From Methanofollis fontis (GTDB taxonomy: Archaea > Halobacteriota > Methanomicrobia > Methanomicrobiales > Methanofollaceae): a stretch of DNA of 64,000 bases. The stretch spans positions 682,001 through 746,000 of the forward strand of contig NZ_PGCL01000001.1 in assembly GCF_004297185.1 (NCBI RefSeq), read 5' to 3'. This document shows positions 1 to 64,000 of the stretch, piece after piece. Positions within the stretch are counted from its first letter, which is position 1, and each line of letters begins with the position of its first letter. A program made the position numbers and the translations under genes. The notes beneath the pieces were generated by a model. It was not told the origin of the DNA, did no database searches, and saw only the letters and a list, made by a program, of their open reading frames with translations.

Positions 1-15
1 CTCCTGGTACGAGGA

Positions 16-522
16 TCAGCTGCCCTCGATCATCTCGGCAACGATCCCTCTGAAACTCTCGCTCTCCTGTGAAAGGCGTTTTCTGGCTGCCATCTCCCCC
101 CGTTCATTGCCGATCTTCAGGAGAGATGCGGCCGCCAGCTGCCTGCAGTAGTCGCTTTTATGGTCCAGGATGCCGATGAAGAAATCGACGGCCAACTCAT
201 CGCCGATCTGCTCCAGTGCCCAGAGTGCCGGGAGCTGTACCCGCCTCTCACTGCTTCTGATCGTGCTGATCAGGGTTTCGACCGCAGGACTCCCCATCTC
301 TCCGATGGCCATGGCCGCTTTCCACTGGACCGCCTCGTTTTTACTTTTCAGGGCATCGATCAACGGATCCAGCGCCTCTGTCCCCAGTCGCGCGAGTGTC
401 AGGGCTGCACGGTTCCCCTCCTCCTCGTGTGTCCTCAGGACCTCCATGAGGCCGTCGACATCATGCATCGCCTTCATTTCTTCGAGATCAGGCCGTTTCT
501 GTACCAATTCAAGTTTTGCCAT
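16..522 (-). CDS. HEAT-repeat protein
   Basis: The 168-aa product consists almost entirely of short helical repeats of HEAT type. Alternating helix pairs such as 'EALDPLIDALKSKNEAVQWK' and the following 'AAMAIGEMG' recur about every 31 residues. HEAT repeats form curved solenoids that bind protein partners; no catalytic motif is visible. The start ATG at 522 follows a purine-rich stretch (ggggggagaag on the minus strand), a good ribosome site, and an AT-rich TATA-like element lies near 560-570. It stands alone, with about 200 bp of non-coding DNA before the next gene. Its partner and role cannot be deduced from context. Confidence 0.8.
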   Translation of the reverse strand: MAKLELVQKRPDLEEMKAMHDVDGLMEVLRTHEEEGNRAALTLARLGTEALDPLIDALKSKNEAVQWKAAMAIGEMGSPAVETLISTIRSSERRVQLPALWALEQIGDELAVDFFIGILDHKSDYCRQLAAASLLKIGNERGEMAARKRLSQESESFRGIVAEMIEGS

Positions 523-726
523 CTTCTCCCCCCTTCTGCCGCTGCCAGATAGATCTGCTGATAAATCAAAGTATCTGAGAAGAGGGGCTCAAACGGTCAG
601 ACGCTGAGGAGGAAATGGGAGAGGAGGCGCGTGGATCCGGGCGCTCCGACTCCTCTATCCCGCTCGTCCCTGGCGGGAATGGGATGAAATGTCTGGGTTT
701 CAGAGTCGGATTGTCGGAAAAATGGG

Positions 727-912
727 TTAAATCTCGACTTCAAAGACCTCGGCATTCGGAGCGTTGTTTTTCACACTCTCAATCCCCTTCAGGCAGGATT
801 CCCGGGATTTGTAGCCCTGGCTCACGGCAATGATCTGGCCGTTGGATGCCTTCAGCCTGAACCTGAACTCCCCACCCTTGTCGTGATAAACCTCGAATTT
901 TCCTTTCGGCAT
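727..912 (-). CDS. DUF1508 (YegP-type) small protein
   Basis: This 61-aa protein has the typical single DUF1508/YegP module. It begins 'KFEVYHDKGGEFRFRLKASN', then 'GQIIAVSQGYKSRESCLKGI' and a closing 'SVKNNAPNAEVFEVEI'. Family members are small beta-beta-beta-alpha proteins, often fused in tandem. Their biochemical role is not established. Length matches a one-module member. A TATA-like box (atttaaata on the minus strand) lies at about 940-952, roughly 30-40 bp before the start, so it is probably transcribed alone. Confidence 0.85.
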   Translation of the reverse strand: MPKGKFEVYHDKGGEFRFRLKASNGQIIAVSQGYKSRESCLKGIESVKNNAPNAEVFEVEI

Positions 913-939
913 TGTTGCACCGAACCTAAGGTGGAACGC

Positions 940-952
940 TCAATATTTAAAT
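940..952 (-). promoter_or_regulatory. TATA-like box for the DUF1508 gene
   Basis: The AT-only stretch reads as atttaaata on the minus strand, about 30-40 bp upstream of the ATG at 912. This is the position expected for an archaeal TATA box with a short leader. Confidence 0.45.
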
Positions 953-1078
953 GTTTTTATTATTCCTCGGGGTTGTAATGGGACGGTTGTCTCAGCGCCC
1001 GATTTCATCCACTCCCCCGGTATCAGACTGCCCTGTTGTTTCGGTATTCCTATTACGGCAGGGCGCATAGATGGATCA

Positions 1079-2059
1079 ATGCACCTCATCTGCCCCTCAT
1101 GCGGTCATGGATGGGAGTATTCGGGGACCGCAATCCGACCGACCTGCCCGGTCTGCAAAAAAAGGGTCGGTCCGCGCGCAATGCGTTCACAGACGAGTTC
1201 GTTTGGCGTTTCAAAGCGCGAATGTCACGATTCAAGCGCCTTTTACCGCAGAAAAATCTATTCTGACCGGCTGGAGAGAGCAGGGGGGGAAGAAGGGGAG
1301 AATGAACTTCCCCCTGCCCTTCGGGATCAGATCCTCTGCATGGACAGCAGGCGGATGGAATCCCTCCCCGACCGGAGCGTGCACCTGATGGTCACATCGC
1401 CGCCCTACAATGTTGGCAAGTCTTATGACGACGACCTCGACCTGGGGGAGTACCGCGATCTCCTGCGCACCGTGCTTGCCGAAACCTGGCGGGTGCTCGT
1501 GCCAGGCGGACGGGTCTGCATCAATGTGGCTAATGTGGGCCGAAAACCCTACATCCCGTACCACAGTCATATCATCGGGCTGATGGAGGAGATCGGATTC
1601 CTGATGCGCGGGGAGATCATCTGGAACAAGGCCTCGGGCGCCGGCGTATCGACTGCATGGGGGAGCTGGTGCTCCGCCTCGAACCCCACCCTTCGGGACG
1701 TCCATGAATATATCCTGGTCTTCTCCAGGGGCACCTATAAACGGCCGAAACAGGGGCGTGAGGACACCATCAAGAGGGACGAATTCCTGGAATGGACGAA
1801 GAGTGTCTGGACATTCCCCACCGAATCGGCACGAAAGGTGGGTCATCCGGCCCCCTTCCCGGTCGAACTCCCGTACCGCTGCATCCAGCTCTACACCTAC
1901 CGGGGCGATGTCGTCCTGGACCCCTTCGCCGGTTCCGGGACCACCGGCGTCGCCGCCCTCAGGGCCGGACGTCACTTTGTCTGCATCGATTCCGATGAGG
2001 GATACGCGGAGCGGGCGCGGGCGCGTATTGCGGCGGAGCGGGGCGTTCAGGAGGGTTGA
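1079..2059 (+). CDS. Site-specific DNA methyltransferase, probable N4-cytosine type, with N-terminal zinc ribbon
   Basis: The 326-aa protein opens with a CPSC...CPVC zinc ribbon (about residues 5-26). The methyltransferase domain follows, with catalytic motif IV TSPPYN at residues 106-111 and the SAM-binding motif DPFAGSGTT at 281-289. The order IV then I is the beta-class arrangement, and S-P-P-Y is usual for N4-cytosine enzymes, though some N6-adenine enzymes share it. No restriction endonuclease lies next to it, so it appears to be an orphan. The closest recalled group is the archaeal CTAG methylases, but specificity cannot be read from sequence. It converges on the parvulin gene. Confidence 0.85.
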   Translation: MHLICPSCGHGWEYSGTAIRPTCPVCKKRVGPRAMRSQTSSFGVSKRECHDSSAFYRRKIYSDRLERAGGEEGENELPPALRDQILCMDSRRMESLPDRSVHLMVTSPPYNVGKSYDDDLDLGEYRDLLRTVLAETWRVLVPGGRVCINVANVGRKPYIPYHSHIIGLMEEIGFLMRGEIIWNKASGAGVSTAWGSWCSASNPTLRDVHEYILVFSRGTYKRPKQGREDTIKRDEFLEWTKSVWTFPTESARKVGHPAPFPVELPYRCIQLYTYRGDVVLDPFAGSGTTGVAALRAGRHFVCIDSDEGYAERARARIAAERGVQEG

Positions 2060-2078
2060 TCCCTTTCCCCGACCTGAA

Positions 2079-2097
2079 AAAAAGATTATTTTTTGCC
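2079..2097. terminator. Bidirectional A/T-run terminator between converging genes
   Basis: An A7 run followed by 'gattatttttt' lies just after the methyltransferase stop and overlaps the end of the opposing parvulin gene. T-runs in both directions fit archaeal transcription termination for the converging pair. Confidence 0.45.
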
Positions 2098-2364
2098 GTT
2101 GATCCGGATCACGTGCCAGCCGAACTGGGTCTTCACCGGACCGACGACATCACCCTCTTTCCCGGCAAAGCAGGCCTTCTCGAAGGGTGCGACCATCTGA
2201 CCGCGTCCGAACCACCCGAGGCTGCCGCCGTCCTTCCCTGACGGACACTTCGAGTGTTTACGGGCGAGCGCCTCGAAGTTCTCACCAGAGCGGACCCGCT
2301 CGATGATCTCCTGCGCTTCGGTCTGGGAACCCACCAGGATATGGGATGCATTGCACTGTGCCAT
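2086..2364 (-). CDS. Parvulin-type peptidyl-prolyl cis-trans isomerase
   Basis: This is a minimal 92-aa parvulin (PpiC/rotamase). It shows 'ASHILVGSQTEAQEIIERV' at the start, 'FEALARKHSKCPSGKDGGSL' then 'GWFGRGQMVAPFE' in the middle, and the closing 'TQFGWHVIRI'. These are the conserved family blocks, including the two His positions at the active site. It has no signal peptide or membrane segment, so it should be a cytoplasmic folding helper. I chose the ATG at 2364 (MAQCNASH) because it matches the usual family N-terminus; an in-frame ATG at 2403 would add 13 unrelated residues. Confidence 0.9.
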   Translation of the reverse strand: MAQCNASHILVGSQTEAQEIIERVRSGENFEALARKHSKCPSGKDGGSLGWFGRGQMVAPFEKACFAGKEGDVVGPVKTQFGWHVIRINGKK

Positions 2365-2432
2365 ACAGGAGGGTGGGCGCCCGGACGATATCAATGGACG
2401 CATCCGGTGTGGCCCGCACCGTTCGATTGGGT

Positions 2433-2610
2433 TCTCCCCTCCCGGTCAGGGGCGGATCGCTCTTCCTGCAAAACACTGGATGGGGGGTTCCACCCCCCGT
2501 TCCCCCCGGTCACTACGATAGGGGCCGGGATATGATTCAGGGGTGCTCTCAGTTGAAGGGGAGGGTTGAGCTGAATTGCTCCGCCCTATCCCCTCACCTG
2601 CACGATTTTC
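2433..2610. repeat. 178-bp direct repeat, copy 1
   Basis: This segment matches 2655-2831 at an offset of 222 bp with only a handful of differences. It starts 'tctcccctcccggtcagggg' and carries a hairpin at 2482-2498 (gggggGT / ACccccc arms around a 3-base loop). The left arm of the hairpin that opens copy 2 is missing here. Confidence 0.9.
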
Positions 2611-2654
2611 TCGGTCCCGCCCCTATCTCATTGATGGGGTGGGTCCGGGAGGGG

Positions 2655-2831
2655 TCTCCCCTCCCGGTCAGGGGCGGATCGCTCTTCCTGCAAAACACCG
2701 GATGGGGGGTTTCACCCCCCGCTCCCCCGGTCACTACGATAGGGGCCGGGATATGATTCAGGGGTGCTCTCAGTTGAAGGGGAGGGTTGAGCTAAATTGC
2801 TCCGCCCTGTCGCCTCACCTGCACGGTTTTC
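2655..2831. repeat. 178-bp direct repeat, copy 2
   Basis: This is the second copy of the repeat. Just upstream and overlapping its start is a perfect 10-bp stem with a 3-base loop (2645-2667: ccgggagggg / cccctcccgg). The same stem occurs again at 9812-9835. Confidence 0.9.
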
Positions 2832-2883
2832 GTCCATCCCTGCCCTGTTTCATTGCTGGGAGCAGTGAGAGAAAGACGGTCCC

Positions 2884-3537
2884 CTATGCGATCCCCACCA
2901 CCGTGCGGTGGAGGATGTCCACCGTATTGCGCAGCGCCCTCCCGCCGTCACGGAGATGGTGATAGATCTCTCGTTTTCGCAGTGCGGCCATTGCATCGTC
3001 GCTGTGCAGGAGGTCGGCCATCGCCATGATATACACCTGCTCGAGGGTGTGCAATGCAACCCGTGCCTCCCTGATCTGCTCCTCGAGTTCAGCGTTGTTG
3101 TGGTTCATCACCCTCACCCCTCTGACGACGCACCCCGTGCCCCGGAGAAGGGCGGCGGCCATCTCCCTGATCGGGGTGTCAGGTTCGACACCGAAGGCAT
3201 ATGCCTCACTCGCCGTCTCCTTTGCATAGTTCAGGATGTAGTCCATCTGCCGCGAGAGGCTGTAGATGTCCTGCCGGTCGAAGGGTGTTGAGAAGGAGGT
3301 GATCAGTTTGTCCTCCATCTCGTGGCGGAGACGGTCCACATCGTCCTCGATCTCCTCGAGAATGGTCGGGTCCTGTAGGGGTTCTGTTTCCAGCCAGTTC
3401 GCCAGCGTCTGCACCCCTTCAAGCGTTCGTTCCGCCTGATCCGCGAGCATTCGCTCGAAATCATGTTCACGCGGGAAGATCGATGCAAAGATCCCCTGCC
3501 GCTTTTTTCTCTCCTCTGTTCCCTCTCTCCTGTCCAT
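2884..3537 (-). CDS. DUF47 (PhoU-like) protein, Pit accessory
   Basis: The 217-aa alpha-helical protein has the DUF47/PhoU-like pattern: FASIFPREHDFERMLADQAE, a stretch of acidic helices, then RQMDYILNYAKETASEAYAF and a final helix bundle. Proteins of this family are usually encoded beside Pit-type phosphate transporters and are thought to modulate them. Here the gene directly follows pit on the same strand with a 4-nt gap when started at the ATG at 3537 (MDRREGTEER). That start fits operon spacing better than an upstream ATG at 3585 lying within pit. No membrane segment is visible. Confidence 0.88.
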   Translation of the reverse strand: MDRREGTEERKKRQGIFASIFPREHDFERMLADQAERTLEGVQTLANWLETEPLQDPTILEEIEDDVDRLRHEMEDKLITSFSTPFDRQDIYSLSRQMDYILNYAKETASEAYAFGVEPDTPIREMAAALLRGTGCVVRGVRVMNHNNAELEEQIREARVALHTLEQVYIMAMADLLHSDDAMAALRKREIYHHLRDGGRALRNTVDILHRTVVGIA

Positions 3538-3541
3538 CGGA

Positions 3542-4567
3542 TCACATCCCTGTAAACGGCGAAATGCCGAGATATACCGCCGCACCGATTGCCATCGTCA
3601 CCGGTATCGTCACCACCATGGCGGCGATGATCTCCCGTCCCACCGGCCAGTGCACCTTCTTCGGGTTCTCCGCCGCCCCCACCCCGATCACCGATGTGGT
3701 GATGACATGGGTCGAGGAGACCGGTGCTCCGGCGAGGGTGGAGAGGGCGATGGAGGCCCCTGAAAAGACCTGTGAGTCAAAGGAGTGGATGGGTTCGATC
3801 TCAAAAATTCTCCTGCCGAGGGTCTTCATGATCCGCCACCCGCCGCCCAGGGTGCCGGCGGCAAGCAGCACTGCACACCCCAGCCGCGCCCAGAGTGGTA
3901 CATCCAGGGTGGCCGACTGACCGGCGGCGAAGAGCACGAGTGCGATGATGCCAAGCTGCTTCTGCGAGTCGTTTGCACCGTTGGAAAAGGCCATGATCGA
4001 GGCGGCGGCCCAGTTCAGGCGCACAATCGTCCTGTTGGCAGAACGATCGGCGTTCCGGAGGAGCAGGGACGTCGTGCGGTGCATCAGGTAGCTCCCGGCA
4101 AACCCGATCCCCACCGATGCCACGAAGAAGAAGAGGATCTTGACAACCCCTGCCATCTCATGCATCTCCGTGAGTTCGGTAACCCCCCAGAAGACGCTGT
4201 CTATCCCTGCAGCGGCGATGGCGGCGCCGATCAGTCCGCCGATCAGGGCGTGCGTCGACGACGAGGGGAGGCCGTAGCGCCAGGTCAGCAGGTTCCAGGC
4301 GGTGGCGCCGGTGATCGCCGCCAGCAGCACGAAAACCGTCTGGACGCCCGAATCGATGGTGATCAGGCCGGAGAGGGTGAAGGCGACGGCGCTCCCCCCC
4401 ATGACGGCGCCGAGAAATGCCATCGAGGCCACCATGATGATCCCCTGCTTCGGTGTCGCTGAACGGGAGGCGATGAGGGTTGCGGCCACCGAACTCGCAT
4501 CCTGAAAGCCGTTGGTAAAGGTGAACGCAAATGCCAGCAGCACGGTGACGGCAGCAATACCGATCAT
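3542..4567 (-). CDS. pit: Inorganic phosphate transporter, Pit family
   Basis: The 341-aa polytopic membrane protein carries the two PHO4-family signatures. One is near the N-terminus (AFTFTNGFQDASSVAATLIA) and the other in the second half (MAFSNGANDSQKQLGIIALV). This inverted-repeat architecture is characteristic of Pit/PHO4 carriers, which take up phosphate (often as a metal-phosphate complex) with a cation. About ten hydrophobic helices can be counted. A TATA-like atttaaat lies near 4622-4631. The DUF47 gene follows immediately, so the two form a phosphate-uptake operon. Confidence 0.93.
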   Translation of the reverse strand: MIGIAAVTVLLAFAFTFTNGFQDASSVAATLIASRSATPKQGIIMVASMAFLGAVMGGSAVAFTLSGLITIDSGVQTVFVLLAAITGATAWNLLTWRYGLPSSSTHALIGGLIGAAIAAAGIDSVFWGVTELTEMHEMAGVVKILFFFVASVGIGFAGSYLMHRTTSLLLRNADRSANRTIVRLNWAAASIMAFSNGANDSQKQLGIIALVLFAAGQSATLDVPLWARLGCAVLLAAGTLGGGWRIMKTLGRRIFEIEPIHSFDSQVFSGASIALSTLAGAPVSSTHVITTSVIGVGAAENPKKVHWPVGREIIAAMVVTIPVTMAIGAAVYLGISPFTGM

Positions 4568-4621
4568 GATTGGCCTTTTCCCTCCTGTATCGGGGCGTAA
4601 TCAGGCTTTATTCTCTTCGTG

Positions 4622-4631
4622 CATTTAAATG
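4622..4631 (-). promoter_or_regulatory. TATA-like box for pit-DUF47
   Basis: The stretch reads catttaaat on the minus strand, about 55-60 bp upstream of the pit ATG at 4567. It is the only clear AT-rich promoter-like element before the operon. Confidence 0.4.
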
Positions 4632-4750
4632 AGTATCCCGTTTTAGAATCGTTCTGCGGTGGGGGTGGCAGGGAGATCGTACTTATCTCCTAAAACGCCC
4701 TTCTTCGTTTTGAGAACACCAATTCCCCGGAGAGGGGGAGGAGCACAATC

Positions 4751-5803
4751 ATGTTCGCCATCAGGTTCTATCGCATCTACGATGTCGGCAGAGAAATTTC
4801 TCTTGATCTTCTTGAGAGGCGCCTTGCCGCCACCTATCCCACGTCTCGCCCCCGGTTTCTCCGGGTCAAACCGAAGTCGATCATGATGGAGGACCCGCCG
4901 ATCCAGGTCAGGATGGACCCGTTCTCGATTCACAAGGACGGACGTTCCTATGACTTCTCGGTGACGGTCAGGGTGTTTGATGTGGGTGCGATCAGTCTCT
5001 GTTTCGGCCTGGAAATCGAATCCGAACTGCAAGAAGTTGCCCTTCTTTTTTCCGAGCAGGAAGGGCTTGATCCGCATTTTGAGGAGTATGTCAGCAGGAC
5101 AAAAGAGATCTTCAGGCCGCATCTTCCTGATATCGAGATCGATTCCGGATTTTTTGAGGATTATACCATCTATGTCTCAGACCGCATGGACGAACCAATC
5201 GATCCCGCTCCCCTGCTCATCGGTGACCGCACCCCCCTTTCATCGAAGATGCACGAGGAGATCACCCGAAACACCCTCAGCTATGCCGTCGATGACCGGG
5301 TGATCATCTCCTGGGGGAGCGCCCTCGTCGCAAGCCCTGAACCGCAGACCGATATCCTGGACCTGATCGAGTATGCGATCGTTCAGATCTTCGAACTCCG
5401 GTATTATGACCGGGAGCTGGTCCGGAGGGTGGAGAAGATGTACGACGACATCGATCAGGCCGATCGCCTGCCCCGATTTCTCAGGATGCGCCGCTACCAC
5501 GTGATCATGACCGAGATCATGGAGACGTATGCCGGACTCTCGGAGGTGATCGAGGAGGTGAACAACCTGATCAAGGTGACCGAGGACGTCTATTACGCAA
5601 AGGTGTATGCCACCGCCCTCCGGGAGCTCCGGAGCCGCGAGTGGAGCGAGAGCGTGACCCGGCGGATCAATGTGCTCAGGGACAACTACTCGATGCTCTC
5701 TGACGAGGTGCGGATCCAGCACTCCTATTTTCTGGAATGGATCATCATCATCCTGATCGCCCTCGAGTTCGCCTTTGCCATCTGGCAGTTCCTGCGGGCG
5801 TAG
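4751..5803 (+). CDS. RMD1/YagE-like (DUF155) membrane-anchored protein
   Basis: The 350-aa product resembles the RMD1/DUF155 family in its second half: 'DILDLIEYAIVQIFELRYYD', a helical stretch, 'VYYAKVYATALRELRSREWS' then a YSML-DEV segment, and a final transmembrane helix (about residues 328-348). In eukaryotes family members sit in organelle membranes through that C-terminal helix; prokaryotic roles are unclear. The N-terminal 200 residues are a soluble domain facing the cytoplasm if the tail is the only anchor. A strong purine-rich site (gagggggagg) precedes the ATG. The assignment rests on remembered family patterns and needs a profile search. Confidence 0.6.
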   Translation: MFAIRFYRIYDVGREISLDLLERRLAATYPTSRPRFLRVKPKSIMMEDPPIQVRMDPFSIHKDGRSYDFSVTVRVFDVGAISLCFGLEIESELQEVALLFSEQEGLDPHFEEYVSRTKEIFRPHLPDIEIDSGFFEDYTIYVSDRMDEPIDPAPLLIGDRTPLSSKMHEEITRNTLSYAVDDRVIISWGSALVASPEPQTDILDLIEYAIVQIFELRYYDRELVRRVEKMYDDIDQADRLPRFLRMRRYHVIMTEIMETYAGLSEVIEEVNNLIKVTEDVYYAKVYATALRELRSREWSESVTRRINVLRDNYSMLSDEVRIQHSYFLEWIIIILIALEFAFAIWQFLRA

Positions 5804-5813
5804 GGAAGCGGTT

Positions 5814-6062
5814 ATGCGGATGGGGGGCGGAGTGTATCTGAGGAATATGGGACCATCATTTGAATGCACGCTCCGTTTTCCGCGGGAGGGGATCGTGCTC
5901 ACCTATCACGGGCGGGACGGCGACACCTGGGAGACCGCCCTCCTCTCGCTCGGCATGAACCCGGACACGATGATCGTCTTTGTCGGGGGAAACCCCGTGG
6001 CGCAGGACGATCCGATCCGCACCGATGAGGCCGAGGTCATCTCGACCTGCTCTCGCGGCTGA
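5814..6062 (+). CDS. MoaD/ThiS-like beta-grasp protein
   Basis: The 82-aa product has the ubiquitin-like sulfur-carrier pattern: a beta strand pair ending in LTYHGRD, a helix, 'NPDTMIVFVGGNPVAQDDPI' (as in the family's V-V-x-N-G-x-x-V...D), and a final 'AEVISTCSRG'. Archaeal relatives (SAMP, MoaD, ThiS) end in Gly-Gly, which is activated by an E1 enzyme; this one ends Arg-Gly with a Cys three residues before. It starts 10 bp after the RMD1-like gene and is probably co-transcribed. ATGs at 5820 and 5847 are alternative starts. Confidence 0.65.
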   Translation: MRMGGGVYLRNMGPSFECTLRFPREGIVLTYHGRDGDTWETALLSLGMNPDTMIVFVGGNPVAQDDPIRTDEAEVISTCSRG

Positions 6063-6101
6063 GGGTTTGAAAAAATAGCTGGTGGGTGAGTAAAGTCCGG
6101 T

Positions 6102-7697
6102 TCAGGCGACCGGACCTGCTCCACCTTCTCTCTTGACGGTGACGAACATATCGTCGACGCGGATGAGCATGCTTGCCATCTCGGCGGCCGACATGATCGC
6201 CTGCTTCTTCACCCGGGCGGGTTCAAAGACGCGCTCGGCCTTCATGTCGATGATCTCGCCGGTGTAGACGTTCAGCCCGGCGAACTTCTCGCCGTTTGCA
6301 TGGGCCTGCTTGAGGGCGACGATCTTGTCGATCGGGTCGAAGCCGGAGTTCTCTGCCAGCGTCTTGGGGATCTCCTCGAAGACGTTTGAGAAGGCCTCGA
6401 GGGCGATCTGCGTCCGTCCGCCGACGGTCGATGCATAGTCACGCACCTTGAGGAGGATCTCGGTCTCGACTGATCCGCCGCCGACCACAAAGGTGCCGTC
6501 CTCGAGGGCGTCCTGCACCACCCGGCGTGCATCCTCGACAGCGCGCTCCAGTTCGTCGATGAGGTGCTGCGTGGAGCCGCGGAGGAGGATGGTGACCGCC
6601 TTCGGGTTCGGGCACTCGGCGATCTTGACGAGCTCTGTGTCCTCGATCTGTTCCACGTAACCGGCGGTGCCGATCATCTCGGGGGAGAGTTCCTGGACCT
6701 TGTTCACGATCACGCTGCCGACGGCCTTGGCCGTGAACTTCAGGTCATTCTCCTTGACGTCCTCGACGGCGAAAATGCCGAACTTGGCCAGGTAATACTG
6801 GACGGCGTCGGCGATGCCCTTCTGGCAGAGCACCACGTTGGCGCCGGCGTCGCGGATCGTCTCGGCAAGTTTCTTCAGGCTCTCGCGCTCCTGTTCGCCG
6901 AAGGCGGTGAGCTGCTCGCTCTCCGAGATCTTGATCTTCGACTTCACCTGGGTCTTGGTGATCTCGAGGGGCTGGGCGATGAGTGCGATCCTGGCGTTCT
7001 CCACCCGGCGGGGCATGCCGTCGGCGACGCGCTTTTTGTTGATCACGACACCCTTGACGAGTTCGGCGTCGTCCATCGTCTCGCCGACCTCCTTGGTGAC
7101 CATCACATCGTCCTCGTTGATGATGAGCTGACCCTTCTTCTCCTCGGCGATGCCGCTGACCGCATCGACGATGATCCCGGCGACCTTCTCCTTTACGGAC
7201 TCGATCGACTTGCCGGTCATCGAGGTGGAGGCGATCTGGACCAGGATGTCACGGTCCGCGGGGGTGACGGTGATGGTGAGGTCCGTGAGGATCTCCAGGG
7301 CCTTCTCCATGCCCATCCGGTATCCCTCGGCGATGATGGTCGGGTGGATCTCCTTTGTGAGCATCGTTCCGGCCTGCTCCATCATGGCACCGCCCAGGAT
7401 GCAGGCGGTGGTGGTGCCGTCGCCGACCTCGTCGTCCTGGGTCTCGGCGACCTCGACCATCATCTTGGCGCCGGGGTGCTGGACCGAGAGTTCCCGCAGG
7501 ATGGTCGCTCCGTCGTTGGTTATCGTGACGTCGCCGCTGCCAGTGACGAGCATCTTGTCCATGCCGCGGGGCCCGAGGGTTGTCCGGACAGCGGAGGCGA
7601 TCGCCTTCGCTGCAAGAATATTGGACTGCTGGGCCTCATGCCCCTTTGTACGCTCCACATTATCCCGTAAAACTACGACTGGCTGTCCACCAAGCAT
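6102..7697 (-). CDS. thsA: Thermosome subunit (group II chaperonin)
   Basis: The 531-aa product is a full-length archaeal chaperonin subunit. It has the N-terminal TTLGPRGMDKML-type block, the ATP-binding 'DEVGDGTTTACILGGAMMEQ', the apical domain, and the C-terminal 'VGGGSVETEILLKV' block. It ends GGAGPVA rather than the common GGM-rich tail. Thermosomes are double-ring ATP-driven folding machines with a built-in lid. I chose the ATG at 7697 (MLGGQPVVVL), preceded by ggagg, over one 24 nt upstream, because it matches the family N-terminus. Confidence 0.97.
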   Translation of the reverse strand: MLGGQPVVVLRDNVERTKGHEAQQSNILAAKAIASAVRTTLGPRGMDKMLVTGSGDVTITNDGATILRELSVQHPGAKMMVEVAETQDDEVGDGTTTACILGGAMMEQAGTMLTKEIHPTIIAEGYRMGMEKALEILTDLTITVTPADRDILVQIASTSMTGKSIESVKEKVAGIIVDAVSGIAEEKKGQLIINEDDVMVTKEVGETMDDAELVKGVVINKKRVADGMPRRVENARIALIAQPLEITKTQVKSKIKISESEQLTAFGEQERESLKKLAETIRDAGANVVLCQKGIADAVQYYLAKFGIFAVEDVKENDLKFTAKAVGSVIVNKVQELSPEMIGTAGYVEQIEDTELVKIAECPNPKAVTILLRGSTQHLIDELERAVEDARRVVQDALEDGTFVVGGGSVETEILLKVRDYASTVGGRTQIALEAFSNVFEEIPKTLAENSGFDPIDKIVALKQAHANGEKFAGLNVYTGEIIDMKAERVFEPARVKKQAIMSAAEMASMLIRVDDMFVTVKREGGAGPVA

Positions 7698-7740
7698 GTA
7701 AATAATCCTCCGATATCTCATTAATATGGATTAGAACTTC

Positions 7741-7750
7741 TATATATGCG
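7741..7750 (-). promoter_or_regulatory. TATA-like box for the thermosome gene
   Basis: The minus strand reads gcatatatag about 45 bp upstream of the thermosome ATG. A ggagg ribosome site lies just before the start. Spacing allows a leader of roughly 20 nt. Confidence 0.5.
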
Positions 7751-7849
7751 ATTCGGTGGCGCCCGCTCCATCGCCGTCGCCCCGGTGTTCTGGGGGTTCT
7801 GATGCTCAATTCGGAAGGGCTTTTTGCGCCGGGTGCTCACAGGAGATCG

Positions 7850-8416
7850 ATGAGGCGTGTTCTTGGTTTCACCGCCCTTGAATGGGGGATCCTGATCCTG
7901 ATCGCCGGACTGCTCTTCACGCTGGCCGGGCATATCCTGGGGGGCGGGGGCGGTGAACCCTCGGGGATGGTCTATTCGGCAATGGAGGAGACCGGCGCCC
8001 TGATCGAGATCGATGGTACGGTGGAGGGGTATCCGGCCCCTGACGACCCGACCGCCCTGGGGTCGGTCTCGTTCACAATCCGTCTCTTACTCGGGGATAT
8101 GGGAGGGGTGGATCTGGACCGGACAGGGTTCGTGTTCTCTGACCGCGAGGGGGCGGTGGATCTGCCGCGGGGCACGGAGGGCGACGCTCCCCCGTACTGG
8201 GCGATCACCGGCCGCCTGGACCGTCCGCCGTTCCAGAGCGCTGACGAGGACGATGCCCTCGAATCTGGCGAGGCGTTTGAGATCCTGGCGGTCTTCCCCC
8301 GTCCAGTCGCCCCCGGGGAGACCTTTGAGATCACCGTTACCCCGCCCGGTGGACACCCGGAGACAGTGAAGAGGGTCGTGCCGTCCGTGGTGAGCGGGGT
8401 GACGGTGCTCGAATGA
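7850..8416 (+). CDS. Archaellin-like (FlaB-family) protein
   Basis: The 188-aa product starts with a short basic class III signal (MRRVLG) followed by the hydrophobic N-terminal helix 'FTALEWGILILIAGLLFTLA'. This matches the archaellin pattern, in which the prepilin peptidase cuts just before the helix. The C-terminal beta domain has the archaellin features 'ALESGEAFEIL' and a closing 'VKRVVPSVVSGVTV'. I chose the ATG at 7850 because aggag lies 4 nt upstream and because type III signals are short; an ATG at 7802 is also in frame. It overlaps the next gene by 4 nt. No other archaellum gene is adjacent. Confidence 0.7.
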   Translation: MRRVLGFTALEWGILILIAGLLFTLAGHILGGGGGEPSGMVYSAMEETGALIEIDGTVEGYPAPDDPTALGSVSFTIRLLLGDMGGVDLDRTGFVFSDREGAVDLPRGTEGDAPPYWAITGRLDRPPFQSADEDDALESGEAFEILAVFPRPVAPGETFEITVTPPGGHPETVKRVVPSVVSGVTVLE

Positions 8417-9045
8417 CCCCTCCCCTCTCTCTTGTCATCGGGGGCGGCGCCTATGGGGTGAGATGCGCCCGGTATGCGCGGGAAAACGGTCACCGCTGTC
8501 TGGTCATCGATCCTGACCCCGACTGCCCGGCTGGAAGGATCGGCGGCGGGGTGGAGGTGATCGAAGGGGGGATCGGTGAGGCCCTGGAGGTGATCCTCTC
8601 CGGAGGTCCGCTCCATATCTTCCCGACCGCACCCATCCATGTGTGTGCGGCACTGGCCATGGAATGGGGTGGGATGGCGGTGGAGGCCGATGGTGTGGAT
8701 CGCCTGCAGGCAGGGATCCCGCCTGACCTTGTCGTCTCCTTCGGGGAGGGAAGCGCGGTTGTTTCGTACAACAGGGAGGGGCGGTGCCTCCCCTCCTGTG
8801 CGGTCCCGCCCGTCTGCCCGGTGAGCGGACGCCGTCACGAACCCCTCTTCCAGGTGCTCAGGGAGTCGGTCCCCGGCGCTGTGGTCCTGGAGAGCGTCCA
8901 GTGTGCCCCCGGCATCGGCGCACTCAGGGGCCGGGACGTTATCGACCTGCTGGCCCGGTCCGGCAGAGAGGAGCAGATGGTCGTTGGCACGGCCTGCCGC
9001 TGCCATGGTGTGGTGACGGCGATCGGACAGAAAAAAGGGAAGTGA
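8413..9045 (+). CDS. Unknown protein with N-terminal Rossmann-like motif, Cys-rich
   Basis: The 210-aa product begins with a dinucleotide-binding pattern (LVIGGGAYGVRCARYARENG, then LVIDPDP), as in TrkA-N or oxidoreductase folds. The rest does not match a family I recognise. Cysteines cluster in 'CLPSCAVPPVCPVSGRR', 'VQCAPG' and 'ACRCHG', which could bind a metal. It is translationally coupled to the archaellin-like gene by an ATGA overlap and converges on gfcR. No function is assigned. Confidence 0.7.
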   Translation: MTPPLSLVIGGGAYGVRCARYARENGHRCLVIDPDPDCPAGRIGGGVEVIEGGIGEALEVILSGGPLHIFPTAPIHVCAALAMEWGGMAVEADGVDRLQAGIPPDLVVSFGEGSAVVSYNREGRCLPSCAVPPVCPVSGRRHEPLFQVLRESVPGAVVLESVQCAPGIGALRGRDVIDLLARSGREEQMVVGTACRCHGVVTAIGQKKGK

Positions 9046-9048
9046 GGA

Positions 9049-9669
9049 TCAGTCGATCCTGGATATATTATAGAGTGAGAAGACCGGCACACCCTCGACC
9101 GATCGGATGCCGCGTTTGTCGAAGAGCACCCAGATTGCGACGGGCCGCGCCCCGTGCGAGCGCAGGTAATCGACGACCTCGTGGAGCGTCTTGCCGGTGG
9201 TGATCACGTCGTCCACGATGACGCACTGGCGCCCGGTGACCGGTGCAAAACTCCCGGATATCGAGCCTACCTTGTTCTTGGCCGGGTTGTGTTTTGCCGG
9301 GTGGTAGATTGCAAGGCGTGAGTCCGTCCCCTGGGCGATCATGGTCGCCATCGGCACCCCGGAGAAGGATATCCCGACGACGGTTTCGAACCCTGCCTCT
9401 TCGGGGTTCAGGAGACCCTGCCCGTCCGTGACGGCGATCTCGTAGCGCCGGATCATCATCGATGCGGTCAGATCGAGCATCCCGGCATCGCTGCTCACGG
9501 CCGTCCAGTCGATATGCACATCCTTGGGCGCCTCGGCCCCTCCATGCTGGGTGAGGAGCCAGGTCACCGTCTCCATGGAGAGGGAGAGTTCGTCTGATAT
9601 CTGCTCCGGACTGTGACCGTCAGAGAGGAGCATCCGCGCCTTGCCGATGAGGTCGTCGAGGGACGTCAT
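9049..9669 (-). CDS. gfcR: Transcriptional regulator GfcR (HTH plus phosphoribosyltransferase-like domain)
   Basis: The 206-aa product has an N-terminal helix-turn-helix ([20 protein letters not shown], then [14 protein letters not shown]) and a PyrE-like phosphoribosyltransferase domain with the PRPP loop [16 protein letters not shown]. This fusion is the archaeal GfcR family, often annotated as orotate phosphoribosyltransferase-like; in haloarchaea it regulates sugar metabolism genes. I start it at 9669 because the frame upstream has no family similarity and contains a TATA box. Confidence 0.88.
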
Positions 9670-9686
9670 AGAGAGTGGTCTGCCCG

Positions 9687-9699
9687 ACGCTGTATATAA
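9687..9699 (-). promoter_or_regulatory. TATA box for gfcR
   Basis: The minus strand reads cttatatacag, centred about 24 bp upstream of the ATG at 9669. That spacing predicts a leaderless or nearly leaderless transcript. Confidence 0.6.
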
Positions 9700-9811
9700 G
9701 GGTTTGGCGATTGCGGGTGCCTCTGTTTCTCGTTCGATTGCTGTTGAAAGACTACTGCCGGGATCATACGCCGGTACCATGAAAACGGATCGTGAGGGAC
9801 GATGCCCTTGA

Positions 9812-9835
9812 CCGGGAGGGGAGCACCCCTCCCGG
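9812..9835. repeat. Palindrome shared with the 2.65-kb repeat
   Basis: The 10-bp arms ccgggagggg / cccctcccgg surround a 4-base loop. The same arms, and several flanking bases, occur at 2645-2667. Because it lies about 50 bp past the nob1 stop and upstream of the gfcR promoter, it could also work as a terminator or insulator. Confidence 0.75.
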
Positions 9836-9881
9836 ACCCCCTCCACTGAGATCATTCGCGATTGGAACAACGCCCATTATT

Positions 9882-10337
9882 CTAACGCCTCGTCCGCCGG
9901 ACCGCCGCCCCGCAGACCGGGCACTCGCCGTCGTGATCGAGATAGCGGCCGCATCCGGTGCAGCGGAATTTCCAGCGCACCTTTCTGGCCCGCCTCTGCT
10001 GGATCGGTTCGATCCTGATCCCAAGGCGGAGGGCGGCGTTCTGGAGGGCGAAGTCGTCGGTGTAGATGACCGCCCCGATCTCGTGTGCCAGGGCGATCAC
10101 CGAGAGGTCGGTCTCTGAGAGCACCCCGATATCCCCGCTCTCGTCGGCCGCCACCCTGGCCTCCGAGAGGGCCTCGGGGGAGGGTTCGCTCACGATCAGC
10201 CCTGTGGCGAGGAGGGCCTCGAAACGGCACTTTGCACGCAGGTCGACGAGTTCGGACACGACCTCAGGGGTCGTAAAAAGGTCGCCCTTCAGGGGGCGCT
10301 CCACAAAAAAGGCCGTTGCGTCCAGCACCGCCTTCAT
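9882..10337 (-). CDS. nob1: rRNA maturation endonuclease NOB1
   Basis: The 151-aa product has a PIN nuclease domain (start MKAVLDATAFFVERPLKGDL, with later 'LSETDLSVIALAHEIGAVIY' and TDDFALQN providing the acidic residues) followed by a C-terminal zinc ribbon (CTGCGRYLDHDGECPVCG). This is the NOB1 architecture; the enzyme cuts the 3' end of pre-16S rRNA. The start overlaps the rtcA stop by 4 nt (ATGA), which decides it against a longer upstream frame. The gene is last in the prs-rtcA-nob1 operon. Confidence 0.9.
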   Translation of the reverse strand: MKAVLDATAFFVERPLKGDLFTTPEVVSELVDLRAKCRFEALLATGLIVSEPSPEALSEARVAADESGDIGVLSETDLSVIALAHEIGAVIYTDDFALQNAALRLGIRIEPIQQRRARKVRWKFRCTGCGRYLDHDGECPVCGAAVRRTRR

Positions 10338-11299
10338 GCCGAGAACACCGCCGGCGTGCCCTTCTCGATCCGGACGGAAAGCCCGAACCGTTCCAGGAGG
10401 TGGCAGGCCGTCAGGGCGTGGCTTGAGGCGGCCGGTGCAGAGTAGCGCCCGCCCGAGAGGGCGAGGTAGACCAGGAGCTGATCGGCGAGGTGGATGTCGG
10501 TCTCTCCCGGAGTGTTCAGGGCGGCCCGCAGTTCTTCTGCCGCCATACGGCCGACCTGCTCGGCGGGAAGCCCCCTTCGCCCGAGGGCACACGCCCCCTT
10601 CGCCCGGTTCCAGACCGTCACCGATGTGCCGGTGCTCCTCCCCTCCCGCCGCTCGATCGTCGCCTCATAGCCGGGCAGGCATGCCGCCGCCGCCCGGGCC
10701 TGCCGTTCGGCCACATGTTCGGGCAGGTTCTGCGAGCAGGAGAGGATGCCGCGAGTGTCGGGCAGACCGGAGAGGTCCAGGGGTGCGATCGTCGACGCCT
10801 CCGCCGTCACCTGCACCTCGCCCCCTCCCTGAGGGTAGTAGCCGCGGCCCCGCACCTCGATATCGATGGCGGCGCCATGACCTGTGAGCACCGGCAGCAG
10901 CACATGGATGATGTAGTCGATCGTCGGGCTCCGCTGCACCTCGGTCCCGCCGGTGAGGGTGATCCTGCCCCCCTGCACCAGTGCCACCGGCAGCCATGCC
11001 TGCAGCACGAGCGGGATGCTCCCGGCCGTCCCGATATCCAGCACGATCTCCGTCCGCCCGATCTCGCCGGGCCGGAAGGTGAGGGTGCCGCTGCCGGTGG
11101 AGCATCCCATCATCTCCGCACCGCAGGCAAGGGCCACCGCCCGCACCGCCGTGCAGTGCTGGGCCGCAAGCCCGGGACGGTCCCGCCCGGCACGGATCCG
11201 CTCGATCTCTATGGGTGTACCGGTCAGGGCAGCGATGGCAACGGCCGTCCTGACCACCTGGCCGCCTCCTTCCCCGTAAGAGCCGTCGATTACGAGCAT
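10334..11299 (-). CDS. rtcA: RNA 3'-terminal phosphate cyclase
   Basis: The 321-aa product begins MLVIDGSYGEGGGQVVRTA, the RtcA N-terminal signature. It continues with 'RPGLAAQHCTAVRAVA' and ends with 'DIHLADQLLVYLALSGG' and a SSHALT motif that holds the likely nucleophilic histidine (about residue 294). RtcA converts RNA 3'-phosphates to 2',3'-cyclic phosphates through an adenylated-histidine intermediate. The start at 11299 overlaps the end of prs by 10 nt. RNA repair or maturation and NOB1-dependent rRNA processing are thus encoded together. Confidence 0.93.
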   Translation of the reverse strand: MLVIDGSYGEGGGQVVRTAVAIAALTGTPIEIERIRAGRDRPGLAAQHCTAVRAVALACGAEMMGCSTGSGTLTFRPGEIGRTEIVLDIGTAGSIPLVLQAWLPVALVQGGRITLTGGTEVQRSPTIDYIIHVLLPVLTGHGAAIDIEVRGRGYYPQGGGEVQVTAEASTIAPLDLSGLPDTRGILSCSQNLPEHVAERQARAAAACLPGYEATIERREGRSTGTSVTVWNRAKGACALGRRGLPAEQVGRMAAEELRAALNTPGETDIHLADQLLVYLALSGGRYSAPAASSHALTACHLLERFGLSVRIEKGTPAVFSA

Positions 11300-12144
11300 T
11301 TCCTGAGTGCGGCGGCGATCGTCCGTGCCGCCGAGATCGATGAGCACGCCCGCTCGATCGTGTCCGAGCAGACGAGGCTCTTCACGCCCGCCGCCCTGAG
11401 GCGGACATAGGCGCCGCCGGTGAAGACACCGTGGACGCAGGCGGCATGGACTGCCGCCGCCCCCTGTTCATAGAGCATTCCCGTCGCCGTGGCAAGTGTC
11501 CCGCCGGTGGAGATGATGTCGTCGACGATCACCACCTCCCGTCCCCTCACCTCAAAACTCTTGGGCTCCATCCTGACCTCCTCACCGGAGAGCCGCGTCT
11601 TTTTCAGGTAATCGGCATGCCATCCCCCGACAGCGGCGATCTCTCCGGCAAACTCCGCTGCTCCGGCGTCCGGGGCGAGGATCAGGGGATCGGACAGCCC
11701 CTGCTCCCCGATATAGGTGCCGACCTCTGCCGCAAGCGAAAGATCGTGTGCCGGGGCGTCGAAATAGCGGGCGATCTCCGGTTCGTGGATGTTCACGGTG
11801 ATGATGTCTGAAACGCCTCTGGACAGTGCCCTGGCCGCCACGCGGGCACTCAGGGGTTCGCCCTCCCTGAACTTCTTGTCCTGCCGGGCATAGCCGAGAT
11901 AGGGGATGACCAGGGTGTTCGTGGTCGTTTCGCAGGCATCGATGAGGAGCATCAGCTGGATCAGGGCATTGTTGTCGGTGACGCTTCCGACGATGATCGT
12001 CTCGTCGTCGAGCGATCCGGTCACCTGCAGGTAGAGTTCTCCGTCAGGGAATTGTGAAAAGCGGGTGTCGGCCACCGGCACCCCGAGTTCGTCGGCGATC
12101 CGAACGCCGAGTATCTGGGATTTTTCCGTGCATACGACCTTCAT
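11290..12144 (-). CDS. prs: Ribose-phosphate pyrophosphokinase (PRPP synthetase)
   Basis: The 284-aa product is a full-length archaeal PRPP synthetase. It has 'RFSQFPDGELYLQV', the 'IPYLGYARQDKKFREGEPLS' ATP-binding block, 'ILAPDAGAAEF' and the PRPP loop VVIVDDIISTGGTLA. It makes PRPP from ribose 5-phosphate and ATP for nucleotide and, in methanogens, cofactor biosynthesis. It is the first gene of the prs-rtcA-nob1 group and shares a divergent promoter region with lonB. Confidence 0.95.
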   Translation of the reverse strand: MKVVCTEKSQILGVRIADELGVPVADTRFSQFPDGELYLQVTGSLDDETIIVGSVTDNNALIQLMLLIDACETTTNTLVIPYLGYARQDKKFREGEPLSARVAARALSRGVSDIITVNIHEPEIARYFDAPAHDLSLAAEVGTYIGEQGLSDPLILAPDAGAAEFAGEIAAVGGWHADYLKKTRLSGEEVRMEPKSFEVRGREVVIVDDIISTGGTLATATGMLYEQGAAAVHAACVHGVFTGGAYVRLRAAGVKSLVCSDTIERACSSISAARTIAAALRKCS

Positions 12145-12162
12145 TTTCGTTGTTTCCTCCAG

Positions 12163-12204
12163 CTGAAACTACTTAAACTATCATGAAAATAGTATTTAAG
12201 TATC
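12163..12204. promoter_or_regulatory. Divergent promoter region, prs / lonB
   Basis: Two TATA-like elements lie back to back: agtatttaagta (about 12191-12202) about 30-40 bp before the lonB ATG on the plus strand, and gtttaagtag (about 12166-12177) about 25-30 bp before the prs ATG on the minus strand. The region between starts is only 86 bp. Confidence 0.55.
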
Positions 12205-12230
12205 ATTGCCCAAACGAGGTTGCACCGATA

Positions 12231-14162
12231 ATGGCAGAAACTGTATCCAACATCCTTGAGAAAAAATCCGAGGAAGATGTCCTCCAGGGATACGAGATCT
12301 CGAGTTCGTCCGAGATCACCGTCCCCCCCAAACTGATCGATCAGGTGATCGGTCAGGAAAACGCCGTGGAGGTGATCAGGAAGGCCGCCACCCAGCGCCG
12401 GCACGTGATGATGATCGGCAACCCGGGCACCGGGAAGTCGATGCTGGCAAAGGCGATGGCCGAGCTTCTCCCGAAAGAGGAACTCAAGGACATCCTCGTC
12501 TATCCCAATCTCGAGGACTCGAACAATCCGATAATCAGGACGGTGGCCGCAGGCAGGGGCAAGCAGATTGTGGCCGCTCACAAGGCCGAGGCGGCCAAGC
12601 GCAAACAGATGAGAAACACGCTGATGCTGCTGCTCGTCTTCGGCATCATCGGCTACGCCCTCATCACCGGGCAGTGGCTGATGGGCATCATCGCCGCCGC
12701 CTTCATCTTCATGGCCCTGCAGTACGCCCGGCCGCGGGAGGAGGCGATGATCCCGAAGTTGCTCGTCTCCAATGAACCCGACGCCGTCGCACCCTTCATC
12801 GACGGCACGGGTTCGCATGCCGGGGCGCTCCTCGGCGATGTCAGGCACGACCCCTTCCAGTCCGGCGGACTGGAGACCCCCGCCCACGACCGCGTGGAGG
12901 CGGGTGCGATCCACCGTTCAAACGGCGGTGTGCTCTTCATCGACGAGATCAACACCCTCACCCCCCACTCGCAGCAGAACCTGCTGACCGCCCTGCAGGA
13001 GGGCGAGTTCCCGATCACCGGGCAGTCCGAGCGCTCGAGCGGTGCCATGGTCCGGACCGAGGACGTCCCCTGCCGCTTTATCATGGTGGCGGCCGGGAAC
13101 ATGGATGCGATGCAGGGGATGCACCCGGCCCTGCGGTCGCGTATCCGGGGATACGGGTATGAGGTCTACATGCAGGACACCATGCCGGACACGCCGGAGA
13201 ACCGCAAGAAGTTTGTGCGGTTCATCGCCCAGGAGATCAAGAACGACGGGAAGATCCCGCACTTCGACCGGACGGCGATAGAAGAGGTGATCCGTGAAGG
13301 GCAGCGCCGCTCCAACCGCAAGGGCCACCTCACCCTGAAGCTCCGTGACATGGGCGGGCTGATCCGTGTGGCCGGCGACATCGCCCGGCAGGAGGGCGCC
13401 GAGATGACCACGGCCGAGCACGTCCTGAAGGCGAAGACCTCGGCACGTTCGATCGAGCAGCAGATCTCTGACGAATATATCGGGCGGATACGCGACTACG
13501 ACCTCTCCGTCGTGACCGGAACACAGGTCGGTCGGGTGAACGGGCTTGCGGTGATGGGTTCGGACTCCGGTTCGATCCTTCCGATCGTCGCCGAGGTCAC
13601 CCCTTCACAGGCGGCGAATGGTTCGGTGATCGCCACCGGTCTCCTGAAGGAGATCGCCAAGGAATCGATCCAGAACGTCTCGGCGATCCTGAAGAAGTTC
13701 ACCGGCAAGGACATCAGGAACATGGACGTCCACGTCCAGTTCATCGGCACCTACAGCGGGGTGGAGGGGGACTCGGCCTCCATCTCGGTGGCGACCGCCG
13801 TCATCTCGGCGATCGAGGGGATCCCGGTAAAGCAGGACGTGGCCATGACCGGTTCGCTCTCGGTCCGCGGCGATGTGCTGCCCATCGGGGGTGTCACCTA
13901 CAAGATCGAGGCGGCCGCAAAGGCCGGGATCAAGACGGTGATCATCCCGAAGGCGAACGCCGGTGACGTGCTGATCGAGGACCGCTACCAGTCGATGGTG
14001 GAGATCGTCCCGGTCGGACACATAGAGGAGGTGCTCGAGGTGGCGCTGGTGCCGCAGAACCGCGAGGTCTTCCTGGACAAACTGAAGAAACTTGCCGCTG
14101 AACCGGTGAAGGCGCTCGATCCGTCATCGGGCATCGGCGGCGGCACCCATATGGCGGCGTAG
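12231..14162 (+). CDS. lonB: Archaeal membrane-anchored Lon protease (LonB)
   Basis: The 643-aa product has an AAA+ domain with Walker A GNPGTGKS at residues 63-70. A two-helix membrane insertion (around residues 128-165: LMLLLVFGIIGYALI and WLMGIIAAAFIFMA) interrupts the domain, as typical of archaeal LonB. The protease domain has the Ser/Lys dyad: S515 in EGDSAS and K558 in VTYKIEAA, 43 residues apart as in Lon. I start it at ATG 12231 (MAETVSN) because the preceding frame covers the TATA element. Confidence 0.95.
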   Translation: MAETVSNILEKKSEEDVLQGYEISSSSEITVPPKLIDQVIGQENAVEVIRKAATQRRHVMMIGNPGTGKSMLAKAMAELLPKEELKDILVYPNLEDSNNPIIRTVAAGRGKQIVAAHKAEAAKRKQMRNTLMLLLVFGIIGYALITGQWLMGIIAAAFIFMALQYARPREEAMIPKLLVSNEPDAVAPFIDGTGSHAGALLGDVRHDPFQSGGLETPAHDRVEAGAIHRSNGGVLFIDEINTLTPHSQQNLLTALQEGEFPITGQSERSSGAMVRTEDVPCRFIMVAAGNMDAMQGMHPALRSRIRGYGYEVYMQDTMPDTPENRKKFVRFIAQEIKNDGKIPHFDRTAIEEVIREGQRRSNRKGHLTLKLRDMGGLIRVAGDIARQEGAEMTTAEHVLKAKTSARSIEQQISDEYIGRIRDYDLSVVTGTQVGRVNGLAVMGSDSGSILPIVAEVTPSQAANGSVIATGLLKEIAKESIQNVSAILKKFTGKDIRNMDVHVQFIGTYSGVEGDSASISVATAVISAIEGIPVKQDVAMTGSLSVRGDVLPIGGVTYKIEAAAKAGIKTVIIPKANAGDVLIEDRYQSMVEIVPVGHIEEVLEVALVPQNREVFLDKLKKLAAEPVKALDPSSGIGGGTHMAA

Positions 14163-14165
14163 AGC

Positions 14166-15491
14166 ATGGACACCGTGCGCTACTATGATATACGTCATGT
14201 CCGAGGCTCGGCGACCCATGTCGATATCGACAACGGTGTCGTCGAGTCGGCGGGCACCTCGTTTTATGACCACGCGGTCGTCCGCGTGCTTGGCCCGAAG
14301 GGGTGGGGCATTCTCACGATGGAGAACCTCGACCCTGCCGCACTCCCAGAACCGCTGGTGCGTGAGGCCCTCTCCCTTGCCCTGATCACCGACGACCCGG
14401 TGGACCTTGCCGATGCGCCGCGGGGCATCCTGCCGCTGCCCGGTGTCGGTGAAGATCCCCTGGACGTCTCTCTCGAGGAGAAGACGGCCCTGCTTGCGGG
14501 AATCGAGGAGGCGGCCCATCTGCCGGAGATTGTGAACACCCGCGCCCGGTATGCGGAATCGATCGAAGAGGTGCGGTTCTGCGACTCGTCGGGGATCGAG
14601 TATACCTATGCGATCCCGCGATGCGGCTTCTCGGTGCTCGCCGTTGCCGCACGGAACGGCGAGATGCAGATGGGGCGGGAGAGCCATTACACCATCCGGG
14701 GGCTCAACCTCCGCCACCGCCAGGACCTCGGGGAGCGGGCGGCACAGACCGCCATCGCCCTGCTCGACGCCCGTGCAGCGAAAGGGGGGCGGATGCGGGC
14801 GGTCCTCGACCCCGAACTCGCCGGCGTGTTCGCCCATGAGGCGGTCGGGCATGCGAGCGAGGGGGACCTGATCCGGGAGGGGAACTCGGTGCTCGCCGGT
14901 CGGACCGGCGAGGCGATCGGCAGTCAGGTGCTGACGATTGTCGACGATCCCTCCCTCCCCGAGTTCGGGTTCGAACCGGTGGACGCCGAGGGCGTCGCCG
15001 TCAGCCGGACCGAACTGATCCGTGCCGGACGGGTCAATGCCTTCATGCACACCCGTCAGACGCTTGCGGCCGTCGGGAACGGCGCCGCCGGGCATGCACG
15101 GGCGTCCGCCGGAGATCAGCCCCTGGTGCGGATGTCCAACACCTACATCGAGGAGGGTGACTCCTCGTACGATGAGATACTGGCCGAATGCCGGAGCGGC
15201 ATCCTGCTGAAGGGCTCCAGGGGAGGACAGGTCGATCCCGGCCGCGGGGTCTTCCAGTTCAATGCCGAATACGGATATATCATTGAGGATGGAGAGATCG
15301 GACAGATGGTGCGGGATGTATCGCTCTCCGGCGATATCCTGAGCACCCTCCATGCGATCACCCTGGTCGGCGACGACCGGAGAATGCATGAGGGATACTG
15401 CGGTAAGGGGGGACAGAGCGTCCCGGTGAGCGACGGTTCGCCCCATATCTTCCTCGAAGATGCGATGGTGGGTGGCAATGGATCTGATTGA
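14166..15491 (+). CDS. tldD: TldD metalloprotease subunit
   Basis: The 441-aa product carries the TldD zinc motif HEAVGH at residues 224-229 followed by 'ASEGDLIREGNSVL', and glycine-rich C-terminal blocks. TldD pairs with TldE to form a protease that degrades unfolded peptides; bacterial versions also mature microcins and antitoxins. It starts 3 nt after the lonB stop, so a proteolysis operon lonB-tldD-tldE is likely. Confidence 0.93.
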   Translation: MDTVRYYDIRHVRGSATHVDIDNGVVESAGTSFYDHAVVRVLGPKGWGILTMENLDPAALPEPLVREALSLALITDDPVDLADAPRGILPLPGVGEDPLDVSLEEKTALLAGIEEAAHLPEIVNTRARYAESIEEVRFCDSSGIEYTYAIPRCGFSVLAVAARNGEMQMGRESHYTIRGLNLRHRQDLGERAAQTAIALLDARAAKGGRMRAVLDPELAGVFAHEAVGHASEGDLIREGNSVLAGRTGEAIGSQVLTIVDDPSLPEFGFEPVDAEGVAVSRTELIRAGRVNAFMHTRQTLAAVGNGAAGHARASAGDQPLVRMSNTYIEEGDSSYDEILAECRSGILLKGSRGGQVDPGRGVFQFNAEYGYIIEDGEIGQMVRDVSLSGDILSTLHAITLVGDDRRMHEGYCGKGGQSVPVSDGSPHIFLEDAMVGGNGSD

Positions 15492-16758
15492 GGAGATCCT
15501 CCGTGCGGGGGAGAAACAGGCCGACGAGGTGGAGGTCTATATCTCGGAGGCCGAGTCGGTCTCTGCAGACCTGAAACGCACCCATGTTGAAACGGCGAGC
15601 GGATCGAAGGGCTTTGGTATCGGCATCAGGGTGATCGCCGGAGGGCGGATCGGCGTCTCCAGCACCGGCAGCCCCCGGGACTGGCGGGCCTGCCTGGATG
15701 CGGCGTGCGCCAGCGCCCGTCTTGCCCACCCCCAGGAATGGGGGGGTCTGCCCTCTCCCGCCGCCCTCCCGCCGGTTCCACCCATCCGGGATCCCCGCGT
15801 CGCCCTTGATCCCGCCTGGGCCAGAAATGTGCTCGAAGAGATGCTCGAGGGGGCAGGGGAGCATGACGCCGCCGTTACCGGTGGTTCGGCCTCGGCCTCA
15901 CAGAGCCGCATCCGCATCGCCAATACCTCGGGTGTGCTCTATGAACAGGAACGCACGAGCGTCGGGTGTTCGATCGAGTGCATCAACGAACGCTCCACCG
16001 GGTATGAGTTCGATGCCTCCCCCTATCTCGAGATCGACCCCAGGCGCACCGGCGAACGTGCCGCCTTCTTCGCCGAACACGGGGCGGTCGGAGAGGAGAT
16101 CGAGAGCGGCAACTATGACCTCGTGCTCTCCCCTGTCGCCCTCACCCAGCTCCTGAGTCACGTCCTCGAGCCCGCACTCTCGGGCAGGAACGTCCATGCC
16201 GGACGCTCGTGGCTTGCAGGAAAACTCGGCGAGGAGTGCATCGGCGAGAACCTCTCGATCATGGACGATCCTTCCAGAAAAGCGCCGGGAAGCACCCGCT
16301 TCGACGCCGAAGGCGTCCCGGCCCGCCGGATCACCTTCTTCGACGGCGGCGTGCTGGAGGCATATGCCTACGACCTGCGGACGGCATACCGCTACGGTCA
16401 GGAGAGCAGCGGTTCGGCGGTGCGGGGCGGTCCGGGCGGCGCACCCTCGATCGGGATCCACACCCTCGTCATCGACGGGCGGCGCGACACGGTGGACGAC
16501 GACCCCGCCGTCTATGTCCACGACCTCATCGGGGCGCATACGGCGAACCCGATCACCGGTGATTTCTCGGTGGAACTCTCCAACGCCTCCTGGGTCGCCG
16601 ACGGCGAGTTCGAGACGCCGGTCCGGAGCGCGATGTTCGCCGGCAATGTCTTCGATCTCCTCTCCAGCGTGGCGGCGATCGACCGGGATGAGCGGATCGT
16701 CGGAACCGCCGTGCTGCCCCGCGTAAGATTAAATAGCCAGCATATCATTGGTAAATAG
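15478..16758 (+). CDS. tldE: TldE/PmbA metalloprotease partner
   Basis: The 426-aa product belongs to the same family as TldD but lacks the HExxxH zinc motif, as expected for the TldE/PmbA partner. It has 'FGIGIRVIAGGRIGVSSTGS' near the start, and the central 'LSPVALTQLLSHVLEPALSG' and C-terminal 'NPITGDFSVELSNASWV' blocks. It overlaps tldD by 14 nt when started at ATG 15478 (MDLIEEIL), which implies translational coupling. Confidence 0.92.
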   Translation: MDLIEEILRAGEKQADEVEVYISEAESVSADLKRTHVETASGSKGFGIGIRVIAGGRIGVSSTGSPRDWRACLDAACASARLAHPQEWGGLPSPAALPPVPPIRDPRVALDPAWARNVLEEMLEGAGEHDAAVTGGSASASQSRIRIANTSGVLYEQERTSVGCSIECINERSTGYEFDASPYLEIDPRRTGERAAFFAEHGAVGEEIESGNYDLVLSPVALTQLLSHVLEPALSGRNVHAGRSWLAGKLGEECIGENLSIMDDPSRKAPGSTRFDAEGVPARRITFFDGGVLEAYAYDLRTAYRYGQESSGSAVRGGPGGAPSIGIHTLVIDGRRDTVDDDPAVYVHDLIGAHTANPITGDFSVELSNASWVADGEFETPVRSAMFAGNVFDLLSSVAAIDRDERIVGTAVLPRVRLNSQHIIGK

Positions 16759-16759
16759 G

Positions 16760-17023
16760 ATGATAGAGACCATAATTACCATTGCAATCGTGATTGCCGC
16801 GATCGGGGTCCTCTATTATTTCCTCAAACAGGCCACGACCCTGATTATCAATGCCGTCGTCGGACTGGTCCTGCTCTTCCTCATCAACCATTTCGGTGTG
16901 ATGAGCGCCATAGGCGGGACCGATCTCCCGATCTCGCTCTCGACGGTGATTATCTGCGCCCTTGGCGGTGTCATCGGGGTTGTGCTGCTGGTGCTGCTGG
17001 ACCTCGCCGGCATCGTCCTCTGA
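16760..17023 (+). CDS. BofA-family membrane protein
   Basis: The 87-aa product has three hydrophobic helices with 'INAVVGLVLLFLINHFG' in the middle, the pattern of the BofA/pro-sigmaK-inhibitor-like family common in methanogens. The archaeal role is unknown since the bacterial substrate is absent. It starts one base after the tldE stop with the upstream gene providing the ribosome site, so it likely belongs to the same operon. Its link with TldD/E proteases is suggestive only. Confidence 0.75.
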   Translation: MIETIITIAIVIAAIGVLYYFLKQATTLIINAVVGLVLLFLINHFGVMSAIGGTDLPISLSTVIICALGGVIGVVLLVLLDLAGIVL

Positions 17024-17038
17024 TACTTTTTTTAAAAG
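17024..17038. terminator. Convergent T/A-run terminator
   Basis: The sequence tactttttttaaaaga separates the plus-strand BofA gene from the minus-strand KaiC-like gene. It gives a T7 run on the plus strand and a shorter T run on the minus strand. Confidence 0.5.
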
Positions 17039-17739
17039 ACGTTCGCCTCCGAATAGACCTGCACCCGGTCCTTGAGGATCTCGTAGGGCTTGATCTCCCG
17101 GGAATGATTCGATCCTCGCATTTTCACCACTTCTGCCGCCGGATGGACCTCGGAAAGGTCGGAAGGGCGGATATAGCGGAGGAGGATGACGGTATCGACC
17201 ATATACTCGACCAGCGAATATTTGCTTGCATAGGGGTTGTTCTGGAGGGTTTCAGAGGTGAGAAGGAGGGTGCATGACTCGTCTCGCATCATCTCAACGA
17301 ACCTGTAGAGTTCCTGCCGGCGTTTTGCATCGTCGGTGAAGATCCCCTCAAAGAGGGAGATCGGATCGATCACCACCCGCGTTGCACCGACATTCCGGAT
17401 CAGTCTGGGGAGTTCGTCCCTGATCTGGTTGATGGCGACGGTAAAGTCGGTGGGGTCGAGTTTGACCACATAGAGGGAGGTGCCCAGATACCCGTCGAGA
17501 TCCCATCCCTTCCGCCTGATATCGTCGTGGATCATCTCCGCCCGTTCGTCGAGGGAGATGAAGATCGCCTTCTCTCCCCGGGCAAGTCCCTCATAGACAA
17601 ACTGGAGGGCAAACGTCGTCTTGCCGGTGCCGTATGTGCCCACAATGGCGCATATGCTCCGGTGCAGCAGACCGCCGCCCAGCATGGCGTCGAGTCCTTC
17701 GATCCCGAACTGCACCCGTTCATCCAGATCACCTGTCAT
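17032..17739 (-). CDS. KaiC/RAD55-like ATPase, intact P-loop
   Basis: The 235-aa product is a single KaiC domain: 'FGIEGLDAMLGGGLLHRSIC' then Walker A GTYGTGKT at residues 34-41, 'GEKAIFISLDERAEMI', and 'TRVVIDPISLFEGIF' as Walker B. The C-terminal VVKMRGSNHSREI block is also typical. Such archaeal RecA-like ATPases include the archaellum protein FlaH/ArlH and signalling KaiC homologues. It overlaps the second KaiC-like gene by 4 nt and faces the pilus ATPase/TadC genes on the other strand, so a FlaH-like regulatory role in filament assembly is possible but unproven. Confidence 0.85.
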   Translation of the reverse strand: MTGDLDERVQFGIEGLDAMLGGGLLHRSICAIVGTYGTGKTTFALQFVYEGLARGEKAIFISLDERAEMIHDDIRRKGWDLDGYLGTSLYVVKLDPTDFTVAINQIRDELPRLIRNVGATRVVIDPISLFEGIFTDDAKRRQELYRFVEMMRDESCTLLLTSETLQNNPYASKYSLVEYMVDTVILLRYIRPSDLSEVHPAAEVVKMRGSNHSREIKPYEILKDRVQVYSEANVF

Positions 17740-18554
17740 ATGACCACCCTGATATTGGAGACCTCAAATCCGCCTCCGGACGTGATCTTCACGGCAAACT
17801 TCACGAGATCGCGCTCTTCAAGGTTGGGCATCACTCCCCTGAACTTCTGGAAGTACATCGTCCGCTGACGGCGCATCCCCTGTGTTTCCTCCCACCGGAA
17901 GAGCACCACGGCATCGGTAATGTCCTGGATCTCGAGTTCACGGTTCGGAGGGAGGACACCGCGGGTGAGGGGGAGGTAGACCACCGAGCCCCAGACCTTG
18001 GAGACGCGCTGGATGCCGCGGAGCAGGGCGGTGAGTTCCCGCCATTCCTCCGGTGTGTTGGCCTGAGCTGCCAGATCGGTGAGAGAATCGACATATATGA
18101 TGCTTGCCGGCGTCGTTCTGGAGAGGAGGGCAGCGAACTCTCCCAGGAGGTCCTCCCTGCGGGCGCTGTTCTGCATCCTGGACAGAATGTCGGTGGTCGA
18201 ATACCATTCCACCGGGACCACGCTTGCATCGAAGTAGAGTTCGGAGAGGTCCTCGAACCGCACGCCGGTCTCCATGGCGGTGTAGAGATCGGCGCTCACC
18301 GATTTTGCCGCCTCATCCAGGATGTCGTCCCGGATCCTGGTGATGGTGATATAGAGGATCTCACCTTCCTGCTCTGTTTCGCTCTCTCTCTTCTTTTTTG
18401 CCGCGAATATTGCTGAACTCCGGACGAAATCGGTGTTTCCGGCCCCGATATCGCCGAGTAGAAGAATCACCGATCCCGGGGGGACGCCGCCGTCCAGCAC
18501 CGGGTCAAGGGAGGCGATGCCGGTCGGTATTCTTCTGTCTGGTGTGTCCTCCAT
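17736..18554 (-). CDS. KaiC/RAD55-like protein with degenerate P-loop
   Basis: The 272-aa product follows the KaiC layout (TGIASLDPVLDGGVPPGSVI, then LLLGDIGAGNTDFVRSSA). Its Walker A reads GDIGAGNT at residues 34-41, with Asn at position 40 in place of the catalytic Lys. The Walker B region 'ASIIYVDSLTDLA' is present. It may bind nucleotide without efficient hydrolysis and act as a partner of the intact paralogue encoded just downstream. It is first in a two-gene operon divergent from the pilus genes. Confidence 0.82.
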   Translation of the reverse strand: MEDTPDRRIPTGIASLDPVLDGGVPPGSVILLLGDIGAGNTDFVRSSAIFAAKKKRESETEQEGEILYITITRIRDDILDEAAKSVSADLYTAMETGVRFEDLSELYFDASVVPVEWYSTTDILSRMQNSARREDLLGEFAALLSRTTPASIIYVDSLTDLAAQANTPEEWRELTALLRGIQRVSKVWGSVVYLPLTRGVLPPNRELEIQDITDAVVLFRWEETQGMRRQRTMYFQKFRGVMPNLEERDLVKFAVKITSGGGFEVSNIRVVI

Positions 18555-18574
18555 GCTGTAACCTGATAGATCGT

Positions 18575-18594
18575 TACCCTTCTATAAAAGGGTA
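18575..18594. promoter_or_regulatory. Palindrome overlapping a TATA-like element
   Basis: The 7-bp arms taccctt / aagggta flank ctataa. On the minus strand the centre reads as a TATA box about 28-32 bp upstream of the KaiC-like gene start at 18554. A palindrome centred on the TATA box could be an operator. Confidence 0.45.
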
Positions 18595-18757
18595 GCAGAT
18601 CGGGGTTGTGCCTGTATGGGGATAAACCGGAGAATGGACGATATTTCTGGGTAAGGGCGGCAGATGGCGTGGATCATGCCTGCTCCTCTTCCACTGCACA
18701 GGAACATAATCATTAAAGACCATACCAGATCCATCCTTGATCAGGAGATCTCCCCCC

Positions 18758-20335
18758 ATGAACCTGCCTTTTCCCGGGAAGAAAACAGAGCAACACAGGG
18801 TTTTCGAGGAGTATAATCCCGAAACCGAGCCCTCTCTCGTCGATGCCGAGATTCCTGATGATTTTGATCTGATCGATGAGTACTGGGTGGAACAGGGGCG
18901 TTCACTGGTGCGTATTCTCCGTGACCGGCGGACCGGTCAGAACGAATATCACCTGATCGAACCCGCCCTCTCGGCCTTTGAGTACGAACTCCTGGAACGG
19001 ATGTACGAGGACCTCAGGGATACCCTGATCCTCTCAGATGACGAGATGAAGCAGCAGAGGCGATCGGTCCTGCTCGACCGGATGGACGCACAGATCCGGG
19101 AATACGGCATCGTGCTCGATACCATGGCCCGCCGAAAGGTCGAATACTACATCCTCCGCAACTTCCTCGGCTGGTCCCGTCTGCATGGGCTGATGAAAGA
19201 CACCAATATCGAGGATATCTCCTGTGATGGGAGTGATATCCCCATTTTTCTGTATCACCGGTATCACAAAAATATCCGGACGAACATCCGCTTTTCAGAG
19301 GAGGAGCTGAACTCCCTCGGCATCTCCCTCGCCCAGCGCTCGGGAAAACATGTCTCGATCGGGACGCCGGTCGTGGATGCCACTCTCCCGGACGGTTCGC
19401 GCCTGCAGCTGACCTTCGGCAAGGAGGTCTCGACACGCGGCACCTCTTTTACCATCCGGAAGTTCCGCGCCGAACCCTTCACGCCTGTGGAGCTGCTGGA
19501 CCTGGGCACCTTTTCTTCAGAGGAACTCGCCTATTTCTGGATGGCGATCGAGAACAACAAGAGCCTCCTCTTCATCGGGGGGACGGCAAGCGGAAAGACC
19601 ACCTCGCTCAATGCCGTCTCGCTCTTCATCCCGCCCCTGGCCAAGGTCGTCTCCATCGAGGACACCAGAGAGATTACCCTCTTCCATGAGAACTGGGTGG
19701 CCTCGGTGACCCGTGATACGGTTGCCGGCGAGACGAGCACCTCGATATCGATGTTCGACCTCCTGAAGGCGGCGATGCGTCAGCGGCCCGAGTTCATCCT
19801 TGTGGGTGAGGTGAGGGGAGAGGAGGCCCAGACCCTGTTCCAGGCAATGAATACGGGCCATACCACCTTTTCGACGATGCACGCCGGCAGTGTCGATGCC
19901 GCTATTCACCGTCTTGAGAACGAACCCCTGAATGTGCCGAGAAACATGGTGCAGGCCCTCGATATCGTCAGCATTCAGGCCCTCACCTACCGCGGCACCG
20001 AACGGGTCCGCCGCTGCCAGGAGATTGTCGAGATCGTCGGGGTCGACCCCGGCACCGGCAACCTTCAGGTCAACACCGTCTTCAGCTATGACCCGGTCAG
20101 CGACGAGATGCGATATTCGGGACGCTCCCTCGTCTATGGACGGATCATGGAGTTGCGGGGATGGACGGCGGCACAGCTTGCCGACGAGATCCAGGAACGG
20201 ATACGGATCCTTGAGGCGATGAAGGCGCAGGGGATCACCGATTACCGGGATGTATCGCGGATCTTCCATGCCTATGCAATCAACCGCGACTCCGTGATGG
20301 ACGCCCTTGAGAGTCTCTCAGGACTGTTTCTATGA
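18758..20335 (+). CDS. Archaeal type IV pilus/secretion ATPase (FlaI/GspE family)
   Basis: The 525-aa product has a long N-terminal region, the family block 'HGLMKDTNIEDISCDGSDIP', Walker A GGTASGKTT (about residues 273-281), 'VSIEDTREITLFHENWV', and the His box 'TGHTTFSTMHAGSVDAAIHR'. This is the hexameric ATPase that powers pilus or archaellum filament assembly. An aggag site at 18743-18747 supports ATG 18758. It overlaps the TadC-like gene by 4 nt. Confidence 0.92.
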   Translation: MNLPFPGKKTEQHRVFEEYNPETEPSLVDAEIPDDFDLIDEYWVEQGRSLVRILRDRRTGQNEYHLIEPALSAFEYELLERMYEDLRDTLILSDDEMKQQRRSVLLDRMDAQIREYGIVLDTMARRKVEYYILRNFLGWSRLHGLMKDTNIEDISCDGSDIPIFLYHRYHKNIRTNIRFSEEELNSLGISLAQRSGKHVSIGTPVVDATLPDGSRLQLTFGKEVSTRGTSFTIRKFRAEPFTPVELLDLGTFSSEELAYFWMAIENNKSLLFIGGTASGKTTSLNAVSLFIPPLAKVVSIEDTREITLFHENWVASVTRDTVAGETSTSISMFDLLKAAMRQRPEFILVGEVRGEEAQTLFQAMNTGHTTFSTMHAGSVDAAIHRLENEPLNVPRNMVQALDIVSIQALTYRGTERVRRCQEIVEIVGVDPGTGNLQVNTVFSYDPVSDEMRYSGRSLVYGRIMELRGWTAAQLADEIQERIRILEAMKAQGITDYRDVSRIFHAYAINRDSVMDALESLSGLFL

Positions 20336-22275
20336 TCGAGCGCGGGAAGAAAGGGGCATACAGGCGTTTTGTGGAGTGGATCGTCGGCCGCGATCCCATC
20401 CAGTACAGCAACCTCCGTCAGGACCTCATCTCGGCGCGCCTTGGCATGACGGCCGAGGCCTATGTGGCCAGGGCCGTTCTGATATCGGTTTTATTTGCCC
20501 TTTTCTTCGGCGTCCTGGGGTACCTCATCTCGGGATTGATCCGGATCGAACCCGGCAGCATCCATATCGTCAACCTGCTCCCGGTGACGATTCCCGTTCC
20601 CGAAGGGGGCACTCCCCTCTGGTACGCCGTCCGCCTTCTCTCCTTTATGATTCCGGCGCTGCTCGCCGGTCTCATCTCCTACGCCCTGACCCTGAAGTAT
20701 CCGGCGATCGAGAAGGGCAACCGGGCGACGAAGATCAACCTCTCCATCCACAATGCCGTCTCCTACATCTATGCGATGCGACGGGGTGGGGCGGAGGTCA
20801 TCGAGATCTTCCGGTCACTCTCAGACAATGCCGGGATATATGGGGAATCGGCCCTTGAATTCCGGCAGGTGGTGCGGGACGCCGATTATTTCGGCTACGA
20901 TGTGATCTCTGCCATCAAACACCTTTCCGAGACCACGCCCTCGGCAAAGCTGAAGGAGTTCCTTGAAGACCTGCTTTCGATCATCGAGAGCGGTGGGAAC
21001 ATGTCCGAGTTTCTGGCAAACCGCGTCAGACTCTTCCAGGACGAGGCGAGGTTTGAACAGAAACAGTTCATCAGCACGCTGGAGTTTGTCGGTGAGGCCT
21101 ATGTGACGGTTTTTGTCGCCGGACCGCTCTTTCTGGTCATCGTGATGGTGGTGATGGGCCTCCTGGGCACCGGGGCGGTATTCCAGCTCTCGGTGCTCGC
21201 CTATGCCCTGATCCCGATCGGATCGATGATCATGATCCTGTTCATCGACCTCATCTCGATCAAGGAGGAGGGTGCCGAGCGCTATACCCGCACAAAGGTG
21301 CTCGAGACCTTCCAGGAGGTGCCGCTCCTCCGGCGGGAGGGTGAGGACGCCCTCTTCAAGCAGCTCGCCCACTATGACCGGATCCGGGGGACGCGGGCCT
21401 TTATCAGGAACCCCCTCCGGGCATTCATCATCGACGCACGCCGCACCTTCTTCATCACGGTGCCGGTGGCCCTGCTCTACCTGCTGATGGTCTCCCTGAA
21501 CGTGCCCTATTACACATCGGTGGAGACGACGATCGCCACCGTGGACGACCATGTGATCATCGCCGCCCTCATCATCCTCATCCCATACGCCGTCTTTTTT
21601 GAGGTCTGGCGGCGGAAGGTCCGCAACATGGAGGAGGTGATCCCGGAGTTTCTCTCCAGGATGGCCGGAATCAACCAGGTCGGCCTCACCATCGCCCAGG
21701 CGATCGGTATCCTGGTCAAGACGAACCTGGGTGTGCTCTCCTATGAGATCAAGCGCGTCAGCCGGGACATCAGCTGGGGTGCCAATGTGCAGGACGCCCT
21801 GATCCGGTTTGAGCACCGCGTGCGCACGCCGACCGTCTCCCGTTCGGTCACCCTGATCACCACCGCCACCCGGATGAGCGGCAACATCTCCGAGATCCTG
21901 ACGATCGCCGCAAAAGATGCCGATATGTCACAAATACTGCGGCAGGAACGGAATTCGGCGATGGCGCTCTATCTGGTGGTGATATACCTCGCCTACTTCG
22001 TGTTCATCTTTGTCGTCGTCGTCATCACCTCTCAGTTCCTGCCGGTGCTCCAGGAGGTGGGGACGACCTCGGGGGATATTTCGGGGTCGTTCGGTGATAT
22101 CGGGGCGACTTCGCTGCTTAGCTTCACCCGTCTCCTCTATCACACCTGCGTGATCCAGGGCCTGCTTTCAGGATTTGTTGCCGGGAAGATGGGCGAGGGG
22201 TCGGTCCGGGCCGGTGCGAAACACGCGGCCATCCTGCTGATCGTGGCGCTTGTGGCATTCAACACCCTGATCTGA
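20332..22275 (+). CDS. TadC/FlaJ-type pilus membrane platform protein
   Basis: The 647-aa polytopic protein has two type II secretion F domains, one around 'NAVSYIYAMRRGGAEVIEIF' and one around 'FLSRMAGINQVGLTIAQAIG', each followed by membrane helices. This is the archaeal TadC/FlaJ platform that the ATPase docks on. The ATPase gene overlaps it by 4 nt. No prepilin genes are adjacent, so the assembled filament's subunit is not identified here; the archaellin-like gene at 7.8 kb is a distant candidate. Confidence 0.9.
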   Translation: MIERGKKGAYRRFVEWIVGRDPIQYSNLRQDLISARLGMTAEAYVARAVLISVLFALFFGVLGYLISGLIRIEPGSIHIVNLLPVTIPVPEGGTPLWYAVRLLSFMIPALLAGLISYALTLKYPAIEKGNRATKINLSIHNAVSYIYAMRRGGAEVIEIFRSLSDNAGIYGESALEFRQVVRDADYFGYDVISAIKHLSETTPSAKLKEFLEDLLSIIESGGNMSEFLANRVRLFQDEARFEQKQFISTLEFVGEAYVTVFVAGPLFLVIVMVVMGLLGTGAVFQLSVLAYALIPIGSMIMILFIDLISIKEEGAERYTRTKVLETFQEVPLLRREGEDALFKQLAHYDRIRGTRAFIRNPLRAFIIDARRTFFITVPVALLYLLMVSLNVPYYTSVETTIATVDDHVIIAALIILIPYAVFFEVWRRKVRNMEEVIPEFLSRMAGINQVGLTIAQAIGILVKTNLGVLSYEIKRVSRDISWGANVQDALIRFEHRVRTPTVSRSVTLITTATRMSGNISEILTIAAKDADMSQILRQERNSAMALYLVVIYLAYFVFIFVVVVITSQFLPVLQEVGTTSGDISGSFGDIGATSLLSFTRLLYHTCVIQGLLSGFVAGKMGEGSVRAGAKHAAILLIVALVAFNTLI

Positions 22276-22288
22276 GGGGTGCATAACC

Positions 22289-22297
22289 CTTTTATCC
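22289..22297 (+). promoter_or_regulatory. TATA box, probably leaderless promoter
   Basis: cttttatcc is centred about 25 bp upstream of the ATG at 22319, the spacing expected when transcription starts at or next to the start codon. Confidence 0.5.
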
Positions 22298-22318
22298 CAT
22301 CCCCGACCATTGTCGCGT

Positions 22319-22480
22319 ATGTGTTCCACAGGCGGCGGACCGGACGTTGAGATCGAGGAAAAGGTGAAGGAAGGCGAAGGGCGGGCCTACCGATGCAGTG
22401 AATGCGGATACCGCTTCTCCTCCATGAGCCGGCACCCGATCTGCCCGTCCTGCCAGTCCGAAGAGATCGATCAGGTATGA
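22319..22480 (+). CDS. 53-aa zinc-ribbon protein
   Basis: This short gene encodes a protein with CSECGYRFSS...CPSCQSEEI, a clear rubredoxin-like CxxC...CxxC zinc ribbon (about residues 26-45). It is preceded by an acidic/glycine-rich N-terminus (MCSTGGGPDVEIEEKVKEGE). The stop overlaps the next gene's ATG (ATGA). A TATA box sits 25 bp upstream. Tiny zinc ribbons of this kind are widespread in methanogens; many bind nucleic acids or partner proteins, but the target is unknown. Confidence 0.75.
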   Translation: MCSTGGGPDVEIEEKVKEGEGRAYRCSECGYRFSSMSRHPICPSCQSEEIDQV

Positions 22481-22953
22481 TCGCAACGCCCGGTGAAGAG
22501 GACCTCCTTCTCATCCAGGGCTCTTCCTCTTTTCTTCTTGTCGGAATTGTGCAGGAACGCTTTGCCCTGCCCGTCAATGCCTCGGACAACGTCTATTTTG
22601 AACCGGTCAGGCCCGGCGATCTCGTCTGCGTTTCGGCGCCGGAGGGGGGTTCGGTGCGGGCGGCGGCGATGCTCCTCCTGCTCGTCCGGGATCATCATTA
22701 TCCGGTGTTTGCCCTGCCAAAGGACCATCCCGGTTCGGCATGGACACCGATGGTCCTGTCCACGGCCCCGGCGCTCACCCTCTCCTGCGAGATACGGCGG
22801 GGCACCCACCCTGACCAGCACCTCATCTGTTCATCCGCAGAATTTTCGGGCGTCATGCTCCGCGGTGGCGGAGATGGCGTGATCTGTGATGGGCTTCCTG
22901 CGGAGTGCACAATCTCCTATATATGTATTGACCGGGCGCTCACCGGAGAATAA
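22477..22953 (+). CDS. Unknown 158-aa protein coupled to the zinc ribbon
   Basis: The product starts MIATPGEEDLLLIQGSSSFL and is predicted to be a soluble, mostly beta protein with a central hydrophobic segment (VRAAAMLLLLVRDHHYPVFA). I do not recognise the family. The ATGA overlap with the zinc-ribbon gene shows the pair is translated together. It ends just before the ATP synthase promoter. Confidence 0.65.
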   Translation: MIATPGEEDLLLIQGSSSFLLVGIVQERFALPVNASDNVYFEPVRPGDLVCVSAPEGGSVRAAAMLLLLVRDHHYPVFALPKDHPGSAWTPMVLSTAPALTLSCEIRRGTHPDQHLICSSAEFSGVMLRGGGDGVICDGLPAECTISYICIDRALTGE

Positions 22954-22955
22954 CA

Positions 22956-22970
22956 ACAAATATAAAGGTA
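22956..22970 (+). promoter_or_regulatory. TATA box of the ATP synthase operon
   Basis: acaaatataaagg lies about 45 bp upstream of the first gene. The leader ends with a strong gaggagg ribosome site at about 22997-23004 before ATG 23010. Confidence 0.6.
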
Positions 22971-23009
22971 ATTTTCATCAAATATTGTAAGCCGTGAGAG
23001 GAGGGTTGG

Positions 23010-23339
23010 ATGAAGAGTGAGGTTTTAAAGAGCATCAAGCAGGCAGAAGAGGAGTATAAATCCATGGTCAGCACCGCAACTGCCGAAAAAAAGCAGAAAA
23101 TTGCGGATGCAAGGGTGGAAGCCGAACGGATCATCGAGAAGGCAACCGCCGATGCAGAGGCCTATAAACAGCAGCGACTGGCAGATGCCGCATCCGAGGC
23201 TGCGAAAAAGCGTGCCGACATCTTGAAAGAAGGCGAGCAGCGGGCGGCAACCCTGAGATCGAACAGCCTTGCAAATCTTGACAGGGCAGTCGACCTGCTC
23301 GTCAGGCGTTTCAAGGAGCAGCTGCATGTTTCAGCCTGA
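23010..23339 (+). CDS. ahaH: A1A0 ATP synthase subunit H
   Basis: The 109-aa product is a continuous charged coiled coil, with regular AEEEYKSMVSTATAEKKQKI and VEAERIIEKATADAEAYKQQ heptads. This fits subunit H of the peripheral stalk, which pairs with subunit E. It is the first gene of the operon, ahead of subunit I, as in other methanogens. Its stop lies 14 nt inside the subunit I start. Confidence 0.9.
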   Translation: MKSEVLKSIKQAEEEYKSMVSTATAEKKQKIADARVEAERIIEKATADAEAYKQQRLADAASEAAKKRADILKEGEQRAATLRSNSLANLDRAVDLLVRRFKEQLHVSA

Positions 23340-25302
23340 GCGGATGAGCCGTATCCTGATCGCAGGGTCTAAGGACCAGATGGATACGATCATTCGCGAG
23401 CTGTATCACCAGAACGCATTCCACATCGAAGATTTTGTCGAGAAGGAAGACGAGGCCTACGAAGGCTTCAGGATCGGGATGCCGCTTGCAGGTGCGAGTG
23501 AGGCGTCCTCAGAGCTGATCAAGATCCGTTCGATGGAGTCGATGTTCGGGATTTCGCCCGACACAGTCTCTCCGTCAGGAAAGAGATCGGCTCCTGAGCT
23601 GAAGGCCGATGTCGACCGGAAACTTTCCGCTCTCGTTAAAGACGTCGAGGAAATCACTGCAAAACGGTCAAAACTCGAGGCACAGGTGAAGGCACTCGAG
23701 ACCCGGGCAACCGCCCTCGGTCCCTTTGCCAACGTCCCCCTTGATATGGACCTTTATCACGGCTATGAAGGAATCGCCGTTTTTGCAGGCTATGTCGAGA
23801 GCGACGTCGAAATCCCGGTCCCCCATGAGAAGCACTATATGCCGGGGGGCAAGGGCAGACAGAATTTCATTGTGGTCTTTGTACCTGCACCCGATGCAGA
23901 GGACGCCGAGCGCGCCCTGCTCGAAGCACGGTTCCAGTCGGTCCCCGTCCCTCAGGGGAACGGTCCTGTCAGGGATCTGATCTATGACGTCAACGGCCAG
24001 ATTGGCCAGCTTAACGAAGAGATCGAGAGGGCCAACAGGAGCCTTGAAGAAAAGAAGAACGAATACGGCGAACTCCTGGTTGCCTACGACGAGTACTTCA
24101 CGACCGTCGTGGAGCGGGCTGAGGCCCCACTCCGGTTTGCAACCACAGAGGACGCATTTGTGGCAGAAGGCTGGCTTCCGTCCGACCAGGTGGAGAAGGT
24201 CATCGGTGCCCTCACCCATGTGACGGGGGGCAAGGTCTATGTCACCGAACTGGAGATCGGAGAGGATGCAACGGACGTTCCGGTTGAATATAACAACCCG
24301 GACTTCTCGCGCCCGACCGAACTCTTTATGGACATCTACTCGCGCCCGCGCTACGATGAATTCGACCCGACGCTGCTCGTCTCGATCGTTTTCCCGATCT
24401 TTTTCGGTATGATCCTCGGCGATGTCGGTTACGGTCTCGTTCTGCTTGTGCTGTCATTTGGTTTGAGACGTTTCCTGTCTGGAGATGCCGGGAACCAGCT
24501 CCTTGACACCCTGCGGAACGCATCGCTGATGAGCATCGTCTTTGGCGTGTTATATTCCGAGTTATTCGGGATGAAACTCCCGTGGGAACCGATCTTCTAC
24601 ACCAGACACCTGAACATCGGCGGACATGCGGTCCACCACCCGATGGTGGCCGAACTCCTGATTGTCTCGGTCTGGATCGGTCTGTTGCACATCACGCTGG
24701 GGCGCCTGCTCCATGTGAGAAACATCAGCCGAGCAATGCACAAGAGTCACCACGCCACCAAGGAGATCTTCGCCCAGCTTGGCTGGCTCTCCACGATGTG
24801 GGGTATCGTCATCGTTATCTGGTCTATGTTCCCCATCCCCCTAATGCTGGACCTTACCGGGTTCCCGCCGGTGGCGATGGGTCTGAACGTGGCCGGTGCC
24901 GTCGGTGCCGTCCTTCTGGTGCTCGGCATCGTGCTGATAGGTCGGGAATCACCGCTTGAACTGGTCGAAATTCCGACAATTATCAGTCACGTGCTCTCGT
25001 ACACCCGTCTTGTTGCCGTCGGTCTATCGTCGGTCGCCATTGCGATGGTTACGAACTTCATCGCTCTGGACCTGATCATCGCCCCACAGCTGGCGTCGCC
25101 CTCCATTGTCGGCGTCGTCATCGTCCTGATGGGCATTGTCGTTCTCGTGATCGGCCATGTGATGAACACGGCGCTTGGCATCCTGGGTGGCGGCCTGCAC
25201 TCGATCAGGTTACACTATGTTGAGTTCTTCACCAAGTTCTACAATGGTGGAGGAAAGAAGTACAATCCATTTGGTATGAAAAGGAAATTTACAGAGGATT
25301 AA
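23326..25302 (+). CDS. ahaI: A1A0 ATP synthase subunit I (a)
   Basis: The 658-aa product has a soluble N-terminal half with coiled coil and a C-terminal half with about seven membrane helices. Landmarks are 'SIVFPIFFGMILGDVGYGLV', 'ISHVLSYTRLVAVGLSSVAI' with the conserved Arg in the ion path, and GGGLHSIRLHYVEFFTKFY. This is the V/A-type stator subunit that forms the ion half-channels against the K ring. ATG 23326 gives overlap with ahaH; MSRILIAG at 23344 is an alternative. Confidence 0.95.
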   Translation: MFQPERMSRILIAGSKDQMDTIIRELYHQNAFHIEDFVEKEDEAYEGFRIGMPLAGASEASSELIKIRSMESMFGISPDTVSPSGKRSAPELKADVDRKLSALVKDVEEITAKRSKLEAQVKALETRATALGPFANVPLDMDLYHGYEGIAVFAGYVESDVEIPVPHEKHYMPGGKGRQNFIVVFVPAPDAEDAERALLEARFQSVPVPQGNGPVRDLIYDVNGQIGQLNEEIERANRSLEEKKNEYGELLVAYDEYFTTVVERAEAPLRFATTEDAFVAEGWLPSDQVEKVIGALTHVTGGKVYVTELEIGEDATDVPVEYNNPDFSRPTELFMDIYSRPRYDEFDPTLLVSIVFPIFFGMILGDVGYGLVLLVLSFGLRRFLSGDAGNQLLDTLRNASLMSIVFGVLYSELFGMKLPWEPIFYTRHLNIGGHAVHHPMVAELLIVSVWIGLLHITLGRLLHVRNISRAMHKSHHATKEIFAQLGWLSTMWGIVIVIWSMFPIPLMLDLTGFPPVAMGLNVAGAVGAVLLVLGIVLIGRESPLELVEIPTIISHVLSYTRLVAVGLSSVAIAMVTNFIALDLIIAPQLASPSIVGVVIVLMGIVVLVIGHVMNTALGILGGGLHSIRLHYVEFFTKFYNGGGKKYNPFGMKRKFTED

Positions 25303-25304
25303 TT

Positions 25305-25562
25305 ATGGCAGATCCAGTAGTTGCAGAAATGACTCTTGAAATGGTTCAGGCATCGCAGTTCGGACTTAAGGCAGTTGGCGCAGGTCTGGCTGTCGGGCTT
25401 ACCGGCATAGGCAGTGGTATTGCCGAGATGGGTATCGGCGCCGCCGCAGTGGGTGCGACCGCAGAGAACAAGGACATGTTCGGTCTTGCACTGCTCTTCA
25501 CCGTTATTCCAGAAACAATCGTCATCTTCGGTCTTGTGGTCGCTCTGCTGGCGCTCTTCTAA
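25305..25562 (+). CDS. ahaK: A1A0 ATP synthase proteolipid subunit K (c)
   Basis: The 85-aa protein is a two-helix hairpin: a glycine-rich helix (LKAVGAGLAVGLTGIGSGIA), a polar loop near TAENKDMFG, and a second helix 'FTVIPETIVIFGLVVALLAL' with the ion-binding Glu in PET. One binding site per hairpin is the ordinary c-subunit size. The E-T pair and nearby polar residues resemble methanogen rings reported to carry Na+, but the ion cannot be settled by reading. Confidence 0.95.
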   Translation: MADPVVAEMTLEMVQASQFGLKAVGAGLAVGLTGIGSGIAEMGIGAAAVGATAENKDMFGLALLFTVIPETIVIFGLVVALLALF

Positions 25563-25576
25563 GCACGGAGTGGACG

Positions 25577-26155
25577 ATGGGACTGGAAGCTGTCGTTGGA
25601 GATATCAAGGAGAAGGGGCGAAAAGAGGTCGCCGCAATCCAGGCAGAAACCCAGGCCGGAGTGAAGCGCATCCTCGAAGAGGCGCAGGAGCAAGCAGCGG
25701 AGATCAAGCAGAAGGCCAATGAGGAAGCGGAACGGGACGTCCAGAGGATTGTCAACCAGGAAGTCTCTGCCGCCAACCTTGCGGTCAGGCGCGAGATGCT
25801 CAATGCCGAGAAGGACACACTGTCCAGAGTGCATGACGACACCCTCGCCGCAATTGCCGGTCTCCCCGCCGAAATCCATGCACAGGCTCTTCGCACCCTC
25901 CTTCCGGAGGCGGCTGCAGCCATAAAAGGCGGCGTCGTGTACTGCAACGCCCGTGATATCCCCACCGTAAAGGAGATCCTTGCAGAGAACAAGGATCTGA
26001 CAGAATTCTCGATCGGTGCCCCCATCGATATCGATGGCGGCGCCGTTGTCGAGAGTGCCGACGGCAGGATGAAGATCGACCAGAGTTACCGTACGTTCCT
26101 GGAGACGGTATGGGAGTCAGGGCTCAAAGATGCGTCTGATATCCTGTTTCCCTGA
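25577..26155 (+). CDS. ahaE: A1A0 ATP synthase subunit E
   Basis: The 192-aa product has a long N-terminal helix with regular charged heptads (VAAIQAETQAGVKRILEEAQ) and a globular C-terminal part with 'SIGAPIDIDGGAVVESADGR', the hallmark of subunit E. It forms the peripheral stalk with subunit H and contacts the A3B3 head. It lies between the K and C genes as usual. Confidence 0.93.
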   Translation: MGLEAVVGDIKEKGRKEVAAIQAETQAGVKRILEEAQEQAAEIKQKANEEAERDVQRIVNQEVSAANLAVRREMLNAEKDTLSRVHDDTLAAIAGLPAEIHAQALRTLLPEAAAAIKGGVVYCNARDIPTVKEILAENKDLTEFSIGAPIDIDGGAVVESADGRMKIDQSYRTFLETVWESGLKDASDILFP

Positions 26156-26167
26156 GGAGGAATAGGC

Positions 26168-27223
26168 ATGGCTGACGTAGGGGGCCCGGCCCCATACATT
26201 TACGTCTCCACGCGCATGCGTGTGCGCAAAGCAAAGTTGATCCCGCGGGAGGAATACCTGCGGATGCTCAACATGAGCCTGCCTGAGATCACCCGCATCA
26301 TCGGCGAGACCGAATACAAAAAGGAGATCGACGAACTCGCCTCCTCGTTCACCGGGATCAACCTCATCGAGGTCGCCATTTCCTGGAACCTTGCAAAGGA
26401 GTATCAGGAGATCCTGAAGATCACCCCTGCTGGGCTGATGCGCTTTGTGCAGATTTATCTGCGTCACTGGGACATCCAGAACGTCCTCACCATCCTCCGC
26501 GGGAAGGTGCAGGGCATGAAGCCCGAAAAGATCAAGGAAGTGCTCATCCCGGCGGGCGAACTCGATAAAAACATTCTTGACCGTCTCTTGGTCGAGGATT
26601 CCCCTGAGCGTATCGTCGAATCGCTCAAGGACCGGTCGATCGGGGCAGTGCTTGCCGCAGGGATCAATGAGTCTCTGGAAACCGGTTCGTTCGCAAACCT
26701 TGAGAACGAGCTCTACAAGCAGCTCTATGCCAGGATGATCGCCGAAGCCAAGGAAGGGATCAAGGGAGGCTACGAATTCCTTGGTTACATCCAGATGGCG
26801 ATAGACCTGAAGAACCTCATCACCCTCTTCCGCTTCCGTGCACAGAAGGCCGGCGAGGATATCAGGGACCAGCTCATTCCGGGTGGCAAGGCCTTCACGG
26901 TCGACGAACTCCAGCGGATGAGTGCACTCGAGAGTCTCGACGAGTTCATCGATGCTGCCAGGAAGAAGACGCGTGACCCCGAATTGAACGCCCTCTTTGA
27001 GGAGCTCGGTCAGAAACGCCCGGTTCATGAGGTCGAGGTGCTGGTGACAAAGTACCAGTTGAAGCAGATGGAAAGGCTTTCCAAACTCCATGTCTTCTCG
27101 GTCTTCCCGATCATCACCTACCTCGAGCTGAAGAAGTACGAGGTGGCAAACCTCCGCGCCCTTGCACGGGGCAAGGAGTACGGCCTGCCGAATGAACGCA
27201 TTCAGGGATACCTGGTGATGTAG
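26168..27223 (+). CDS. ahaC: A1A0 ATP synthase subunit C
   Basis: The 351-aa all-helical product matches V/A-ATPase subunit C (d). It shows 'YIYVSTRMRVRKAKLIPREE', 'RHWDIQNVLTILRGKVQGMK' and the closing 'VFPIITYLELKKYEVANLRA'. It is the funnel-shaped socket that connects the central stalk to the membrane ring. The stop is followed immediately by the ahaF ATG. Confidence 0.95.
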   Translation: MADVGGPAPYIYVSTRMRVRKAKLIPREEYLRMLNMSLPEITRIIGETEYKKEIDELASSFTGINLIEVAISWNLAKEYQEILKITPAGLMRFVQIYLRHWDIQNVLTILRGKVQGMKPEKIKEVLIPAGELDKNILDRLLVEDSPERIVESLKDRSIGAVLAAGINESLETGSFANLENELYKQLYARMIAEAKEGIKGGYEFLGYIQMAIDLKNLITLFRFRAQKAGEDIRDQLIPGGKAFTVDELQRMSALESLDEFIDAARKKTRDPELNALFEELGQKRPVHEVEVLVTKYQLKQMERLSKLHVFSVFPIITYLELKKYEVANLRALARGKEYGLPNERIQGYLVM

Positions 27224-27529
27224 ATGGTGGAGATTGCAGTTATCGGAAGCGGCGATTTCGTCATCGGGTTTCGCCTTGCCGGTATCCAGAAGACGATTGC
27301 CGTTGAGGGCGAGGACAACCTCAGAGAGGCTGTCCACAAGGTCCTTGAGGACACCTCGGTCGGCATTCTGGTGCTCAGCAGCAGCGATATGAACACGCTC
27401 CCCCTTCGGCTGCGGACCCGGCTCGAGGAGTCCGTTCGGCCGACGGTGATCGCGGTTGGCGAGGAGGAGGGAGGACTCTCCATGCGGGAGAGAATTAAGA
27501 GATCGGTCGGTGTTGATCTGTGGAAGTAA
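27224..27529 (+). CDS. ahaF: A1A0 ATP synthase subunit F
   Basis: The 101-aa product has the subunit F fold pattern: '[20 protein letters not shown]', '[20 protein letters not shown]', and a C-terminal helix with '[15 protein letters not shown]'. It is part of the rotating central stalk with subunit D. It abuts ahaC with no gap, and its last codons overlap the predicted GTG start of ahaA. Confidence 0.94.
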
Positions 27530-29292
27530 AAGGAGAATCGATAGAAGGCACTTCAAACGGAGTGCTGAAGAGGATTGCAGGTCCGGTGGTCACGGCCGTC
27601 AACCTCAACGCCCACATGTACGATGTGGTCAAGGTGGGCGATGAGGAGCTGATGGGTGAGGTCATCAAGATCGATGGTGAGAACGTCATCATCCAGGTCT
27701 ATGAGGCCACCGACGGCATCCGCCCCGGCGAACCGGTGGTGAACACCGGCATGTCGCTGGCGGTGGAGCTCGGCCCCGGTCTGCTGAAGAGCATCTACGA
27801 CGGTATTCAGCGTCCGCTCGAGGTGCTTGTGGAGAAGATGGGCAGCTTCATCGAGCGCGGTGTCACGGCTCCGGGCCTTGACCGCTCGACGAAGTGGGAA
27901 TTTGTGCCGGTTGTCAAGACGGGCGACAATGTCGAGCCCGGTACGATCATCGGTACGGTGCAGGAGACCGATTCGATCCTGCACAAGATCATGGTCCCGC
28001 CCAACCAGAAGGGCGGCGTGGTCAAGAGCATCAAGGGCGGTTCGTTCACCGTCGAGGATACGGTCTGTGTCCTCGAGGACGGGACTGAACTCTCGCTGAT
28101 GCAGAAGTGGCCGGTGCGGGTGCCCCGCCCGGTGAAGGAGAAGATGAACCCGGACATCCCGCTGGTCACGGGCCAGCGGATTCTGGACGGGCTCTTCCCG
28201 GTTGCAAAGGGCGGCACCGCTGCTATTCCGGGGCCGTTCGGCTCCGGCAAGACGGTCACGCAGCAGGCGCTGGCAAAGTGGTCTGATGCACAGATCGTGG
28301 TCTATATCGGCTGCGGCGAGCGCGGCAACGAGATGACCGAGGTGCTGACCGAGTTCCCCGAACTCGAGGACCCCAAGACCGGCAGGCCGCTGATGGAGCG
28401 GACGGTGCTCATTGCGAACACCTCGAACATGCCTGTGGCGGCCCGTGAGGCATCGGTGTACACCGGTATCACGATCGCCGAGTACTTCCGTGACCAGGGC
28501 TATGACGTCTCCCTGATGGCCGACTCCACCTCCCGGTGGGCAGAGGCGATGCGTGAGATCTCCTCCCGTCTTGAGGAGATGCCCGGTGAGGAAGGTTATC
28601 CGGCATATCTTTCGGCGCGTCTGTCTGAGTTCTACGAGCGTGCGGGTCGTGTCTCCGCTCTCTGCGGCGATCTCGGCTCGGTCACCGTTATCGGTGCGGT
28701 TTCCCCGCCGGGCGGCGACTTCTCAGAGCCCGTTACCCAGAACACCCTCCGTATCGTGAAGGTCTTCTGGGCACTGGACGCAAAGCTCTCGCAGCGCCGT
28801 CACTTCCCGGCGATCAACTGGCTGAACTCCTACTCCCTCTACCTGGGTGTGCTGAACGAGTGGTACGACAAAAACATCTCCCCGGAGTGGAACGTGCTCC
28901 GCAACTGGGCGATGGCCGTTCTCCAGAAGGAGGCCGAACTCCAGGAGATCGTGCAGCTCGTCGGTTCCGATGCCCTGCCCGAGGAGGAGCAGATCACCAT
29001 CGAGGTCGCACGGATGCTCCGTGAGGTCTTCCTGCAGCAGAACGCCTTCGACCCGGTGGACACCTACTGTTCGCTGGAGAAGCAGTTCGATATCATGAAG
29101 GCAATCCGCGCCTACTCTGACCTTGCGAAACAGGCGCATGCCGGCGGTGTGCTGCCGTCCCAGATCCTTGCCGTGAAGGCGAAGAACGATCTGCCGCAGA
29201 TCAAGTTCATCAAGGACTACAAGCCCGACCTCGAGAAGGTGCTTGACCAGATGAAGAGCGAATTTGCCGGACTGAAGGCGGGTGCAGCATGA
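27520..29292 (+). CDS. ahaA: A1A0 ATP synthase catalytic subunit A
   Basis: The 590-aa product is the catalytic V/A-type subunit: Walker [10 protein letters not shown], '[20 protein letters not shown]', and '[20 protein letters not shown]'. It includes the non-homologous insert that marks A rather than B subunits. The start is uncertain: GTG at 27520 overlaps ahaF by 10 nt, and a later in-frame GTG at 27562 lies closer to the conserved LKRIAGPVV. No ATG fits. Confidence 0.97.
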
Positions 29293-30683
29293 AGGAATAC
29301 CGAACTGTCAAGCAGATTGCGGGCCCGCTCGTATTTGTCGAGAAGACCGAGCCGGTCGGCTACAACGAGCTCGTGAACATCGCCCTTGCAGACGGCACGA
29401 TCAAGCGCGGTCAGGTGCTCGACACGAGCGATGACCTGGTGGTCGTGCAGTGCTTCGAGACCACGGCCGGTATCGGGCGTGACTCGGGGATCCGCTTCCT
29501 GGGCGAGACGATCAAGATGCCGGTGTCAAAGGAGATGCTCGGCCGGATTCTCTCCGGTGGCGGTGCTCCGATCGACGGCGGCCCCGAGATCGTTCCGGAC
29601 AAGAGGCTGGACATCATGGGCGCTGCAATCAATCCCTATGCACGCGCCTCGCCGGCCGATTTCATCCAGACCGGTATCTCGACCATTGACGGCACGAACA
29701 CCCTTGTGCGTGGACAGAAGCTGCCGATCTTCTCGGCATCCGGTCTGCCGCACAACGATATCGCCCTGCAGATCGCCCGTCAGGCAAAGGTGCCGGGCTC
29801 CACCGAGGAGTTCGCTGTGGTCTTTGCCGCCATGGGTATCACGAAGGAGGAAGCGAACCAGTTCATGGCCGATTTCGAGCGCACCGGTGCGCTCGAGAGC
29901 GCTGTCGTCTTCCTGAACCTGGCAGACGACCCGGCGGTCGAGCGGATCATCACCCCGCGTCTGGCCCTGACGACGGCTGAGTACCTTGCGTACGAACTCG
30001 GCTACCACGTGCTTGTCATCCTGACGGATATGACCAACTACTGTGAGGCCCTCCGTCAGATCGGCGCTGCCCGTGAGGAAGTGCCGGGCCGTCGTGGGTA
30101 TCCGGGTTACATGTACACCGACCTTGCCTGCATCTATGAGCGTGCGGGTATCGTCAAGGGCCAGCGCGGCTCGGTGACGCAGATCCCGATCCTGACGATG
30201 CCGGGTGACGATATCACCCACCCGATCCCTGACCTGACCGGCTACATCACCGAGGGCCAGATCGTGGTTTCCCGTGAACTGCACCGGAAGGGTATCTACC
30301 CGCCGATCAACGTTCTTCCGTCGCTGTCCCGGTTGATGAACCTGGGTATCGGCGAGGGGCGCACCCGCGAGGACCACAAGAAGGTCTCCGACCAGCTCTA
30401 TGCGGGCTATGCGGAGGGCAACGATCTCCGCGGCCTTGTGGCCATCGTCGGTAAGGATGCCCTTTCCGAGCGTGACCGCGGCTTCCTGGAGTTCGCAGAC
30501 CTCTTTGAGGGGCGGTTCGTTACCCAGGGGATCGACGAGAACCGGACGATCGAGGACACCCTCGAGGTCGGATGGCAGCTCCTCTCGAGCCTGCCGGTCG
30601 AGCAGCTCGTGCGTATCGACCGCGACCTGATCCAGAAGTTCCACCCGCTCTACCGCAAGGGCGCAAAGAAGGCAGAGGTGTAA
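29289..30683 (+). CDS. ahaB: A1A0 ATP synthase regulatory subunit B
   Basis: The 464-aa product begins [20 protein letters not shown] and has the non-catalytic B-subunit features, such as '[20 protein letters not shown]' in place of a classical P-loop, and '[20 protein letters not shown]'. It alternates with subunit A in the head. It overlaps ahaA by 4 nt (ATGA). Confidence 0.97.
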
Positions 30684-30689
30684 CCTCCC

Positions 30690-31325
30690 ATGGCGCTCAG
30701 TGATGTCAAGCCGACCCGGTCCGAACTGATCAACATCAAAAAGAAGATCAAGCTCTCGGAGCGTGGCTACAACATCCTCAAGATGAAGCGCGACGGGCTG
30801 ATCCTTGAGTTCTTCAAGGTGCTGAAGGAGGCGAAGGACACCCGGGGTGGCATGCTCATGAAGTACGAGCACGCCCAGGAGATGATCGCCCTTGCGAACA
30901 CGGTCGAAGGAACGATCGGGGTGAAGGCTGCGGCGTTCTCCGTCCAGGAGAACCCGGAGATCACCCTCAAGTCCAAGAACATCATGGGCGTTGTCGTTCC
31001 CGAGATCGAGGCGTCAAAGGTGAAAAAGAGCCTGGTCGAGCGTGGATATGGTGTTCTCGGCTCGAAGTCCGTCATCGACGAGACGGCCGAGGCCTATGAG
31101 GAGCTCGTCGAGGCGATCATCGAGAGTGCCGAGATCGAGACGACGATGAAGCGTCTGCTCGACGAGATTGACCGGACAAAGCGGCGTGTGAACGCCCTTG
31201 AGTTCAAGGTGATCCCGGAACTGAAGGCGGCGGCCGCCTTCATCAAGATGCGCCTCGACGAGATGGAGCGCGACGAGCTCTCCCGTCTCAAGAGGATCAA
31301 GGCGAAGAACGCGGCTGAGGCCTGA
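30690..31325 (+). CDS. ahaD: A1A0 ATP synthase subunit D
   Basis: The 211-aa product has the long antiparallel coiled coil of subunit D, with 'VKPTRSELINIKKKIKLSER' at the start and 'RTKRRVNALEFKVIPELKAA' near the end. It is the central rotor axle. It is the last gene of the operon and is followed at once by a T-rich terminator whose sequence is repeated 1.16 kb downstream. Confidence 0.95.
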   Translation: MALSDVKPTRSELINIKKKIKLSERGYNILKMKRDGLILEFFKVLKEAKDTRGGMLMKYEHAQEMIALANTVEGTIGVKAAAFSVQENPEITLKSKNIMGVVVPEIEASKVKKSLVERGYGVLGSKSVIDETAEAYEELVEAIIESAEIETTMKRLLDEIDRTKRRVNALEFKVIPELKAAAAFIKMRLDEMERDELSRLKRIKAKNAAEA

Positions 31326-31342
31326 TTCTTCTCCTCTTTTTT
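31320..31342 (+). terminator. T-rich terminator of the ATP synthase operon; copy 1 of a 23-bp direct repeat
   Basis: The ahaD stop codon runs straight into a pyrimidine tract ending in T6, a normal archaeal terminator. These same 23 bases occur again at 32483-32505 in the same orientation. Confidence 0.7.
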
Positions 31343-31475
31343 GTGTATTTTGCCTGACTGTTGTGACCCCTCCGGGTGAGGGGATCGTCGACGGTGTGTT
31401 CGATGGTGATGGATGCCTGGATGAAGGTCTGAGTCCTTTGTATTGCGGCAGTGTTGATGCGTTCTGAGCATCTCC

Positions 31476-32333
31476 TCAACTGATCTTTCTCAATGCAATC
31501 TCTTTGTTTTTCCTTGCATCGGCATCATTCGGGTCGATCTGGAGTGCCCGGTTGAAGCACACGAGCGCCTCGTCGTGGCGGCCGAGGTTTCCAAGCGCGA
31601 CACCTTTTATGTTCCATGCGGCATTATTGTTCGGGTTGATCTCGAGCGCTCTGTCACAGCAGGTGATCGCCTCGTTGTGGCGGCCGAGGTCTCCAAGCGA
31701 ACTACCTTTAGTGCTCCATGCGGTATGATCGTTCGGGTTGATCTCGAGCGCTCTGTCACAGCATACGATTGCCTCGTCGTAGCGGCCGAGAATTTTAAAC
31801 GCGAGACCTTTGATCCCCCATGCGTATTCCATATTCGGGTCAATTTCAAATGCTCGTTCGGCGAGTTCGATCGCTTTATGGGGGTGATCCGGTATGCAAC
31901 CGAGAGCTTCTTCAAGACATTGTACAGCATTTAATGTTCGCTTCTTCTCATTTTGTTTTGCGATCCATTGCAATACCTGGTCTCTGCCTTCTTTTGCTTC
32001 TGCATCATTCGGGTCGATCTGGAGTGCCCGGTCGAAGCAGGCGAGCGCATCGTCATGGCGACCTAACTTGATGAACGAAAGGCCTTTCATACTCCACAGT
32101 GGAATCTGCGGATCGATCGCGATCCCCCGGTCACAACATTGTATCGCCTCGTCGTAGCGGCCGAGTCTGGCGAGCAAGATGCCCTTTTTTCCCCACACAA
32201 TTGCATCATTCGGGTCGATCTGGAGTGCCCGGTCAAAGCAGACGACCGCATCGTCGAAGCGGCCCATTTTATTAAACACGACACCCTCATTATACCAGTC
32301 TACAGCGGTTTTCCCTTCATTTTTTCCTGGCAT
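31476..32333 (-). CDS. TPR-repeat protein
   Basis: The 285-aa product consists of about seven 34-residue tetratricopeptide repeats. Two blocks of three or four are very similar to each other (for example AWNIKGVALGNLGRHDEALV and AWSTKGSSLGDLGRHNEAIT), separated by a divergent linker around residues 120-155. TPRs form a protein-binding groove; no catalytic domain is attached. The underlying DNA units, about 102 bp long, are also nearly identical, which suggests recent repeat duplication. It is oriented opposite to the ATP synthase and tubulin-like operons, and lies between two copies of a 23-bp direct repeat. Confidence 0.88.
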   Translation of the reverse strand: MPGKNEGKTAVDWYNEGVVFNKMGRFDDAVVCFDRALQIDPNDAIVWGKKGILLARLGRYDEAIQCCDRGIAIDPQIPLWSMKGLSFIKLGRHDDALACFDRALQIDPNDAEAKEGRDQVLQWIAKQNEKKRTLNAVQCLEEALGCIPDHPHKAIELAERAFEIDPNMEYAWGIKGLAFKILGRYDEAIVCCDRALEINPNDHTAWSTKGSSLGDLGRHNEAITCCDRALEINPNNNAAWNIKGVALGNLGRHDEALVCFNRALQIDPNDADARKNKEIALRKIS

Positions 32334-32482
32334 GAATACATTCTCTCCCTTTCATGTATCCGCTACGATGAACAGCGGTTACGTCAACCGAAACCTCCAT
32401 TGCGCCTATCGCTGCATGAAAATCCGATATTCTCGTATTGCCGTTCGGTTATTATAGTCCTATTCATTTGAAGTCGCCTGAT

Positions 32483-32505
32483 GCCTGATTCTTCTCCTCT
32501 TTTTT
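32483..32505 (+). repeat. 23-bp direct repeat, copy 2 (ahaD terminator copy)
   Basis: These 23 bases are identical to 31320-31342, and the match extends five more bases upstream with one mismatch. Here they are not linked to a coding sequence. The two copies bracket the TPR gene. Confidence 0.85.
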
Positions 32506-32942
32506 CTCGAAGTCGCCTTTTATGTCGCGCCCTCTTGATGAGGTGAACGATGTGGTGGAATGCCGGACCGCCCGGTCGTTTGATGGATTGTTCCGGGGAG
32601 ATTTAGATGGTCAGGATTCGATAAATGTTCACTGCATAAATTTAACCTGATTCTTTCCGTATCAGCCATGGATCGAGAGTGGTGATGCGAATCCCATCCT
32701 GAAAGGGGGTTTTTCAGAGGAGAAAAAATAAAAATTTTCCCTAATACGCCATCTTTTCCTGAGCAGAAAAGGAGAGCAACGCATGCGATGAGAGGAAGTA
32801 CGATGGATCAGTGCCGGAGACAGAGATCATCCGGGGTCTGGTGATTATGTAAATTATTTTCGATAAAAAAAACAAGATAGTATTCTTGAATATTTTTTAT
32901 ATCGACATTATAGTGTTCGATTTCACCGAAGGCAAATAATAA

Positions 32943-32955
32943 TGCTTATATTTCC
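32943..32955 (+). promoter_or_regulatory. TATA box for the tubulin-like operon
   Basis: gcttatatttcc is centred about 25 bp upstream of the ATG at 32974, which predicts a leaderless transcript. A second AT-rich element (tttttatatcg, about 32890-32900) lies further upstream. Confidence 0.5.
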
Positions 32956-32973
32956 ATGTGCGTATGATCTCTC

Positions 32974-33750
32974 ATGATTAAGGGAGATATACGTGGACTG
33001 AGGGCGTTTGGTATATTATTTTCCTTTCTTGTTCTGATTCTGGTTGGAAACGCAGCTGCGATGGATGTTGTTGTTCTTGACAGCACGATTGATGAAATCC
33101 ATCCAGAAGGTGACATAGTTGAGTATACGCTCAAGATCAGTGGAGTTCAACCGCAGGTTTCAGTGATAGAACTTGAAACGGATCTACGACCGTATGGTCA
33201 ATCATTTTTATGGAACGTTACCGATCCTGGATTTCTGGAACTTCAGGATGGTCAACATCAATTTCAGGACCAATCGATCCAATTTGAGGTGAATAAGAGC
33301 GTCAACACTCCTGCTCTGATTCACGTCACGGGTCAGGTGCCACAGATTACCGAAATTGTTCAGTCCGAGGGACTTGTTATAACAAAAACCGATGCGCAGA
33401 CGACCGGGTATACCCATTACAGGGTTCAATTTTTTGATGAAGACGGATTTGTCGTCGGAAATGCTTTCACTGAAGTATTTGATATCGAAATTCCGGATGA
33501 AACGGACTTTTTCGATCGTTTGAGTTCTGTTCAGGATCCCATGCTGCGCAATCTTGTCATCGATCTGCATGACAAGGGGTTGAAATATGAGGCCAATACG
33601 CTGCTGGATTATTCGGATAAGAAACCACTGGGTGTTTCATTGCCCCTGGTTATCGTGATCCTCGTTGTTATCGGTGGAATTGCGCTGTTTGCTGGATACA
33701 GGATCGGGTATGCTCGCGGATACAATGCCAGCATCAATGATAATGATTGA
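32974..33750 (+). CDS. Bitopic membrane protein, first gene of the tubulin-like operon
   Basis: The 258-aa product has an N-terminal hydrophobic signal (ILFSFLVLILVGNAAA, about residues 14-29), a beta-rich extracytoplasmic domain of about 185 residues, and a C-terminal transmembrane helix (PLVIVILVVIGGIALFAGYR, about 216-236) with a short cytoplasmic tail ending NASINDND. I do not recognise the extracellular domain. It lies 19 bp before the first tubulin-like gene, on the same strand, so it is likely part of that operon. It could be the surface-exposed sensor or anchor of the system. Base composition is much more AT-rich than in the ATP synthase genes. Confidence 0.75.
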   Translation: MIKGDIRGLRAFGILFSFLVLILVGNAAAMDVVVLDSTIDEIHPEGDIVEYTLKISGVQPQVSVIELETDLRPYGQSFLWNVTDPGFLELQDGQHQFQDQSIQFEVNKSVNTPALIHVTGQVPQITEIVQSEGLVITKTDAQTTGYTHYRVQFFDEDGFVVGNAFTEVFDIEIPDETDFFDRLSSVQDPMLRNLVIDLHDKGLKYEANTLLDYSDKKPLGVSLPLVIVILVVIGGIALFAGYRIGYARGYNASINDND

Positions 33751-33769
33751 ATTTTGACGGAGGTAAATA

Positions 33770-36700
33770 ATGGTTTCACAGGCATTTAATTCCGAAAAAA
33801 AAGAGTTTCAGATGCCAAAGGATCTTTCGATCATTGCGGTCGGAGGGTGTGGAAAGAAACTCGTGTATCACCTTTGTGAACATGAGTGGTTTCTGAGAGA
33901 TTATCTGAGTGAAAACCGGACATTGAGGATTTGTGTCCTTGATACTGATTCAAATCAGAGAAAAAATGACATTGAACGTGCAGATCATGTCAACAAGACC
34001 ACTGAAGAAATGATGCGCCAGATGGGGGGGATGGGTGGCAACATTAATATGGAGTATTATTATCTCCCTGATCTGGCAAATGTCGGACGAATATCCGGTC
34101 TTACCGGAAAATCCGTCATCGAGCAGGTGAAGAGCTGGAAAGGGGAACCCCATGCAGATGTCTGGTGGATGAATGATCCTGAGAGGGGATTCGAGTTTTC
34201 GGATCTCAAATCCATCGATAGTAATATTATTGATGATTTTGGCGGCGGTGTCCATCGGAGACGTGCGATTTCCAAGGCAGTTTTTTATAAGGCGATCTCT
34301 CAGAGTGGGGATACGAATTTCCCCTCGTTCCCTGGTCAGGGCGATATCGCACTGGTCGTCGGTCTGGGCGGCGGCACCGGGTCGGGAATGTTCATCGATC
34401 TGGCCAGATACATCAAGGGGCTCTCCGGACCCACCCGGAAGATCTGGCTGTTCGGTGTGATGCCGGCGATTGTTGAAGGGGAAAAAGAACAGTTGAATGC
34501 GGGGATTGCACTTTCTGAGATTGAATATCTCAATTTGAAAGGAGAGAAACTCTTTCATTATTGCATCCTCTCTTCTCTTGGACCGACGGGATACAGGGAT
34601 GGTGCAGACCGGAAAAAGGAGGTCCTGGACTACGACCATGCCTTCCCCTATCTTTTGATGAATGCATTCTATCTGCCGACTGCTGACATATATGATATAA
34701 TCGATGCACGAAAGGATTACTCGGGCTTTATTTTTGCAGATTCTCACGTCATCGAGTATCCTGTTGAAGAACTAAGGAATTTGAAGGCCGAATTTGAGAA
34801 TGTGGTCCGGGAAATTACTGAACTTGGGAAAAACAGGAAACAGATCAATGAGAAAGTGCTGGAGATCCTGAATCAGATAGAGCACAAATACCCTGATCAA
34901 CTCATCGATGAGGTTGAAATCGTTACAACCGGTGAGGACCTGACGTTTGTGAAAGGGGAGATAGAAAAACTCGAGAAAGTCTGGAGCAATGATATCCCGA
35001 AATTATTGAATTATCAGACATCTGTGGAGATTGATTATTATCTGAACAACAATCTGCCTGAAGATATCAGGAATCTCGATGAAATCAAAACGTACGATAA
35101 ATTGATCGAGTTTGTTGCACGATTGAAAAAGTCGATGGATACGGGCAGCAAACCTCTTGAAAACGAAGATGATAAGATTCTTTATTCAAGTATTACCGAG
35201 TATCTGGCCCAGATCGAACAACTGGCATTGCTGCAAAAGAGAATTCTTCGCATCAAAGAGCATGAACTGCGTGTTGTCCTGAAGAAAATTCTCTGGGGTG
35301 AAGAAGATCTGACCCATGTCATGAGCCAGGTTACATCAAAGTTCGAATCCCTGAAGAATGATGCCCTTACAAATGAAAGCAAAAAATCTTCCGCAATAGA
35401 AAAACGCGAACGATTGCAGCAAAAAGAGGCAGGTATCAGGGAGAGGATCAAATCCGCCTGTAATGATGCAGGGCGGCAGATTGATGAATATGAGGGCCAA
35501 TGCGATAAAATTCGATCGACCCGGAGCAGGGAAGAAGAACTGGCCAATGAATTTGAGAAGATGCACCTGAACCTGCAGGAACAGGTCACCGATCTGCTCT
35601 CGAAAAAACAGGCCGGGATCAATAAAAAAGCATGGTGTGTCAAGGCCGATTATGTAAAGATACAGGCATTGATCGATTCTTTCTCCCAGGAAATCGGGCA
35701 ACCGGGAAAACTTGATTATCTGAAGGAATTTGCTGAAGCACTGGTCCTTTACTACTACTATGAGTACAGGAAGGAATCTGCTGAAAATATCGGGCTGTTC
35801 GATAAGATACTTGGGAAGAAGCCTGATATGGCGATGATTGAAGCCAACATGACTTCAAAATTGAATAAAATGAAGGCGATCGCCGATCAGGAAAACGATA
35901 AATTACGTCTGAGAGAACCCCTTGATTTTGAGATTCTGGACAGGTTCGTATCGGACGAGATGACAGATGATCTCGAGTCTGAAAGAAAAAGGATTATTGA
36001 GACAATCCTCTCTGATCTCAACCTTGGTTCCGGAGATTATTCTGCTCTCCGCGATGCATTTGAGTGTGAAGGTACGCAGGAAATTATTGATTTCCTGAAA
36101 GGGAGATTACTGGATCTGATAAATGAGAAGGAGCGGTTTGGAGAGGAAATTAATCAGACCTCCCGGGAAATCGATGCAGCCGAATCCACTATCAACGCCC
36201 TTCAGAACACTCTGGCAACATTCTCTTTAATTGAGAATATCATTGAAGACACCCTGAAAGAGCGCAGATTGTACAATCTCCATGATTCGGGTCTGGAGAC
36301 CAGCTTCGAAACCATCGATAAAAAGCGGCAGACCGGCGATACAACGATCCGGGATAAGTACCACACCCGGTATGGCGGTATCAATCCCGCCGTGTTGTCG
36401 TTGATTGCCGATGACTCGACCATGGGGGTGCTGGACTCAAAGGATGAAGGAAGGGAGGAACTCGATCGCGTTCTTGGCCTGGTCAAGGGAACCTATCGGA
36501 ACCTTGTGAATGAAGGGTTGCTGGGTGTCAAGAACTTTAATATCAGCTATGGCGCCTCGCATACCGATTCATGGAATTTTGAGAGGGCTGCCCTTGTGCT
36601 GTCGTCTCCTTCACAGTATATGACCGACAACATCTCGAATATCAACGAGGACATCTGCAGGACGATTTCAGGCGACCTCTCTCTCCAGCAGATGCATTAT

Positions 36701-37027
36701 GCAAAGGTGGCGGCACATAATTACAGCAAACCCTGGGAAATCGGTCTCACGTTCTTTGCTGCTGCAAGCTTTTTCGACAATATCTCTCCACTGATGACCG
36801 GTGGCGGCTACTGGACGAAATATGCGGATAACAGAAACAATATTCTTCATCATGTACTGTTTTTGCAGAACGGGCAGTATGTCGTCAGAAAGGACCTGTT
36901 GAGGCTGACTGACGCGGCTGAAATCGCCGATATGGAAAGAAATGAAGATGATCAGAGCAAAGGGGGAGCAAAAAGCCGTATTCTGGAGTTGTACGAGGAA
37001 AAAGATATCCGTGAGGCGGTTCGCTGA
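33770..37027 (+). CDS. Large tubulin/FtsZ-like protein, paralogue 1
   Basis: The 1085-aa product has a tubulin-superfamily N-terminal domain: a G-box GGCGKKLVYHL (residues 25-35), an acidic strand ICVLDTDSNQ, and the signature GGGTGSGMFID with GGGTGSG at 200-206. FtsZ and tubulins use this loop to bind GTP phosphates. The fit is to the large prokaryotic 'tubulin-like' class (Pfam Tubulin_2 as I recall it), not to FtsZ. Residues about 340-870 are charged and coiled-coil-rich, and a conserved C-terminal block follows (YGASHTDSWNFERAALVLSS). No membrane segment is seen. A good gGAGGt site precedes ATG 33770. The stop overlaps the membrane GTPase gene start. Polymerisation is inference. Confidence 0.82.
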   Translation: MVSQAFNSEKKEFQMPKDLSIIAVGGCGKKLVYHLCEHEWFLRDYLSENRTLRICVLDTDSNQRKNDIERADHVNKTTEEMMRQMGGMGGNINMEYYYLPDLANVGRISGLTGKSVIEQVKSWKGEPHADVWWMNDPERGFEFSDLKSIDSNIIDDFGGGVHRRRAISKAVFYKAISQSGDTNFPSFPGQGDIALVVGLGGGTGSGMFIDLARYIKGLSGPTRKIWLFGVMPAIVEGEKEQLNAGIALSEIEYLNLKGEKLFHYCILSSLGPTGYRDGADRKKEVLDYDHAFPYLLMNAFYLPTADIYDIIDARKDYSGFIFADSHVIEYPVEELRNLKAEFENVVREITELGKNRKQINEKVLEILNQIEHKYPDQLIDEVEIVTTGEDLTFVKGEIEKLEKVWSNDIPKLLNYQTSVEIDYYLNNNLPEDIRNLDEIKTYDKLIEFVARLKKSMDTGSKPLENEDDKILYSSITEYLAQIEQLALLQKRILRIKEHELRVVLKKILWGEEDLTHVMSQVTSKFESLKNDALTNESKKSSAIEKRERLQQKEAGIRERIKSACNDAGRQIDEYEGQCDKIRSTRSREEELANEFEKMHLNLQEQVTDLLSKKQAGINKKAWCVKADYVKIQALIDSFSQEIGQPGKLDYLKEFAEALVLYYYYEYRKESAENIGLFDKILGKKPDMAMIEANMTSKLNKMKAIADQENDKLRLREPLDFEILDRFVSDEMTDDLESERKRIIETILSDLNLGSGDYSALRDAFECEGTQEIIDFLKGRLLDLINEKERFGEEINQTSREIDAAESTINALQNTLATFSLIENIIEDTLKERRLYNLHDSGLETSFETIDKKRQTGDTTIRDKYHTRYGGINPAVLSLIADDSTMGVLDSKDEGREELDRVLGLVKGTYRNLVNEGLLGVKNFNISYGASHTDSWNFERAALVLSSPSQYMTDNISNINEDICRTISGDLSLQQMHYAKVAAHNYSKPWEIGLTFFAAASFFDNISPLMTGGGYWTKYADNRNNILHHVLFLQNGQYVVRKDLLRLTDAAEIADMERNEDDQSKGGAKSRILELYEEKDIREAVR

Positions 37028-38571
37028 TGATTATCAACAACCGGAAAAGGCTGTTTGTCATGGTGGGGGCGATCATACTTGCCGTCATCGTGGCCCTCCT
37101 TTTTATCAATCTGTTCCAGATCTACTGGTTTATCGGTGCACCCTATGAGGTGAAACTTGCCATCGATCTACTCTGCGGGTTGTTCCTCGCCGTCTCTATC
37201 GGGATGCTATTTTCCTCTGATTCCCGTTTTAACGGTTTGTTATTTGGAATATTGTTCGGTTATGTTATCTGGCATTTCTTCCCGTATGGATGTATCGTGC
37301 CTGAGGCCCTCGGGATGGGTTTTTTTCTCGGGATTGTTCTGGTGATTTTTGTTCTTCTCAGGAACCGGTTTGATATCCTGGCAACCAGTGCGAAGGTATT
37401 CCTGACGATTGCCTTTGCGGTGATTGTTGGGTATCTGCTCTCCAGTTTCAGTACCAAATCAGCGACCATGGTGCCGGATGCGACGGTTGCAATCGGAAAA
37501 ATCACCGCTCAAAACGCCTTTTTTTATGGGAGCGGCATTCTTGTTGCGACAGTGTTTTTCATCGTCCTGATGTACTCCATTGTGGGTGTTAAGGGCTCGA
37601 ACGTGTTTGTATTCGGTCCGAGGGGGGCCGGAAAGACATTTTTCCTCCTTGGTCTCTGGGGTCAGATGGCGAATATGGCACGAACCTTCCCTTCGCAGGT
37701 GATCATTTCTTCTGATCCAGAGGACCGGAAAAATCTCAGGCTCACCGATCTCTATGCAATGGTCAATGGTGGAAGAGGAGAGTGGAGGAGGACCGAATAT
37801 TATAAACTCAGCATGTATGAGATCTTTTCGAAAAAATTCTTTATTTCCCCTGTTGTCTGGACGATTGTTGATTATGCGGGGGAATATTATGACAAGGTCA
37901 ATGAGAGAAATTATCAGGACTCGATCGAAGCCCTCAGCGAGGCCTTCGAGATGCCGGTGGATGAACTCGAAAAGAGGTCGGGCACCCTCGAATTTCTCAA
38001 AGAGATCGTGGATCACCACCTGGATAAGCTCTACGGGACCGGTCTTGCCCGGGCACTGAATATTTCGACGATGTTCAGTCATCTGGGACGCTCCGGAAAG
38101 GTGATATTTCTCATCGACGGTGAGAAACTCCTCACGCGTGAGGGGATGGCGGACCTTTCCCGTGAATTTGGCGACTATATCCAGACCCTGATGGACCTGG
38201 AGGGGAGTGCCTGGTTCAAAATATTTGGCGGCAAGAAAAAGTATGCCCTTGTGGTGACGAAAACAGACATGCTTGTACAGAAACACCCCGAACTGCATGC
38301 TTTGATCAGCAAAAACGGTGATTTTTACTCTCTCTCTGATATCCCTGACCAATCTCCAGAAGCAGAACTCATTGAAGATACGATCTTCAAGATCCTGGAA
38401 AAAAACCTCTCGTTTAAGAGTCTTGTCAGTATGATGAACGACATTTCTGTCTCGTTTATCGCGGTGAGCGTGGACCCGACTGCAGAAGCGAATATTGCAT
38501 CCGACGGAGAGCAGGCGCCCGGTCAGATTGTGCCGTGGAGATTCAATGAGGTGATTGGATTTGGCTCCTGA
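37027..38571 (+). CDS. Polytopic membrane protein with C-terminal G-protein-like P-loop domain
   Basis: The 514-aa product has about six transmembrane helices in residues 8-187. A cytoplasmic P-loop domain follows. Walker A is GPRGAGKT (197-204), a DxxG-type switch reads DYAGE (282-286), and a base-recognition motif reads TKTD (411-414, like NKxD). These three motifs in order indicate a TRAFAC-type GTPase. Its start shares a base with the stop of the first tubulin-like gene, so the two are translationally coupled. A membrane-embedded GTPase beside a tubulin-like protein suggests a nucleotide-controlled link between filament and membrane. ATPase activity cannot be excluded. Confidence 0.8.
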   Translation: MIINNRKRLFVMVGAIILAVIVALLFINLFQIYWFIGAPYEVKLAIDLLCGLFLAVSIGMLFSSDSRFNGLLFGILFGYVIWHFFPYGCIVPEALGMGFFLGIVLVIFVLLRNRFDILATSAKVFLTIAFAVIVGYLLSSFSTKSATMVPDATVAIGKITAQNAFFYGSGILVATVFFIVLMYSIVGVKGSNVFVFGPRGAGKTFFLLGLWGQMANMARTFPSQVIISSDPEDRKNLRLTDLYAMVNGGRGEWRRTEYYKLSMYEIFSKKFFISPVVWTIVDYAGEYYDKVNERNYQDSIEALSEAFEMPVDELEKRSGTLEFLKEIVDHHLDKLYGTGLARALNISTMFSHLGRSGKVIFLIDGEKLLTREGMADLSREFGDYIQTLMDLEGSAWFKIFGGKKKYALVVTKTDMLVQKHPELHALISKNGDFYSLSDIPDQSPEAELIEDTIFKILEKNLSFKSLVSMMNDISVSFIAVSVDPTAEANIASDGEQAPGQIVPWRFNEVIGFGS

Positions 38572-38599
38572 GTGTGCTGTGAGGAATGGGGGTATCTGA

Positions 38600-40306
38600 A
38601 TGACCGTGAAATATGGATTATATGAACCGGACGGCAAGCATTATTCGGGTGAACTGAATCGCTACCATGATCGTGCCGTACTTCTGGCCGCAGGGAGGGT
38701 CGGCTTTTATTTCGAGTCGGATCGGGACAGGATCATTCTCGGTTCCGCAATCGATGTCCAGAAAAAAGGCAAGCGGCAGGATTTACACATCTATTTCATG
38801 GAATGCCAGATTGAGTCATTTCAGGTGAGTGTTATCCGTGATTTTTATCTGAATGCCGTTGCATCTCTCCGGGACGCCGGATATGAAGTCCTCAATATCT
38901 GGGGAGATGAAAGGTTTGTTTCATCGCTCGACACCCTCACTCTGGGATATTCCGGTCAGTCCGGACCGGTGCTATCCTACCTTTCAGGCAAGATTGTTGC
39001 CCAGAAACCCTCGTACGCCTTCACAAAGGACTTTAAACGGGCGATGAGTCTGGTTTCCGGGGTCCTTGAAGTGATGCAACCGATTCTCTTTCTGGGGTAT
39101 CGGTGTGCCGTCGGCAGGGATGCGATCGACCGGGAGAATCCCCCTGATCTCTCGGTCCTCCCGATGAAACCCTACAATCAGCATGCCGCCAATCTGGATT
39201 CCGGCCAGATCGATGATACGGATGCATCGACCTATCAACGATTCGGGAAGGTGTTGATCGATAATAGATCTTCTCTTTTTGGAAAAGAACAGCGGATCGG
39301 GACAAAACAAAAATTGCTCAATGCTATTGAAGATACCATTAGAAGGGGATTAACTCCTTCAAAGAGACTTGATCATTATTCACGACTGGATGAATTGAAT
39401 ATCCCCAGAACCTCCTCAAATACGATTGAAGATGCAGTAACAGCTGTGATTGAAAAGAACAATACAGCCTATCTGGAGCGCTATCTCTCCGGTAATTTCA
39501 ATCAACGCGATTTTCAGAAGTATGTCTATGAACTGCCTGCACTGCAGTTCCTGGATTTCTTTACAAAGGCAAAAGAGACATTGCTGAAAATGAAGACTGC
39601 AGATGGGAAAAAAATCTCAAACAATCTCTCGAACCATGCCAGACAACTCCAGACGGTCGCAAACCAGTTGAAAGAGAAACATGATCCCGAGATCGCTCCC
39701 CGGAAACCGGATAAAGACTCTCTCATGGATGAGAAATCCAATAGAAGGGGAGGTTTTGCGGGTGAGTTCAATCTAAAAAAGATCCTTTTAATTGGCGGTA
39801 TCATCGGACTGATTATTGCGATAGGAGTTGCCGTCACAATGTTCGCTCCCGGGATTTTTGGTGGTGACGGTCCGACCGATGGCACAGTCCCGGGGTTGAA
39901 GTCGGAAGCAGGGCCTGAAGAGCCAATAACGGTCCCATCCGATGACGGCAGGGTCAGACTGATATACTCAAATGATTCTGTCTCAATAAACGGGGCCGGC
40001 CCGCTAAAAATTGTTCACACAGAGGGTGTACCGAAAATCGGAAATGGTGAATGGTTTAATTATGACGATTCGTACTACACCATCGAACCTGATGTCCGGT
40101 TTGATCCTCCAGCGGAGTTGATCTTTACCGTTGATGATAGAAATCCCGATCAGATCTATATTGGTCATAAGTCTTGTTCTGCCCTCAACTGGACCCGTGA
40201 AGACCCATCCATCGATGGTCAGGACCTCACTCTGACCATCCATGAATCAGGAATGTATGCATTATTTCTCGAGAATGTCACTGATGCACCTTCAGGGGGA
40301 GTATAA
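38600..40306 (+). CDS. Single-pass membrane protein with large cytoplasmic domain, unknown
   Basis: The 568-aa product has a soluble N-terminal domain of about 390 residues (start MTVKYGLYEPDGKHYSGELN), one transmembrane helix at about 395-420 (ILLIGGIIGLIIAIGVAVTM), and a 145-residue extracytoplasmic beta-rich tail. There is no signal peptide, so the N-terminus is probably inside. I do not recognise either domain. In bacterial neighbourhoods of tubulin-like and double-GTPase genes, GTPase-associated proteins are found; whether this is one requires a profile search. It sits 28 bp after the GTPase gene. Confidence 0.72.
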   Translation: MTVKYGLYEPDGKHYSGELNRYHDRAVLLAAGRVGFYFESDRDRIILGSAIDVQKKGKRQDLHIYFMECQIESFQVSVIRDFYLNAVASLRDAGYEVLNIWGDERFVSSLDTLTLGYSGQSGPVLSYLSGKIVAQKPSYAFTKDFKRAMSLVSGVLEVMQPILFLGYRCAVGRDAIDRENPPDLSVLPMKPYNQHAANLDSGQIDDTDASTYQRFGKVLIDNRSSLFGKEQRIGTKQKLLNAIEDTIRRGLTPSKRLDHYSRLDELNIPRTSSNTIEDAVTAVIEKNNTAYLERYLSGNFNQRDFQKYVYELPALQFLDFFTKAKETLLKMKTADGKKISNNLSNHARQLQTVANQLKEKHDPEIAPRKPDKDSLMDEKSNRRGGFAGEFNLKKILLIGGIIGLIIAIGVAVTMFAPGIFGGDGPTDGTVPGLKSEAGPEEPITVPSDDGRVRLIYSNDSVSINGAGPLKIVHTEGVPKIGNGEWFNYDDSYYTIEPDVRFDPPAELIFTVDDRNPDQIYIGHKSCSALNWTREDPSIDGQDLTLTIHESGMYALFLENVTDAPSGGV

Positions 40307-40329
40307 CTCAATTTTTTGAGGTCGATGGT

Positions 40330-41850
40330 ATGGGCTCTGAATGGCGTTTTCTGAGGGGTGCACTCTGTCTTCTTCTTGTATTGTCCTGTGCGTATTCTGT
40401 GTCTGCAGAAGAAGACGAACAGTTGAAATTTGGTGAGATTGCCGTTTCTTCAACCCCTGAAGGCGCGGCTATCTATGTGGACGGTAAAGATACGGGTTAT
40501 GTGACCAATCGCCGCATTATGGATCTGATGCCGGGAGTGCATACGGTACAGGTGACCTATCCAGGATACCGCGATGATGAGAAGATAGTGGACGTGATCG
40601 GCGGCGAGCGGGTTTTTGTCAATTTTGAACTCAAACGAAAGATCGGTTCCCTGACGGTGTCAACAGAACCCGAGGGAGCTAAGATCTATGTTGACGGTTA
40701 CTGTAAGGGTACATCGGATACGCTTGTTTCGAGTATTCCGGAGGGAACCCATACGGTCATGCTCTCACTTGATGGCTACAGATCATATTCAAAACAGCTG
40801 CAGGTGGAAGACGGCGACACCCTCCATATGTCGCACACCTTCGAACCCCTGCCGACAACAGGCACTGTCGTCGTCAACTGCACGCCGGATGGGGCGTGGG
40901 TGTATATTGACGATGTCTGTTATGGTGTTTCCAGGACAACGATTTCCGATCTCGATCCCGGCAGCCATGAGATCAGATTAAAAAAATATGGATATTATAA
41001 CTGGTCTTCCCCGTTTGATATCAGAGCAGGGGAAATTTTAGAATTTAACAATACCATGGAGGCGAAGAACGGCACTGTCGCCATATTCTCGTTCCCGGTT
41101 CGGGGAGAGATCTTTATTGACGGTGTTTTTTTCGGATCCGGACCATATGAAGGGGGATGCCCGCAGGGTGAACACCTGCTGGAAGTGAAGGCCCCGGGAT
41201 TTGAGGAGTACGCGGATCGGATTCAGGTACCATACGACCCGATCAGTGTTCCCGTCACTCTGAACCCCCTGGCGCCGGCCGCCATCGTGGAGGCCGAAGA
41301 AAAAATTGAGGTAAACCGAGTTTTCAACCCGAAAAATGCTGAAATGGAACTTGATAGCGCCAGAGGACTCTTATTGGAGGAGAAATATCATGAGGCATAT
41401 CTCAGCGCACTGAATGCGTCGAGATGGGCGGAGGATGTCGACGGGGACGGTGTTCCCAATAGTTTTGATTTCTGGACGGCCATCACAAATGAGGCCGTCT
41501 ATGCGGCACCTTTTGTATTGTTTGTCATGATTGGAGGTATGGTTGGATTTGACTGGAGGCGATGCAGGATCAGACCGGATGTGGATCTCTGGCTCGATGA
41601 AATGGGACCTGACGGTACCTGGATTGTTCATGTGACTCCTTCAGTGAACCGTGGGTATTATCTCACCATGCTCTGCACCGTCTACCTTGATGATGACATA
41701 AAAGAGAGAATTGTAGCTCCCGGCAAACGGGAGGTGAATCTCGGACATATCCCGCCAGGCGTCCATCGTATCCGTGCGGTGGTAGACGTCAAGCAGCATC
41801 GGTACGGGCGCTCGGAGGTATCGAAGTCGATTGAGGTTGAGGTCTCATAA
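40330..41850 (+). CDS. PEGA-repeat membrane protein
   Basis: The 506-aa product has a signal peptide (GALCLLLVLSCAYSVSA, about residues 10-26) and four PEGA-type repeats in residues 35-320. Examples are 'SSTPEGAAIYVDGKDTGYVT', 'STEPEGAKIYVDGYCKGTSD' and 'NCTPDGAWVYIDDVCYGVSR'. A transmembrane helix at about 391-408 (YAAPFVLFVMIGGMVGF) is followed by a C-terminal beta-rich domain of about 95 residues. PEGA domains are extracytoplasmic and often bind other surface structures. The protein could therefore tie the system to the S-layer. The start follows the previous gene by 23 bp. Confidence 0.82.
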   Translation: MGSEWRFLRGALCLLLVLSCAYSVSAEEDEQLKFGEIAVSSTPEGAAIYVDGKDTGYVTNRRIMDLMPGVHTVQVTYPGYRDDEKIVDVIGGERVFVNFELKRKIGSLTVSTEPEGAKIYVDGYCKGTSDTLVSSIPEGTHTVMLSLDGYRSYSKQLQVEDGDTLHMSHTFEPLPTTGTVVVNCTPDGAWVYIDDVCYGVSRTTISDLDPGSHEIRLKKYGYYNWSSPFDIRAGEILEFNNTMEAKNGTVAIFSFPVRGEIFIDGVFFGSGPYEGGCPQGEHLLEVKAPGFEEYADRIQVPYDPISVPVTLNPLAPAAIVEAEEKIEVNRVFNPKNAEMELDSARGLLLEEKYHEAYLSALNASRWAEDVDGDGVPNSFDFWTAITNEAVYAAPFVLFVMIGGMVGFDWRRCRIRPDVDLWLDEMGPDGTWIVHVTPSVNRGYYLTMLCTVYLDDDIKERIVAPGKREVNLGHIPPGVHRIRAVVDVKQHRYGRSEVSKSIEVEVS

Positions 41851-42069
41851 TCACCAGTACCTTCCTTTTTTCCACCCTCCCCGTGTCCGGTCAATCTCTC
41901 CCTGAGGAAACTCTATGGATTGTCTGCCCGGGCAATTATAATTCTTCATTTTTTAATCGATCGATAATACTATCATTGTTATGATCATATGTGGATATAT
42001 GCTGGAAGAAAGGATTATCAGAACGTTTTTGACTCCCTGTTTAGAAGGAGGTCCCCGGAAACTGTCTGA
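41851..42069. promoter_or_regulatory. AT-rich gap with possible internal promoter
   Basis: This 219-bp gap before the second tubulin-like gene contains a TATA-like ggatatatgc at 41992-42001 and an aaggaggt ribosome site at 42045-42052. The second gene may therefore be transcribed on its own as well as from the operon promoter. Confidence 0.4.
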
Positions 42070-45000
42070 GTGGCGGTGGTATGTGTGACAGACCATAATG
42101 ACCCGTCCATGGTGATGGCGAGGGTTCCTGATAATCTGACCATTGTCGGACTGGGTGGATTTGGAAAAAATGTTGTATTTTCCCTTTCTGAGCAGGAGTG
42201 GTTGCTGGATCATTTTCTGGGAAAAGGGAGATCGTTACGGCTCATTGGTATTGATACCGATATTCAGGAAAAGCAGCGTGATTTCAATAGACTAAATTCA
42301 TATATCGATTCAATTTCGAAAATGAAATCCCTAAAAGGGTCAGATGGTGGCGATATATCCGTTCATTATTACTGTCTGCCTGATAATCCTGTTTTCAGAA
42401 CGAAATCCACTATCATTGATGGAAGTAGCGATTTGTCGGAGAGCATTGACCGGGACAATGACCATTCAGTGAACAATCCTTCAGATCCGGATCCCGTGAA
42501 CGCCTATCATTCAGTCGTTAATGACGTGTGCGAAGGAAAATATGATTTTTCCGGCGGAGTGTCCAGACAAAGGGCAATCGGAAAATTGACCCTCTCCGGT
42601 GTTCTGGAATCTGATCCCGATTTCACCACGGCGATCTTCGCCGGGTACGGACCGGTTGCGATCGTTGCAGCACTCGGCGGGGGGACGGGTTCGGGGATGT
42701 TCATCGACATTGCGCGGGAGATTGGATCTGCAACCGGTCGAAAAATCTGGTTCTTTGGCATCGTCCCCTCTCAGGAAGAAGGTGAGATAGAACAGTTCAA
42801 TGCCATCGTTGCCCTCACCGAACTTGAATATTCCAATGTCCTCGGTGAACCGATCTTTGATCATACTGTCCTTGCCGATATTACGCCTACGAAATATGCA
42901 AACGAATATGATCCGAGTGATAGAATTATCCGGAATTTTGATGCATCATTCAGTTATCTGTTACTCAATGCTCTTGCTCTTCCTGAAGAAGTAATAGGTC
43001 CTGGTGTCCATACTCTGACTGAATATTCTTCAATTATTTCTGCAGATGCGCATGTTTTACGCTATCCCATAGGGTCATACCTCGAATTGAACAGGAGGGC
43101 GGAAGAACTGCTGAAATCGTTTGAAGCATTGTTTCGGGAGTATGCGCGCCAATTTGAAGCAAACAACGAATGTTACACGTCATTGTCCTCGAATATGGAG
43201 CGCATGGAGACGATGTACCGTGAATTTTTTGTGGAGGGAGAAAACACTGAAGATTCTGAGGGGGCCTCCAGATATGTGCTCCATATGGTGGAGGGTGTTT
43301 TCAATCTTCTTGATTGTGAATGTGTTCGGCATCACCGGTACACCGTACTGGACGCGATTTCTCTGTCGTTCAGACAAATGATTTCCGTCGAGGGCAATGA
43401 AGAGAACGGGTCTGATCGGTATCAGAAGCTCCTTGATACCTTATTATCAATAGAGGAAATCTTGAGCGCGTATGAAGATACGATAATTTCTCCTGGTGAA
43501 AAAAAGATCCTGGACCTCATTGTGGATATATTCACGCACCTGAAATTATTGGCCGACATTCAGGGTAAAATTCTACGTATACGAGATACTGATGTCCGTA
43601 ATCTTCTCCTGAATGGGCTACGTGGAGTAACAGGCGGGAAAGAATCAGTTGCTTCTCTGAAGGAAAATATCTTCATCCTTCAGGCCCGGCTGGAAGAATA
43701 TGAAAAAGCAATCCGGGAATATACGTCCAGACAGGCTGAATTTGAAAAACAACGCTCCGATGATCTTTCAGATGTTGAATTGCATTGCAGGGAATTGAAA
43801 GAGAGTGTACAGGCCTATGTTTCACGTCGTGAGGTCCTCCTGGAGGCTGCGAGGAAAGAGAAGGACATTTCACTGCGTTTTAATGAACTGATGGCACGGC
43901 TACAGAACAGATGTAATCGTGCGGAAGAAAAGAATGCCCCCTGGATCGGTATTGATCGATGGATCGAAGACGCCGATATCGACTCTCTCCATTCAGAAAT
44001 TGAATCGCTCTCCAATTTGACGGGAACCGATCTGAAATATCTGGAAAAAGTGGCTGAAATGGCCGTTCATTATTATTATGATGAATATGGGGTCCGTTTT
44101 GTCCGCAATGCAGGGATTTTCAGCAAGATGCTGGGGCACCTTCCCCATCCGGAGGTACTGTCCAGGGAACGTGATGAGAACCTGAATACGATTCGTGCAA
44201 TTGTCAGTGTGGAAGAGGATGTGTTCCAGGTAACTGAGGATCCATTCGGGCTGGTCCTCTCCCCTCAATTGGTGACGGAGCGATTGCACCATGAACTTGA
44301 CTCTGCCGGCCAGGAAATTTTGAATTCACTTGTTTTCGAGTATCATCTCAATGATGAAGAGCGAGAAAAGGTATACGATACCCTGAATCAGGGGAGCAGC
44401 ATGGCCATTCTCGTCTCAATCCGGGCACTTCTCGACGATATCATGGAACAAAGAAAAGGGTATGCGTCGGAAATTGATTCATGTACACGTGAAATACGTG
44501 AAAAAACTGAAATTTATGATGGTCTGCGATCTCAACTGGCATTTTATCGGGATGCCGCCGATCTGATCCATTTAACCGGTAATATTCTTCCAATTTCTAA
44601 ACCGGATACAGCACATTATGATGAGAGTGCGGAACGGTATAATGAATCATACAGGAATGTATCTGCAACTCAGGTCGATCCCTATTATTCATGTTGCGGT
44701 GCGGACAATCACTCCGTTCTTCCAGATCTGACGGAAAGATCTGATCTCGGGGGATTTGATCTGACGGAAGAAGGAAGGGAAGAAGTGTTGAGTATCGTTG
44801 ATGCGGTAAGCATGAAGTATCCGGACCTGATCGACGAGAAAATTCTCGGCATCAATGGTTTTTCATATAAATACGCAATGAACCTCACCGACAACTGGCA
44901 TATGGATCGCCGACTCTGGCATTATGACCGTGCGACTCTTGTTGTTTCGTCTCCCTCTGCCTATCTCCTGAACAATGTCGGTGAAAAGGGTCGTGATTTC

Positions 45001-45360
45001 AGTAAAAATATGACGATGAAGCTGCTTCTCGAACGGATACATGATGCATGTGTCGTCGGGCAGAATCTGTCACACCCATGGGAGACTGCTATCTGTTTCT
45101 ATGCTGCATCCGGTTTTCTTGATAATCTCAGATTGTTTGATCGGGAGGGGTCTCCCTGGAAATTCTACCAGCAAAACCAGGATATGATCCTGCATCATGC
45201 GGCATTCCTTCACGCCGGTCGATATATTGTCAGGGATAGGGTTCTGGACCCCACTCTTGCTGCCTCTATTGCGGACTCCGGTGGATCAGGTGAACAATCA
45301 GGGGATAATGATCGGAAAAATCCGGTTCTTGATCTCTACACGGAAAAGGTTCTCAATTAA
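42070..45360 (+). CDS. Large tubulin/FtsZ-like protein, paralogue 2
   Basis: The 1096-aa product parallels the first tubulin-like protein throughout: G-box GLGGFGKNVVF (27-37), acidic strand LIGIDTDIQ, GGGTGSGMFID with GGGTGSG at 203-209, a coiled-coil middle, and the same C-terminal block (ATLVVSSPSAYLLNNV, then LSHPWETAICFYAASGFLDN). The N-terminal P-loop-like element ends GKN, closer to tubulin's GCGNQ than the GKK of paralogue 1. The start is unsure: GTG at 42070 lies 17 nt after aaggaggt, and ATG at 42109 would remove 13 residues. The two copies share limited residue identity by eye, so the duplication is old. Confidence 0.82.
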   Translation: MAVVCVTDHNDPSMVMARVPDNLTIVGLGGFGKNVVFSLSEQEWLLDHFLGKGRSLRLIGIDTDIQEKQRDFNRLNSYIDSISKMKSLKGSDGGDISVHYYCLPDNPVFRTKSTIIDGSSDLSESIDRDNDHSVNNPSDPDPVNAYHSVVNDVCEGKYDFSGGVSRQRAIGKLTLSGVLESDPDFTTAIFAGYGPVAIVAALGGGTGSGMFIDIAREIGSATGRKIWFFGIVPSQEEGEIEQFNAIVALTELEYSNVLGEPIFDHTVLADITPTKYANEYDPSDRIIRNFDASFSYLLLNALALPEEVIGPGVHTLTEYSSIISADAHVLRYPIGSYLELNRRAEELLKSFEALFREYARQFEANNECYTSLSSNMERMETMYREFFVEGENTEDSEGASRYVLHMVEGVFNLLDCECVRHHRYTVLDAISLSFRQMISVEGNEENGSDRYQKLLDTLLSIEEILSAYEDTIISPGEKKILDLIVDIFTHLKLLADIQGKILRIRDTDVRNLLLNGLRGVTGGKESVASLKENIFILQARLEEYEKAIREYTSRQAEFEKQRSDDLSDVELHCRELKESVQAYVSRREVLLEAARKEKDISLRFNELMARLQNRCNRAEEKNAPWIGIDRWIEDADIDSLHSEIESLSNLTGTDLKYLEKVAEMAVHYYYDEYGVRFVRNAGIFSKMLGHLPHPEVLSRERDENLNTIRAIVSVEEDVFQVTEDPFGLVLSPQLVTERLHHELDSAGQEILNSLVFEYHLNDEEREKVYDTLNQGSSMAILVSIRALLDDIMEQRKGYASEIDSCTREIREKTEIYDGLRSQLAFYRDAADLIHLTGNILPISKPDTAHYDESAERYNESYRNVSATQVDPYYSCCGADNHSVLPDLTERSDLGGFDLTEEGREEVLSIVDAVSMKYPDLIDEKILGINGFSYKYAMNLTDNWHMDRRLWHYDRATLVVSSPSAYLLNNVGEKGRDFSKNMTMKLLLERIHDACVVGQNLSHPWETAICFYAASGFLDNLRLFDREGSPWKFYQQNQDMILHHAAFLHAGRYIVRDRVLDPTLAASIADSGGSGEQSGDNDRKNPVLDLYTEKVLN

Positions 45361-45561
45361 TGTATAAACCGAATTGGGGTGGATGATACAGGATTATTCG
45401 GGCGTTTCGGAAATGTGTCCCGGGATTCGAGCAACCCTCGACACTTCATTATTTGCGACCTGAGCAGTGCCTGATGCTCCCCCTCCTCTGTTCTGCCATG
45501 ATTGTGGTGTATTCAGGTCTTCTGGCAGGCACCGGTCCGGAAATATGGGAGATCCGGATTA

Positions 45562-46626
45562 TTATAGCATTTTGCCCAGATAGATCTTGAGGACGATGAG
45601 CGTGACAGGGAACAATATCGACATGATCAGTTTCATTGCAATATCGATCTTAAATGGATACAATCTCAAATTTCTATATTCATTGTAGGTGTTCTTGATT
45701 TTTGACAGCTCATTGAAGGATATGAGTTTTTGAATGGGATCAGAGTGATTCTCTCCTATCTCCGCTGATTTTTGCTTAAACTGGTTTCCCAGTGTCTCTA
45801 ACTTCTCCCATCGAATTCTATGGGCCGTCCTGTTCACCTGTGCAGTGGGGTAAATAAATGATATCGCAATCAGGATCGGATAGATTGAAACGAAACAGTA
45901 TATTGCGAGTGCAATGGGCGGGATCGATTTTGCAATCTGAAACAACCACGGGAAGAAGAGTGCCGCTGTCGCTGCCAAGATAGTCGTTCCTATGGCGAAT
46001 TTGCCGATACAGAACATTCCCCCAACTTCATCCGGGTGGAGGGGGTCGATGTTGATTTCTTTATGCGATATTTCATATACGATCTGTTGTGTTTCTATTA
46101 CGTCAGTTACACCGGAGGAGATCAGGTAGGCAATCCATCCGATTGCACATGTATATATGATGAAAAATGGATCGAAGAGAGTGGTTATGCCACTTCCCAC
46201 CAGATATTGGTCTGTGCAGAACAGTGAACCTGTAAGATATATGCTATAATCAACTATGAGAAAAAAAGTGAAAACCAAATAAAAATTCTTCTGATACCGT
46301 TTGATCGATCTTTCCTTCAGATCGTTGATAAAATTGTGCTCCGCTACGATATGTTCGCAGTTCTTGAAAAATTGTATCAGATGTTTCCGCTCATAGTACC
46401 ATAAAATCCACGGCCCAATATTTATCCACACAATCGCTAGGATGTACCCAATTAGATAGTCGTTCGAGATCTGATCCGCCCGCAACGCCCAGAAGAGGAT
46501 GAATAGCATATCCGGGATCAGACCGAATTTCACGATGCTGGAGAGCAGTGGGTTATGAATTCTGATCGGGACGTCAGATTCGATCACTCTGCTGATGAAT
46601 GAACATTTATCCTTTGATTCTTCCAT
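45562..46626 (-). CDS. Polytopic membrane protein of unknown function
   Basis: The 354-aa product has about eight hydrophobic helices, including LLSSIVKFGLIPDMLFILFW near the start and ILFPVTLIVLKIYLGKML at the very end. A hydrophilic stretch around residues 270-310 (RTAHRIRWEKLETLGNQFKQ) is cytoplasmic or peripheral. I recognise no transporter signature. ATG 46626 has aggag 9-14 nt upstream and overlaps the geranylgeranyl reductase gene by 20 nt, so the two are co-transcribed. Base composition is AT-rich like the preceding island. Confidence 0.7.
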   Translation of the reverse strand: MEESKDKCSFISRVIESDVPIRIHNPLLSSIVKFGLIPDMLFILFWALRADQISNDYLIGYILAIVWINIGPWILWYYERKHLIQFFKNCEHIVAEHNFINDLKERSIKRYQKNFYLVFTFFLIVDYSIYLTGSLFCTDQYLVGSGITTLFDPFFIIYTCAIGWIAYLISSGVTDVIETQQIVYEISHKEINIDPLHPDEVGGMFCIGKFAIGTTILAATAALFFPWLFQIAKSIPPIALAIYCFVSIYPILIAISFIYPTAQVNRTAHRIRWEKLETLGNQFKQKSAEIGENHSDPIQKLISFNELSKIKNTYNEYRNLRLYPFKIDIAMKLIMSILFPVTLIVLKIYLGKML

Positions 46627-47825
46627 AATAATCCTCTCCTGATTGAAACGGGTTGAACCTCCTTCTTCCATGTACGATTTCGATGAGTCTCTCTCCAAAT
46701 AGGGAAATAAAAAATGAAATCGGTTGATCTATATGATGATCAAGGCAGGAGTAGATCAGATCGCGAAGCACTTTTGCATGCTTCATTTCTGGGACGATAT
46801 AGCGCTGGATCAGGTCAAGATAGACCCCTTCAGCACAATTGCCCTCTCGTATACTCACATCGATTGCATGTGCAGCGAGTTCCGCGGTTCTGTGAGCATA
46901 AAAAATTCCTTCTCCAAGAATCGGTTCTGCAAAACCGCCGGCGTCCCCCACAAGGAGTGTATTGTTATGGGCGGGTTTCTCGATGAAATTTCCATAGGGC
47001 AACGGGTAACCTGAAACAGATGTCTTCTCAATGACATCCTGGATGCCGACCTCTTCAAGAAATTTTTCGAATTTTTGTACGATTTTTTTATGACTCTTAC
47101 TCTGGAGGCCGCAAATTCCTATAACCGCCATGTCTTGATTTGGAAAAATCCATCCATATCCCCAGTCTGCAACGCCAAGGAACAGCATGGGCTGTGAGAA
47201 TTTTTTCTGTACCTCGGATATGGAGTTCACGTCCAGATGGTGCATCAACTCTTCGTATTTTATCTTTAGTTCAAGGGCGATTGCAAGGTTTTCATCCCAT
47301 TGCTCTTTATTTTCGGTCGAATCCGGGAGACCTCTCCGCACAATGCTATGTGCCCCATCCGCTCCAACAATATATTTCGAAGAGATGGTCTTTCCAGAGG
47401 CGGTTTTCACACGCCCCTGCATCTGATCAATCTCGATGACCTCGTCGCCCTCGAGAACATCAACGCCGACATCTCTGGCTTTATCGAGTAAATATTTGTC
47501 ATATACAAGTCGATTTACGAAAAAAAATGGAGGTTTCAGTTTTCCCTGCAATACTGACTTGTTCTTCAGATATATTGTATATTGTTCTGCCTGAATGTCG
47601 CAGAATATTTTTTTCGAGCAGGGATTGCACGGTTTCTCCGTACGTCTTCTCTAAAAATCGAATTGTTTTATCGCTTAAACAACCCCCACATAACTTCTGG
47701 CGTGGAAAGGTTTTTTTATCAATTATGAGTGCCCTGTGTCCTTTCCTGGCGAGGAGGTATCCCGCCGATGCACCCGCGGGTCCTCCACCAATGATGACTG
47801 CATCATATGGTTTACTGAACGGCAT
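46607..47825 (-). pseudogene. Geranylgeranyl reductase family flavoprotein, frameshifted in a T8 run
   Basis: The N-terminal part (47825 to about 47520) has the FAD-binding 'YDAVIIGGGPAGASAGYLLA' and CGGC motifs of the geranylgeranyl reductase family, which saturates archaeal isoprenoid chains. The rest (about 47530 to 46607) continues in another frame with 'YIVGADGAHSIVRRGLP' and LLVGDAGGFAEPILGEGIFY. The switch falls at the homopolymer 47520-47527 (T8 on the coding strand). Removing one T joins the halves into one product of about 405 aa without loss. The cause may be a true mutation, slippage-based phase variation, or an assembly error; nothing else in the gene looks decayed. Confidence 0.85.
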
Positions 47826-48157
47826 ATCTAAGATGAAGATAATTGGTTATGATATATGTGTCTTGTTATTTTTTCATTTTATCAGGGCGGTTAAAAATAA
47901 ATTGTACCGTTAATTTTCTCTTATTATGTCGTATTGGCTGATATTATGGATTTTATGGAATCTGGGTGGCGAGCACGGGCGTTCCTCATCTGTATTTAGA
48001 TCCTGAATTCCCTATTTCATAATCGATTATCGATTCGGTCTCATGTCTTGAGAGCAATCTATGAAAATAAGGGGTGATATGTACCCAGGAGTTACTCATC
48101 TGGAAAGAATGCTCCACAAACGAATGAAACGCCATGATTTGAATATTGATTGGGGGT
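47826..48157. other. 332-bp AT-rich intergenic region
   Basis: It contains a TATA-like element (tatgatatatg, about 47852-47862) serving the minus-strand reductase gene at 47825. I see no gene in the rest. The transition from AT-rich to GC-rich DNA falls at its right end. Confidence 0.55.
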
Positions 48158-48832
48158 TCACTCTTTTCCCCTGATGATATATGCCACCAGCAGCACAATC
48201 ACCGCCCCCATCACCAGGATCACCCCATAGAGGGGGGAGAAGGTGGAGGAGGAATCGGTGAACCGGACCGCGGGTGCGGTGGGGGTGGCCATCTCCCCCG
48301 TTGCGACAGTTGTTGGTGGGTTTGTGTCTCCCGGTTCGGGTGTTGATACACCTGTTGTGGCGGGTGATTCGACACCCCCTGCGGTCGCAGGTACAGTTGT
48401 GGGGGGAATTGTATCATCCGGCCCCGTGGTTGGCGGGGCGGCAGTGGTGGTGGTCGTTGGGAGGGCACTGCCGGTGGCGGTGAGGTCGAGTTCGATCGTC
48501 TCGCCCGGGCGGTAGACCGCCGTTTCCCCGGTCTCCACCCCGTTGATCGTGAAGGTGATCACAAGACCGCTCTCTTCCTCCGTCCCCCTGACCACCAGTC
48601 GTTGATCGAAGGTCCCGGGCCCGCCATAGGTGCCGCTTGATGTTGTCGTCACGCTCCCCCGTTCGACCCCCCCGATAAAGGCGGTGATCAGCGTTCCTGC
48701 TGGCGCCGGTTCGCCCCCGATGTGGACCGTCCCGTAGAACTCAGACGGGAACGCCGGTATCGCTGTCGCTGCCGGCGGACCACAGAGCACCAGCAGAATT
48801 ACTATCAGGCTGATCCCTCGCTTCCATGACAC
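48158..48832 (-). CDS. Surface protein with Thr/Pro-rich stalk and C-terminal membrane anchor
   Basis: The product has a signal peptide (ISLIVILLVLCGPPAATA), one beta domain beginning FYGTVHIGGEPAPAGTLITA and repeating G-S/T-rich strands, a threonine/proline-rich stalk of about 75 residues (probably glycosylated), and a C-terminal transmembrane helix followed by RGKE. The beta domain recurs in methanogen surface proteins. A longer frame beginning with ATG 48889 would place the TATA box inside the gene; I therefore prefer GTG 48832, which follows gaggggga, giving 224 aa. Confidence 0.75.
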   Translation of the reverse strand: MSWKRGISLIVILLVLCGPPAATAIPAFPSEFYGTVHIGGEPAPAGTLITAFIGGVERGSVTTTSSGTYGGPGTFDQRLVVRGTEEESGLVITFTINGVETGETAVYRPGETIELDLTATGSALPTTTTTAAPPTTGPDDTIPPTTVPATAGGVESPATTGVSTPEPGDTNPPTTVATGEMATPTAPAVRFTDSSSTFSPLYGVILVMGAVIVLLVAYIIRGKE

Positions 48833-48871
48833 GTCTTTCCATCCCCCTTCTCGCTCCTCTCGATGCCGGTA

Positions 48872-48879
48872 GGTATATA
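48872..48879 (-). promoter_or_regulatory. TATA box for the Thr/Pro-rich surface protein
   Basis: The minus strand reads actatatacc. It lies about 40 bp upstream of GTG 48832 and just inside the alternative ATG frame, which argues for the shorter protein. Confidence 0.45.
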
Positions 48880-49043
48880 GTTTGTTCATACGTCGGACGC
48901 ACCGTGGACCATATCGGTATCACTGGAATTTCCGTGCTTTTATGGCCATACCGCCAATTTATGAGATTTCATTGAATGGTGGTGGCGATGGATGCCGATA
49001 CCGCTTTTTCTGGGCCGTGTCAACCAACCATTGGAGCCAGAGT

Positions 49044-49808
49044 TCAGGTATTTTCAGCTCTGATCACCTCTATTGCCTTCATCCGGTGCCTGTTCATCTC
49101 CCCCCCTTCGGGGATGGTCAGGGTGGTCGTCGTCGGGTATCCGGTGATCACCACTGGCACCCCCTCGCCGAGGGCAATCGCCCCCTCTGCCCCCGCCCCC
49201 TGGAGGAGATAGATTTCTCCGTCGTCTCCCCATACCACCCATGCGGCCGTCGAACCAAATGAGATCTGGCTTATACGCCCTTTCATTGAGATAATTCGCG
49301 ATTCTATTGTCATATCCGCCCCGCTCAGATTTCCCGGATCCTGGAGCATCTCACCCGCCGCCCGCACCCCCCAGGCATCGCTCCCTGTCACGACGAGCGT
49401 TAGGTTGGCCGGGTTCCACGGATTTTCGAGCAGGATGAGGCGCCCCTCTCCTTCGTCACCGCCGACCACGCCCGCCACCTCCCCGACGAGCGGGTTTGTC
49501 CCGGGCGTCCCGATGACGATGAGGTGGTATCTCTGGAGGTCTGTTCTGTTCAGGACGGAGACGGCGACGATATCCAGGTGGATCTCGCCGGTCCCGTTGA
49601 GATAGGCGGCGAGTTCATCCACCGCTGTCGCCTCGACCTCGGAAAAATCGTCTCCGGTGATGATGAGGACGTCCCCGGCCATAACCTTCGGCATATCGGA
49701 GAGGTCAGGGGGTTTTCCCGTCCCCTCTTCGATGCATCCGCAGAGCAGGATCAGGCACAGGACCCCTCCCGCGATGATCACTGTTTGTATCGCCTCCCTT
49801 TGCTTCAT
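49044..49808 (-). CDS. Secreted lipoprotein, S-layer-associated type
   Basis: The 254-aa product has a lipoprotein signal (VIIAGGVLCLILLCGC), with the lipobox Cys at about residue 25. The mature part has a Rossmann-like pattern with 'LIVIGTPGTNPLVGEVAGVV' and 'LTLVVTGSDAWGVRAAGEML', as in archaeal S-layer-related domains that end in AA-x-x-L. A small beta domain follows. It is probably bound to the outer face of the membrane. It ends 9 bp beyond the next gene's stop-side boundary, in line with the secreted protease upstream on the same strand. Confidence 0.72.
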   Translation of the reverse strand: MKQREAIQTVIIAGGVLCLILLCGCIEEGTGKPPDLSDMPKVMAGDVLIITGDDFSEVEATAVDELAAYLNGTGEIHLDIVAVSVLNRTDLQRYHLIVIGTPGTNPLVGEVAGVVGGDEGEGRLILLENPWNPANLTLVVTGSDAWGVRAAGEMLQDPGNLSGADMTIESRIISMKGRISQISFGSTAAWVVWGDDGEIYLLQGAGAEGAIALGEGVPVVITGYPTTTTLTIPEGGEMNRHRMKAIEVIRAENT

Positions 49809-49816
49809 GTGTTCAC

Positions 49817-52021
49817 CTACTGGCCAATGACTGCAACCGTGCAGTTTTCGGTCACAAATATCCAGTAACCTCCGCCGGGAGCGAGCGCTCGATGCTCGTC
49901 ATAGGTCTCTCTCCCGCCGTTGATGATGGGCATCTCGTAGGACTGCACTGTGGCGTTATACCCTATAATCTCGGCCCATTCCTCGCGGATCGAGTAGAGT
50001 GCCCTGTTTGCCGGCGTCAGGCTGATGGCAGGTGAACCGATGGCGTTCCAGCCTGCAGAAAGTGCCTTTGACGCCGGGGTTCGGAGGGGATCGCTCTCGA
50101 AGACGAGCGGGAGGGTTGTGGACGTGTTGGCGTACACCCATACAGCGTCAAGGGGGTCGATCGGTTCATCTGGCCCCATCGGGACGAACCCGAGGTCGGG
50201 GTCATAGGTGAAGATGGTGTGGCCCGCAGTGTCGACATTCCTGAACACAACTCCCACGGTGTCTGATCCATTCGAGAGTCGCTTCGGGGCCGAAACAAAG
50301 TTCCATCCCGGTGCAAGCGTGATTGTTGCATTCATTTCTGATATCACGGAAATATAGCCGCGTTTCACCCGGTTGCAGGTTACGCCCATCGCATCGGTGA
50401 CGGTCAGGCTGACCGTATAGGTGCCGATATCGGTGTAGGTATGGGTTGGGTTCTGGTTATCTGAGGTTTTTGCGTCCCCGAAATCCCATGCCCATGTGGT
50501 GATGCCCTTGACGGTGCTCAGATCGGTGAAACCCACAGTCAGCGGAGGGGCGCCTGTGGTGACGTTCGCCTCGAAGTCTGCGGATGGTTCCCCGCCTATC
50601 TCTGCAGAGAGTGAGAAGGTGCCGTTCTTCTCGAGCGGGGAAACGACGACGCCCACGGTGGTTTCACACGGCATCTGCTCTTTCCAGAAGCCCTGATCGG
50701 TGCCCGTGGTGAGGAGGTCGGGATTTCCGGTGGTGATGGTGTAGTAGGCGGCAGACCAGCGCGGCAGGTACTTCGCCGGGAAGGTGTGGGACCCGTTGTT
50801 CAGCATACAATTGCCTGATATCGCCGGTGTGACGAGATTGATACTGCTGTAGCCATGGAGCGGGTCCTTCCCGGTATCGTCGAGATAGTTGGCGATCACC
50901 CATGTCCTGAAGATGTCATCGAAGCGTTCCTCGTAGCCGTGGGCTGCGAGGGTTGCGTTGACGCCGTCGGTGCTGTTTGCAGGGGATGCGACGAGGTCTT
51001 TGATGAAGTGTTCATGCGCCGGATCGCCGGAGAGGTCACCGTAGTGCTCGGAGAGGTAGAGGGTCCAGAGATAACTCGCCCCGTAATGGGCGATTGTGCG
51101 CCATCCTTCACTTGCCCCCCATTCCGAATCGGTCGGGGTGAGGCAGGTGTCGGGGAATAAAAGAAAAGCATGCATGTGGGATGCGGGGCTTGCCCCTCCA
51201 TAGCAGAGGAACATGGCATAATCAGCACACCCTTCGTCCACCCACGTATTTTCATTCGGGTCCTGGAAGCGGTGGATCAGGTGCTGGAACTCGTGGGCGG
51301 TTGTGCCTATTCGGCCACTATGGGCGGCGGGGTTGATATCGATGTGTATCATGTCCTTGTAGTTGGCGAACTCCCAGCCTTGCGAAGCAGGTATCGTGTC
51401 CATACCCCAGAAATAGCCCCCGATGTATCCGCCAGTTGTCCGGTCGTAATAATTCTCGTCCCTGATGTCGTGGAGCAGCAGCAGAATCTTGCCGTCACCG
51501 TCTACATCGGAGGGTTCACCGAAGGTCCCGGTGTCCTTCGGGAAGATTGTCTCTTCAAACTCGTTTTTGAGGTCTTCGATCTCCTCGAGAGGGATGTCCT
51601 GCCCCTCCTCAAGGAAGATGACGGAGGTTGGGCCTGTCGCCTGGCAGGTGGCATTGATCCGGTACATGAACTCGTCTACATCCAGCCAATCAATGATGCC
51701 GTCGTTGTCATTGTCGACACCGTCCGAAGCGTACCAATTATCACAGCACCAGAAGGTCTCGATGTCGCCGACTGCATAGGTCTTTGCAGGGCCATCTGTG
51801 ACCTGTAGCCTGGCGATGTCCGCTTTACTGGTGATATTATGTTGCCGTGCATATTCCATCCACACCCAGTGGATTTCGGGTGTTCCGCACTCCCATGAAG
51901 GGTCCTCTTCCTGCAGCAGGAGTGCCGTATCCGACTCTTCTGCCGGGAAGGCGGCAGCATGCGAGAGCACTGCGATGAAAATGATGCAGGTAAAAAAAAA
52001 TTGTCGTAGAGATGGTCTCAT
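49817..52021 (-). CDS. Secreted M6-like metalloprotease with PKD and C-terminal module
   Basis: The 734-aa product has a signal peptide (FFFTCIIFIAVLSHAAA) and a metalloprotease domain with HEFQH at residues 243-247. A downstream 'NTWVDEGCADYAMFLCYGG' supplies the third zinc ligand. A PKD domain follows (about 480-560; 'VTTGAPPLTVGFTDLSTVKG' to YTVSLTVTDAMG). The last 165 residues form a module starting 'LAPGWNFVSAPKRLSNGSD' and ending 'GGGYWIFVTENCTVAVIGQ' that recurs in the next protein. No C-terminal transmembrane anchor is present, so the module may bind the cell surface. Confidence 0.85.
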   Translation of the reverse strand: MRPSLRQFFFTCIIFIAVLSHAAAFPAEESDTALLLQEEDPSWECGTPEIHWVWMEYARQHNITSKADIARLQVTDGPAKTYAVGDIETFWCCDNWYASDGVDNDNDGIIDWLDVDEFMYRINATCQATGPTSVIFLEEGQDIPLEEIEDLKNEFEETIFPKDTGTFGEPSDVDGDGKILLLLHDIRDENYYDRTTGGYIGGYFWGMDTIPASQGWEFANYKDMIHIDINPAAHSGRIGTTAHEFQHLIHRFQDPNENTWVDEGCADYAMFLCYGGASPASHMHAFLLFPDTCLTPTDSEWGASEGWRTIAHYGASYLWTLYLSEHYGDLSGDPAHEHFIKDLVASPANSTDGVNATLAAHGYEERFDDIFRTWVIANYLDDTGKDPLHGYSSINLVTPAISGNCMLNNGSHTFPAKYLPRWSAAYYTITTGNPDLLTTGTDQGFWKEQMPCETTVGVVVSPLEKNGTFSLSAEIGGEPSADFEANVTTGAPPLTVGFTDLSTVKGITTWAWDFGDAKTSDNQNPTHTYTDIGTYTVSLTVTDAMGVTCNRVKRGYISVISEMNATITLAPGWNFVSAPKRLSNGSDTVGVVFRNVDTAGHTIFTYDPDLGFVPMGPDEPIDPLDAVWVYANTSTTLPLVFESDPLRTPASKALSAGWNAIGSPAISLTPANRALYSIREEWAEIIGYNATVQSYEMPIINGGRETYDEHRALAPGGGYWIFVTENCTVAVIGQ

Positions 52022-52141
52022 GTAATATTTCCCCCAAATATCCCTCCCCGAAATCCGACCGGGCGGGGATTATATTTCCTTCTGTCTGGACCGATACGTG
52101 TTCGGAGATGGCGTCTTTCTGCCCTCCGGTGCGCCAGCAGG

Positions 52142-52211
52142 CGCCGGGATCTATCCCGGCGTCCAGCATCTCCGGGTGTCCGGAAAGCACCGATCTGTCG
52201 GTGCTCTCCGG
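52142..52211. terminator. Two hairpins between the protease and DUF4430 genes
   Basis: The first hairpin (52142-52161) has perfect 8-bp arms cgccggga / tcccggcg. The second (52180-52211) has 14-bp arms with one mismatch around a 4-base loop. The second sits 19 bp past the stop of the upstream minus-strand gene, as expected for a terminator or RNA 3'-end stabiliser. Confidence 0.55.
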
Positions 52212-52229
52212 TGGGTAATAGTCTTAGAT

Positions 52230-53393
52230 TCAGGCGCTGGTGGCGGCAAGTGTGCCGTCCTCGGTCATGAACACCCAGTAACCCCGGGTCGGGTGGATCG
52301 TACCGTCACCCTCGTCGTTGAAGATCGCCGTCTCGTAGGTCTGTCCGGCGGCGTCGAACCCGATGAGGTGCGACCAGCAGTTCCGGATCGAGATCAGCCC
52401 GGCAGATGCCTTGATGTCCTCTGAACCGGTGCATCCGATGGCGTTCCAGCCCGTAGAAAGTAATTTGGCCGGCGGTGCCTGCATGGGATCGGAATCGTAG
52501 GTCAGCGGCACCTCTGCCGAATCACTCGAGTACACCCAGATGCCGTCGAGAGGTCTGATCAGATCGGTTTCCTCAAGCGGGACGAATCCTCCGGCAGGAT
52601 CATAGGAATAGATTGAGTGCCCGTCGGTGTCAACCCCTGAGAAGATGGCGGCGGTGTCGGATCCGTCGGCGAGGTATTTCGGTGTGGAGACGAAGTTCCA
52701 GCCCTGCGCGAGAGTGATCTTTTCTTCTGGTATGGGCCCGGTTGTTGGTGTTGGAGTGGGTTGGGTTGTAGGTATGGGTTCGGTCGTTGGTGTTGGAGTG
52801 GGTTCGGCTCCTTCTGAGACATGAATGATAATCGAGTGAATCTTTTCGTCCAGTGAGGAATCACCCGTTGCAGGATCCTCTACCACCTTAAAATAATCAA
52901 CATAGACGGTGTCGCCGTCTTGTACATTCTGATCCGTAAAGTGGAAGTTTCTATAGTTACGATTCACCCCGATGAACCAGCTATAATATGAGTTATCGTC
53001 GATTTTCTCATTCAGGATGCCATTCACTTCAACAAGTGTGACGCCATCGACCGTTCCGTCATATTCATACAGCCCATAGGTGATCTCTGCATTATCACCT
53101 GCTGCCGCATCAAGTGCGCCGAGACCGGTCATCCTGTTGAAGGTGAAACTTTCTGTGTTGCCGGTCGGGTACGTCGGCGTGACCGTGAAGGTCTCCCCCG
53201 CAGTCAGGTTGACGTTCCCCTCCCAGATTATGTCTTCGGCATTGACCGTACTGATATCTGCTGCCGCATCCAGCTCCAGCATGAGCGGTATAATGTTCCA
53301 ATCGGCGCTCTCCTCGCTGGAGAGTGCCGTGGTGACCCCCATGATCACCATGATTCCAAGGATCAAAAGTCCTGTGGTCTTTACAAAATTCAT
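52230..53393 (-). CDS. Secreted DUF4430-like protein with the shared C-terminal module
   Basis: The 387-aa product has a signal peptide (TGLLILGIMVIMGVTTA), an N-terminal beta domain with 'YYSWFIGVNRNYRNFHFTDQ' and 'VQDGDTVYVDYFKVVE' that fits DUF4430-type ligand-binding domains, a Thr/Pro-rich linker (about 195-225), and a C-terminal module 'LAQGWNFVSTPKYLADGSDT' to 'RGYWVFMTEDGTLAATSA'. That module is homologous to the end of the protease just downstream. Both seem exported to the cell surface. Start ATG 53393 is preceded by ggggggaat. Confidence 0.8.
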   Translation of the reverse strand: MNFVKTTGLLILGIMVIMGVTTALSSEESADWNIIPLMLELDAAADISTVNAEDIIWEGNVNLTAGETFTVTPTYPTGNTESFTFNRMTGLGALDAAAGDNAEITYGLYEYDGTVDGVTLVEVNGILNEKIDDNSYYSWFIGVNRNYRNFHFTDQNVQDGDTVYVDYFKVVEDPATGDSSLDEKIHSIIIHVSEGAEPTPTPTTEPIPTTQPTPTPTTGPIPEEKITLAQGWNFVSTPKYLADGSDTAAIFSGVDTDGHSIYSYDPAGGFVPLEETDLIRPLDGIWVYSSDSAEVPLTYDSDPMQAPPAKLLSTGWNAIGCTGSEDIKASAGLISIRNCWSHLIGFDAAGQTYETAIFNDEGDGTIHPTRGYWVFMTEDGTLAATSA

Positions 53394-54077
53394 ATTCCCC
53401 CCACAATGTCATTGATATGGTTCGCTTATTTTCCCCGATCAACATAGCACCAATCGCATCTCAATTTCCCTTCTGGCATGAGAAATCCTGGAAAGGATTA
53501 TTATTGATAGTTGCTCTCTCCCGTATCCTCCCGGATATGCCGTTCGAACGAAAATCTCTGTCTGTCTCCTTTCACGTCCTCCTTTTTCCTCTTATGCCCT
53601 CCCGGTTGTGCGTCATTGATATTTTTCGATATTTATTATTTCCGACATCTCTGGAATGTGCTGAATGTGTGCTTATGGTGTGAAAATTGCGCAATAATGG
53701 GTTTATTTTGAGGATGGGTAAATATTGGTCATTATGTTGGGGGTTTTGTGGTTTCAATGTGGATATTATGGGGGATGGATGGTTTTTTATGGGGGGAAAA
53801 AATTGTGTGTGTCCTGTGTTGTGGATCTCCGCCCTCCGCTTCTGCCAGGATCAGATCACAGCACGTCACCGAAGGGAAGATCCGCCATCGATGCCTCGAG
53901 CATCCTCTCATGTCCCCCGAAGGAGGGCATCACATTCATCCGCCCACAATGGGAGGGTGAGCATGGGGCGATTTATGCTGTTGTGCCCGATTGAATCCTC
54001 ATGCCGACAAAAACCAATATTATTTTATCCTCCCAACGGTGTACGGGGAATCAATACCCACGGCGGCAGGTAATCTC
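53394..54077. other. 684-bp intergenic region with a strongly G-over-C-skewed tract
   Basis: No gene is convincing. The centre (53701-53820) holds 42 G but only 4 C on the plus strand, with several runs of five or six G. The region also contains the DUF4430 gene's upstream signal and, near 54017-54030, an AT-rich promoter-like stretch (aatattattttat) before the pgk gene. Confidence 0.6.
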
Positions 54078-55292
54078 ATGACGATTGGAACACTCACAGA
54101 TCTCGACCTCACCGGAAAAACCGTACTCCTGCGTGTTGACTTCAACTCTCCGATCGACCCGGCATCCGGAGAGATCCTGGATGATAAACGGTTCCGGGAG
54201 CATCTCCCGACCGTCCGTGCTCTTGAGGACGCAAAGGTCGTCGTGCTGGCGCATCAGAGCCGGCCCGGCAAGAAGGACTTCACCCCCCTCAGGGGGCATG
54301 CGGAGAGGCTGGAGCACCTCCTCGGCCGCCCGGTCTCCTATATCGACGACATCTTCGGGCGTGCAGCCCGGAATGCAGTCTCTTCCATGCGGCCCGGAGA
54401 GGTTCTGATGCTCGAGAATGTGCGCTTCAATGCGGAAGAAAACCTGACCCTCAATCCTGAGGCGGCAAAAAGCACCCATATCTGCCGGATGCTCTCCTCT
54501 ATGGGCGATATCTTCGTCAACGATGCCTTTGGCACCGCCCACCGTTCGCAGCCCACGGTTGTAGGTCTCCCGATGCTGATGCGTTCTGCTGCCGGTCTGT
54601 TGATGGAGCGGGAGGTTTCCACCCTCTCACGGGTCTTCACCGGAGCGCCGCGTCCCGTGACCTTTGTGCTCGGCGGGACGAAGGTGGACGACTCGGTGGC
54701 GGTGGCCGAGAACGTGCTTGAGAAAGGGATCGCAGACCGGGTCATCGTTATCGGTGTGGTTGCAAATGTGTTCCTGATGGCGGAGGGCCACGACATCGGC
54801 AGGCCCTCCACCGACCTGATCGGGCAGTTGAAATATACGGGCGAGATTGAGCGGGCGAAGTCCCTCCTCTCCCGATTTGAGGGCCGGGTGGTGCTCCCTG
54901 ATCAGGTGGCCGTCCGGGAGGGTGATGGGCGCATGGAGTATGCCGTCGATAGCATCCCCGCCGAGTTCCCGGTGATGGACATCGGTTCAGAGGCGCTGCG
55001 GCGGGTGAACGAGGCGATCCGATCGTCCGGTACGGTTGTCCTCAACGGTCCGGCCGGTGTGTTCGAGGATCCCGCCTTTGCCATGGGCACCCATGAAATC
55101 CTCAGGGCTTCATCGAAGGTGCCCTTCTCGGTGGTCGGTGGCGGGCACACGGCGGCCGTGATAGAGAAGATGGGGCTTGAATCGGCGTTCACCCATATCT
55201 CGACGGGTGGCGGGGCATGTATTGAGTTCCTGACCGGAAAGAAACTGCCAGCTGTCGCCGCACTGGAGCGTTCAAAAGAGATCTATGGATAA
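54078..55292 (+). CDS. pgk: Phosphoglycerate kinase
   Basis: The 404-aa product has the PGK signatures: 'KTVLLRVDFNSPIDPASGEI', 'VVVLAHQSRPGKKDFTPLRG', LENVRFN, 'NDAFGTAHRSQPTVVGLP', 'VLNGPAGVFED' and the closing 'SVVGGGHTAAVIEKMG'. It interconverts 1,3-bisphosphoglycerate and 3-phosphoglycerate, mainly in the gluconeogenic direction in methanogens. I start it at 54078 (MTIGTLTDLD); in-frame upstream codons are unlike the family. Confidence 0.96.
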   Translation: MTIGTLTDLDLTGKTVLLRVDFNSPIDPASGEILDDKRFREHLPTVRALEDAKVVVLAHQSRPGKKDFTPLRGHAERLEHLLGRPVSYIDDIFGRAARNAVSSMRPGEVLMLENVRFNAEENLTLNPEAAKSTHICRMLSSMGDIFVNDAFGTAHRSQPTVVGLPMLMRSAAGLLMEREVSTLSRVFTGAPRPVTFVLGGTKVDDSVAVAENVLEKGIADRVIVIGVVANVFLMAEGHDIGRPSTDLIGQLKYTGEIERAKSLLSRFEGRVVLPDQVAVREGDGRMEYAVDSIPAEFPVMDIGSEALRRVNEAIRSSGTVVLNGPAGVFEDPAFAMGTHEILRASSKVPFSVVGGGHTAAVIEKMGLESAFTHISTGGGACIEFLTGKKLPAVAALERSKEIYG

Positions 55293-55301
55293 TAAAATCA
55301 T

Positions 55302-55499
55302 TCACTCTTTTTCTTTTATCTCTGCATGTTTCAGGCGTTTCAATATCTCAAGTGCCTCGGTTTTCTGGTTTGTTCCAAGGCGCCTGAACATCTCCCTGAC
55401 ATCGTGGTCTGAGGAATTGAGGAGGGTGCACACCTCATCTGGCTCCGGACTCACTTCGAGGCGCCCTCGTATCCCCCCGAATCCATCAGATCCGCTCAT
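55302..55499 (-). CDS. Small acidic/helical protein, unknown
   Basis: The 65-aa product (MSGSDGFGGIRGRLEVSPEP, ending EILKRLKHAEIKEKE) has a C-terminal amphipathic helix with 'DVREMFRRLGTNQKTEALEI'. No family is recognised. A TATA-like element (actatatataat on the minus strand, about 55519-55531) sits 20-32 bp upstream, so a transcript is likely. It converges on pgk with a 9-bp gap. Confidence 0.55.
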   Translation of the reverse strand: MSGSDGFGGIRGRLEVSPEPDEVCTLLNSSDHDVREMFRRLGTNQKTEALEILKRLKHAEIKEKE

Positions 55500-55945
55500 A
55501 AATGGGATCGTGACATTCTATTATATATAGTTACCTTAATCGGTCCTTTCAACACGCTCCTTCAGGTTGATATCCCCCTCCATTGTTGAATTGTTATCCC
55601 GCCTCTCGATCATCGCCGTGATGCTCTCCATAGAATGCTCCCTGTCTCTGCGATGGAACCGCGGTGCTCTGAGAGAAAGACCCGTCGGTTGTTTCCCTGT
55701 CATTCGTCCCCCCCGGACTGTTGACGTGAACGATTGATGCCGGTATCACTACATAATACTTTCTGCAGGTTCCGGAGCGGGAGTGCGATAGTTGATGTGA
55801 ATTACTATCTGATCCGATTGCGCCTCCAACCTGAGTAATTTTATCATGGGGCGGGCATCCGTCCCTGTACGGGCATCAAATGATCACCCACATATATCAT
55901 GGATTTCCTTCTCCTATTCACGCGGGGGGAGGAAGGTGAACCTCT
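55500..55945. other. 446-bp intergenic region with two promoter elements
   Basis: It contains the TATA element of the small minus-strand gene (about 55519-55531) and, for the beta-helix gene, acatatatcat at 55889-55899 plus a purine-rich site gggggaggaagg (about 55925-55936). I see no gene or repeat in the middle. Confidence 0.5.
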
Positions 55946-58900
55946 ATGAATATACCCCTGCGATCCCTGTTATTGGCGGCGTGCCTCCTGTTCATCGCCG
56001 CATGTGCGCCGGTTTCTGCTGATGTGATGAATGGATCTGTGATCCATGTGCCCGGTGATTATCCAACGGTCGGAGCGGCGATCGACGCCGCCGCCGACGG
56101 CGACACGATCCTCATCGCCTCTGGAACCTATACCGAGAACGTGAACGTGACAAAACGCCTCGGCATTGCCGGCGACGGGATGCCGGTGATCGATGCCGGC
56201 AGTGCGGGCAGCGCCGTCACGGTGAGCGCCGACGGGGTGTCTATCACCGGTATCGCCGCCACCGGTTCGGGTGACGTTTGCAGCGGCGACCCAGAACCCG
56301 CCGATGCCGGGTTCATGGTCTGCTCCGATGACGTCCGTCTCCTGAACTGTTCTGCCGTCGACAATGGCGGTCACGGGATCTATGTCCTCGGGGCGTCGAA
56401 CTTCACGGTCGAATCCACCACCTCATCGGGGAATGGATATCATGGACTCCGCATGGAGGAGAGCGATCTCCTGGCGGTGAGCGGGTGCGAGGTCGACGGC
56501 AACGGCAACCATGGTCTGCTGATCCGGGGATGCAGCGACGTAACGGTGACTGAGTGCGCCGTCACCGATAACGGTGTCCATGGTCTCCGTCTCTATGACT
56601 GCGAAAACCTCTCCCTCACCGGCAACCTGATATCGGGCAGCGGTGTCCATGGCATAAACGCGGAAGAGATGGATGCGTGCGTCTTCGGCGCGAATACCAT
56701 CACCGGCAACGGCAACCATGGTCTGATCATACAGTCCTGGAATGGGTATTGTACCGGGATCACCGTCTCCGACAACACCCTGACGGATAATGGGGGGATG
56801 GGGCTCTTCCTCTACCTGGTCGATGACGCCGATGTGATCGGCAACACCGCCACCGAGAACGGCAAACTCGGTCTCAGGCTCTGGAGTGTCACCAACACCA
56901 CGCTCTCGGGCAATGTGATGGCGGAGAACACCCGCGACTTCGGCTACCGGAGCGCCGATCCCTCCCCCGGCAACCGGATCGACACCACCAACACCGCCGG
57001 CGGCAGACCGGTCTATTATCTGGAGGGCGAATCGGGTCGCACCATCGACGCCTCGACCGATGCCGCCGTCGTCTGCTGTGTCGGGTGCAGCGATATCACG
57101 GTGGAGGGGTTGGCGTTTGTCGATAACCTGAACGGTGTCAATTTCATCCACACCGACGACTCCACCGTCAGGGACTGCACCTTTACCAATATCGGCAGGA
57201 GCATCGAGATCTTCTCCGGGACCAACCTCGCCGTCGAGGATAATGCCGTTTCGACCTCAGGAACCAGCTGTTATGCCCTGATCCTGGACCAGGTCTCGGC
57301 GTCCTCGATCGCCTCCAATGCCTTCGACCTGGTGGACGGCCGCATCGTTGTCAATGGTTCATCCGCCCTTTCGATGCAGCAGAACACGATTCTCTCGGAC
57401 GGTGGCAATGCCTACTTCATGCATGTCGACGAGTCCCTCCTCTCCCGAAATGTGCTGAACTTCTCGGACGCCGGTGTGTATTATGAGAACTTCTCCAACA
57501 ACACCGTCTATGAGAATGATTTCTGTATCAAGCCGCCCGCTCTTCCAGCCATGCTCCCCGCAGAGGCGGAATGCCAGGATAAAGGGCAGAAAGGGTGCGG
57601 CAGCGGTGAAGGCTGCAGTCTGAGATCCGCTGACGATGCAGAGATTCCGATCCCCGAAGCCTCTCTCCGCCTTCTGAACGCCGACGATCAGGGCGAGTCG
57701 GGGAATGTCTGGAACTCCACCGAACCGGTCGCCTACCGCTATGACGGCACCCTCCACGACTCCCATCTCGGGAACCACTGGAGCACCTACAATGGCAGTG
57801 ATCTGGACAATGACGGTATCGGAGACACACCTGTTGACCTCGGATCACTTGGAGAGGACGACCGCCCGCTGATGCACTCGTTCACCGAATACATCGGACC
57901 GGTGACCATCCATGTGCCGGAAGAGGCGGCGAGCATCCAGCAGGCGATCACGATGGCGAAGGACGGTGATTCAATCGTGGTTGCAGCCGGCACCTACAAC
58001 GAATCGGTCGTGATCAACCGGAGCGTCACGCTCACCGGTGTCGGGATGCCTGTCATTTCATCGGACGATGGCGTCTATCTCTCCACGGACGGCGCCGTCT
58101 TCGAGGGTTTCACTGTCACCGGCAATGCCACAGAAACCGTCGGGATTGATATCGAAGCCGCCGACAGTGTTGTACGGGACACCGTGGTGACCGGCACCCT
58201 GATCGGCATCGGGGTTGGGGATTCCGGCAACCTCACCCTCTCGAACAACACGATGACGAACAACACCTATAACTTCGGATATCTCGACACCGATCCCTCC
58301 CCCGGCAACAGCATCGATACCTCCAACACCGTCGACGGGCGCCCGGTCGTCTACCTTGAGGGCGCCTCAGATGTCGAGATCGGTCCCGACGCCGGCGCCG
58401 TCGTCTGTGTGGGCTGTACCGATGTGCTGGTGGACGGACTGGCGCTGTCGGATTCCTATGTCGGGTGTGCGTTCTTCTCCTGCACCGATGTGGCCGTGAT
58501 CAACACCACGGCTGAGACCTGCTGCTATGGGGCGGTCGCTATTGGATCAGAGAATGTGGCGATCGTCGATTCCCTGATTTCAGCCGGATTTGCTGGTCTG
58601 ATCGCTATCGATTCAGAGGGTGTTCTTGTGGATGCTCTCTCCATCGAGGCTCTGGAAGCAGGACTGATGCTTTCAGGCTGTGACGGGTGCGTTGTCGTGG
58701 ACAGCGCCGTCACTGCAGAGTTGATTGGGATGGAAATGGCAGACAGCGCCTGCCTGAGCGTATTTGGTTCCACAGTTGGGGGCTATGTGGGTGTTTTAGG
58801 CGTAGAGATTGAGAATTGCAGCCTGACCGGGAACACGGTCTCCGGATATATTGTTGGAGGGGCGTTACTTGGCATGGATAACTCCTCGGTGACTAAAAAC

Positions 58901-60190
58901 ACCTTCTCCGGGTATCTCCCGCTGTCGGGTTCGGGAACGGACACCGCTGTCTACCTGAACAGCATGCTCTTCTCCGAACCGATGGAACCCGAAATGACGG
59001 AGTCCGTCTGTTCGCAGGCCGATATGCCGGCCTGGAGCGGATGTGAATGGCTGGATGGGTATTACCAGGAGCAATCTCCCTTCTTCACCGGACAGGCGGC
59101 GTTCCCCCGCCAGGAAGCGGTCGAGGATTCAGGCCTCCTCTGGAACTCTCCTGAGGAGCGGACCTATCGCTACAACGGCAGTGTCCACACCAATTTCACC
59201 GGCAACTACTGGAGCACCTACAATGGCACCGACTCAAACGGCGACGGCATCGGGGATGAGGGCTTTGAGATCGTGGAGAACCTCACCGACTCCTACCCGC
59301 TGATGGAGCGTTTTGAGGGATATGCGGCCCCTCTGGCCCTGTTTGAGGCGGTGCCGACCACCGGCGCCGCCCCGCTGACCGTGCGGTTCACCGACACCTC
59401 GGCAAACGAGCCCGACACCTGGTCCTGGGCGTTCGGAGACGGCGCCGTCTCCGCAGAAGAGGACCCGGTGCACACCTATACACAGACCGGCACCTATACC
59501 GTTCTCCTGAACGTCTCCAATGCCTACGGCGCCGACACCATCACCGGCACCGTCACGGTGACGGCGGCATCAGGCGGGGGCGGGAGTTCCTCGTCCTCCT
59601 CGGCGGGGTCGGCGAGCAGTCTCTCTGCCGGCACGCCTGCGGTGATCCCCTTCAGGTCAGGGACCACCCCGGTTTCTGCGGTGGAGATCACCCCCGCCGG
59701 GAGCATCCCGTCGGTGCTGGTGACGGCCGATTCGGTCTCCCTCCCCTCAGATGTCCCGGTTCCCTCGGGTGAGGTCTATGACTGCCTCCAGATCCAGGTC
59801 TATCATGCCACCGACGACGAGATCGCCTCCGGCGTGATCGATTTCTCGGTCTCAAAGGCATGGCTGGATGAGCGCAACCTCTCCCCTGAGGACATCGCGG
59901 TCTGGCGCTATCATGACGGCGTATGGGAGCGCCTCAAAGTGGAAGTGACCGGCGAGAGCGGTGACGCCTTTACCTTCCGGGCCGAAACACCGGGCTTCTC
60001 GTATTTCGCCATCACCGCCCTGCCGGAGAAGGCCCCGGTCGTAGCAGAGAATGTGACGCCGGCGGCGACGCTGGCGCCTGCAGAACCGGTGGAGACGGCA
60101 GAAACCCTGCCCCCGGCGACACAGAAGAGCCCGCTTGTCTTTGCTCCCATAGCGGCGCTCGGCGCCCTGCTGGTGCTCAGGCGGAGATAA
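55946..60190 (+). CDS. Giant parallel beta-helix surface protein with PKD and PGF-pre-PGF domains
   Basis: The 1414-aa product has a signal peptide (SLLLAACLLFIAACAPVSA). Two homologous beta-helix halves follow (about 30-640 and 650-1120), each opening with an IHVP...DGD-T-I/V motif and closing with 'WSTYNGSD/TD...GDGIGD'. A PKD domain lies at about 1128-1205, then a serine-rich linker, a domain like PGF-pre-PGF (about 1225-1360), and a C-terminal hydrophobic helix ending LLVLRRR after SPLVFAP. Such tails resemble archaeosortase-processed anchors. Helical repeats of the NosD/CASH type often bind carbohydrate. Function on the cell surface is inferred. Confidence 0.85.
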   Translation: MNIPLRSLLLAACLLFIAACAPVSADVMNGSVIHVPGDYPTVGAAIDAAADGDTILIASGTYTENVNVTKRLGIAGDGMPVIDAGSAGSAVTVSADGVSITGIAATGSGDVCSGDPEPADAGFMVCSDDVRLLNCSAVDNGGHGIYVLGASNFTVESTTSSGNGYHGLRMEESDLLAVSGCEVDGNGNHGLLIRGCSDVTVTECAVTDNGVHGLRLYDCENLSLTGNLISGSGVHGINAEEMDACVFGANTITGNGNHGLIIQSWNGYCTGITVSDNTLTDNGGMGLFLYLVDDADVIGNTATENGKLGLRLWSVTNTTLSGNVMAENTRDFGYRSADPSPGNRIDTTNTAGGRPVYYLEGESGRTIDASTDAAVVCCVGCSDITVEGLAFVDNLNGVNFIHTDDSTVRDCTFTNIGRSIEIFSGTNLAVEDNAVSTSGTSCYALILDQVSASSIASNAFDLVDGRIVVNGSSALSMQQNTILSDGGNAYFMHVDESLLSRNVLNFSDAGVYYENFSNNTVYENDFCIKPPALPAMLPAEAECQDKGQKGCGSGEGCSLRSADDAEIPIPEASLRLLNADDQGESGNVWNSTEPVAYRYDGTLHDSHLGNHWSTYNGSDLDNDGIGDTPVDLGSLGEDDRPLMHSFTEYIGPVTIHVPEEAASIQQAITMAKDGDSIVVAAGTYNESVVINRSVTLTGVGMPVISSDDGVYLSTDGAVFEGFTVTGNATETVGIDIEAADSVVRDTVVTGTLIGIGVGDSGNLTLSNNTMTNNTYNFGYLDTDPSPGNSIDTSNTVDGRPVVYLEGASDVEIGPDAGAVVCVGCTDVLVDGLALSDSYVGCAFFSCTDVAVINTTAETCCYGAVAIGSENVAIVDSLISAGFAGLIAIDSEGVLVDALSIEALEAGLMLSGCDGCVVVDSAVTAELIGMEMADSACLSVFGSTVGGYVGVLGVEIENCSLTGNTVSGYIVGGALLGMDNSSVTKNTFSGYLPLSGSGTDTAVYLNSMLFSEPMEPEMTESVCSQADMPAWSGCEWLDGYYQEQSPFFTGQAAFPRQEAVEDSGLLWNSPEERTYRYNGSVHTNFTGNYWSTYNGTDSNGDGIGDEGFEIVENLTDSYPLMERFEGYAAPLALFEAVPTTGAAPLTVRFTDTSANEPDTWSWAFGDGAVSAEEDPVHTYTQTGTYTVLLNVSNAYGADTITGTVTVTAASGGGGSSSSSSAGSASSLSAGTPAVIPFRSGTTPVSAVEITPAGSIPSVLVTADSVSLPSDVPVPSGEVYDCLQIQVYHATDDEIASGVIDFSVSKAWLDERNLSPEDIAVWRYHDGVWERLKVEVTGESGDAFTFRAETPGFSYFAITALPEKAPVVAENVTPAATLAPAEPVETAETLPPATQKSPLVFAPIAALGALLVLRRR

Positions 60191-60203
60191 CCCCTCTTTT
60201 TTT
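60190..60203. terminator. Convergent T-run terminator
   Basis: cccctctttttttattc lies between the beta-helix gene and the oppositely oriented ABC permease gene, with seven or more T on the plus strand. Confidence 0.5.
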
Positions 60204-61401
60204 ATTCGTAATGCAGCGCCTCGATCGGGTCGAGGTGCGCTGCCTTCCATGCCGGATAGACCCCGGAGAGGAGGCTTGTGGCGGTGCCGAACCCCATGCC
60301 GATCAGGATCGCTCTGACCCCTTCCGCCCCGATCCCCTCCGGTATGGTGCCGTATCCGGCGAAGATGCTCTCCGCCACCGATGCGGTGATCACGAGGCCC
60401 GCCCCTGCGGAGAGGGCGCCGCCGAGAAGGCTGCCGGCAATGCCCAGGATAAGGGCCTCGTAGAGGAACATCAGCAGGATCTCCCGGCGCAGGGCGCCCA
60501 GGGAACGCATGATCCCGATCTCGTGCGTCCGCTGGGTGACCGAGATGATCATCACGTTCAGGATCGATACCCCGGCCACCAGCAGCGCCACCCCCCCGAT
60601 TCCCAGGAGAAAGATGGAGATGGCGTCATAGGTCTGGTAGTAGAGCTCCAGGATCTCGCGGGAGTCCATGACGTCCACCACCTCCTTGCGGCGGTTCATC
60701 TGCTCCTTCACCGCCGCCTTCACCGCCGGGATATCGTCGAGATCGCCGACCTTGATCACCACCCGGTCGTAGGCCTCCTCGCCGTGGCGATCGAAGTACC
60801 AGTCCTCGGTCACCACCACCGCATAATCGGGGTTGATGTCGATGGCGAGCCCCCGCTCCTCCAGCACGCCGGCGATCCGCACCTCCTCGTCCCCGATGGT
60901 GACCCGTGCGCCCGCCCGCACCTCGAACTCCTCGGCAAGGTTGCTGCCGAGCAGGATCCCGGAACCGCCGGGCCATCCACCCGCGGCGACGGTGAGCAGG
61001 AGCGGCATGTCCTCCCGCGGCAGCACGATCACCGGCACAAATCCGCCTTCACTCCCTTTTTTCATCATCTCGGCAGTCTGGATGAGGGGGATGGCGGTGT
61101 TCGCCCCTGCTGCACGGGCGATGCGGTTATAATCCGCCTCGGAAATCCCGGTGGCAAGCGCTGAACGGGGATCGAAGGGATCGCCCGATGCGGCGGCGAG
61201 GTGGGGGGTGACGACCACCGTGTCCGAGACGTCGGCCACAAGACCGGAGAAGAGCGTGATCAGGTTCGCCCCCAGGATGCCGAGCGCCCCGATGGCGAGC
61301 ACCCCGATGACGATCCCGAGCACGGCAAGCCCGGAGCGCACGCTGTGGCGGCGCAGGTTGCGCACCGCGGAGATCAGAAAGAACTGCCCGACCGACCCCA
61401 C
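60202..61401 (-). CDS. MacB/FtsX-type ABC transporter permease (third)
   Basis: The 399-aa product has an N-terminal helix (SGLAVLGIVIGVLAIGALGI), a large extracytoplasmic domain with 'GSNLAEEFEVRAGARVTIGD' and 'AIDINPDYAVVVTEDWYFDR', and three C-terminal helices ending 'YPAWKAAHLDPIEALHYE'. That is the MacB/LolC architecture, a mechanotransmission ABC exporter. It is the last gene of a minus-strand cluster with one ATPase and two other permeases. Confidence 0.9.
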   Translation of the reverse strand: MGSVGQFFLISAVRNLRRHSVRSGLAVLGIVIGVLAIGALGILGANLITLFSGLVADVSDTVVVTPHLAAASGDPFDPRSALATGISEADYNRIARAAGANTAIPLIQTAEMMKKGSEGGFVPVIVLPREDMPLLLTVAAGGWPGGSGILLGSNLAEEFEVRAGARVTIGDEEVRIAGVLEERGLAIDINPDYAVVVTEDWYFDRHGEEAYDRVVIKVGDLDDIPAVKAAVKEQMNRRKEVVDVMDSREILELYYQTYDAISIFLLGIGGVALLVAGVSILNVMIISVTQRTHEIGIMRSLGALRREILLMFLYEALILGIAGSLLGGALSAGAGLVITASVAESIFAGYGTIPEGIGAEGVRAILIGMGFGTATSLLSGVYPAWKAAHLDPIEALHYE

Positions 61402-61408
61402 TCTCTCT

Positions 61409-62611
61409 TCACCCCCGCAGCGCCTCGATCGGCGTCATCCTGGACGCCTGCCATGCCGGGTAGAGCCCGGAGGCCATGCTCACCGCCACCCCGAAGAGCA
61501 TCGCAAACACGATGTAGGCGACCGAGACGGGATCGAAGATCGTCGCCCCCTCCCCGAAGGTGGTGCCGGCGGTGAACACCTGCAGGGCGGCCACACTGAT
61601 CAGGTATCCGCCGGCAAAACTGAACACCCCGCCGATGATGCTGCCGGCGATCCCGAGGATAAGGGCCTCGTAGAGGAACATCAGCAGGATCTCATTTCTT
61701 CTCGCCCCGATCGAGCGCATCACCCCGATCTCGCGGATCCGTTCGGTGACCGAGATGATCATCACGTTCAGGATTGAAACGCCGGCGATCACCAGCGATA
61801 TCGCCCCGATCGCAAGGAGAAACAGCCCCATGGCATCATAGATCTCGTTCACCTGCTGCAGCGCCTGGCGGGAATCGGTGATGTCCACCGTCTCGTCCCG
61901 GCGGTTGAGGGCGGTGTCGATCGCCGTCTTCACCCCGTCGATGTCATCCGGATCGGTGACCCGGACGATGATATAGTCATACCCGCCCTCCCGGTCAGGG
62001 AACATCTCGAAGAACCGCTCTTTTGTGACGACGATCGCATAGTCCGGGTTGATGTCGAAGGCAAACCCCCGCTCCTCCAGCACGCCCGCCACCGGCATGC
62101 TCTCGCCGCCGACCGTCACCCGACTCCCTGCCCGCAGATCATATTCCCGGGCAAGATAGACGCCGACAAGGCAGGAACGAGAGCCCGCACGGAGATAATT
62201 CCCCTCGGAGAGGTCGAGAAGATGGGATATATCCTCGTAGGGCAACCCCATCACCAGGGCATACCCGCCCTCGTTCCCGCTGAGCAGTTCTGCTGCCCCC
62301 TCGAGCACCGGCACCGTCCGGTATCCGCCCGCCGCCCGGCTGATTCGTTCGAAGTCGGCCTCCGTTATCGTGGCCGCCACCGTAGTCCGGGGATCACCGA
62401 CAAATCCGGCATCGCCGAGGGCGGTGTGGGGCGTGATCACCACCGTATCCCCCACATCGGCGATGAGGGCAGCGGCCAGCAGGTTGATGGAGTTGCCCAT
62501 CACTCCCAGGGAGGCGATCGCAAACACCCCGATGACGATGCCGAGCGTGGCCAGAAGGGACCGCACGGAATGCCGCCTGACATTCCTGAGGGCAAACGAG
62601 AAAAAGATCAT
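61409..62611 (-). CDS. MacB/FtsX-type ABC transporter permease (second)
   Basis: The 400-aa product is a paralogue of the neighbours: 'SLLATLGIVIGVFAIASLGV' helix, a periplasmic-type domain with 'AREYDLRAGSRVTVGGESMP', 'AFDINPDYAIVVTKERFFEM', and the C-terminal 'LYPAWQASRMTPIEALRG'. It overlaps the ATPase gene by 4 nt and precedes the third permease by 7 bp, so the genes are co-transcribed. Confidence 0.9.
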   Translation of the reverse strand: MIFFSFALRNVRRHSVRSLLATLGIVIGVFAIASLGVMGNSINLLAAALIADVGDTVVITPHTALGDAGFVGDPRTTVAATITEADFERISRAAGGYRTVPVLEGAAELLSGNEGGYALVMGLPYEDISHLLDLSEGNYLRAGSRSCLVGVYLAREYDLRAGSRVTVGGESMPVAGVLEERGFAFDINPDYAIVVTKERFFEMFPDREGGYDYIIVRVTDPDDIDGVKTAIDTALNRRDETVDITDSRQALQQVNEIYDAMGLFLLAIGAISLVIAGVSILNVMIISVTERIREIGVMRSIGARRNEILLMFLYEALILGIAGSIIGGVFSFAGGYLISVAALQVFTAGTTFGEGATIFDPVSVAYIVFAMLFGVAVSMASGLYPAWQASRMTPIEALRG

Positions 62612-63285
62612 ATGATCCGTCCGTCGACGATCTCGATCCGCCGCCGTGCATAGTCCGCCACATGCTGGTCATGGGTGACCATGATGATCGTCTTCCCCTC
62701 CCGGTTCATGCTGCTGAGGAGGTCCATGATCCCGGTCCCGGTCTTTGTATCCAGGTTGCCGGTGGGTTCGTCGGCGAGAAGGATCTCGGGATCGTTGATC
62801 AGGGCGCGGGCGATCGCCACCCGCTGCTGCTGACCTCCAGAGAGCTCTGCCGGGGTGTGGGTGAGCAGCTCGCGTTCAAGCCCGACCGAACTGAGGATCT
62901 CCAGGCAGCGCTCGGTGCACCCGCCCCGCCGCTCCTTGAGGAGGCGGGGAAACTCCACGTTCTCGACGACGTTGAGGAGGGGGATGAGGTTGAACTGCTG
63001 GAAGATGAAGCCGATGTGGTCCCGGCGGAGGGCGGTGAGTTCATCGTCCGAAAGACTGCCGATATCCTTTCCCTTGATATAGAGTTTCCCTGCCGTCGGG
63101 GTGTCCAGGCAGCCCATGAGGTTGAGGAGGGTGGACTTGCCCGACCCCGACGGCCCCATGATCGCAAGGAACTCTCCGGCCTCGACATCGAGGGAGACAT
63201 TGTCGAGGGCCACCACATCGCCTGCCGGGAGGGGGTAGACCTTTGAAACCCCCACAAATCTGATGATCGGTTCCTGTTCATTCAT
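62608..63285 (-). CDS. ABC transporter ATPase (MacB/LolD type)
   Basis: The 225-aa product has Walker [10 protein letters not shown], the family-specific '[20 protein letters not shown]', the signature [15 protein letters not shown], and Walker B '[12 protein letters not shown]', followed by the H-loop VTHDQHVA. It drives the adjacent FtsX/MacB-type permeases. It overlaps the upstream permease by 8 nt and the downstream one by 4 nt. Confidence 0.96.
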
Positions 63286-64000
63286 GTCGCAATGCCTCGA
63301 TTGGGTTCAGATGCGATGCCTTCCATGCCGGATAGAAACCGGAGAGGATGCTCGTGCCGATACCGAATGCCATTCCGTAGATAATGTACACGAGGCTTGA
63401 AGGCACAAAAAGATAGGTGGTGTCCCCGAGCATGACGATGAGGGCGAGATAGCCGCCGAGAAAACTGAACAGACCGCCGATGGCGCTCCCGATGAAACCG
63501 AGAATAAAGGCCTCGTAGACGAACATCCGCAGCACCTCGCTCTGCATCGTGCCGATGGAGCGGATCACCCCGATCTCCTTTGTGCGCTCGGTCACCGACA
63601 TCATCATCACATTGAAGATGGAGACTCCGGCCACGATGAGGGAGATCCCGCCGATGGCGACGGTGAAGGTCGAGATCCGGTTGAAGGTGTCGAGGAGGGT
63701 CTCCAGGATCGCACGGGTGTCGAGCACGTTCACCTCCTGCTCCCGCCGGTTCAGCTGCTCCTCGATGGCGTCCTTGACGGCGTCGATCTCGTCCAGGTCG
63801 CGCACCTTGACGATCACCTGGTCCCAGTCGTCCGCACCATAGTAATCCTGAAAAAAATCGTCGGAGACGACGAGGGCATAATCGGGGTTGATGTCGAAAC
63901 CGACCCCCCGCTCCTCCAGGATGCCGACGATCCTGAGTCTTTGCTCGTCTTCGCCGATCCCGACGCGGCTCCCGACAACCAGATCGAACTCGTCGGCCAC
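63278..64000 (-). CDS. MacB/FtsX-type ABC transporter permease (first; partial)
   Basis: The visible 240 residues are the C-terminal part of a permease, from within the extracytoplasmic domain ('MADEFDLVVGSRVGIGEDEQ', 'GFDINPDYALVVSDDFFQDY') to the closing '[18 protein letters not shown]'. The 5' end lies beyond the window, so the ATG shown at its edge is internal. It is likely the first gene of the cluster, paired with the ATPase. Confidence 0.88.
   Translation of the reverse strand: MADEFDLVVGSRVGIGEDEQRLRIVGILEERGVGFDINPDYALVVSDDFFQDYYGADDWDQVIVKVRDLDEIDAVKDAIEEQLNRREQEVNVLDTRAILETLLDTFNRISTFTVAIGGISLIVAGVSIFNVMMMSVTERTKEIGVIRSIGTMQSEVLRMFVYEAFILGFIGSAIGGLFSFLGGYLALIVMLGDTTYLFVPSSLVYIIYGMAFGIGTSILSGFYPAWKASHLNPIEALRHE

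Follow-up and report, generated by a model that had tools for sequence, protein, structure and literature searches.

A duplicated ahaD gene end in Methanofollis fontis and recurrent insertion of accessory genes at this locus in other Methanomicrobiales

Defence islands and defence hotspots between core genes are known, and the ahaD locus described here resembles them in that restriction-modification, SIR2, TIR and kinase proteins are among the cargo found at this place in relatives, and differs from them in that the boundary gene is ahaD, pieces of which are left inside the island. Two studies document that integration in archaea can affect the 3'-distal parts of protein genes (PMC6563490; PMC8371274). 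A survey of archaeal integrated elements describes insertion into the 3' ends of conserved genes, an empty site in a relative and arrays of elements in one site, all of which have a likeness at ahaD; the surveyed elements carry short att or target-site repeats and tyrosine recombinases or casposases, whereas the ahaD copies reach about 520 nt, have variable left ends and have no recombinase match near them. Homology-facilitated illegitimate recombination and single crossover of circularised DNA have both been reported in bacteria (PMC3240628), and those systems are like the ahaD case in having one homologous anchor, foreign DNA joined beside it and no dedicated integrase. They are bacterial experiments, whereas the ahaD case is reconstructed by comparing archaeal genomes at one gene. 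Among the titles listed from the open-access literature, none concerned ahaD as such an insertion site.

The window analysed is a stretch of 64,000 nucleotides from Methanofollis fontis (RefSeq assembly GCF_004297185.1, contig NZ_PGCL01000001.1, positions 682,001 to 746,000 of the forward strand). Within it ahaD is the last gene of what looks like an A-type ATP synthase operon, of which Pfam was run on ahaD alone, and its closest named relatives are from Methanofollis (91-93% identical). The original prediction of a 23-base exact duplicate of the ahaD end was borne out: GCCTGATTCTTCTCCTCTTTTTT, which consists of the last codon, the stop codon and the oligo-T tract of ahaD, is present at 31320-31342 and 32483-32505, and a third match is absent from the window and from the whole assembly (2.36 Mb, 22 contigs) at up to 3 mismatches. 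The shuffled expectation for the window was 0.00, and viral contigs contained 0 exact matches. The repeat was extended by blastn to 29 of 31 bases (31312-31342 versus 32475-32505, E 5e-6) and by looser scoring to an alignment of 49 nt at 79.6%, and it is a direct repeat of which one copy completes the target gene. A further copy suggested near 48 kb was searched for there and near pgk and was not found, the best score in 47-54.2 kb being 10 versus 29 for copy 2. No tRNA was detected in the window and no Rfam match in 31000-54200. Elsewhere, exact direct repeats of 70 and 44 bases, about 221 bases apart, lie at 2433-2793. The features of the locus and the lengths of partial ahaD copies are listed in Table 1.

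Table 1. Features of the window around ahaD, and partial ahaD copies downstream of intact ahaD
Feature	Position in window	Strand	Evidence, match or copy length
ahaD, A-type ATP synthase subunit D (211 aa), insertion target	30690-31325	+	Pfam ATP-synt_D 2e-58
Copy 1: last ahaD bases, stop codon and oligo-T terminator, in place	31312-31342	+	Sequence match
Right flank of copy 1, starting GTGTATTTTGCC	31343-31475	.	Resembles native flank in G004, G007
TPR protein gene (285 aa), cargo between the copies	31476-32333	-	Pfam TPR_1 1.1e-73
GAAGTCGCCT, left member of 10-bp direct repeat around copy 2	32470-32479	+	
Copy 2: displaced or copied ahaD end	32475-32505	+	29/31 bases identical to copy 1
GAAGTCGCCT, right member of 10-bp direct repeat around copy 2	32509-32518	+	
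AT-rich island: two tubulin-like proteins, P-loop protein, PEGA protein, others	32974-45360	+	Pfam, composition
Tubulin-like proteins (Tubulin_2), long, two in AT-rich island	33770-37027, 42070-45360		Pfam
Protein with GPRGAGKT P-loop and hydrophobic N-terminus	37027-38571		Sequence reading; no Pfam match
PEGA protein in AT-rich island	40330-41850		
Rest of block: hydrophobic protein, two reductase-like flavoprotein ORFs, secreted-looking and PKD proteins	45562-53393	-	
pgk, next gene after ahaD in relatives	54078-55292	+	Relative comparison
Window copy			31 nt
G037 copies			147 nt at 98.6%, 521 nt at 92.8%, 140 nt at 97.1%
G134 copies			415 nt at 92.0%, 223 nt
G078 copies			289 nt, 115 nt
G057 copies			263 nt, 180 nt
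G155 copy			275 nt
G182 copy			269 nt
G052 copy			249 nt
G082 copy (locus L138)			229 nt, at contig end
G032 copy			158 nt
G110 copies			Three
G118 copies			Two
G098 copies			37 nt, 29 nt only

Gene order was compared over 96 stretches (80 GTDB loci and 16 fetched, some genomes being counted twice). The distance from ahaD to pgk was at most 60 nt in 69 of them, at most 400 nt in 12 more and larger in 5, while no pgk was found in the available DNA of 9 and 1 had no stop codon. In support of the original prediction, relatives carry only one ahaD end and pgk soon comes after it: the two genes are at most 400 nt apart in 10 of 11 Methanofollis stretches, the contig of the eleventh (G007) ending 1.6 kb on without pgk. 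Because pgk lies within 400 nt of ahaD in 81 of the 96 stretches, the accessory block of about 22.7 kb that separates the two genes in the window is an insertion; the stretch before pgk that is common to relatives starts at about 54,000, in the pgk promoter region. The idea that a gene-end duplicate flanks the inserted DNA held in part, since the duplicate does lie beside the insert and the two copies enclose no more than its initial 1.2 kb (a segment of 1.16 kb).

The block gave very weak matches only in PADLOC. Relatives of the TPR protein were similar over part of their length, at best 51%, and in the 12 genomes of the genus no DNA like 32300-32980 or 31323-31480 was found besides these stretches themselves and the ahaD end of the same genome. 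Another tubulin-like protein, 36-38% identical to the first one of the island, is encoded elsewhere in 8 of 11 Methanofollis relatives and in the genome of the window (contig C2). A geranylgeranyl-reductase-like flavoprotein at 46607-47825 is seemingly split into two overlapping minus-strand ORFs, perhaps by a frameshift. Between pgk and the next conserved gene, a 1414-aa beta-helix/PKD protein is encoded at 55946-60190. The 16 stretches downstream of ahaD in relatives contain no match to it, and it may therefore mark another insertion, beyond pgk.

Partial copies of ahaD were sought by blastn (E <=1e-3) downstream of the gene itself. Of 39 selected loci, 14 had such copies, and the window is one of these. 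Both strands were searched, and all 27 matches were on the ahaD strand. The match in G086 is internal, weak and 28 nt long, and the other genomes with copies were accordingly counted as 12, all Methanomicrobiales. Copies were present in 14 of the 33 loci in which pgk was displaced or not found (19 had none) versus 0 of 6 with pgk within 400 nt. Among the GTDB loci (n=76) the corresponding counts were 3 of 8 versus 0 of 68 (Fisher p 0.0008). Two control gene sets, both small, were used. Neighbouring genes at the GTDB loci had a downstream copy in 3 of 258 cases (best E 4e-8), and at E below 1e-6 the excess for ahaD was modest (3/76 versus 1/258, p 0.038). In 20 arbitrary stretches from eight genomes a copy was found for 6 of 222 genes, two of them full-length and looking like tandem paralogues, and an ahaD copy for 7 of the eight genomes (all but G042), figures that measure repeat-richness and not event frequency, as the genomes were picked mostly for having ahaD copies. 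Among the controls, the gene-end copy at L255 is possibly a downstream gene whose C-terminus is the same.

On their left side the copies begin at points between ahaD bases 154 and 623 that differ among genomes, though such edges could be blurred by decay. With looser scoring, 24 aligned stretches were compared at their right ends: eight stop 9-21 nt past the ahaD stop codon, three at 27, 46 and 59 nt, and the window match at 30 nt; two from G134, where the called stop is shifted, finish at the oligo-T tract; and ten end inside ahaD (one at a contig end). Some copies are internal pieces lacking the gene end. Early matches at L090 (38 nt) and in G017 (a T-rich 33 nt) were absent from the filtered blastn results and are uncounted; that at L090 (about +401 to +439), where a flank in common with the displaced copy of G155 begins, may be real. 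L138 was weak in the early comparison, and its genome G082 carries a copy further on. At L211 (G134) the intact ahaD seems frameshifted in its last codons, with one base missing and the downstream copy in frame, possibly through a sequencing error. Accessory or defence genes follow ahaD at L215 (G042) and L223 (G012) and no ahaD copy was found there, so the spot may also be used in a way that leaves no visible fragment.

In five genomes (G037, G057, G078, G118 and G134) a displaced copy is followed by a right flank that a sister genome has close behind its intact ahaD. The clearest pair of alignments is that of G037 to G012, at 97.6% over 330 nt and 98.1% over 699 nt. In G012 a gene with Schlafen/AlbA_2 and helicase-like domains stands directly after ahaD; in G037 the flank of G012 type follows the displaced copies at +2070 and +7949, and another flank and gene follow the intact ahaD. 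The occurrence of one flank behind two displaced copies of G037 indicates that duplication within the locus also occurs. The displaced-copy flank of G118 matches G052 (80.6% over 598 nt), that of G078 matches G082 (86% over 267 nt) and also G042, that of G057 matches G082 (82% over 282 nt), with the flank of its second copy matching G122 and G078, and that of the second G134 copy matches G122 (72% over 281 nt) and also G078. G155 and G182 were rejected as cases with an empty site, since their flanks align with a sister only at some distance from its ahaD stop, namely 428 nt for G155 against G177 and 239 nt for G182 against G148. No sister flank was matched by the G037 copy at +4395, the copies of G032, G052 and G098, two of the G110 copies, the second G118 copy or the window copy, and for the first G078 copy flank matches were found only away from the ahaD end. 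Intact right flanks are common to some genomes (for example G037 and G032, 79.6% over 534 nt), and no donor was found for the window or its TPR segment. These displaced native flanks show, by comparison of sister genomes, that insertion at the 3' end of ahaD recurs across the order and displaces the old gene end, and to this extent the original prediction is supported; such displacement appears in the relatives and not in the window.

For the window, the reading held to be on balance probable is that the two copies delimit a small insertion at the 3' end of ahaD, in which the TPR segment would have entered by recombination anchored in ahaD. Donor DNA containing an ahaD 3' end and the TPR gene would have recombined with the resident ahaD; the new segment would then stand behind a complete ahaD, and the old gene end, of which 31 bases remain recognisable, would have moved by 1.16 kb and against an island already resident. 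This could have taken place by a single crossover with a circularised donor fragment carrying the ahaD end and its neighbour genes, or by homologous pairing in ahaD at one end and illegitimate joining at the other. Since the anchor would be shared ahaD sequence, an integrase in cis would be unnecessary, and a donor from a related species would account for the native-looking flank of copy 1. Anchored recombination would leave same-strand pieces of its anchor gene behind an intact ahaD, and such pieces are what was found (27/27 matches; 14/39 loci). That the window copy belongs to the same class as those of the relatives we infer from the sequences, as we do the order of events and the recombination route. 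Against this reading, the window copy is 31 bases long with a right flank that matches none of the intact ahaD flanks compared, and an insertion that never touched ahaD would also fit the flanks; moreover, the 10-bp repeat around copy 2 is not accounted for, and there is no copy on the pgk side. The 19 displaced loci that lack a copy, the modest excess of ahaD over control genes and the duplication within the G037 locus weigh against it too.

A second explanation is a local templated patch, in which about 29 bases of the ahaD end would have been copied into the island edge, with duplication of a 10-bp target, by template switch or by capture of a short fragment during replication or repair, and the TPR gene would have arrived independently with no bracketing scar. 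Shortly downstream of the ahaD stop codon, 6 of 7 Methanofollis genomes with a free ahaD end have an oligo-T tract and next to it GT (G004 and G007-G011; G002 differs). The right flank of copy 1 resembles the native flank of G004 (p 0.008) and G007 (p 0.021), similarity to the other four of the six relatives compared not being significant, so that ahaD was perhaps never displaced. The right flank of copy 2 (CTCGAAGTCGCC) has no likeness to the native flank in any of the six and matched no intact ahaD flank among the sister genomes compared; read alone, the flank comparison points to copy 2 being a copy pasted into the island edge. With such a flank the bracketed TPR segment is at best a late insertion, nested next to an island that predates it. 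The 29 nt between the two GAAGTCGCCT copies match ahaD 31317-31345 at 26 of 29 bases, an exact repeat of 10 bp or more was reached at 17 of 20,000 random sites in 30-54 kb, and a pair of the kind around copy 2 occurs once in the genome. A patch, the main competitor of the first reading, is nevertheless considered unlikely, as it leaves unexplained the ahaD pieces downstream in 12 other genomes, which include longer copies and, in five genomes, displaced native flanks.

Site-specific integration by an integrase, with the ahaD 3' end as attachment site and the element or its integrase later lost or acting in trans, is less probable again and has a small chance of being correct. An intact ahaD is kept, several copies are found in one place and the eight right ends 9-21 nt past the stop would suit it. 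In this sense of site-specific the original prediction was not sustained, because the variable left edges are unlike a fixed attachment core, ten of the 24 stretches finish inside the gene, and no tyrosine or serine recombinase match was found near ahaD in the genomes searched. Phage_integrase (PF00589) was absent from the window contig and from the ahaD-downstream stretches (18 genomes, 17 with a match), the nearest downstream matches being at about 21 kb (G155) and 19 kb (G182). All others lie on a different contig or at a distance above 50 kb, several of the ahaD contigs searched being short. Those distant matches in G155 and G182 are probably the conserved Xer gene. Resolvase (PF00239) matches, present in 15 genomes, were all far from ahaD, and Pfam gave no integrase among the larger ORFs of the window block, to which the scan was applied. 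The lack of a nearby recombinase and the varying left edges fit recombination anchored in ahaD homology, and this route is preferred over a lost integrase.

Chance similarity or a terminator tract in common use, the latter being what would have refuted the original prediction, is scarcely credible: oligo-T tracts do follow ahaD in many relatives, but the string has two matches genome-wide at up to 3 mismatches, and among 65 window ORFs whose stop-codon tails of 50 bases were each matched against the following 4 kb, the highest score was the 28 of ahaD, with 16 for the runner-up. A shared hairpin terminator was also rejected, as copy 1 with its preceding bases folds at -16.6 kcal/mol (z -0.82), no better than shuffles, and copy 2 hardly folds. 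At 31290-31340 the end of ahaD could pair with some of its coding sequence (AAGAGGA/TCCTCTT, GAAGAA/TTCTTC), again not above shuffles, and scans for sigma-70 promoters and hairpins gave nothing beyond shuffles.

The cargo at the ahaD end of relatives, as classified by PADLOC, comprises type I restriction proteins in G012, a type II methylase with CARF/STK-AAA-like and effector-like proteins in G078, a ThsA-like SIR2 protein in G110, a TIR protein and a kinase in G042 and an HEC-06/Orf5-like protein in G057. The ten proteins concerned were preselected as defence-looking and indicate presence, not enrichment, and G012 and G042 have no ahaD copy of their own. ParE, MazE and PIN proteins were further found by Pfam.

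It is tentatively proposed, as a possibility somewhat short of probable, that accessory and defence genes of Methanomicrobiales have at the 3' end of ahaD a landing site which needs no integrase and renews itself, and that the window would be a small and late round of this process. Each insertion would keep ahaD intact and leave a fresh fragment as homology for the next exchange, and shared core-gene homology would explain both the repeated use of the spot and the persistence of an intact ahaD. The locus also cautions that a gene-end duplicate alone is no proof of an integrase. If the proposal is true, a conserved energy gene of methanogens could collect accessory and defence genes next to it by means other than a dedicated recombinase, and partial ahaD copies would provide a sequence marker for finding and ordering such acquisitions.

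Follow-up and report, generated by a model that had tools for sequence, protein, structure and literature searches.

The operon of Methanofollis fontis analyzed here is an archaeal FtsZ-like 1 (FtsZl1) membrane system and not a new kind of system. Its unusual part is an extra, strongly diverged second tubulin-like gene. The operon encodes a coiled-coil tubulin-superfamily protein within a conserved block that also includes a multi-pass, DO-GTPase2-related membrane GTPase and proteins with parts on both sides of the membrane.

An earlier note on this DNA had proposed a candidate new system, a claim of novelty that the literature overturns. FtsZl1, with its archaeal branch (members in Methanospirillum hungatei and Methanosarcina acetivorans), was described in 2010 (Makarova and Koonin, PMC2875224). 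Bacterial tubulins were linked to membrane DO-GTPases and surface domains in 2020, as tubulin + DO-GTPase + PEGA/FNIII conflict systems (Kaur et al., PMC7159879). Both papers offer predictions only. Experiments on the FtsZl1 family, archaeal systems included, were not found in the literature searched, in line with the note's remark that no archaeal version was known to be characterized.

Locus layout and topology

The source was a stretch of 64,000 nt from M. fontis (NZ_PGCL01000001.1), the whole of which is referred to as the window. All six open reading frames (ORFs) that had been reported were present in the ORF listing of the window and run in one direction:

32974..33750, + strand: Protein A, 258 aa; signal-like segment, outer beta-rich domain, C-terminal transmembrane (TM) segment 221-239, short inner tail
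33770..37027, + strand: Tub1, 1085 aa; FtsZ-like 1 (Tubulin_2) with a GTP-binding N-domain carrying GGGTGSG, a coiled coil and a helical C-terminal domain
37027..38571, + strand: membrane GTPase, 514 aa; TM helices (5-6) ahead of the motifs GPRGAGKT (P-loop), DYAGE and TKTD; DO-GTPase2-like
38600..40306, + strand: Protein D, 568 aa; cytoplasmic part of 394 aa, one TM (395-413) and a beta-type domain outside
40330..41850, + strand: PEGA protein, 506 aa; PEGA repeats (four) on the outer side, a calcium-type DxDxDGxxN loop, one TM (389-407) and a beta-type domain inside
42070..45360, + strand: Tub2, 1096 aa; second FtsZ-like 1 protein, PF13809 match
31500..48000, no strand: low-GC island enclosing the operon; GC about 0.42-0.51 versus 0.56-0.62 on both sides

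By these coordinates, the genes for A and Tub1 are separated by 19 bp, those for the GTPase and D by 28 bp and those for D and PEGA by 23 bp, while Tub1 and GTPase overlap by 1 bp. The gap between PEGA and Tub2 is 219 bp.

In a hydropathy scan, A and PEGA each showed one TM segment in addition to a hydrophobic stretch at the N-terminus. The single TM segment of D (395-413) follows a soluble part of 394 residues, which agrees with the single-pass protein with a cytoplasmic domain of ~390 aa described before. For the GTPase, reported as a six-helix protein, five TM segments were clear and the sixth was plausible; the latter is required if the topology is to be inside/inside. The scan supports the envelope-spanning arrangement, with nucleotide-binding parts inside and PEGA/beta domains outside.

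Tub1 and Tub2

Tub1 and Tub2 almost certainly belong to the Tubulin_2/FtsZl1 family. They score 43.3 and 42.3 bits, respectively, against PF13809 (Pfam cut-off 27). A profile of the archaeal Tub proteins matched archaeal FtsZ/CetZ-type proteins over the GGGTGSG core (hhalign 8.5e-10; controls with unrelated operon profiles, 0.55-0.73) and bacterial FtsZl1 at 8.4e-12. In a Foldseek search of the PDB with the Tub1 model, the top match was FtsZ, and many FtsZ and one CetZ structure were found at probability 1.00, with no match at E<=0.001. The absence of a tubulin fold around GGGTGSG, set beforehand as a refuting outcome, was not what the profile match and Foldseek showed, and the tubulin/FtsZ identity proposed earlier is upheld.

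The Tub1 model itself is weak (pLDDT 49). Alignments for structure prediction were shallow because the input was limited to the window sequences and one related locus. Strands and helices alternate between residues 18 and 268, a single helix spans 514-611, and the rest is helical, with low confidence in the C-terminal part. As modelled, Tub1 has the domain order of FtsZl1 (PMC2875224, PF13809): an N-terminal FtsZ-like domain with GGGTGSG, an extended coiled coil and a mostly helical C-terminal domain. It shares the GTP-binding core with archaeal CetZ/FtsZ, but is ~2.7 times longer, contains a coiled coil and is encoded in a membrane operon; its C-terminal domain could not be aligned to them. 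Similarly, no confident alignment was obtained in the Tub family for T6-H7 and T7, elements that matter for FtsZ filaments, and the sequence therefore gives polymerization no support. T6-H7 of FtsZl1 was likewise not alignable in PMC2875224. By eye, FADxH at Tub1 322-326 was suggestive of the T7 catalytic loop, but it is not conserved in the haloarchaeal types and did not align, and was rejected.

Tub2 is 28% identical to Tub1, and its branch is very long (length 3). The genomes searched yielded no separate orthologue of Tub2, and among them the second tubulin-like gene occurs only in M. fontis; every other long-type locus has a single one. A pair of tubulin-like proteins is not general to the archaeal system. 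Two tubulins have been described in firmicutes, with systems also in a few archaea (PMC7159879).

Membrane GTPase

TM segments and P-loop motifs confirm the membrane GTPase, and the T, K and D of TKTD are invariant in 20 members. FtsZl1 operons likewise encode a linked P-loop GTPase that carries TxKD; in archaea it is associated with the membrane, and membrane remodelling was proposed (PMC2875224). The DO-GTPase2 profile (PF19993) matched 19 of the 20 GTPases (best 1.7e-5), the window GTPase reaching 15.2 bits against a cut-off of 27. Profile-profile comparison did not establish full DO-GTPase2 membership: hhalign with two above-cut-off members of the same phylum aligned only the P-loop. Judged by its sequence, the GTPase is a sub-threshold DO-GTPase2 relative, and it differs from the GTPases of the GAP1-N2 DO-GTPase systems in the lack of a matched zinc ribbon. 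The Walker B glutamate occurs as DYAGE or DYSGE in long-type members and in DO-GTPase2 L122; in short-type copies within the genus, the residue after DYAG is S, K or R.

The best PDB sequence match of the GTPase family was the signal recognition particle receptor beta subunit, a weak match (E 0.017) limited to the TM/P-loop region. Both proteins have a TM segment directly before the P-loop, but the receptor subunit has one TM segment versus 5-6 in the GTPase. A search of the genome contigs for GTPase relatives returned only one, in Methanoculleus sp. FWC-SCC1.

Proteins A, D and PEGA

The PEGA-repeat membrane protein was recovered as reported, with four PEGA stretches (PF08308, E 2e-56, Pfam), and its DxDxDGxxN calcium-type loop is kept in 15/15 homologues aligned. 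A and D were assigned to no known family or recognized fold, and D had no Pfam match. Three candidate identities for D were not upheld. A GAP1 identity found no support at HMM reach: D matches no Pfam family, and PF20013 had no match in any of the 15 genomes or records searched. A GTPase partner of longin/roadblock type was considered because, in a poor model of D (pLDDT 36), residues 1-100 resembled PAS/GAF/longin folds, but no hit fell below E 0.02. The third gene of haloarchaeal-type loci shares the layout of D, but hhalign returned E 0.016 and 0.14, and column-shuffled controls came as low as 0.07.

Compared with FtsZl1 operons, the M. fontis operon lacks a vWA protein, kinase or OmpA protein and holds two FtsZl1 genes. 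No vWA match was found in the six proteins and the loci contained no further conserved gene; a vWA protein is encoded in the majority of FtsZl1 operons, though not universally (PMC2875224). The partners A, D and PEGA also set the operon apart, unless A and D are the unnamed families A1-A2 of that paper.

The extracellular PEGA and beta domains could point to a surface adhesion or aggregation module, e.g. in syntrophic flocs, in which they bind neighbors or the S-layer while the tubulin-like scaffold clusters them from inside. The outer part of the third protein differs by lineage (PGF-pre-PGF, carboxypeptidase-regulatory/PEGA), and the systems of Kaur et al. (PMC7159879) are associated with multicellular or clustering species, including Methanosarcina mazei. 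Nevertheless, none of the operon proteins showed an adhesion domain with known binding, and we consider this role very unlikely.

Conservation, distribution and origin

Across Methanomicrobiales the conserved block is A-Tub-GTPase-D-PEGA; in Methanosarcinaceae it is A-Tub-GTPase-D. Among the loci compared, Tub was counted 33 times, the GTPase 27, A 25, D 22 and PEGA 15 times; the 25/33 for A is an undercount, as overlapping ORFs masked some. Flanking genes change between loci and are unconserved beyond close relatives. The block is far beyond chance because it recurs in many genomes while its flanks do not. The conserved neighborhood expected by the earlier note was found, and not a scatter of genes.

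The operon is present in 32 of 150 genomes of the order and missing from 118; it therefore cannot be essential for shape or division. Furthermore, nearly all genomes searched carry a normal FtsZ/CetZ-type gene of ~390 aa. Both observations speak against a CetZ-like cytoskeleton that would serve shape, motility or division and be anchored by the membrane proteins, as does the failure to identify filament-forming elements in Tub. Homology to tubulin/FtsZ/CetZ and a topology compatible with membrane anchoring would suit such a cytoskeleton, which we regard as quite unlikely.

The operon is absent from 11 congeners, most of which have a shorter, different locus. This absence and the low-GC island make it probable that the M. 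fontis operon was gained horizontally. Vertical inheritance was considered, since the M. fontis locus and two genomes of another family share an atpD neighborhood; base composition and the absence in congeners favor gain.

The low-GC island also raises the possibility of a TubZ-like module that once served to segregate or maintain a mobile element and has stayed behind in an integrated island. Homologous loci are found on plasmids, and Tubulin_2 proteins are reported in Borg elements. This origin is extremely improbable: the conserved block has no centromere-binding partner, replication or integrase gene, the partners are membrane proteins, and in the f2 family the operon matches its chromosome in base composition.

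A conflict (antiviral) system was weighed as well. The component logic is very similar in the GAP1-N2 DO-GTPase systems (PMC7159879; PF19993, PF20013): tubulin, a GTPase that carries TM helices at its N-terminus and the Walker B glutamate (DYAGE), a protein encoded downstream that has an outer domain and a C-terminal TM segment, and PEGA/beta-sandwich domains. As proposed for those systems, the GTPase would be a threshold switch, D would stand in for GAP1, the outer PEGA/beta domains would sense invaders and the tubulin-like assembly would block infection. The patchy distribution and probable horizontal gain are in keeping with this, and on Thermaceae plasmids a bacterial Tubulin_2 gene adjoins defence genes. 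However, GAP1-N2 (PF20013) was detected in none of 15 genomes or records, M. fontis included, at HMM reach. The operon also has no vWA or FNIII protein, and the block is constant (4-5 genes) with no variable effectors. Defence islands were not seen; flanking genes are mostly housekeeping, and PADLOC gave one hit at E<=1e-20 among 76 flanking proteins. We find a conflict role rather doubtful, and the conflict-type complex of the earlier note is weakly supported.

Proposed mechanism and significance

Gene order suggests that the products interact, and a membrane-bound GTPase-tubulin complex is reasonably likely. It is quite possible, if short of likely, that this complex spans the envelope and that the membrane GTPase switches a tubulin-like assembly. 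Envelope remodelling or stress as the purpose is a tentative assignment; one DO-GTPase family protein was predicted to act in membrane-related stresses in a 2024 paper. In such a trans-envelope complex, A, D and PEGA would pick up a signal on the S-layer side, and the GTPase would read it and switch between GTP and GDP states. Via D and the GTPase, the switch would recruit or assemble Tub1 at the cytoplasmic face. The scaffold of Tub and coiled coil may then reshape or reinforce the membrane, in envelope remodelling, in vesiculation or in a response to stress. Tub2 would be an extra, fast-diverged subunit that may co-assemble with Tub1 or regulate it.

We hold it unlikely that the full picture applies, i.e., a GTP-switched, envelope-spanning tubulin-family machine in which outer PEGA/Ca-loop proteins signal via a membrane DO-type GTPase to an inner tubulin-like scaffold, with a neofunctionalized second subunit in M. 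fontis. If true, such a machine would add a third functional class to the prokaryotic tubulins, beside division/shape and plasmid segregation. FtsZl1 is among the most divergent tubulin-superfamily branches. With its fast-diverged second tubulin-like gene, the long form that M. fontis probably gained horizontally is a natural example of how subunits diversify. The A-Tub-GTPase-D core also occurs in genomes of the Methanosarcina type. Laboratory genetics are available for these, which makes FtsZl1 function directly testable.

Composition of the operon and topology of its products

ORF calling recovered all six genes claimed in the earlier note, with the same boundaries:

32974-33750, + strand, protein A
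33770-37027, + strand, tubulin-like protein Tub1
37027-38571, + strand, membrane GTPase
38600-40306, + strand, protein D
40330-41850, + strand, PEGA protein
42070-45360, + strand, tubulin-like protein Tub2

The topology proposed there agreed with a hydropathy and charge scan. Tub1 and Tub2 were predicted to be soluble, and the GTPase domain and a 394-aa part of D were placed on the cytoplasmic side. Protein A would expose its beta-rich part, and the PEGA protein its repeats, on the outer side. The scan also suggests that the final 100 residues of the PEGA protein, which carries four repeats according to Pfam, are inside. A calcium-type loop (DxDxDG-x-x-N-x-x-D, residues ~370-381) was observed immediately outside the TM segment of this protein and is kept in 15/15 operon PEGA homologues.

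Tubulin-like proteins

Tub1 and Tub2 both scored above the Pfam cut-off for Tubulin_2 (PF13809), the FtsZ-like 1 (FtsZl1) family. A PDB search with the Tub family profile gave weak FtsZ and tubulin matches (best FtsZ/CetZ-type chain, E 4.5e-4). In profile-profile comparison, 14 archaeal FtsZ/CetZ-type proteins of ~390 aa were matched at 8.5e-10 over Tub1 194-264 (controls with three other operon profiles, 0.55-0.73), and Thermaceae and cyanobacterial FtsZl1 at 8.4e-12, covering most of the N-domain. The AlphaFold2 model of Tub1, built from three sequences, was weak (pLDDT 49); searched with Foldseek, it returned S. aureus FtsZ as top match (E 1.3e-3), and the next entries, for FtsZ, CetZ2, and gamma-tubulin, had probability 1.00. 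As H7 and T7, which serve filament formation and GTP hydrolysis in FtsZ, could not be aligned in the Tub family, filament formation is regarded as possible only. T6-H7 of FtsZl1 was likewise not alignable for Makarova and Koonin (2010; PMC2875224).

A search of 199 genomes of the class yielded no separate Tub2 orthologue; all matches elsewhere belonged either to the loci that Tub1 had recovered or to ordinary genes of the FtsZ/CetZ type. In a 35-sequence tree, Tub2 was nested in the clade of the long-type operon form seen here (100/99), its exact placement being unsure because of a terminal branch of 3 changes per column. Retention of GGGTGSG and of the family's invariant residues argues for a functioning rather than a decaying protein.

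Three Thermaceae plasmids have a four-gene block in common, vWA - Tubulin_2 - ~680-aa hypothetical - BrxL:

L118:10294-18371, adjoining Hma and PDC-S01 defence genes
L148:8363-17455
L149:8392-16351

Tubulin is not mentioned in a 2026 survey of BREX diversity. The block may be a tubulin-containing defence module.

Membrane GTPase

The G-GKT, D-Y-G, and TK-D positions were invariant in 20 GTPase relatives, 19 of which matched Pfam DO-GTPase2 (best 1.7e-5); the M. fontis operon protein scored 15.2 bits, below the curated cut-off of 27. The Walker B glutamate, a defining feature of DO-GTPases (Kaur et al., 2020; PMC7159879), is present in long-type GTPases (DYAGE), but the short-type copies of the genus carry S, K, or R at this position. 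Given matches below the cut-off and a glutamate lacking from these short-type copies, DO-GTPase2 membership appears likely but not settled.

Conservation of the block

Tub1 relatives occurred in 32/150 Methanomicrobiales genomes. Gene order was compared across 20 Methanomicrobiales loci and further loci of the phylum. The order A-Tub-GTPase-D-PEGA recurred in families f2, f3, and f4, A-Tub-GTPase-D in probable Methanosarcinaceae-type genomes (f8), and a shorter A-Tub-GTPase locus in 8/11 congeners. Neighbour clustering of 33 loci gave Tub in 33, GTPase in 27, A in 25, D in 22, and PEGA in 15, with no other cluster in more than five. The closest named relative of the operon is in Methanoculleus sp. 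FWC-SCC1 (L067, same contig as G119:C12), likewise a member of Methanomicrobiales; its GTPase is 68% identical. The analyses as a whole show the gene content, conservation, homology, and predicted topology of the operon.

A second Tub-GTPase locus (L047, G000:C2:521001-541000), short-type as in congeners, lies in the same 2.36-Mb genome; it clusters with congener short-type loci in the tree, and its GTPase has DYAGS where the long type has DYAGE.

Besides Tub, haloarchaeal-type loci encode a membrane GTPase with a clear relationship to that of the operon (hhalign 7e-17) and a third protein whose homology to D could not be demonstrated despite a like layout. The cytoplasmic parts of these third proteins are alike and the outer domains differ, a variable outer sensor pattern:

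L120:7429-9135, PGF-pre-PGF
L107:3317-5056, carboxypeptidase-regulatory/PEGA
L103:12656-13927, none recognised

Likely function

We infer a physical complex with GTP switching and scaffold assembly. Outer sensors would act on the membrane GTPase, which would govern membrane-localised assembly of the tubulin-like protein and thereby envelope remodelling or a stress response. This purpose is preferred because the partners are all membrane proteins, the block is constant, the flanking genes are mostly housekeeping, and published predictions lean the same way (PMC2875224; PMC11237479). The main rival is a conflict role like that of the systems of Kaur et al. (PMC7159879), with which the operon has much of the component logic in common; however, GAP1 was not detectable in 15 genomes or records, this one included, and no variable effectors were seen. 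Transport or signalling, proposed instead by a reviewer of the 2010 paper (PMC2875224), may also be its role.

Probable origin and insertion site

The GC content of the operon is 0.467, compared to 0.612 for the upstream ATP synthase genes and 0.567 downstream; the low-GC stretch spans ~31.5 to 48 kb of the window. A long-type copy was found in 0/11 congeners, and no operon follows atpD in those whose sequence extends beyond it. For these reasons, we read the operon in M. fontis as a probable horizontal gain from a lower-GC relative. The operons of genomes G119 and G099 are also below their flanks in GC; that of family f2 equals its surroundings. As two f2 genomes likewise have the operon adjoining ATP synthase genes, this neighbourhood may be a preferred site. 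At loci L055 and L056, the operon directly follows atpD.

Published predictions already cover the FtsZl1 family, its archaeal branch, and its membrane GTPase. In the literature searched, no description was found of a five-gene Methanomicrobiales locus that has D and PEGA but lacks vWA, of a second, diverged Tub gene, or of the proposed transfer. If A and D are the unnamed families A1-A2 of PMC2875224, novelty is limited to Tub2, PEGA, and the transfer.

Further features around the operon were:

31320-31342 and 32483-32505, exact 23-bp direct repeat, spacing 1163 bp
31476-32333, - strand, TPR-like protein inserted between atpD and the operon, built of ~34-residue units that recur every 102 bp
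46607-47825, - strand, FAD-dependent gene in two frames (ORFs 47499-47825 and 46607-47551)

The first repeat copy begins within the final codons of atpD, and the pair flanks the TPR gene on the opposite strand. No such exact repeat is expected by chance, and no third copy occurs within the window; the repeat looks like an attachment-site duplication. The FAD-dependent gene, putatively geranylgeranyl-reductase-like as judged from its sequence alone, is probably broken in M. fontis, since it is split over two frames.
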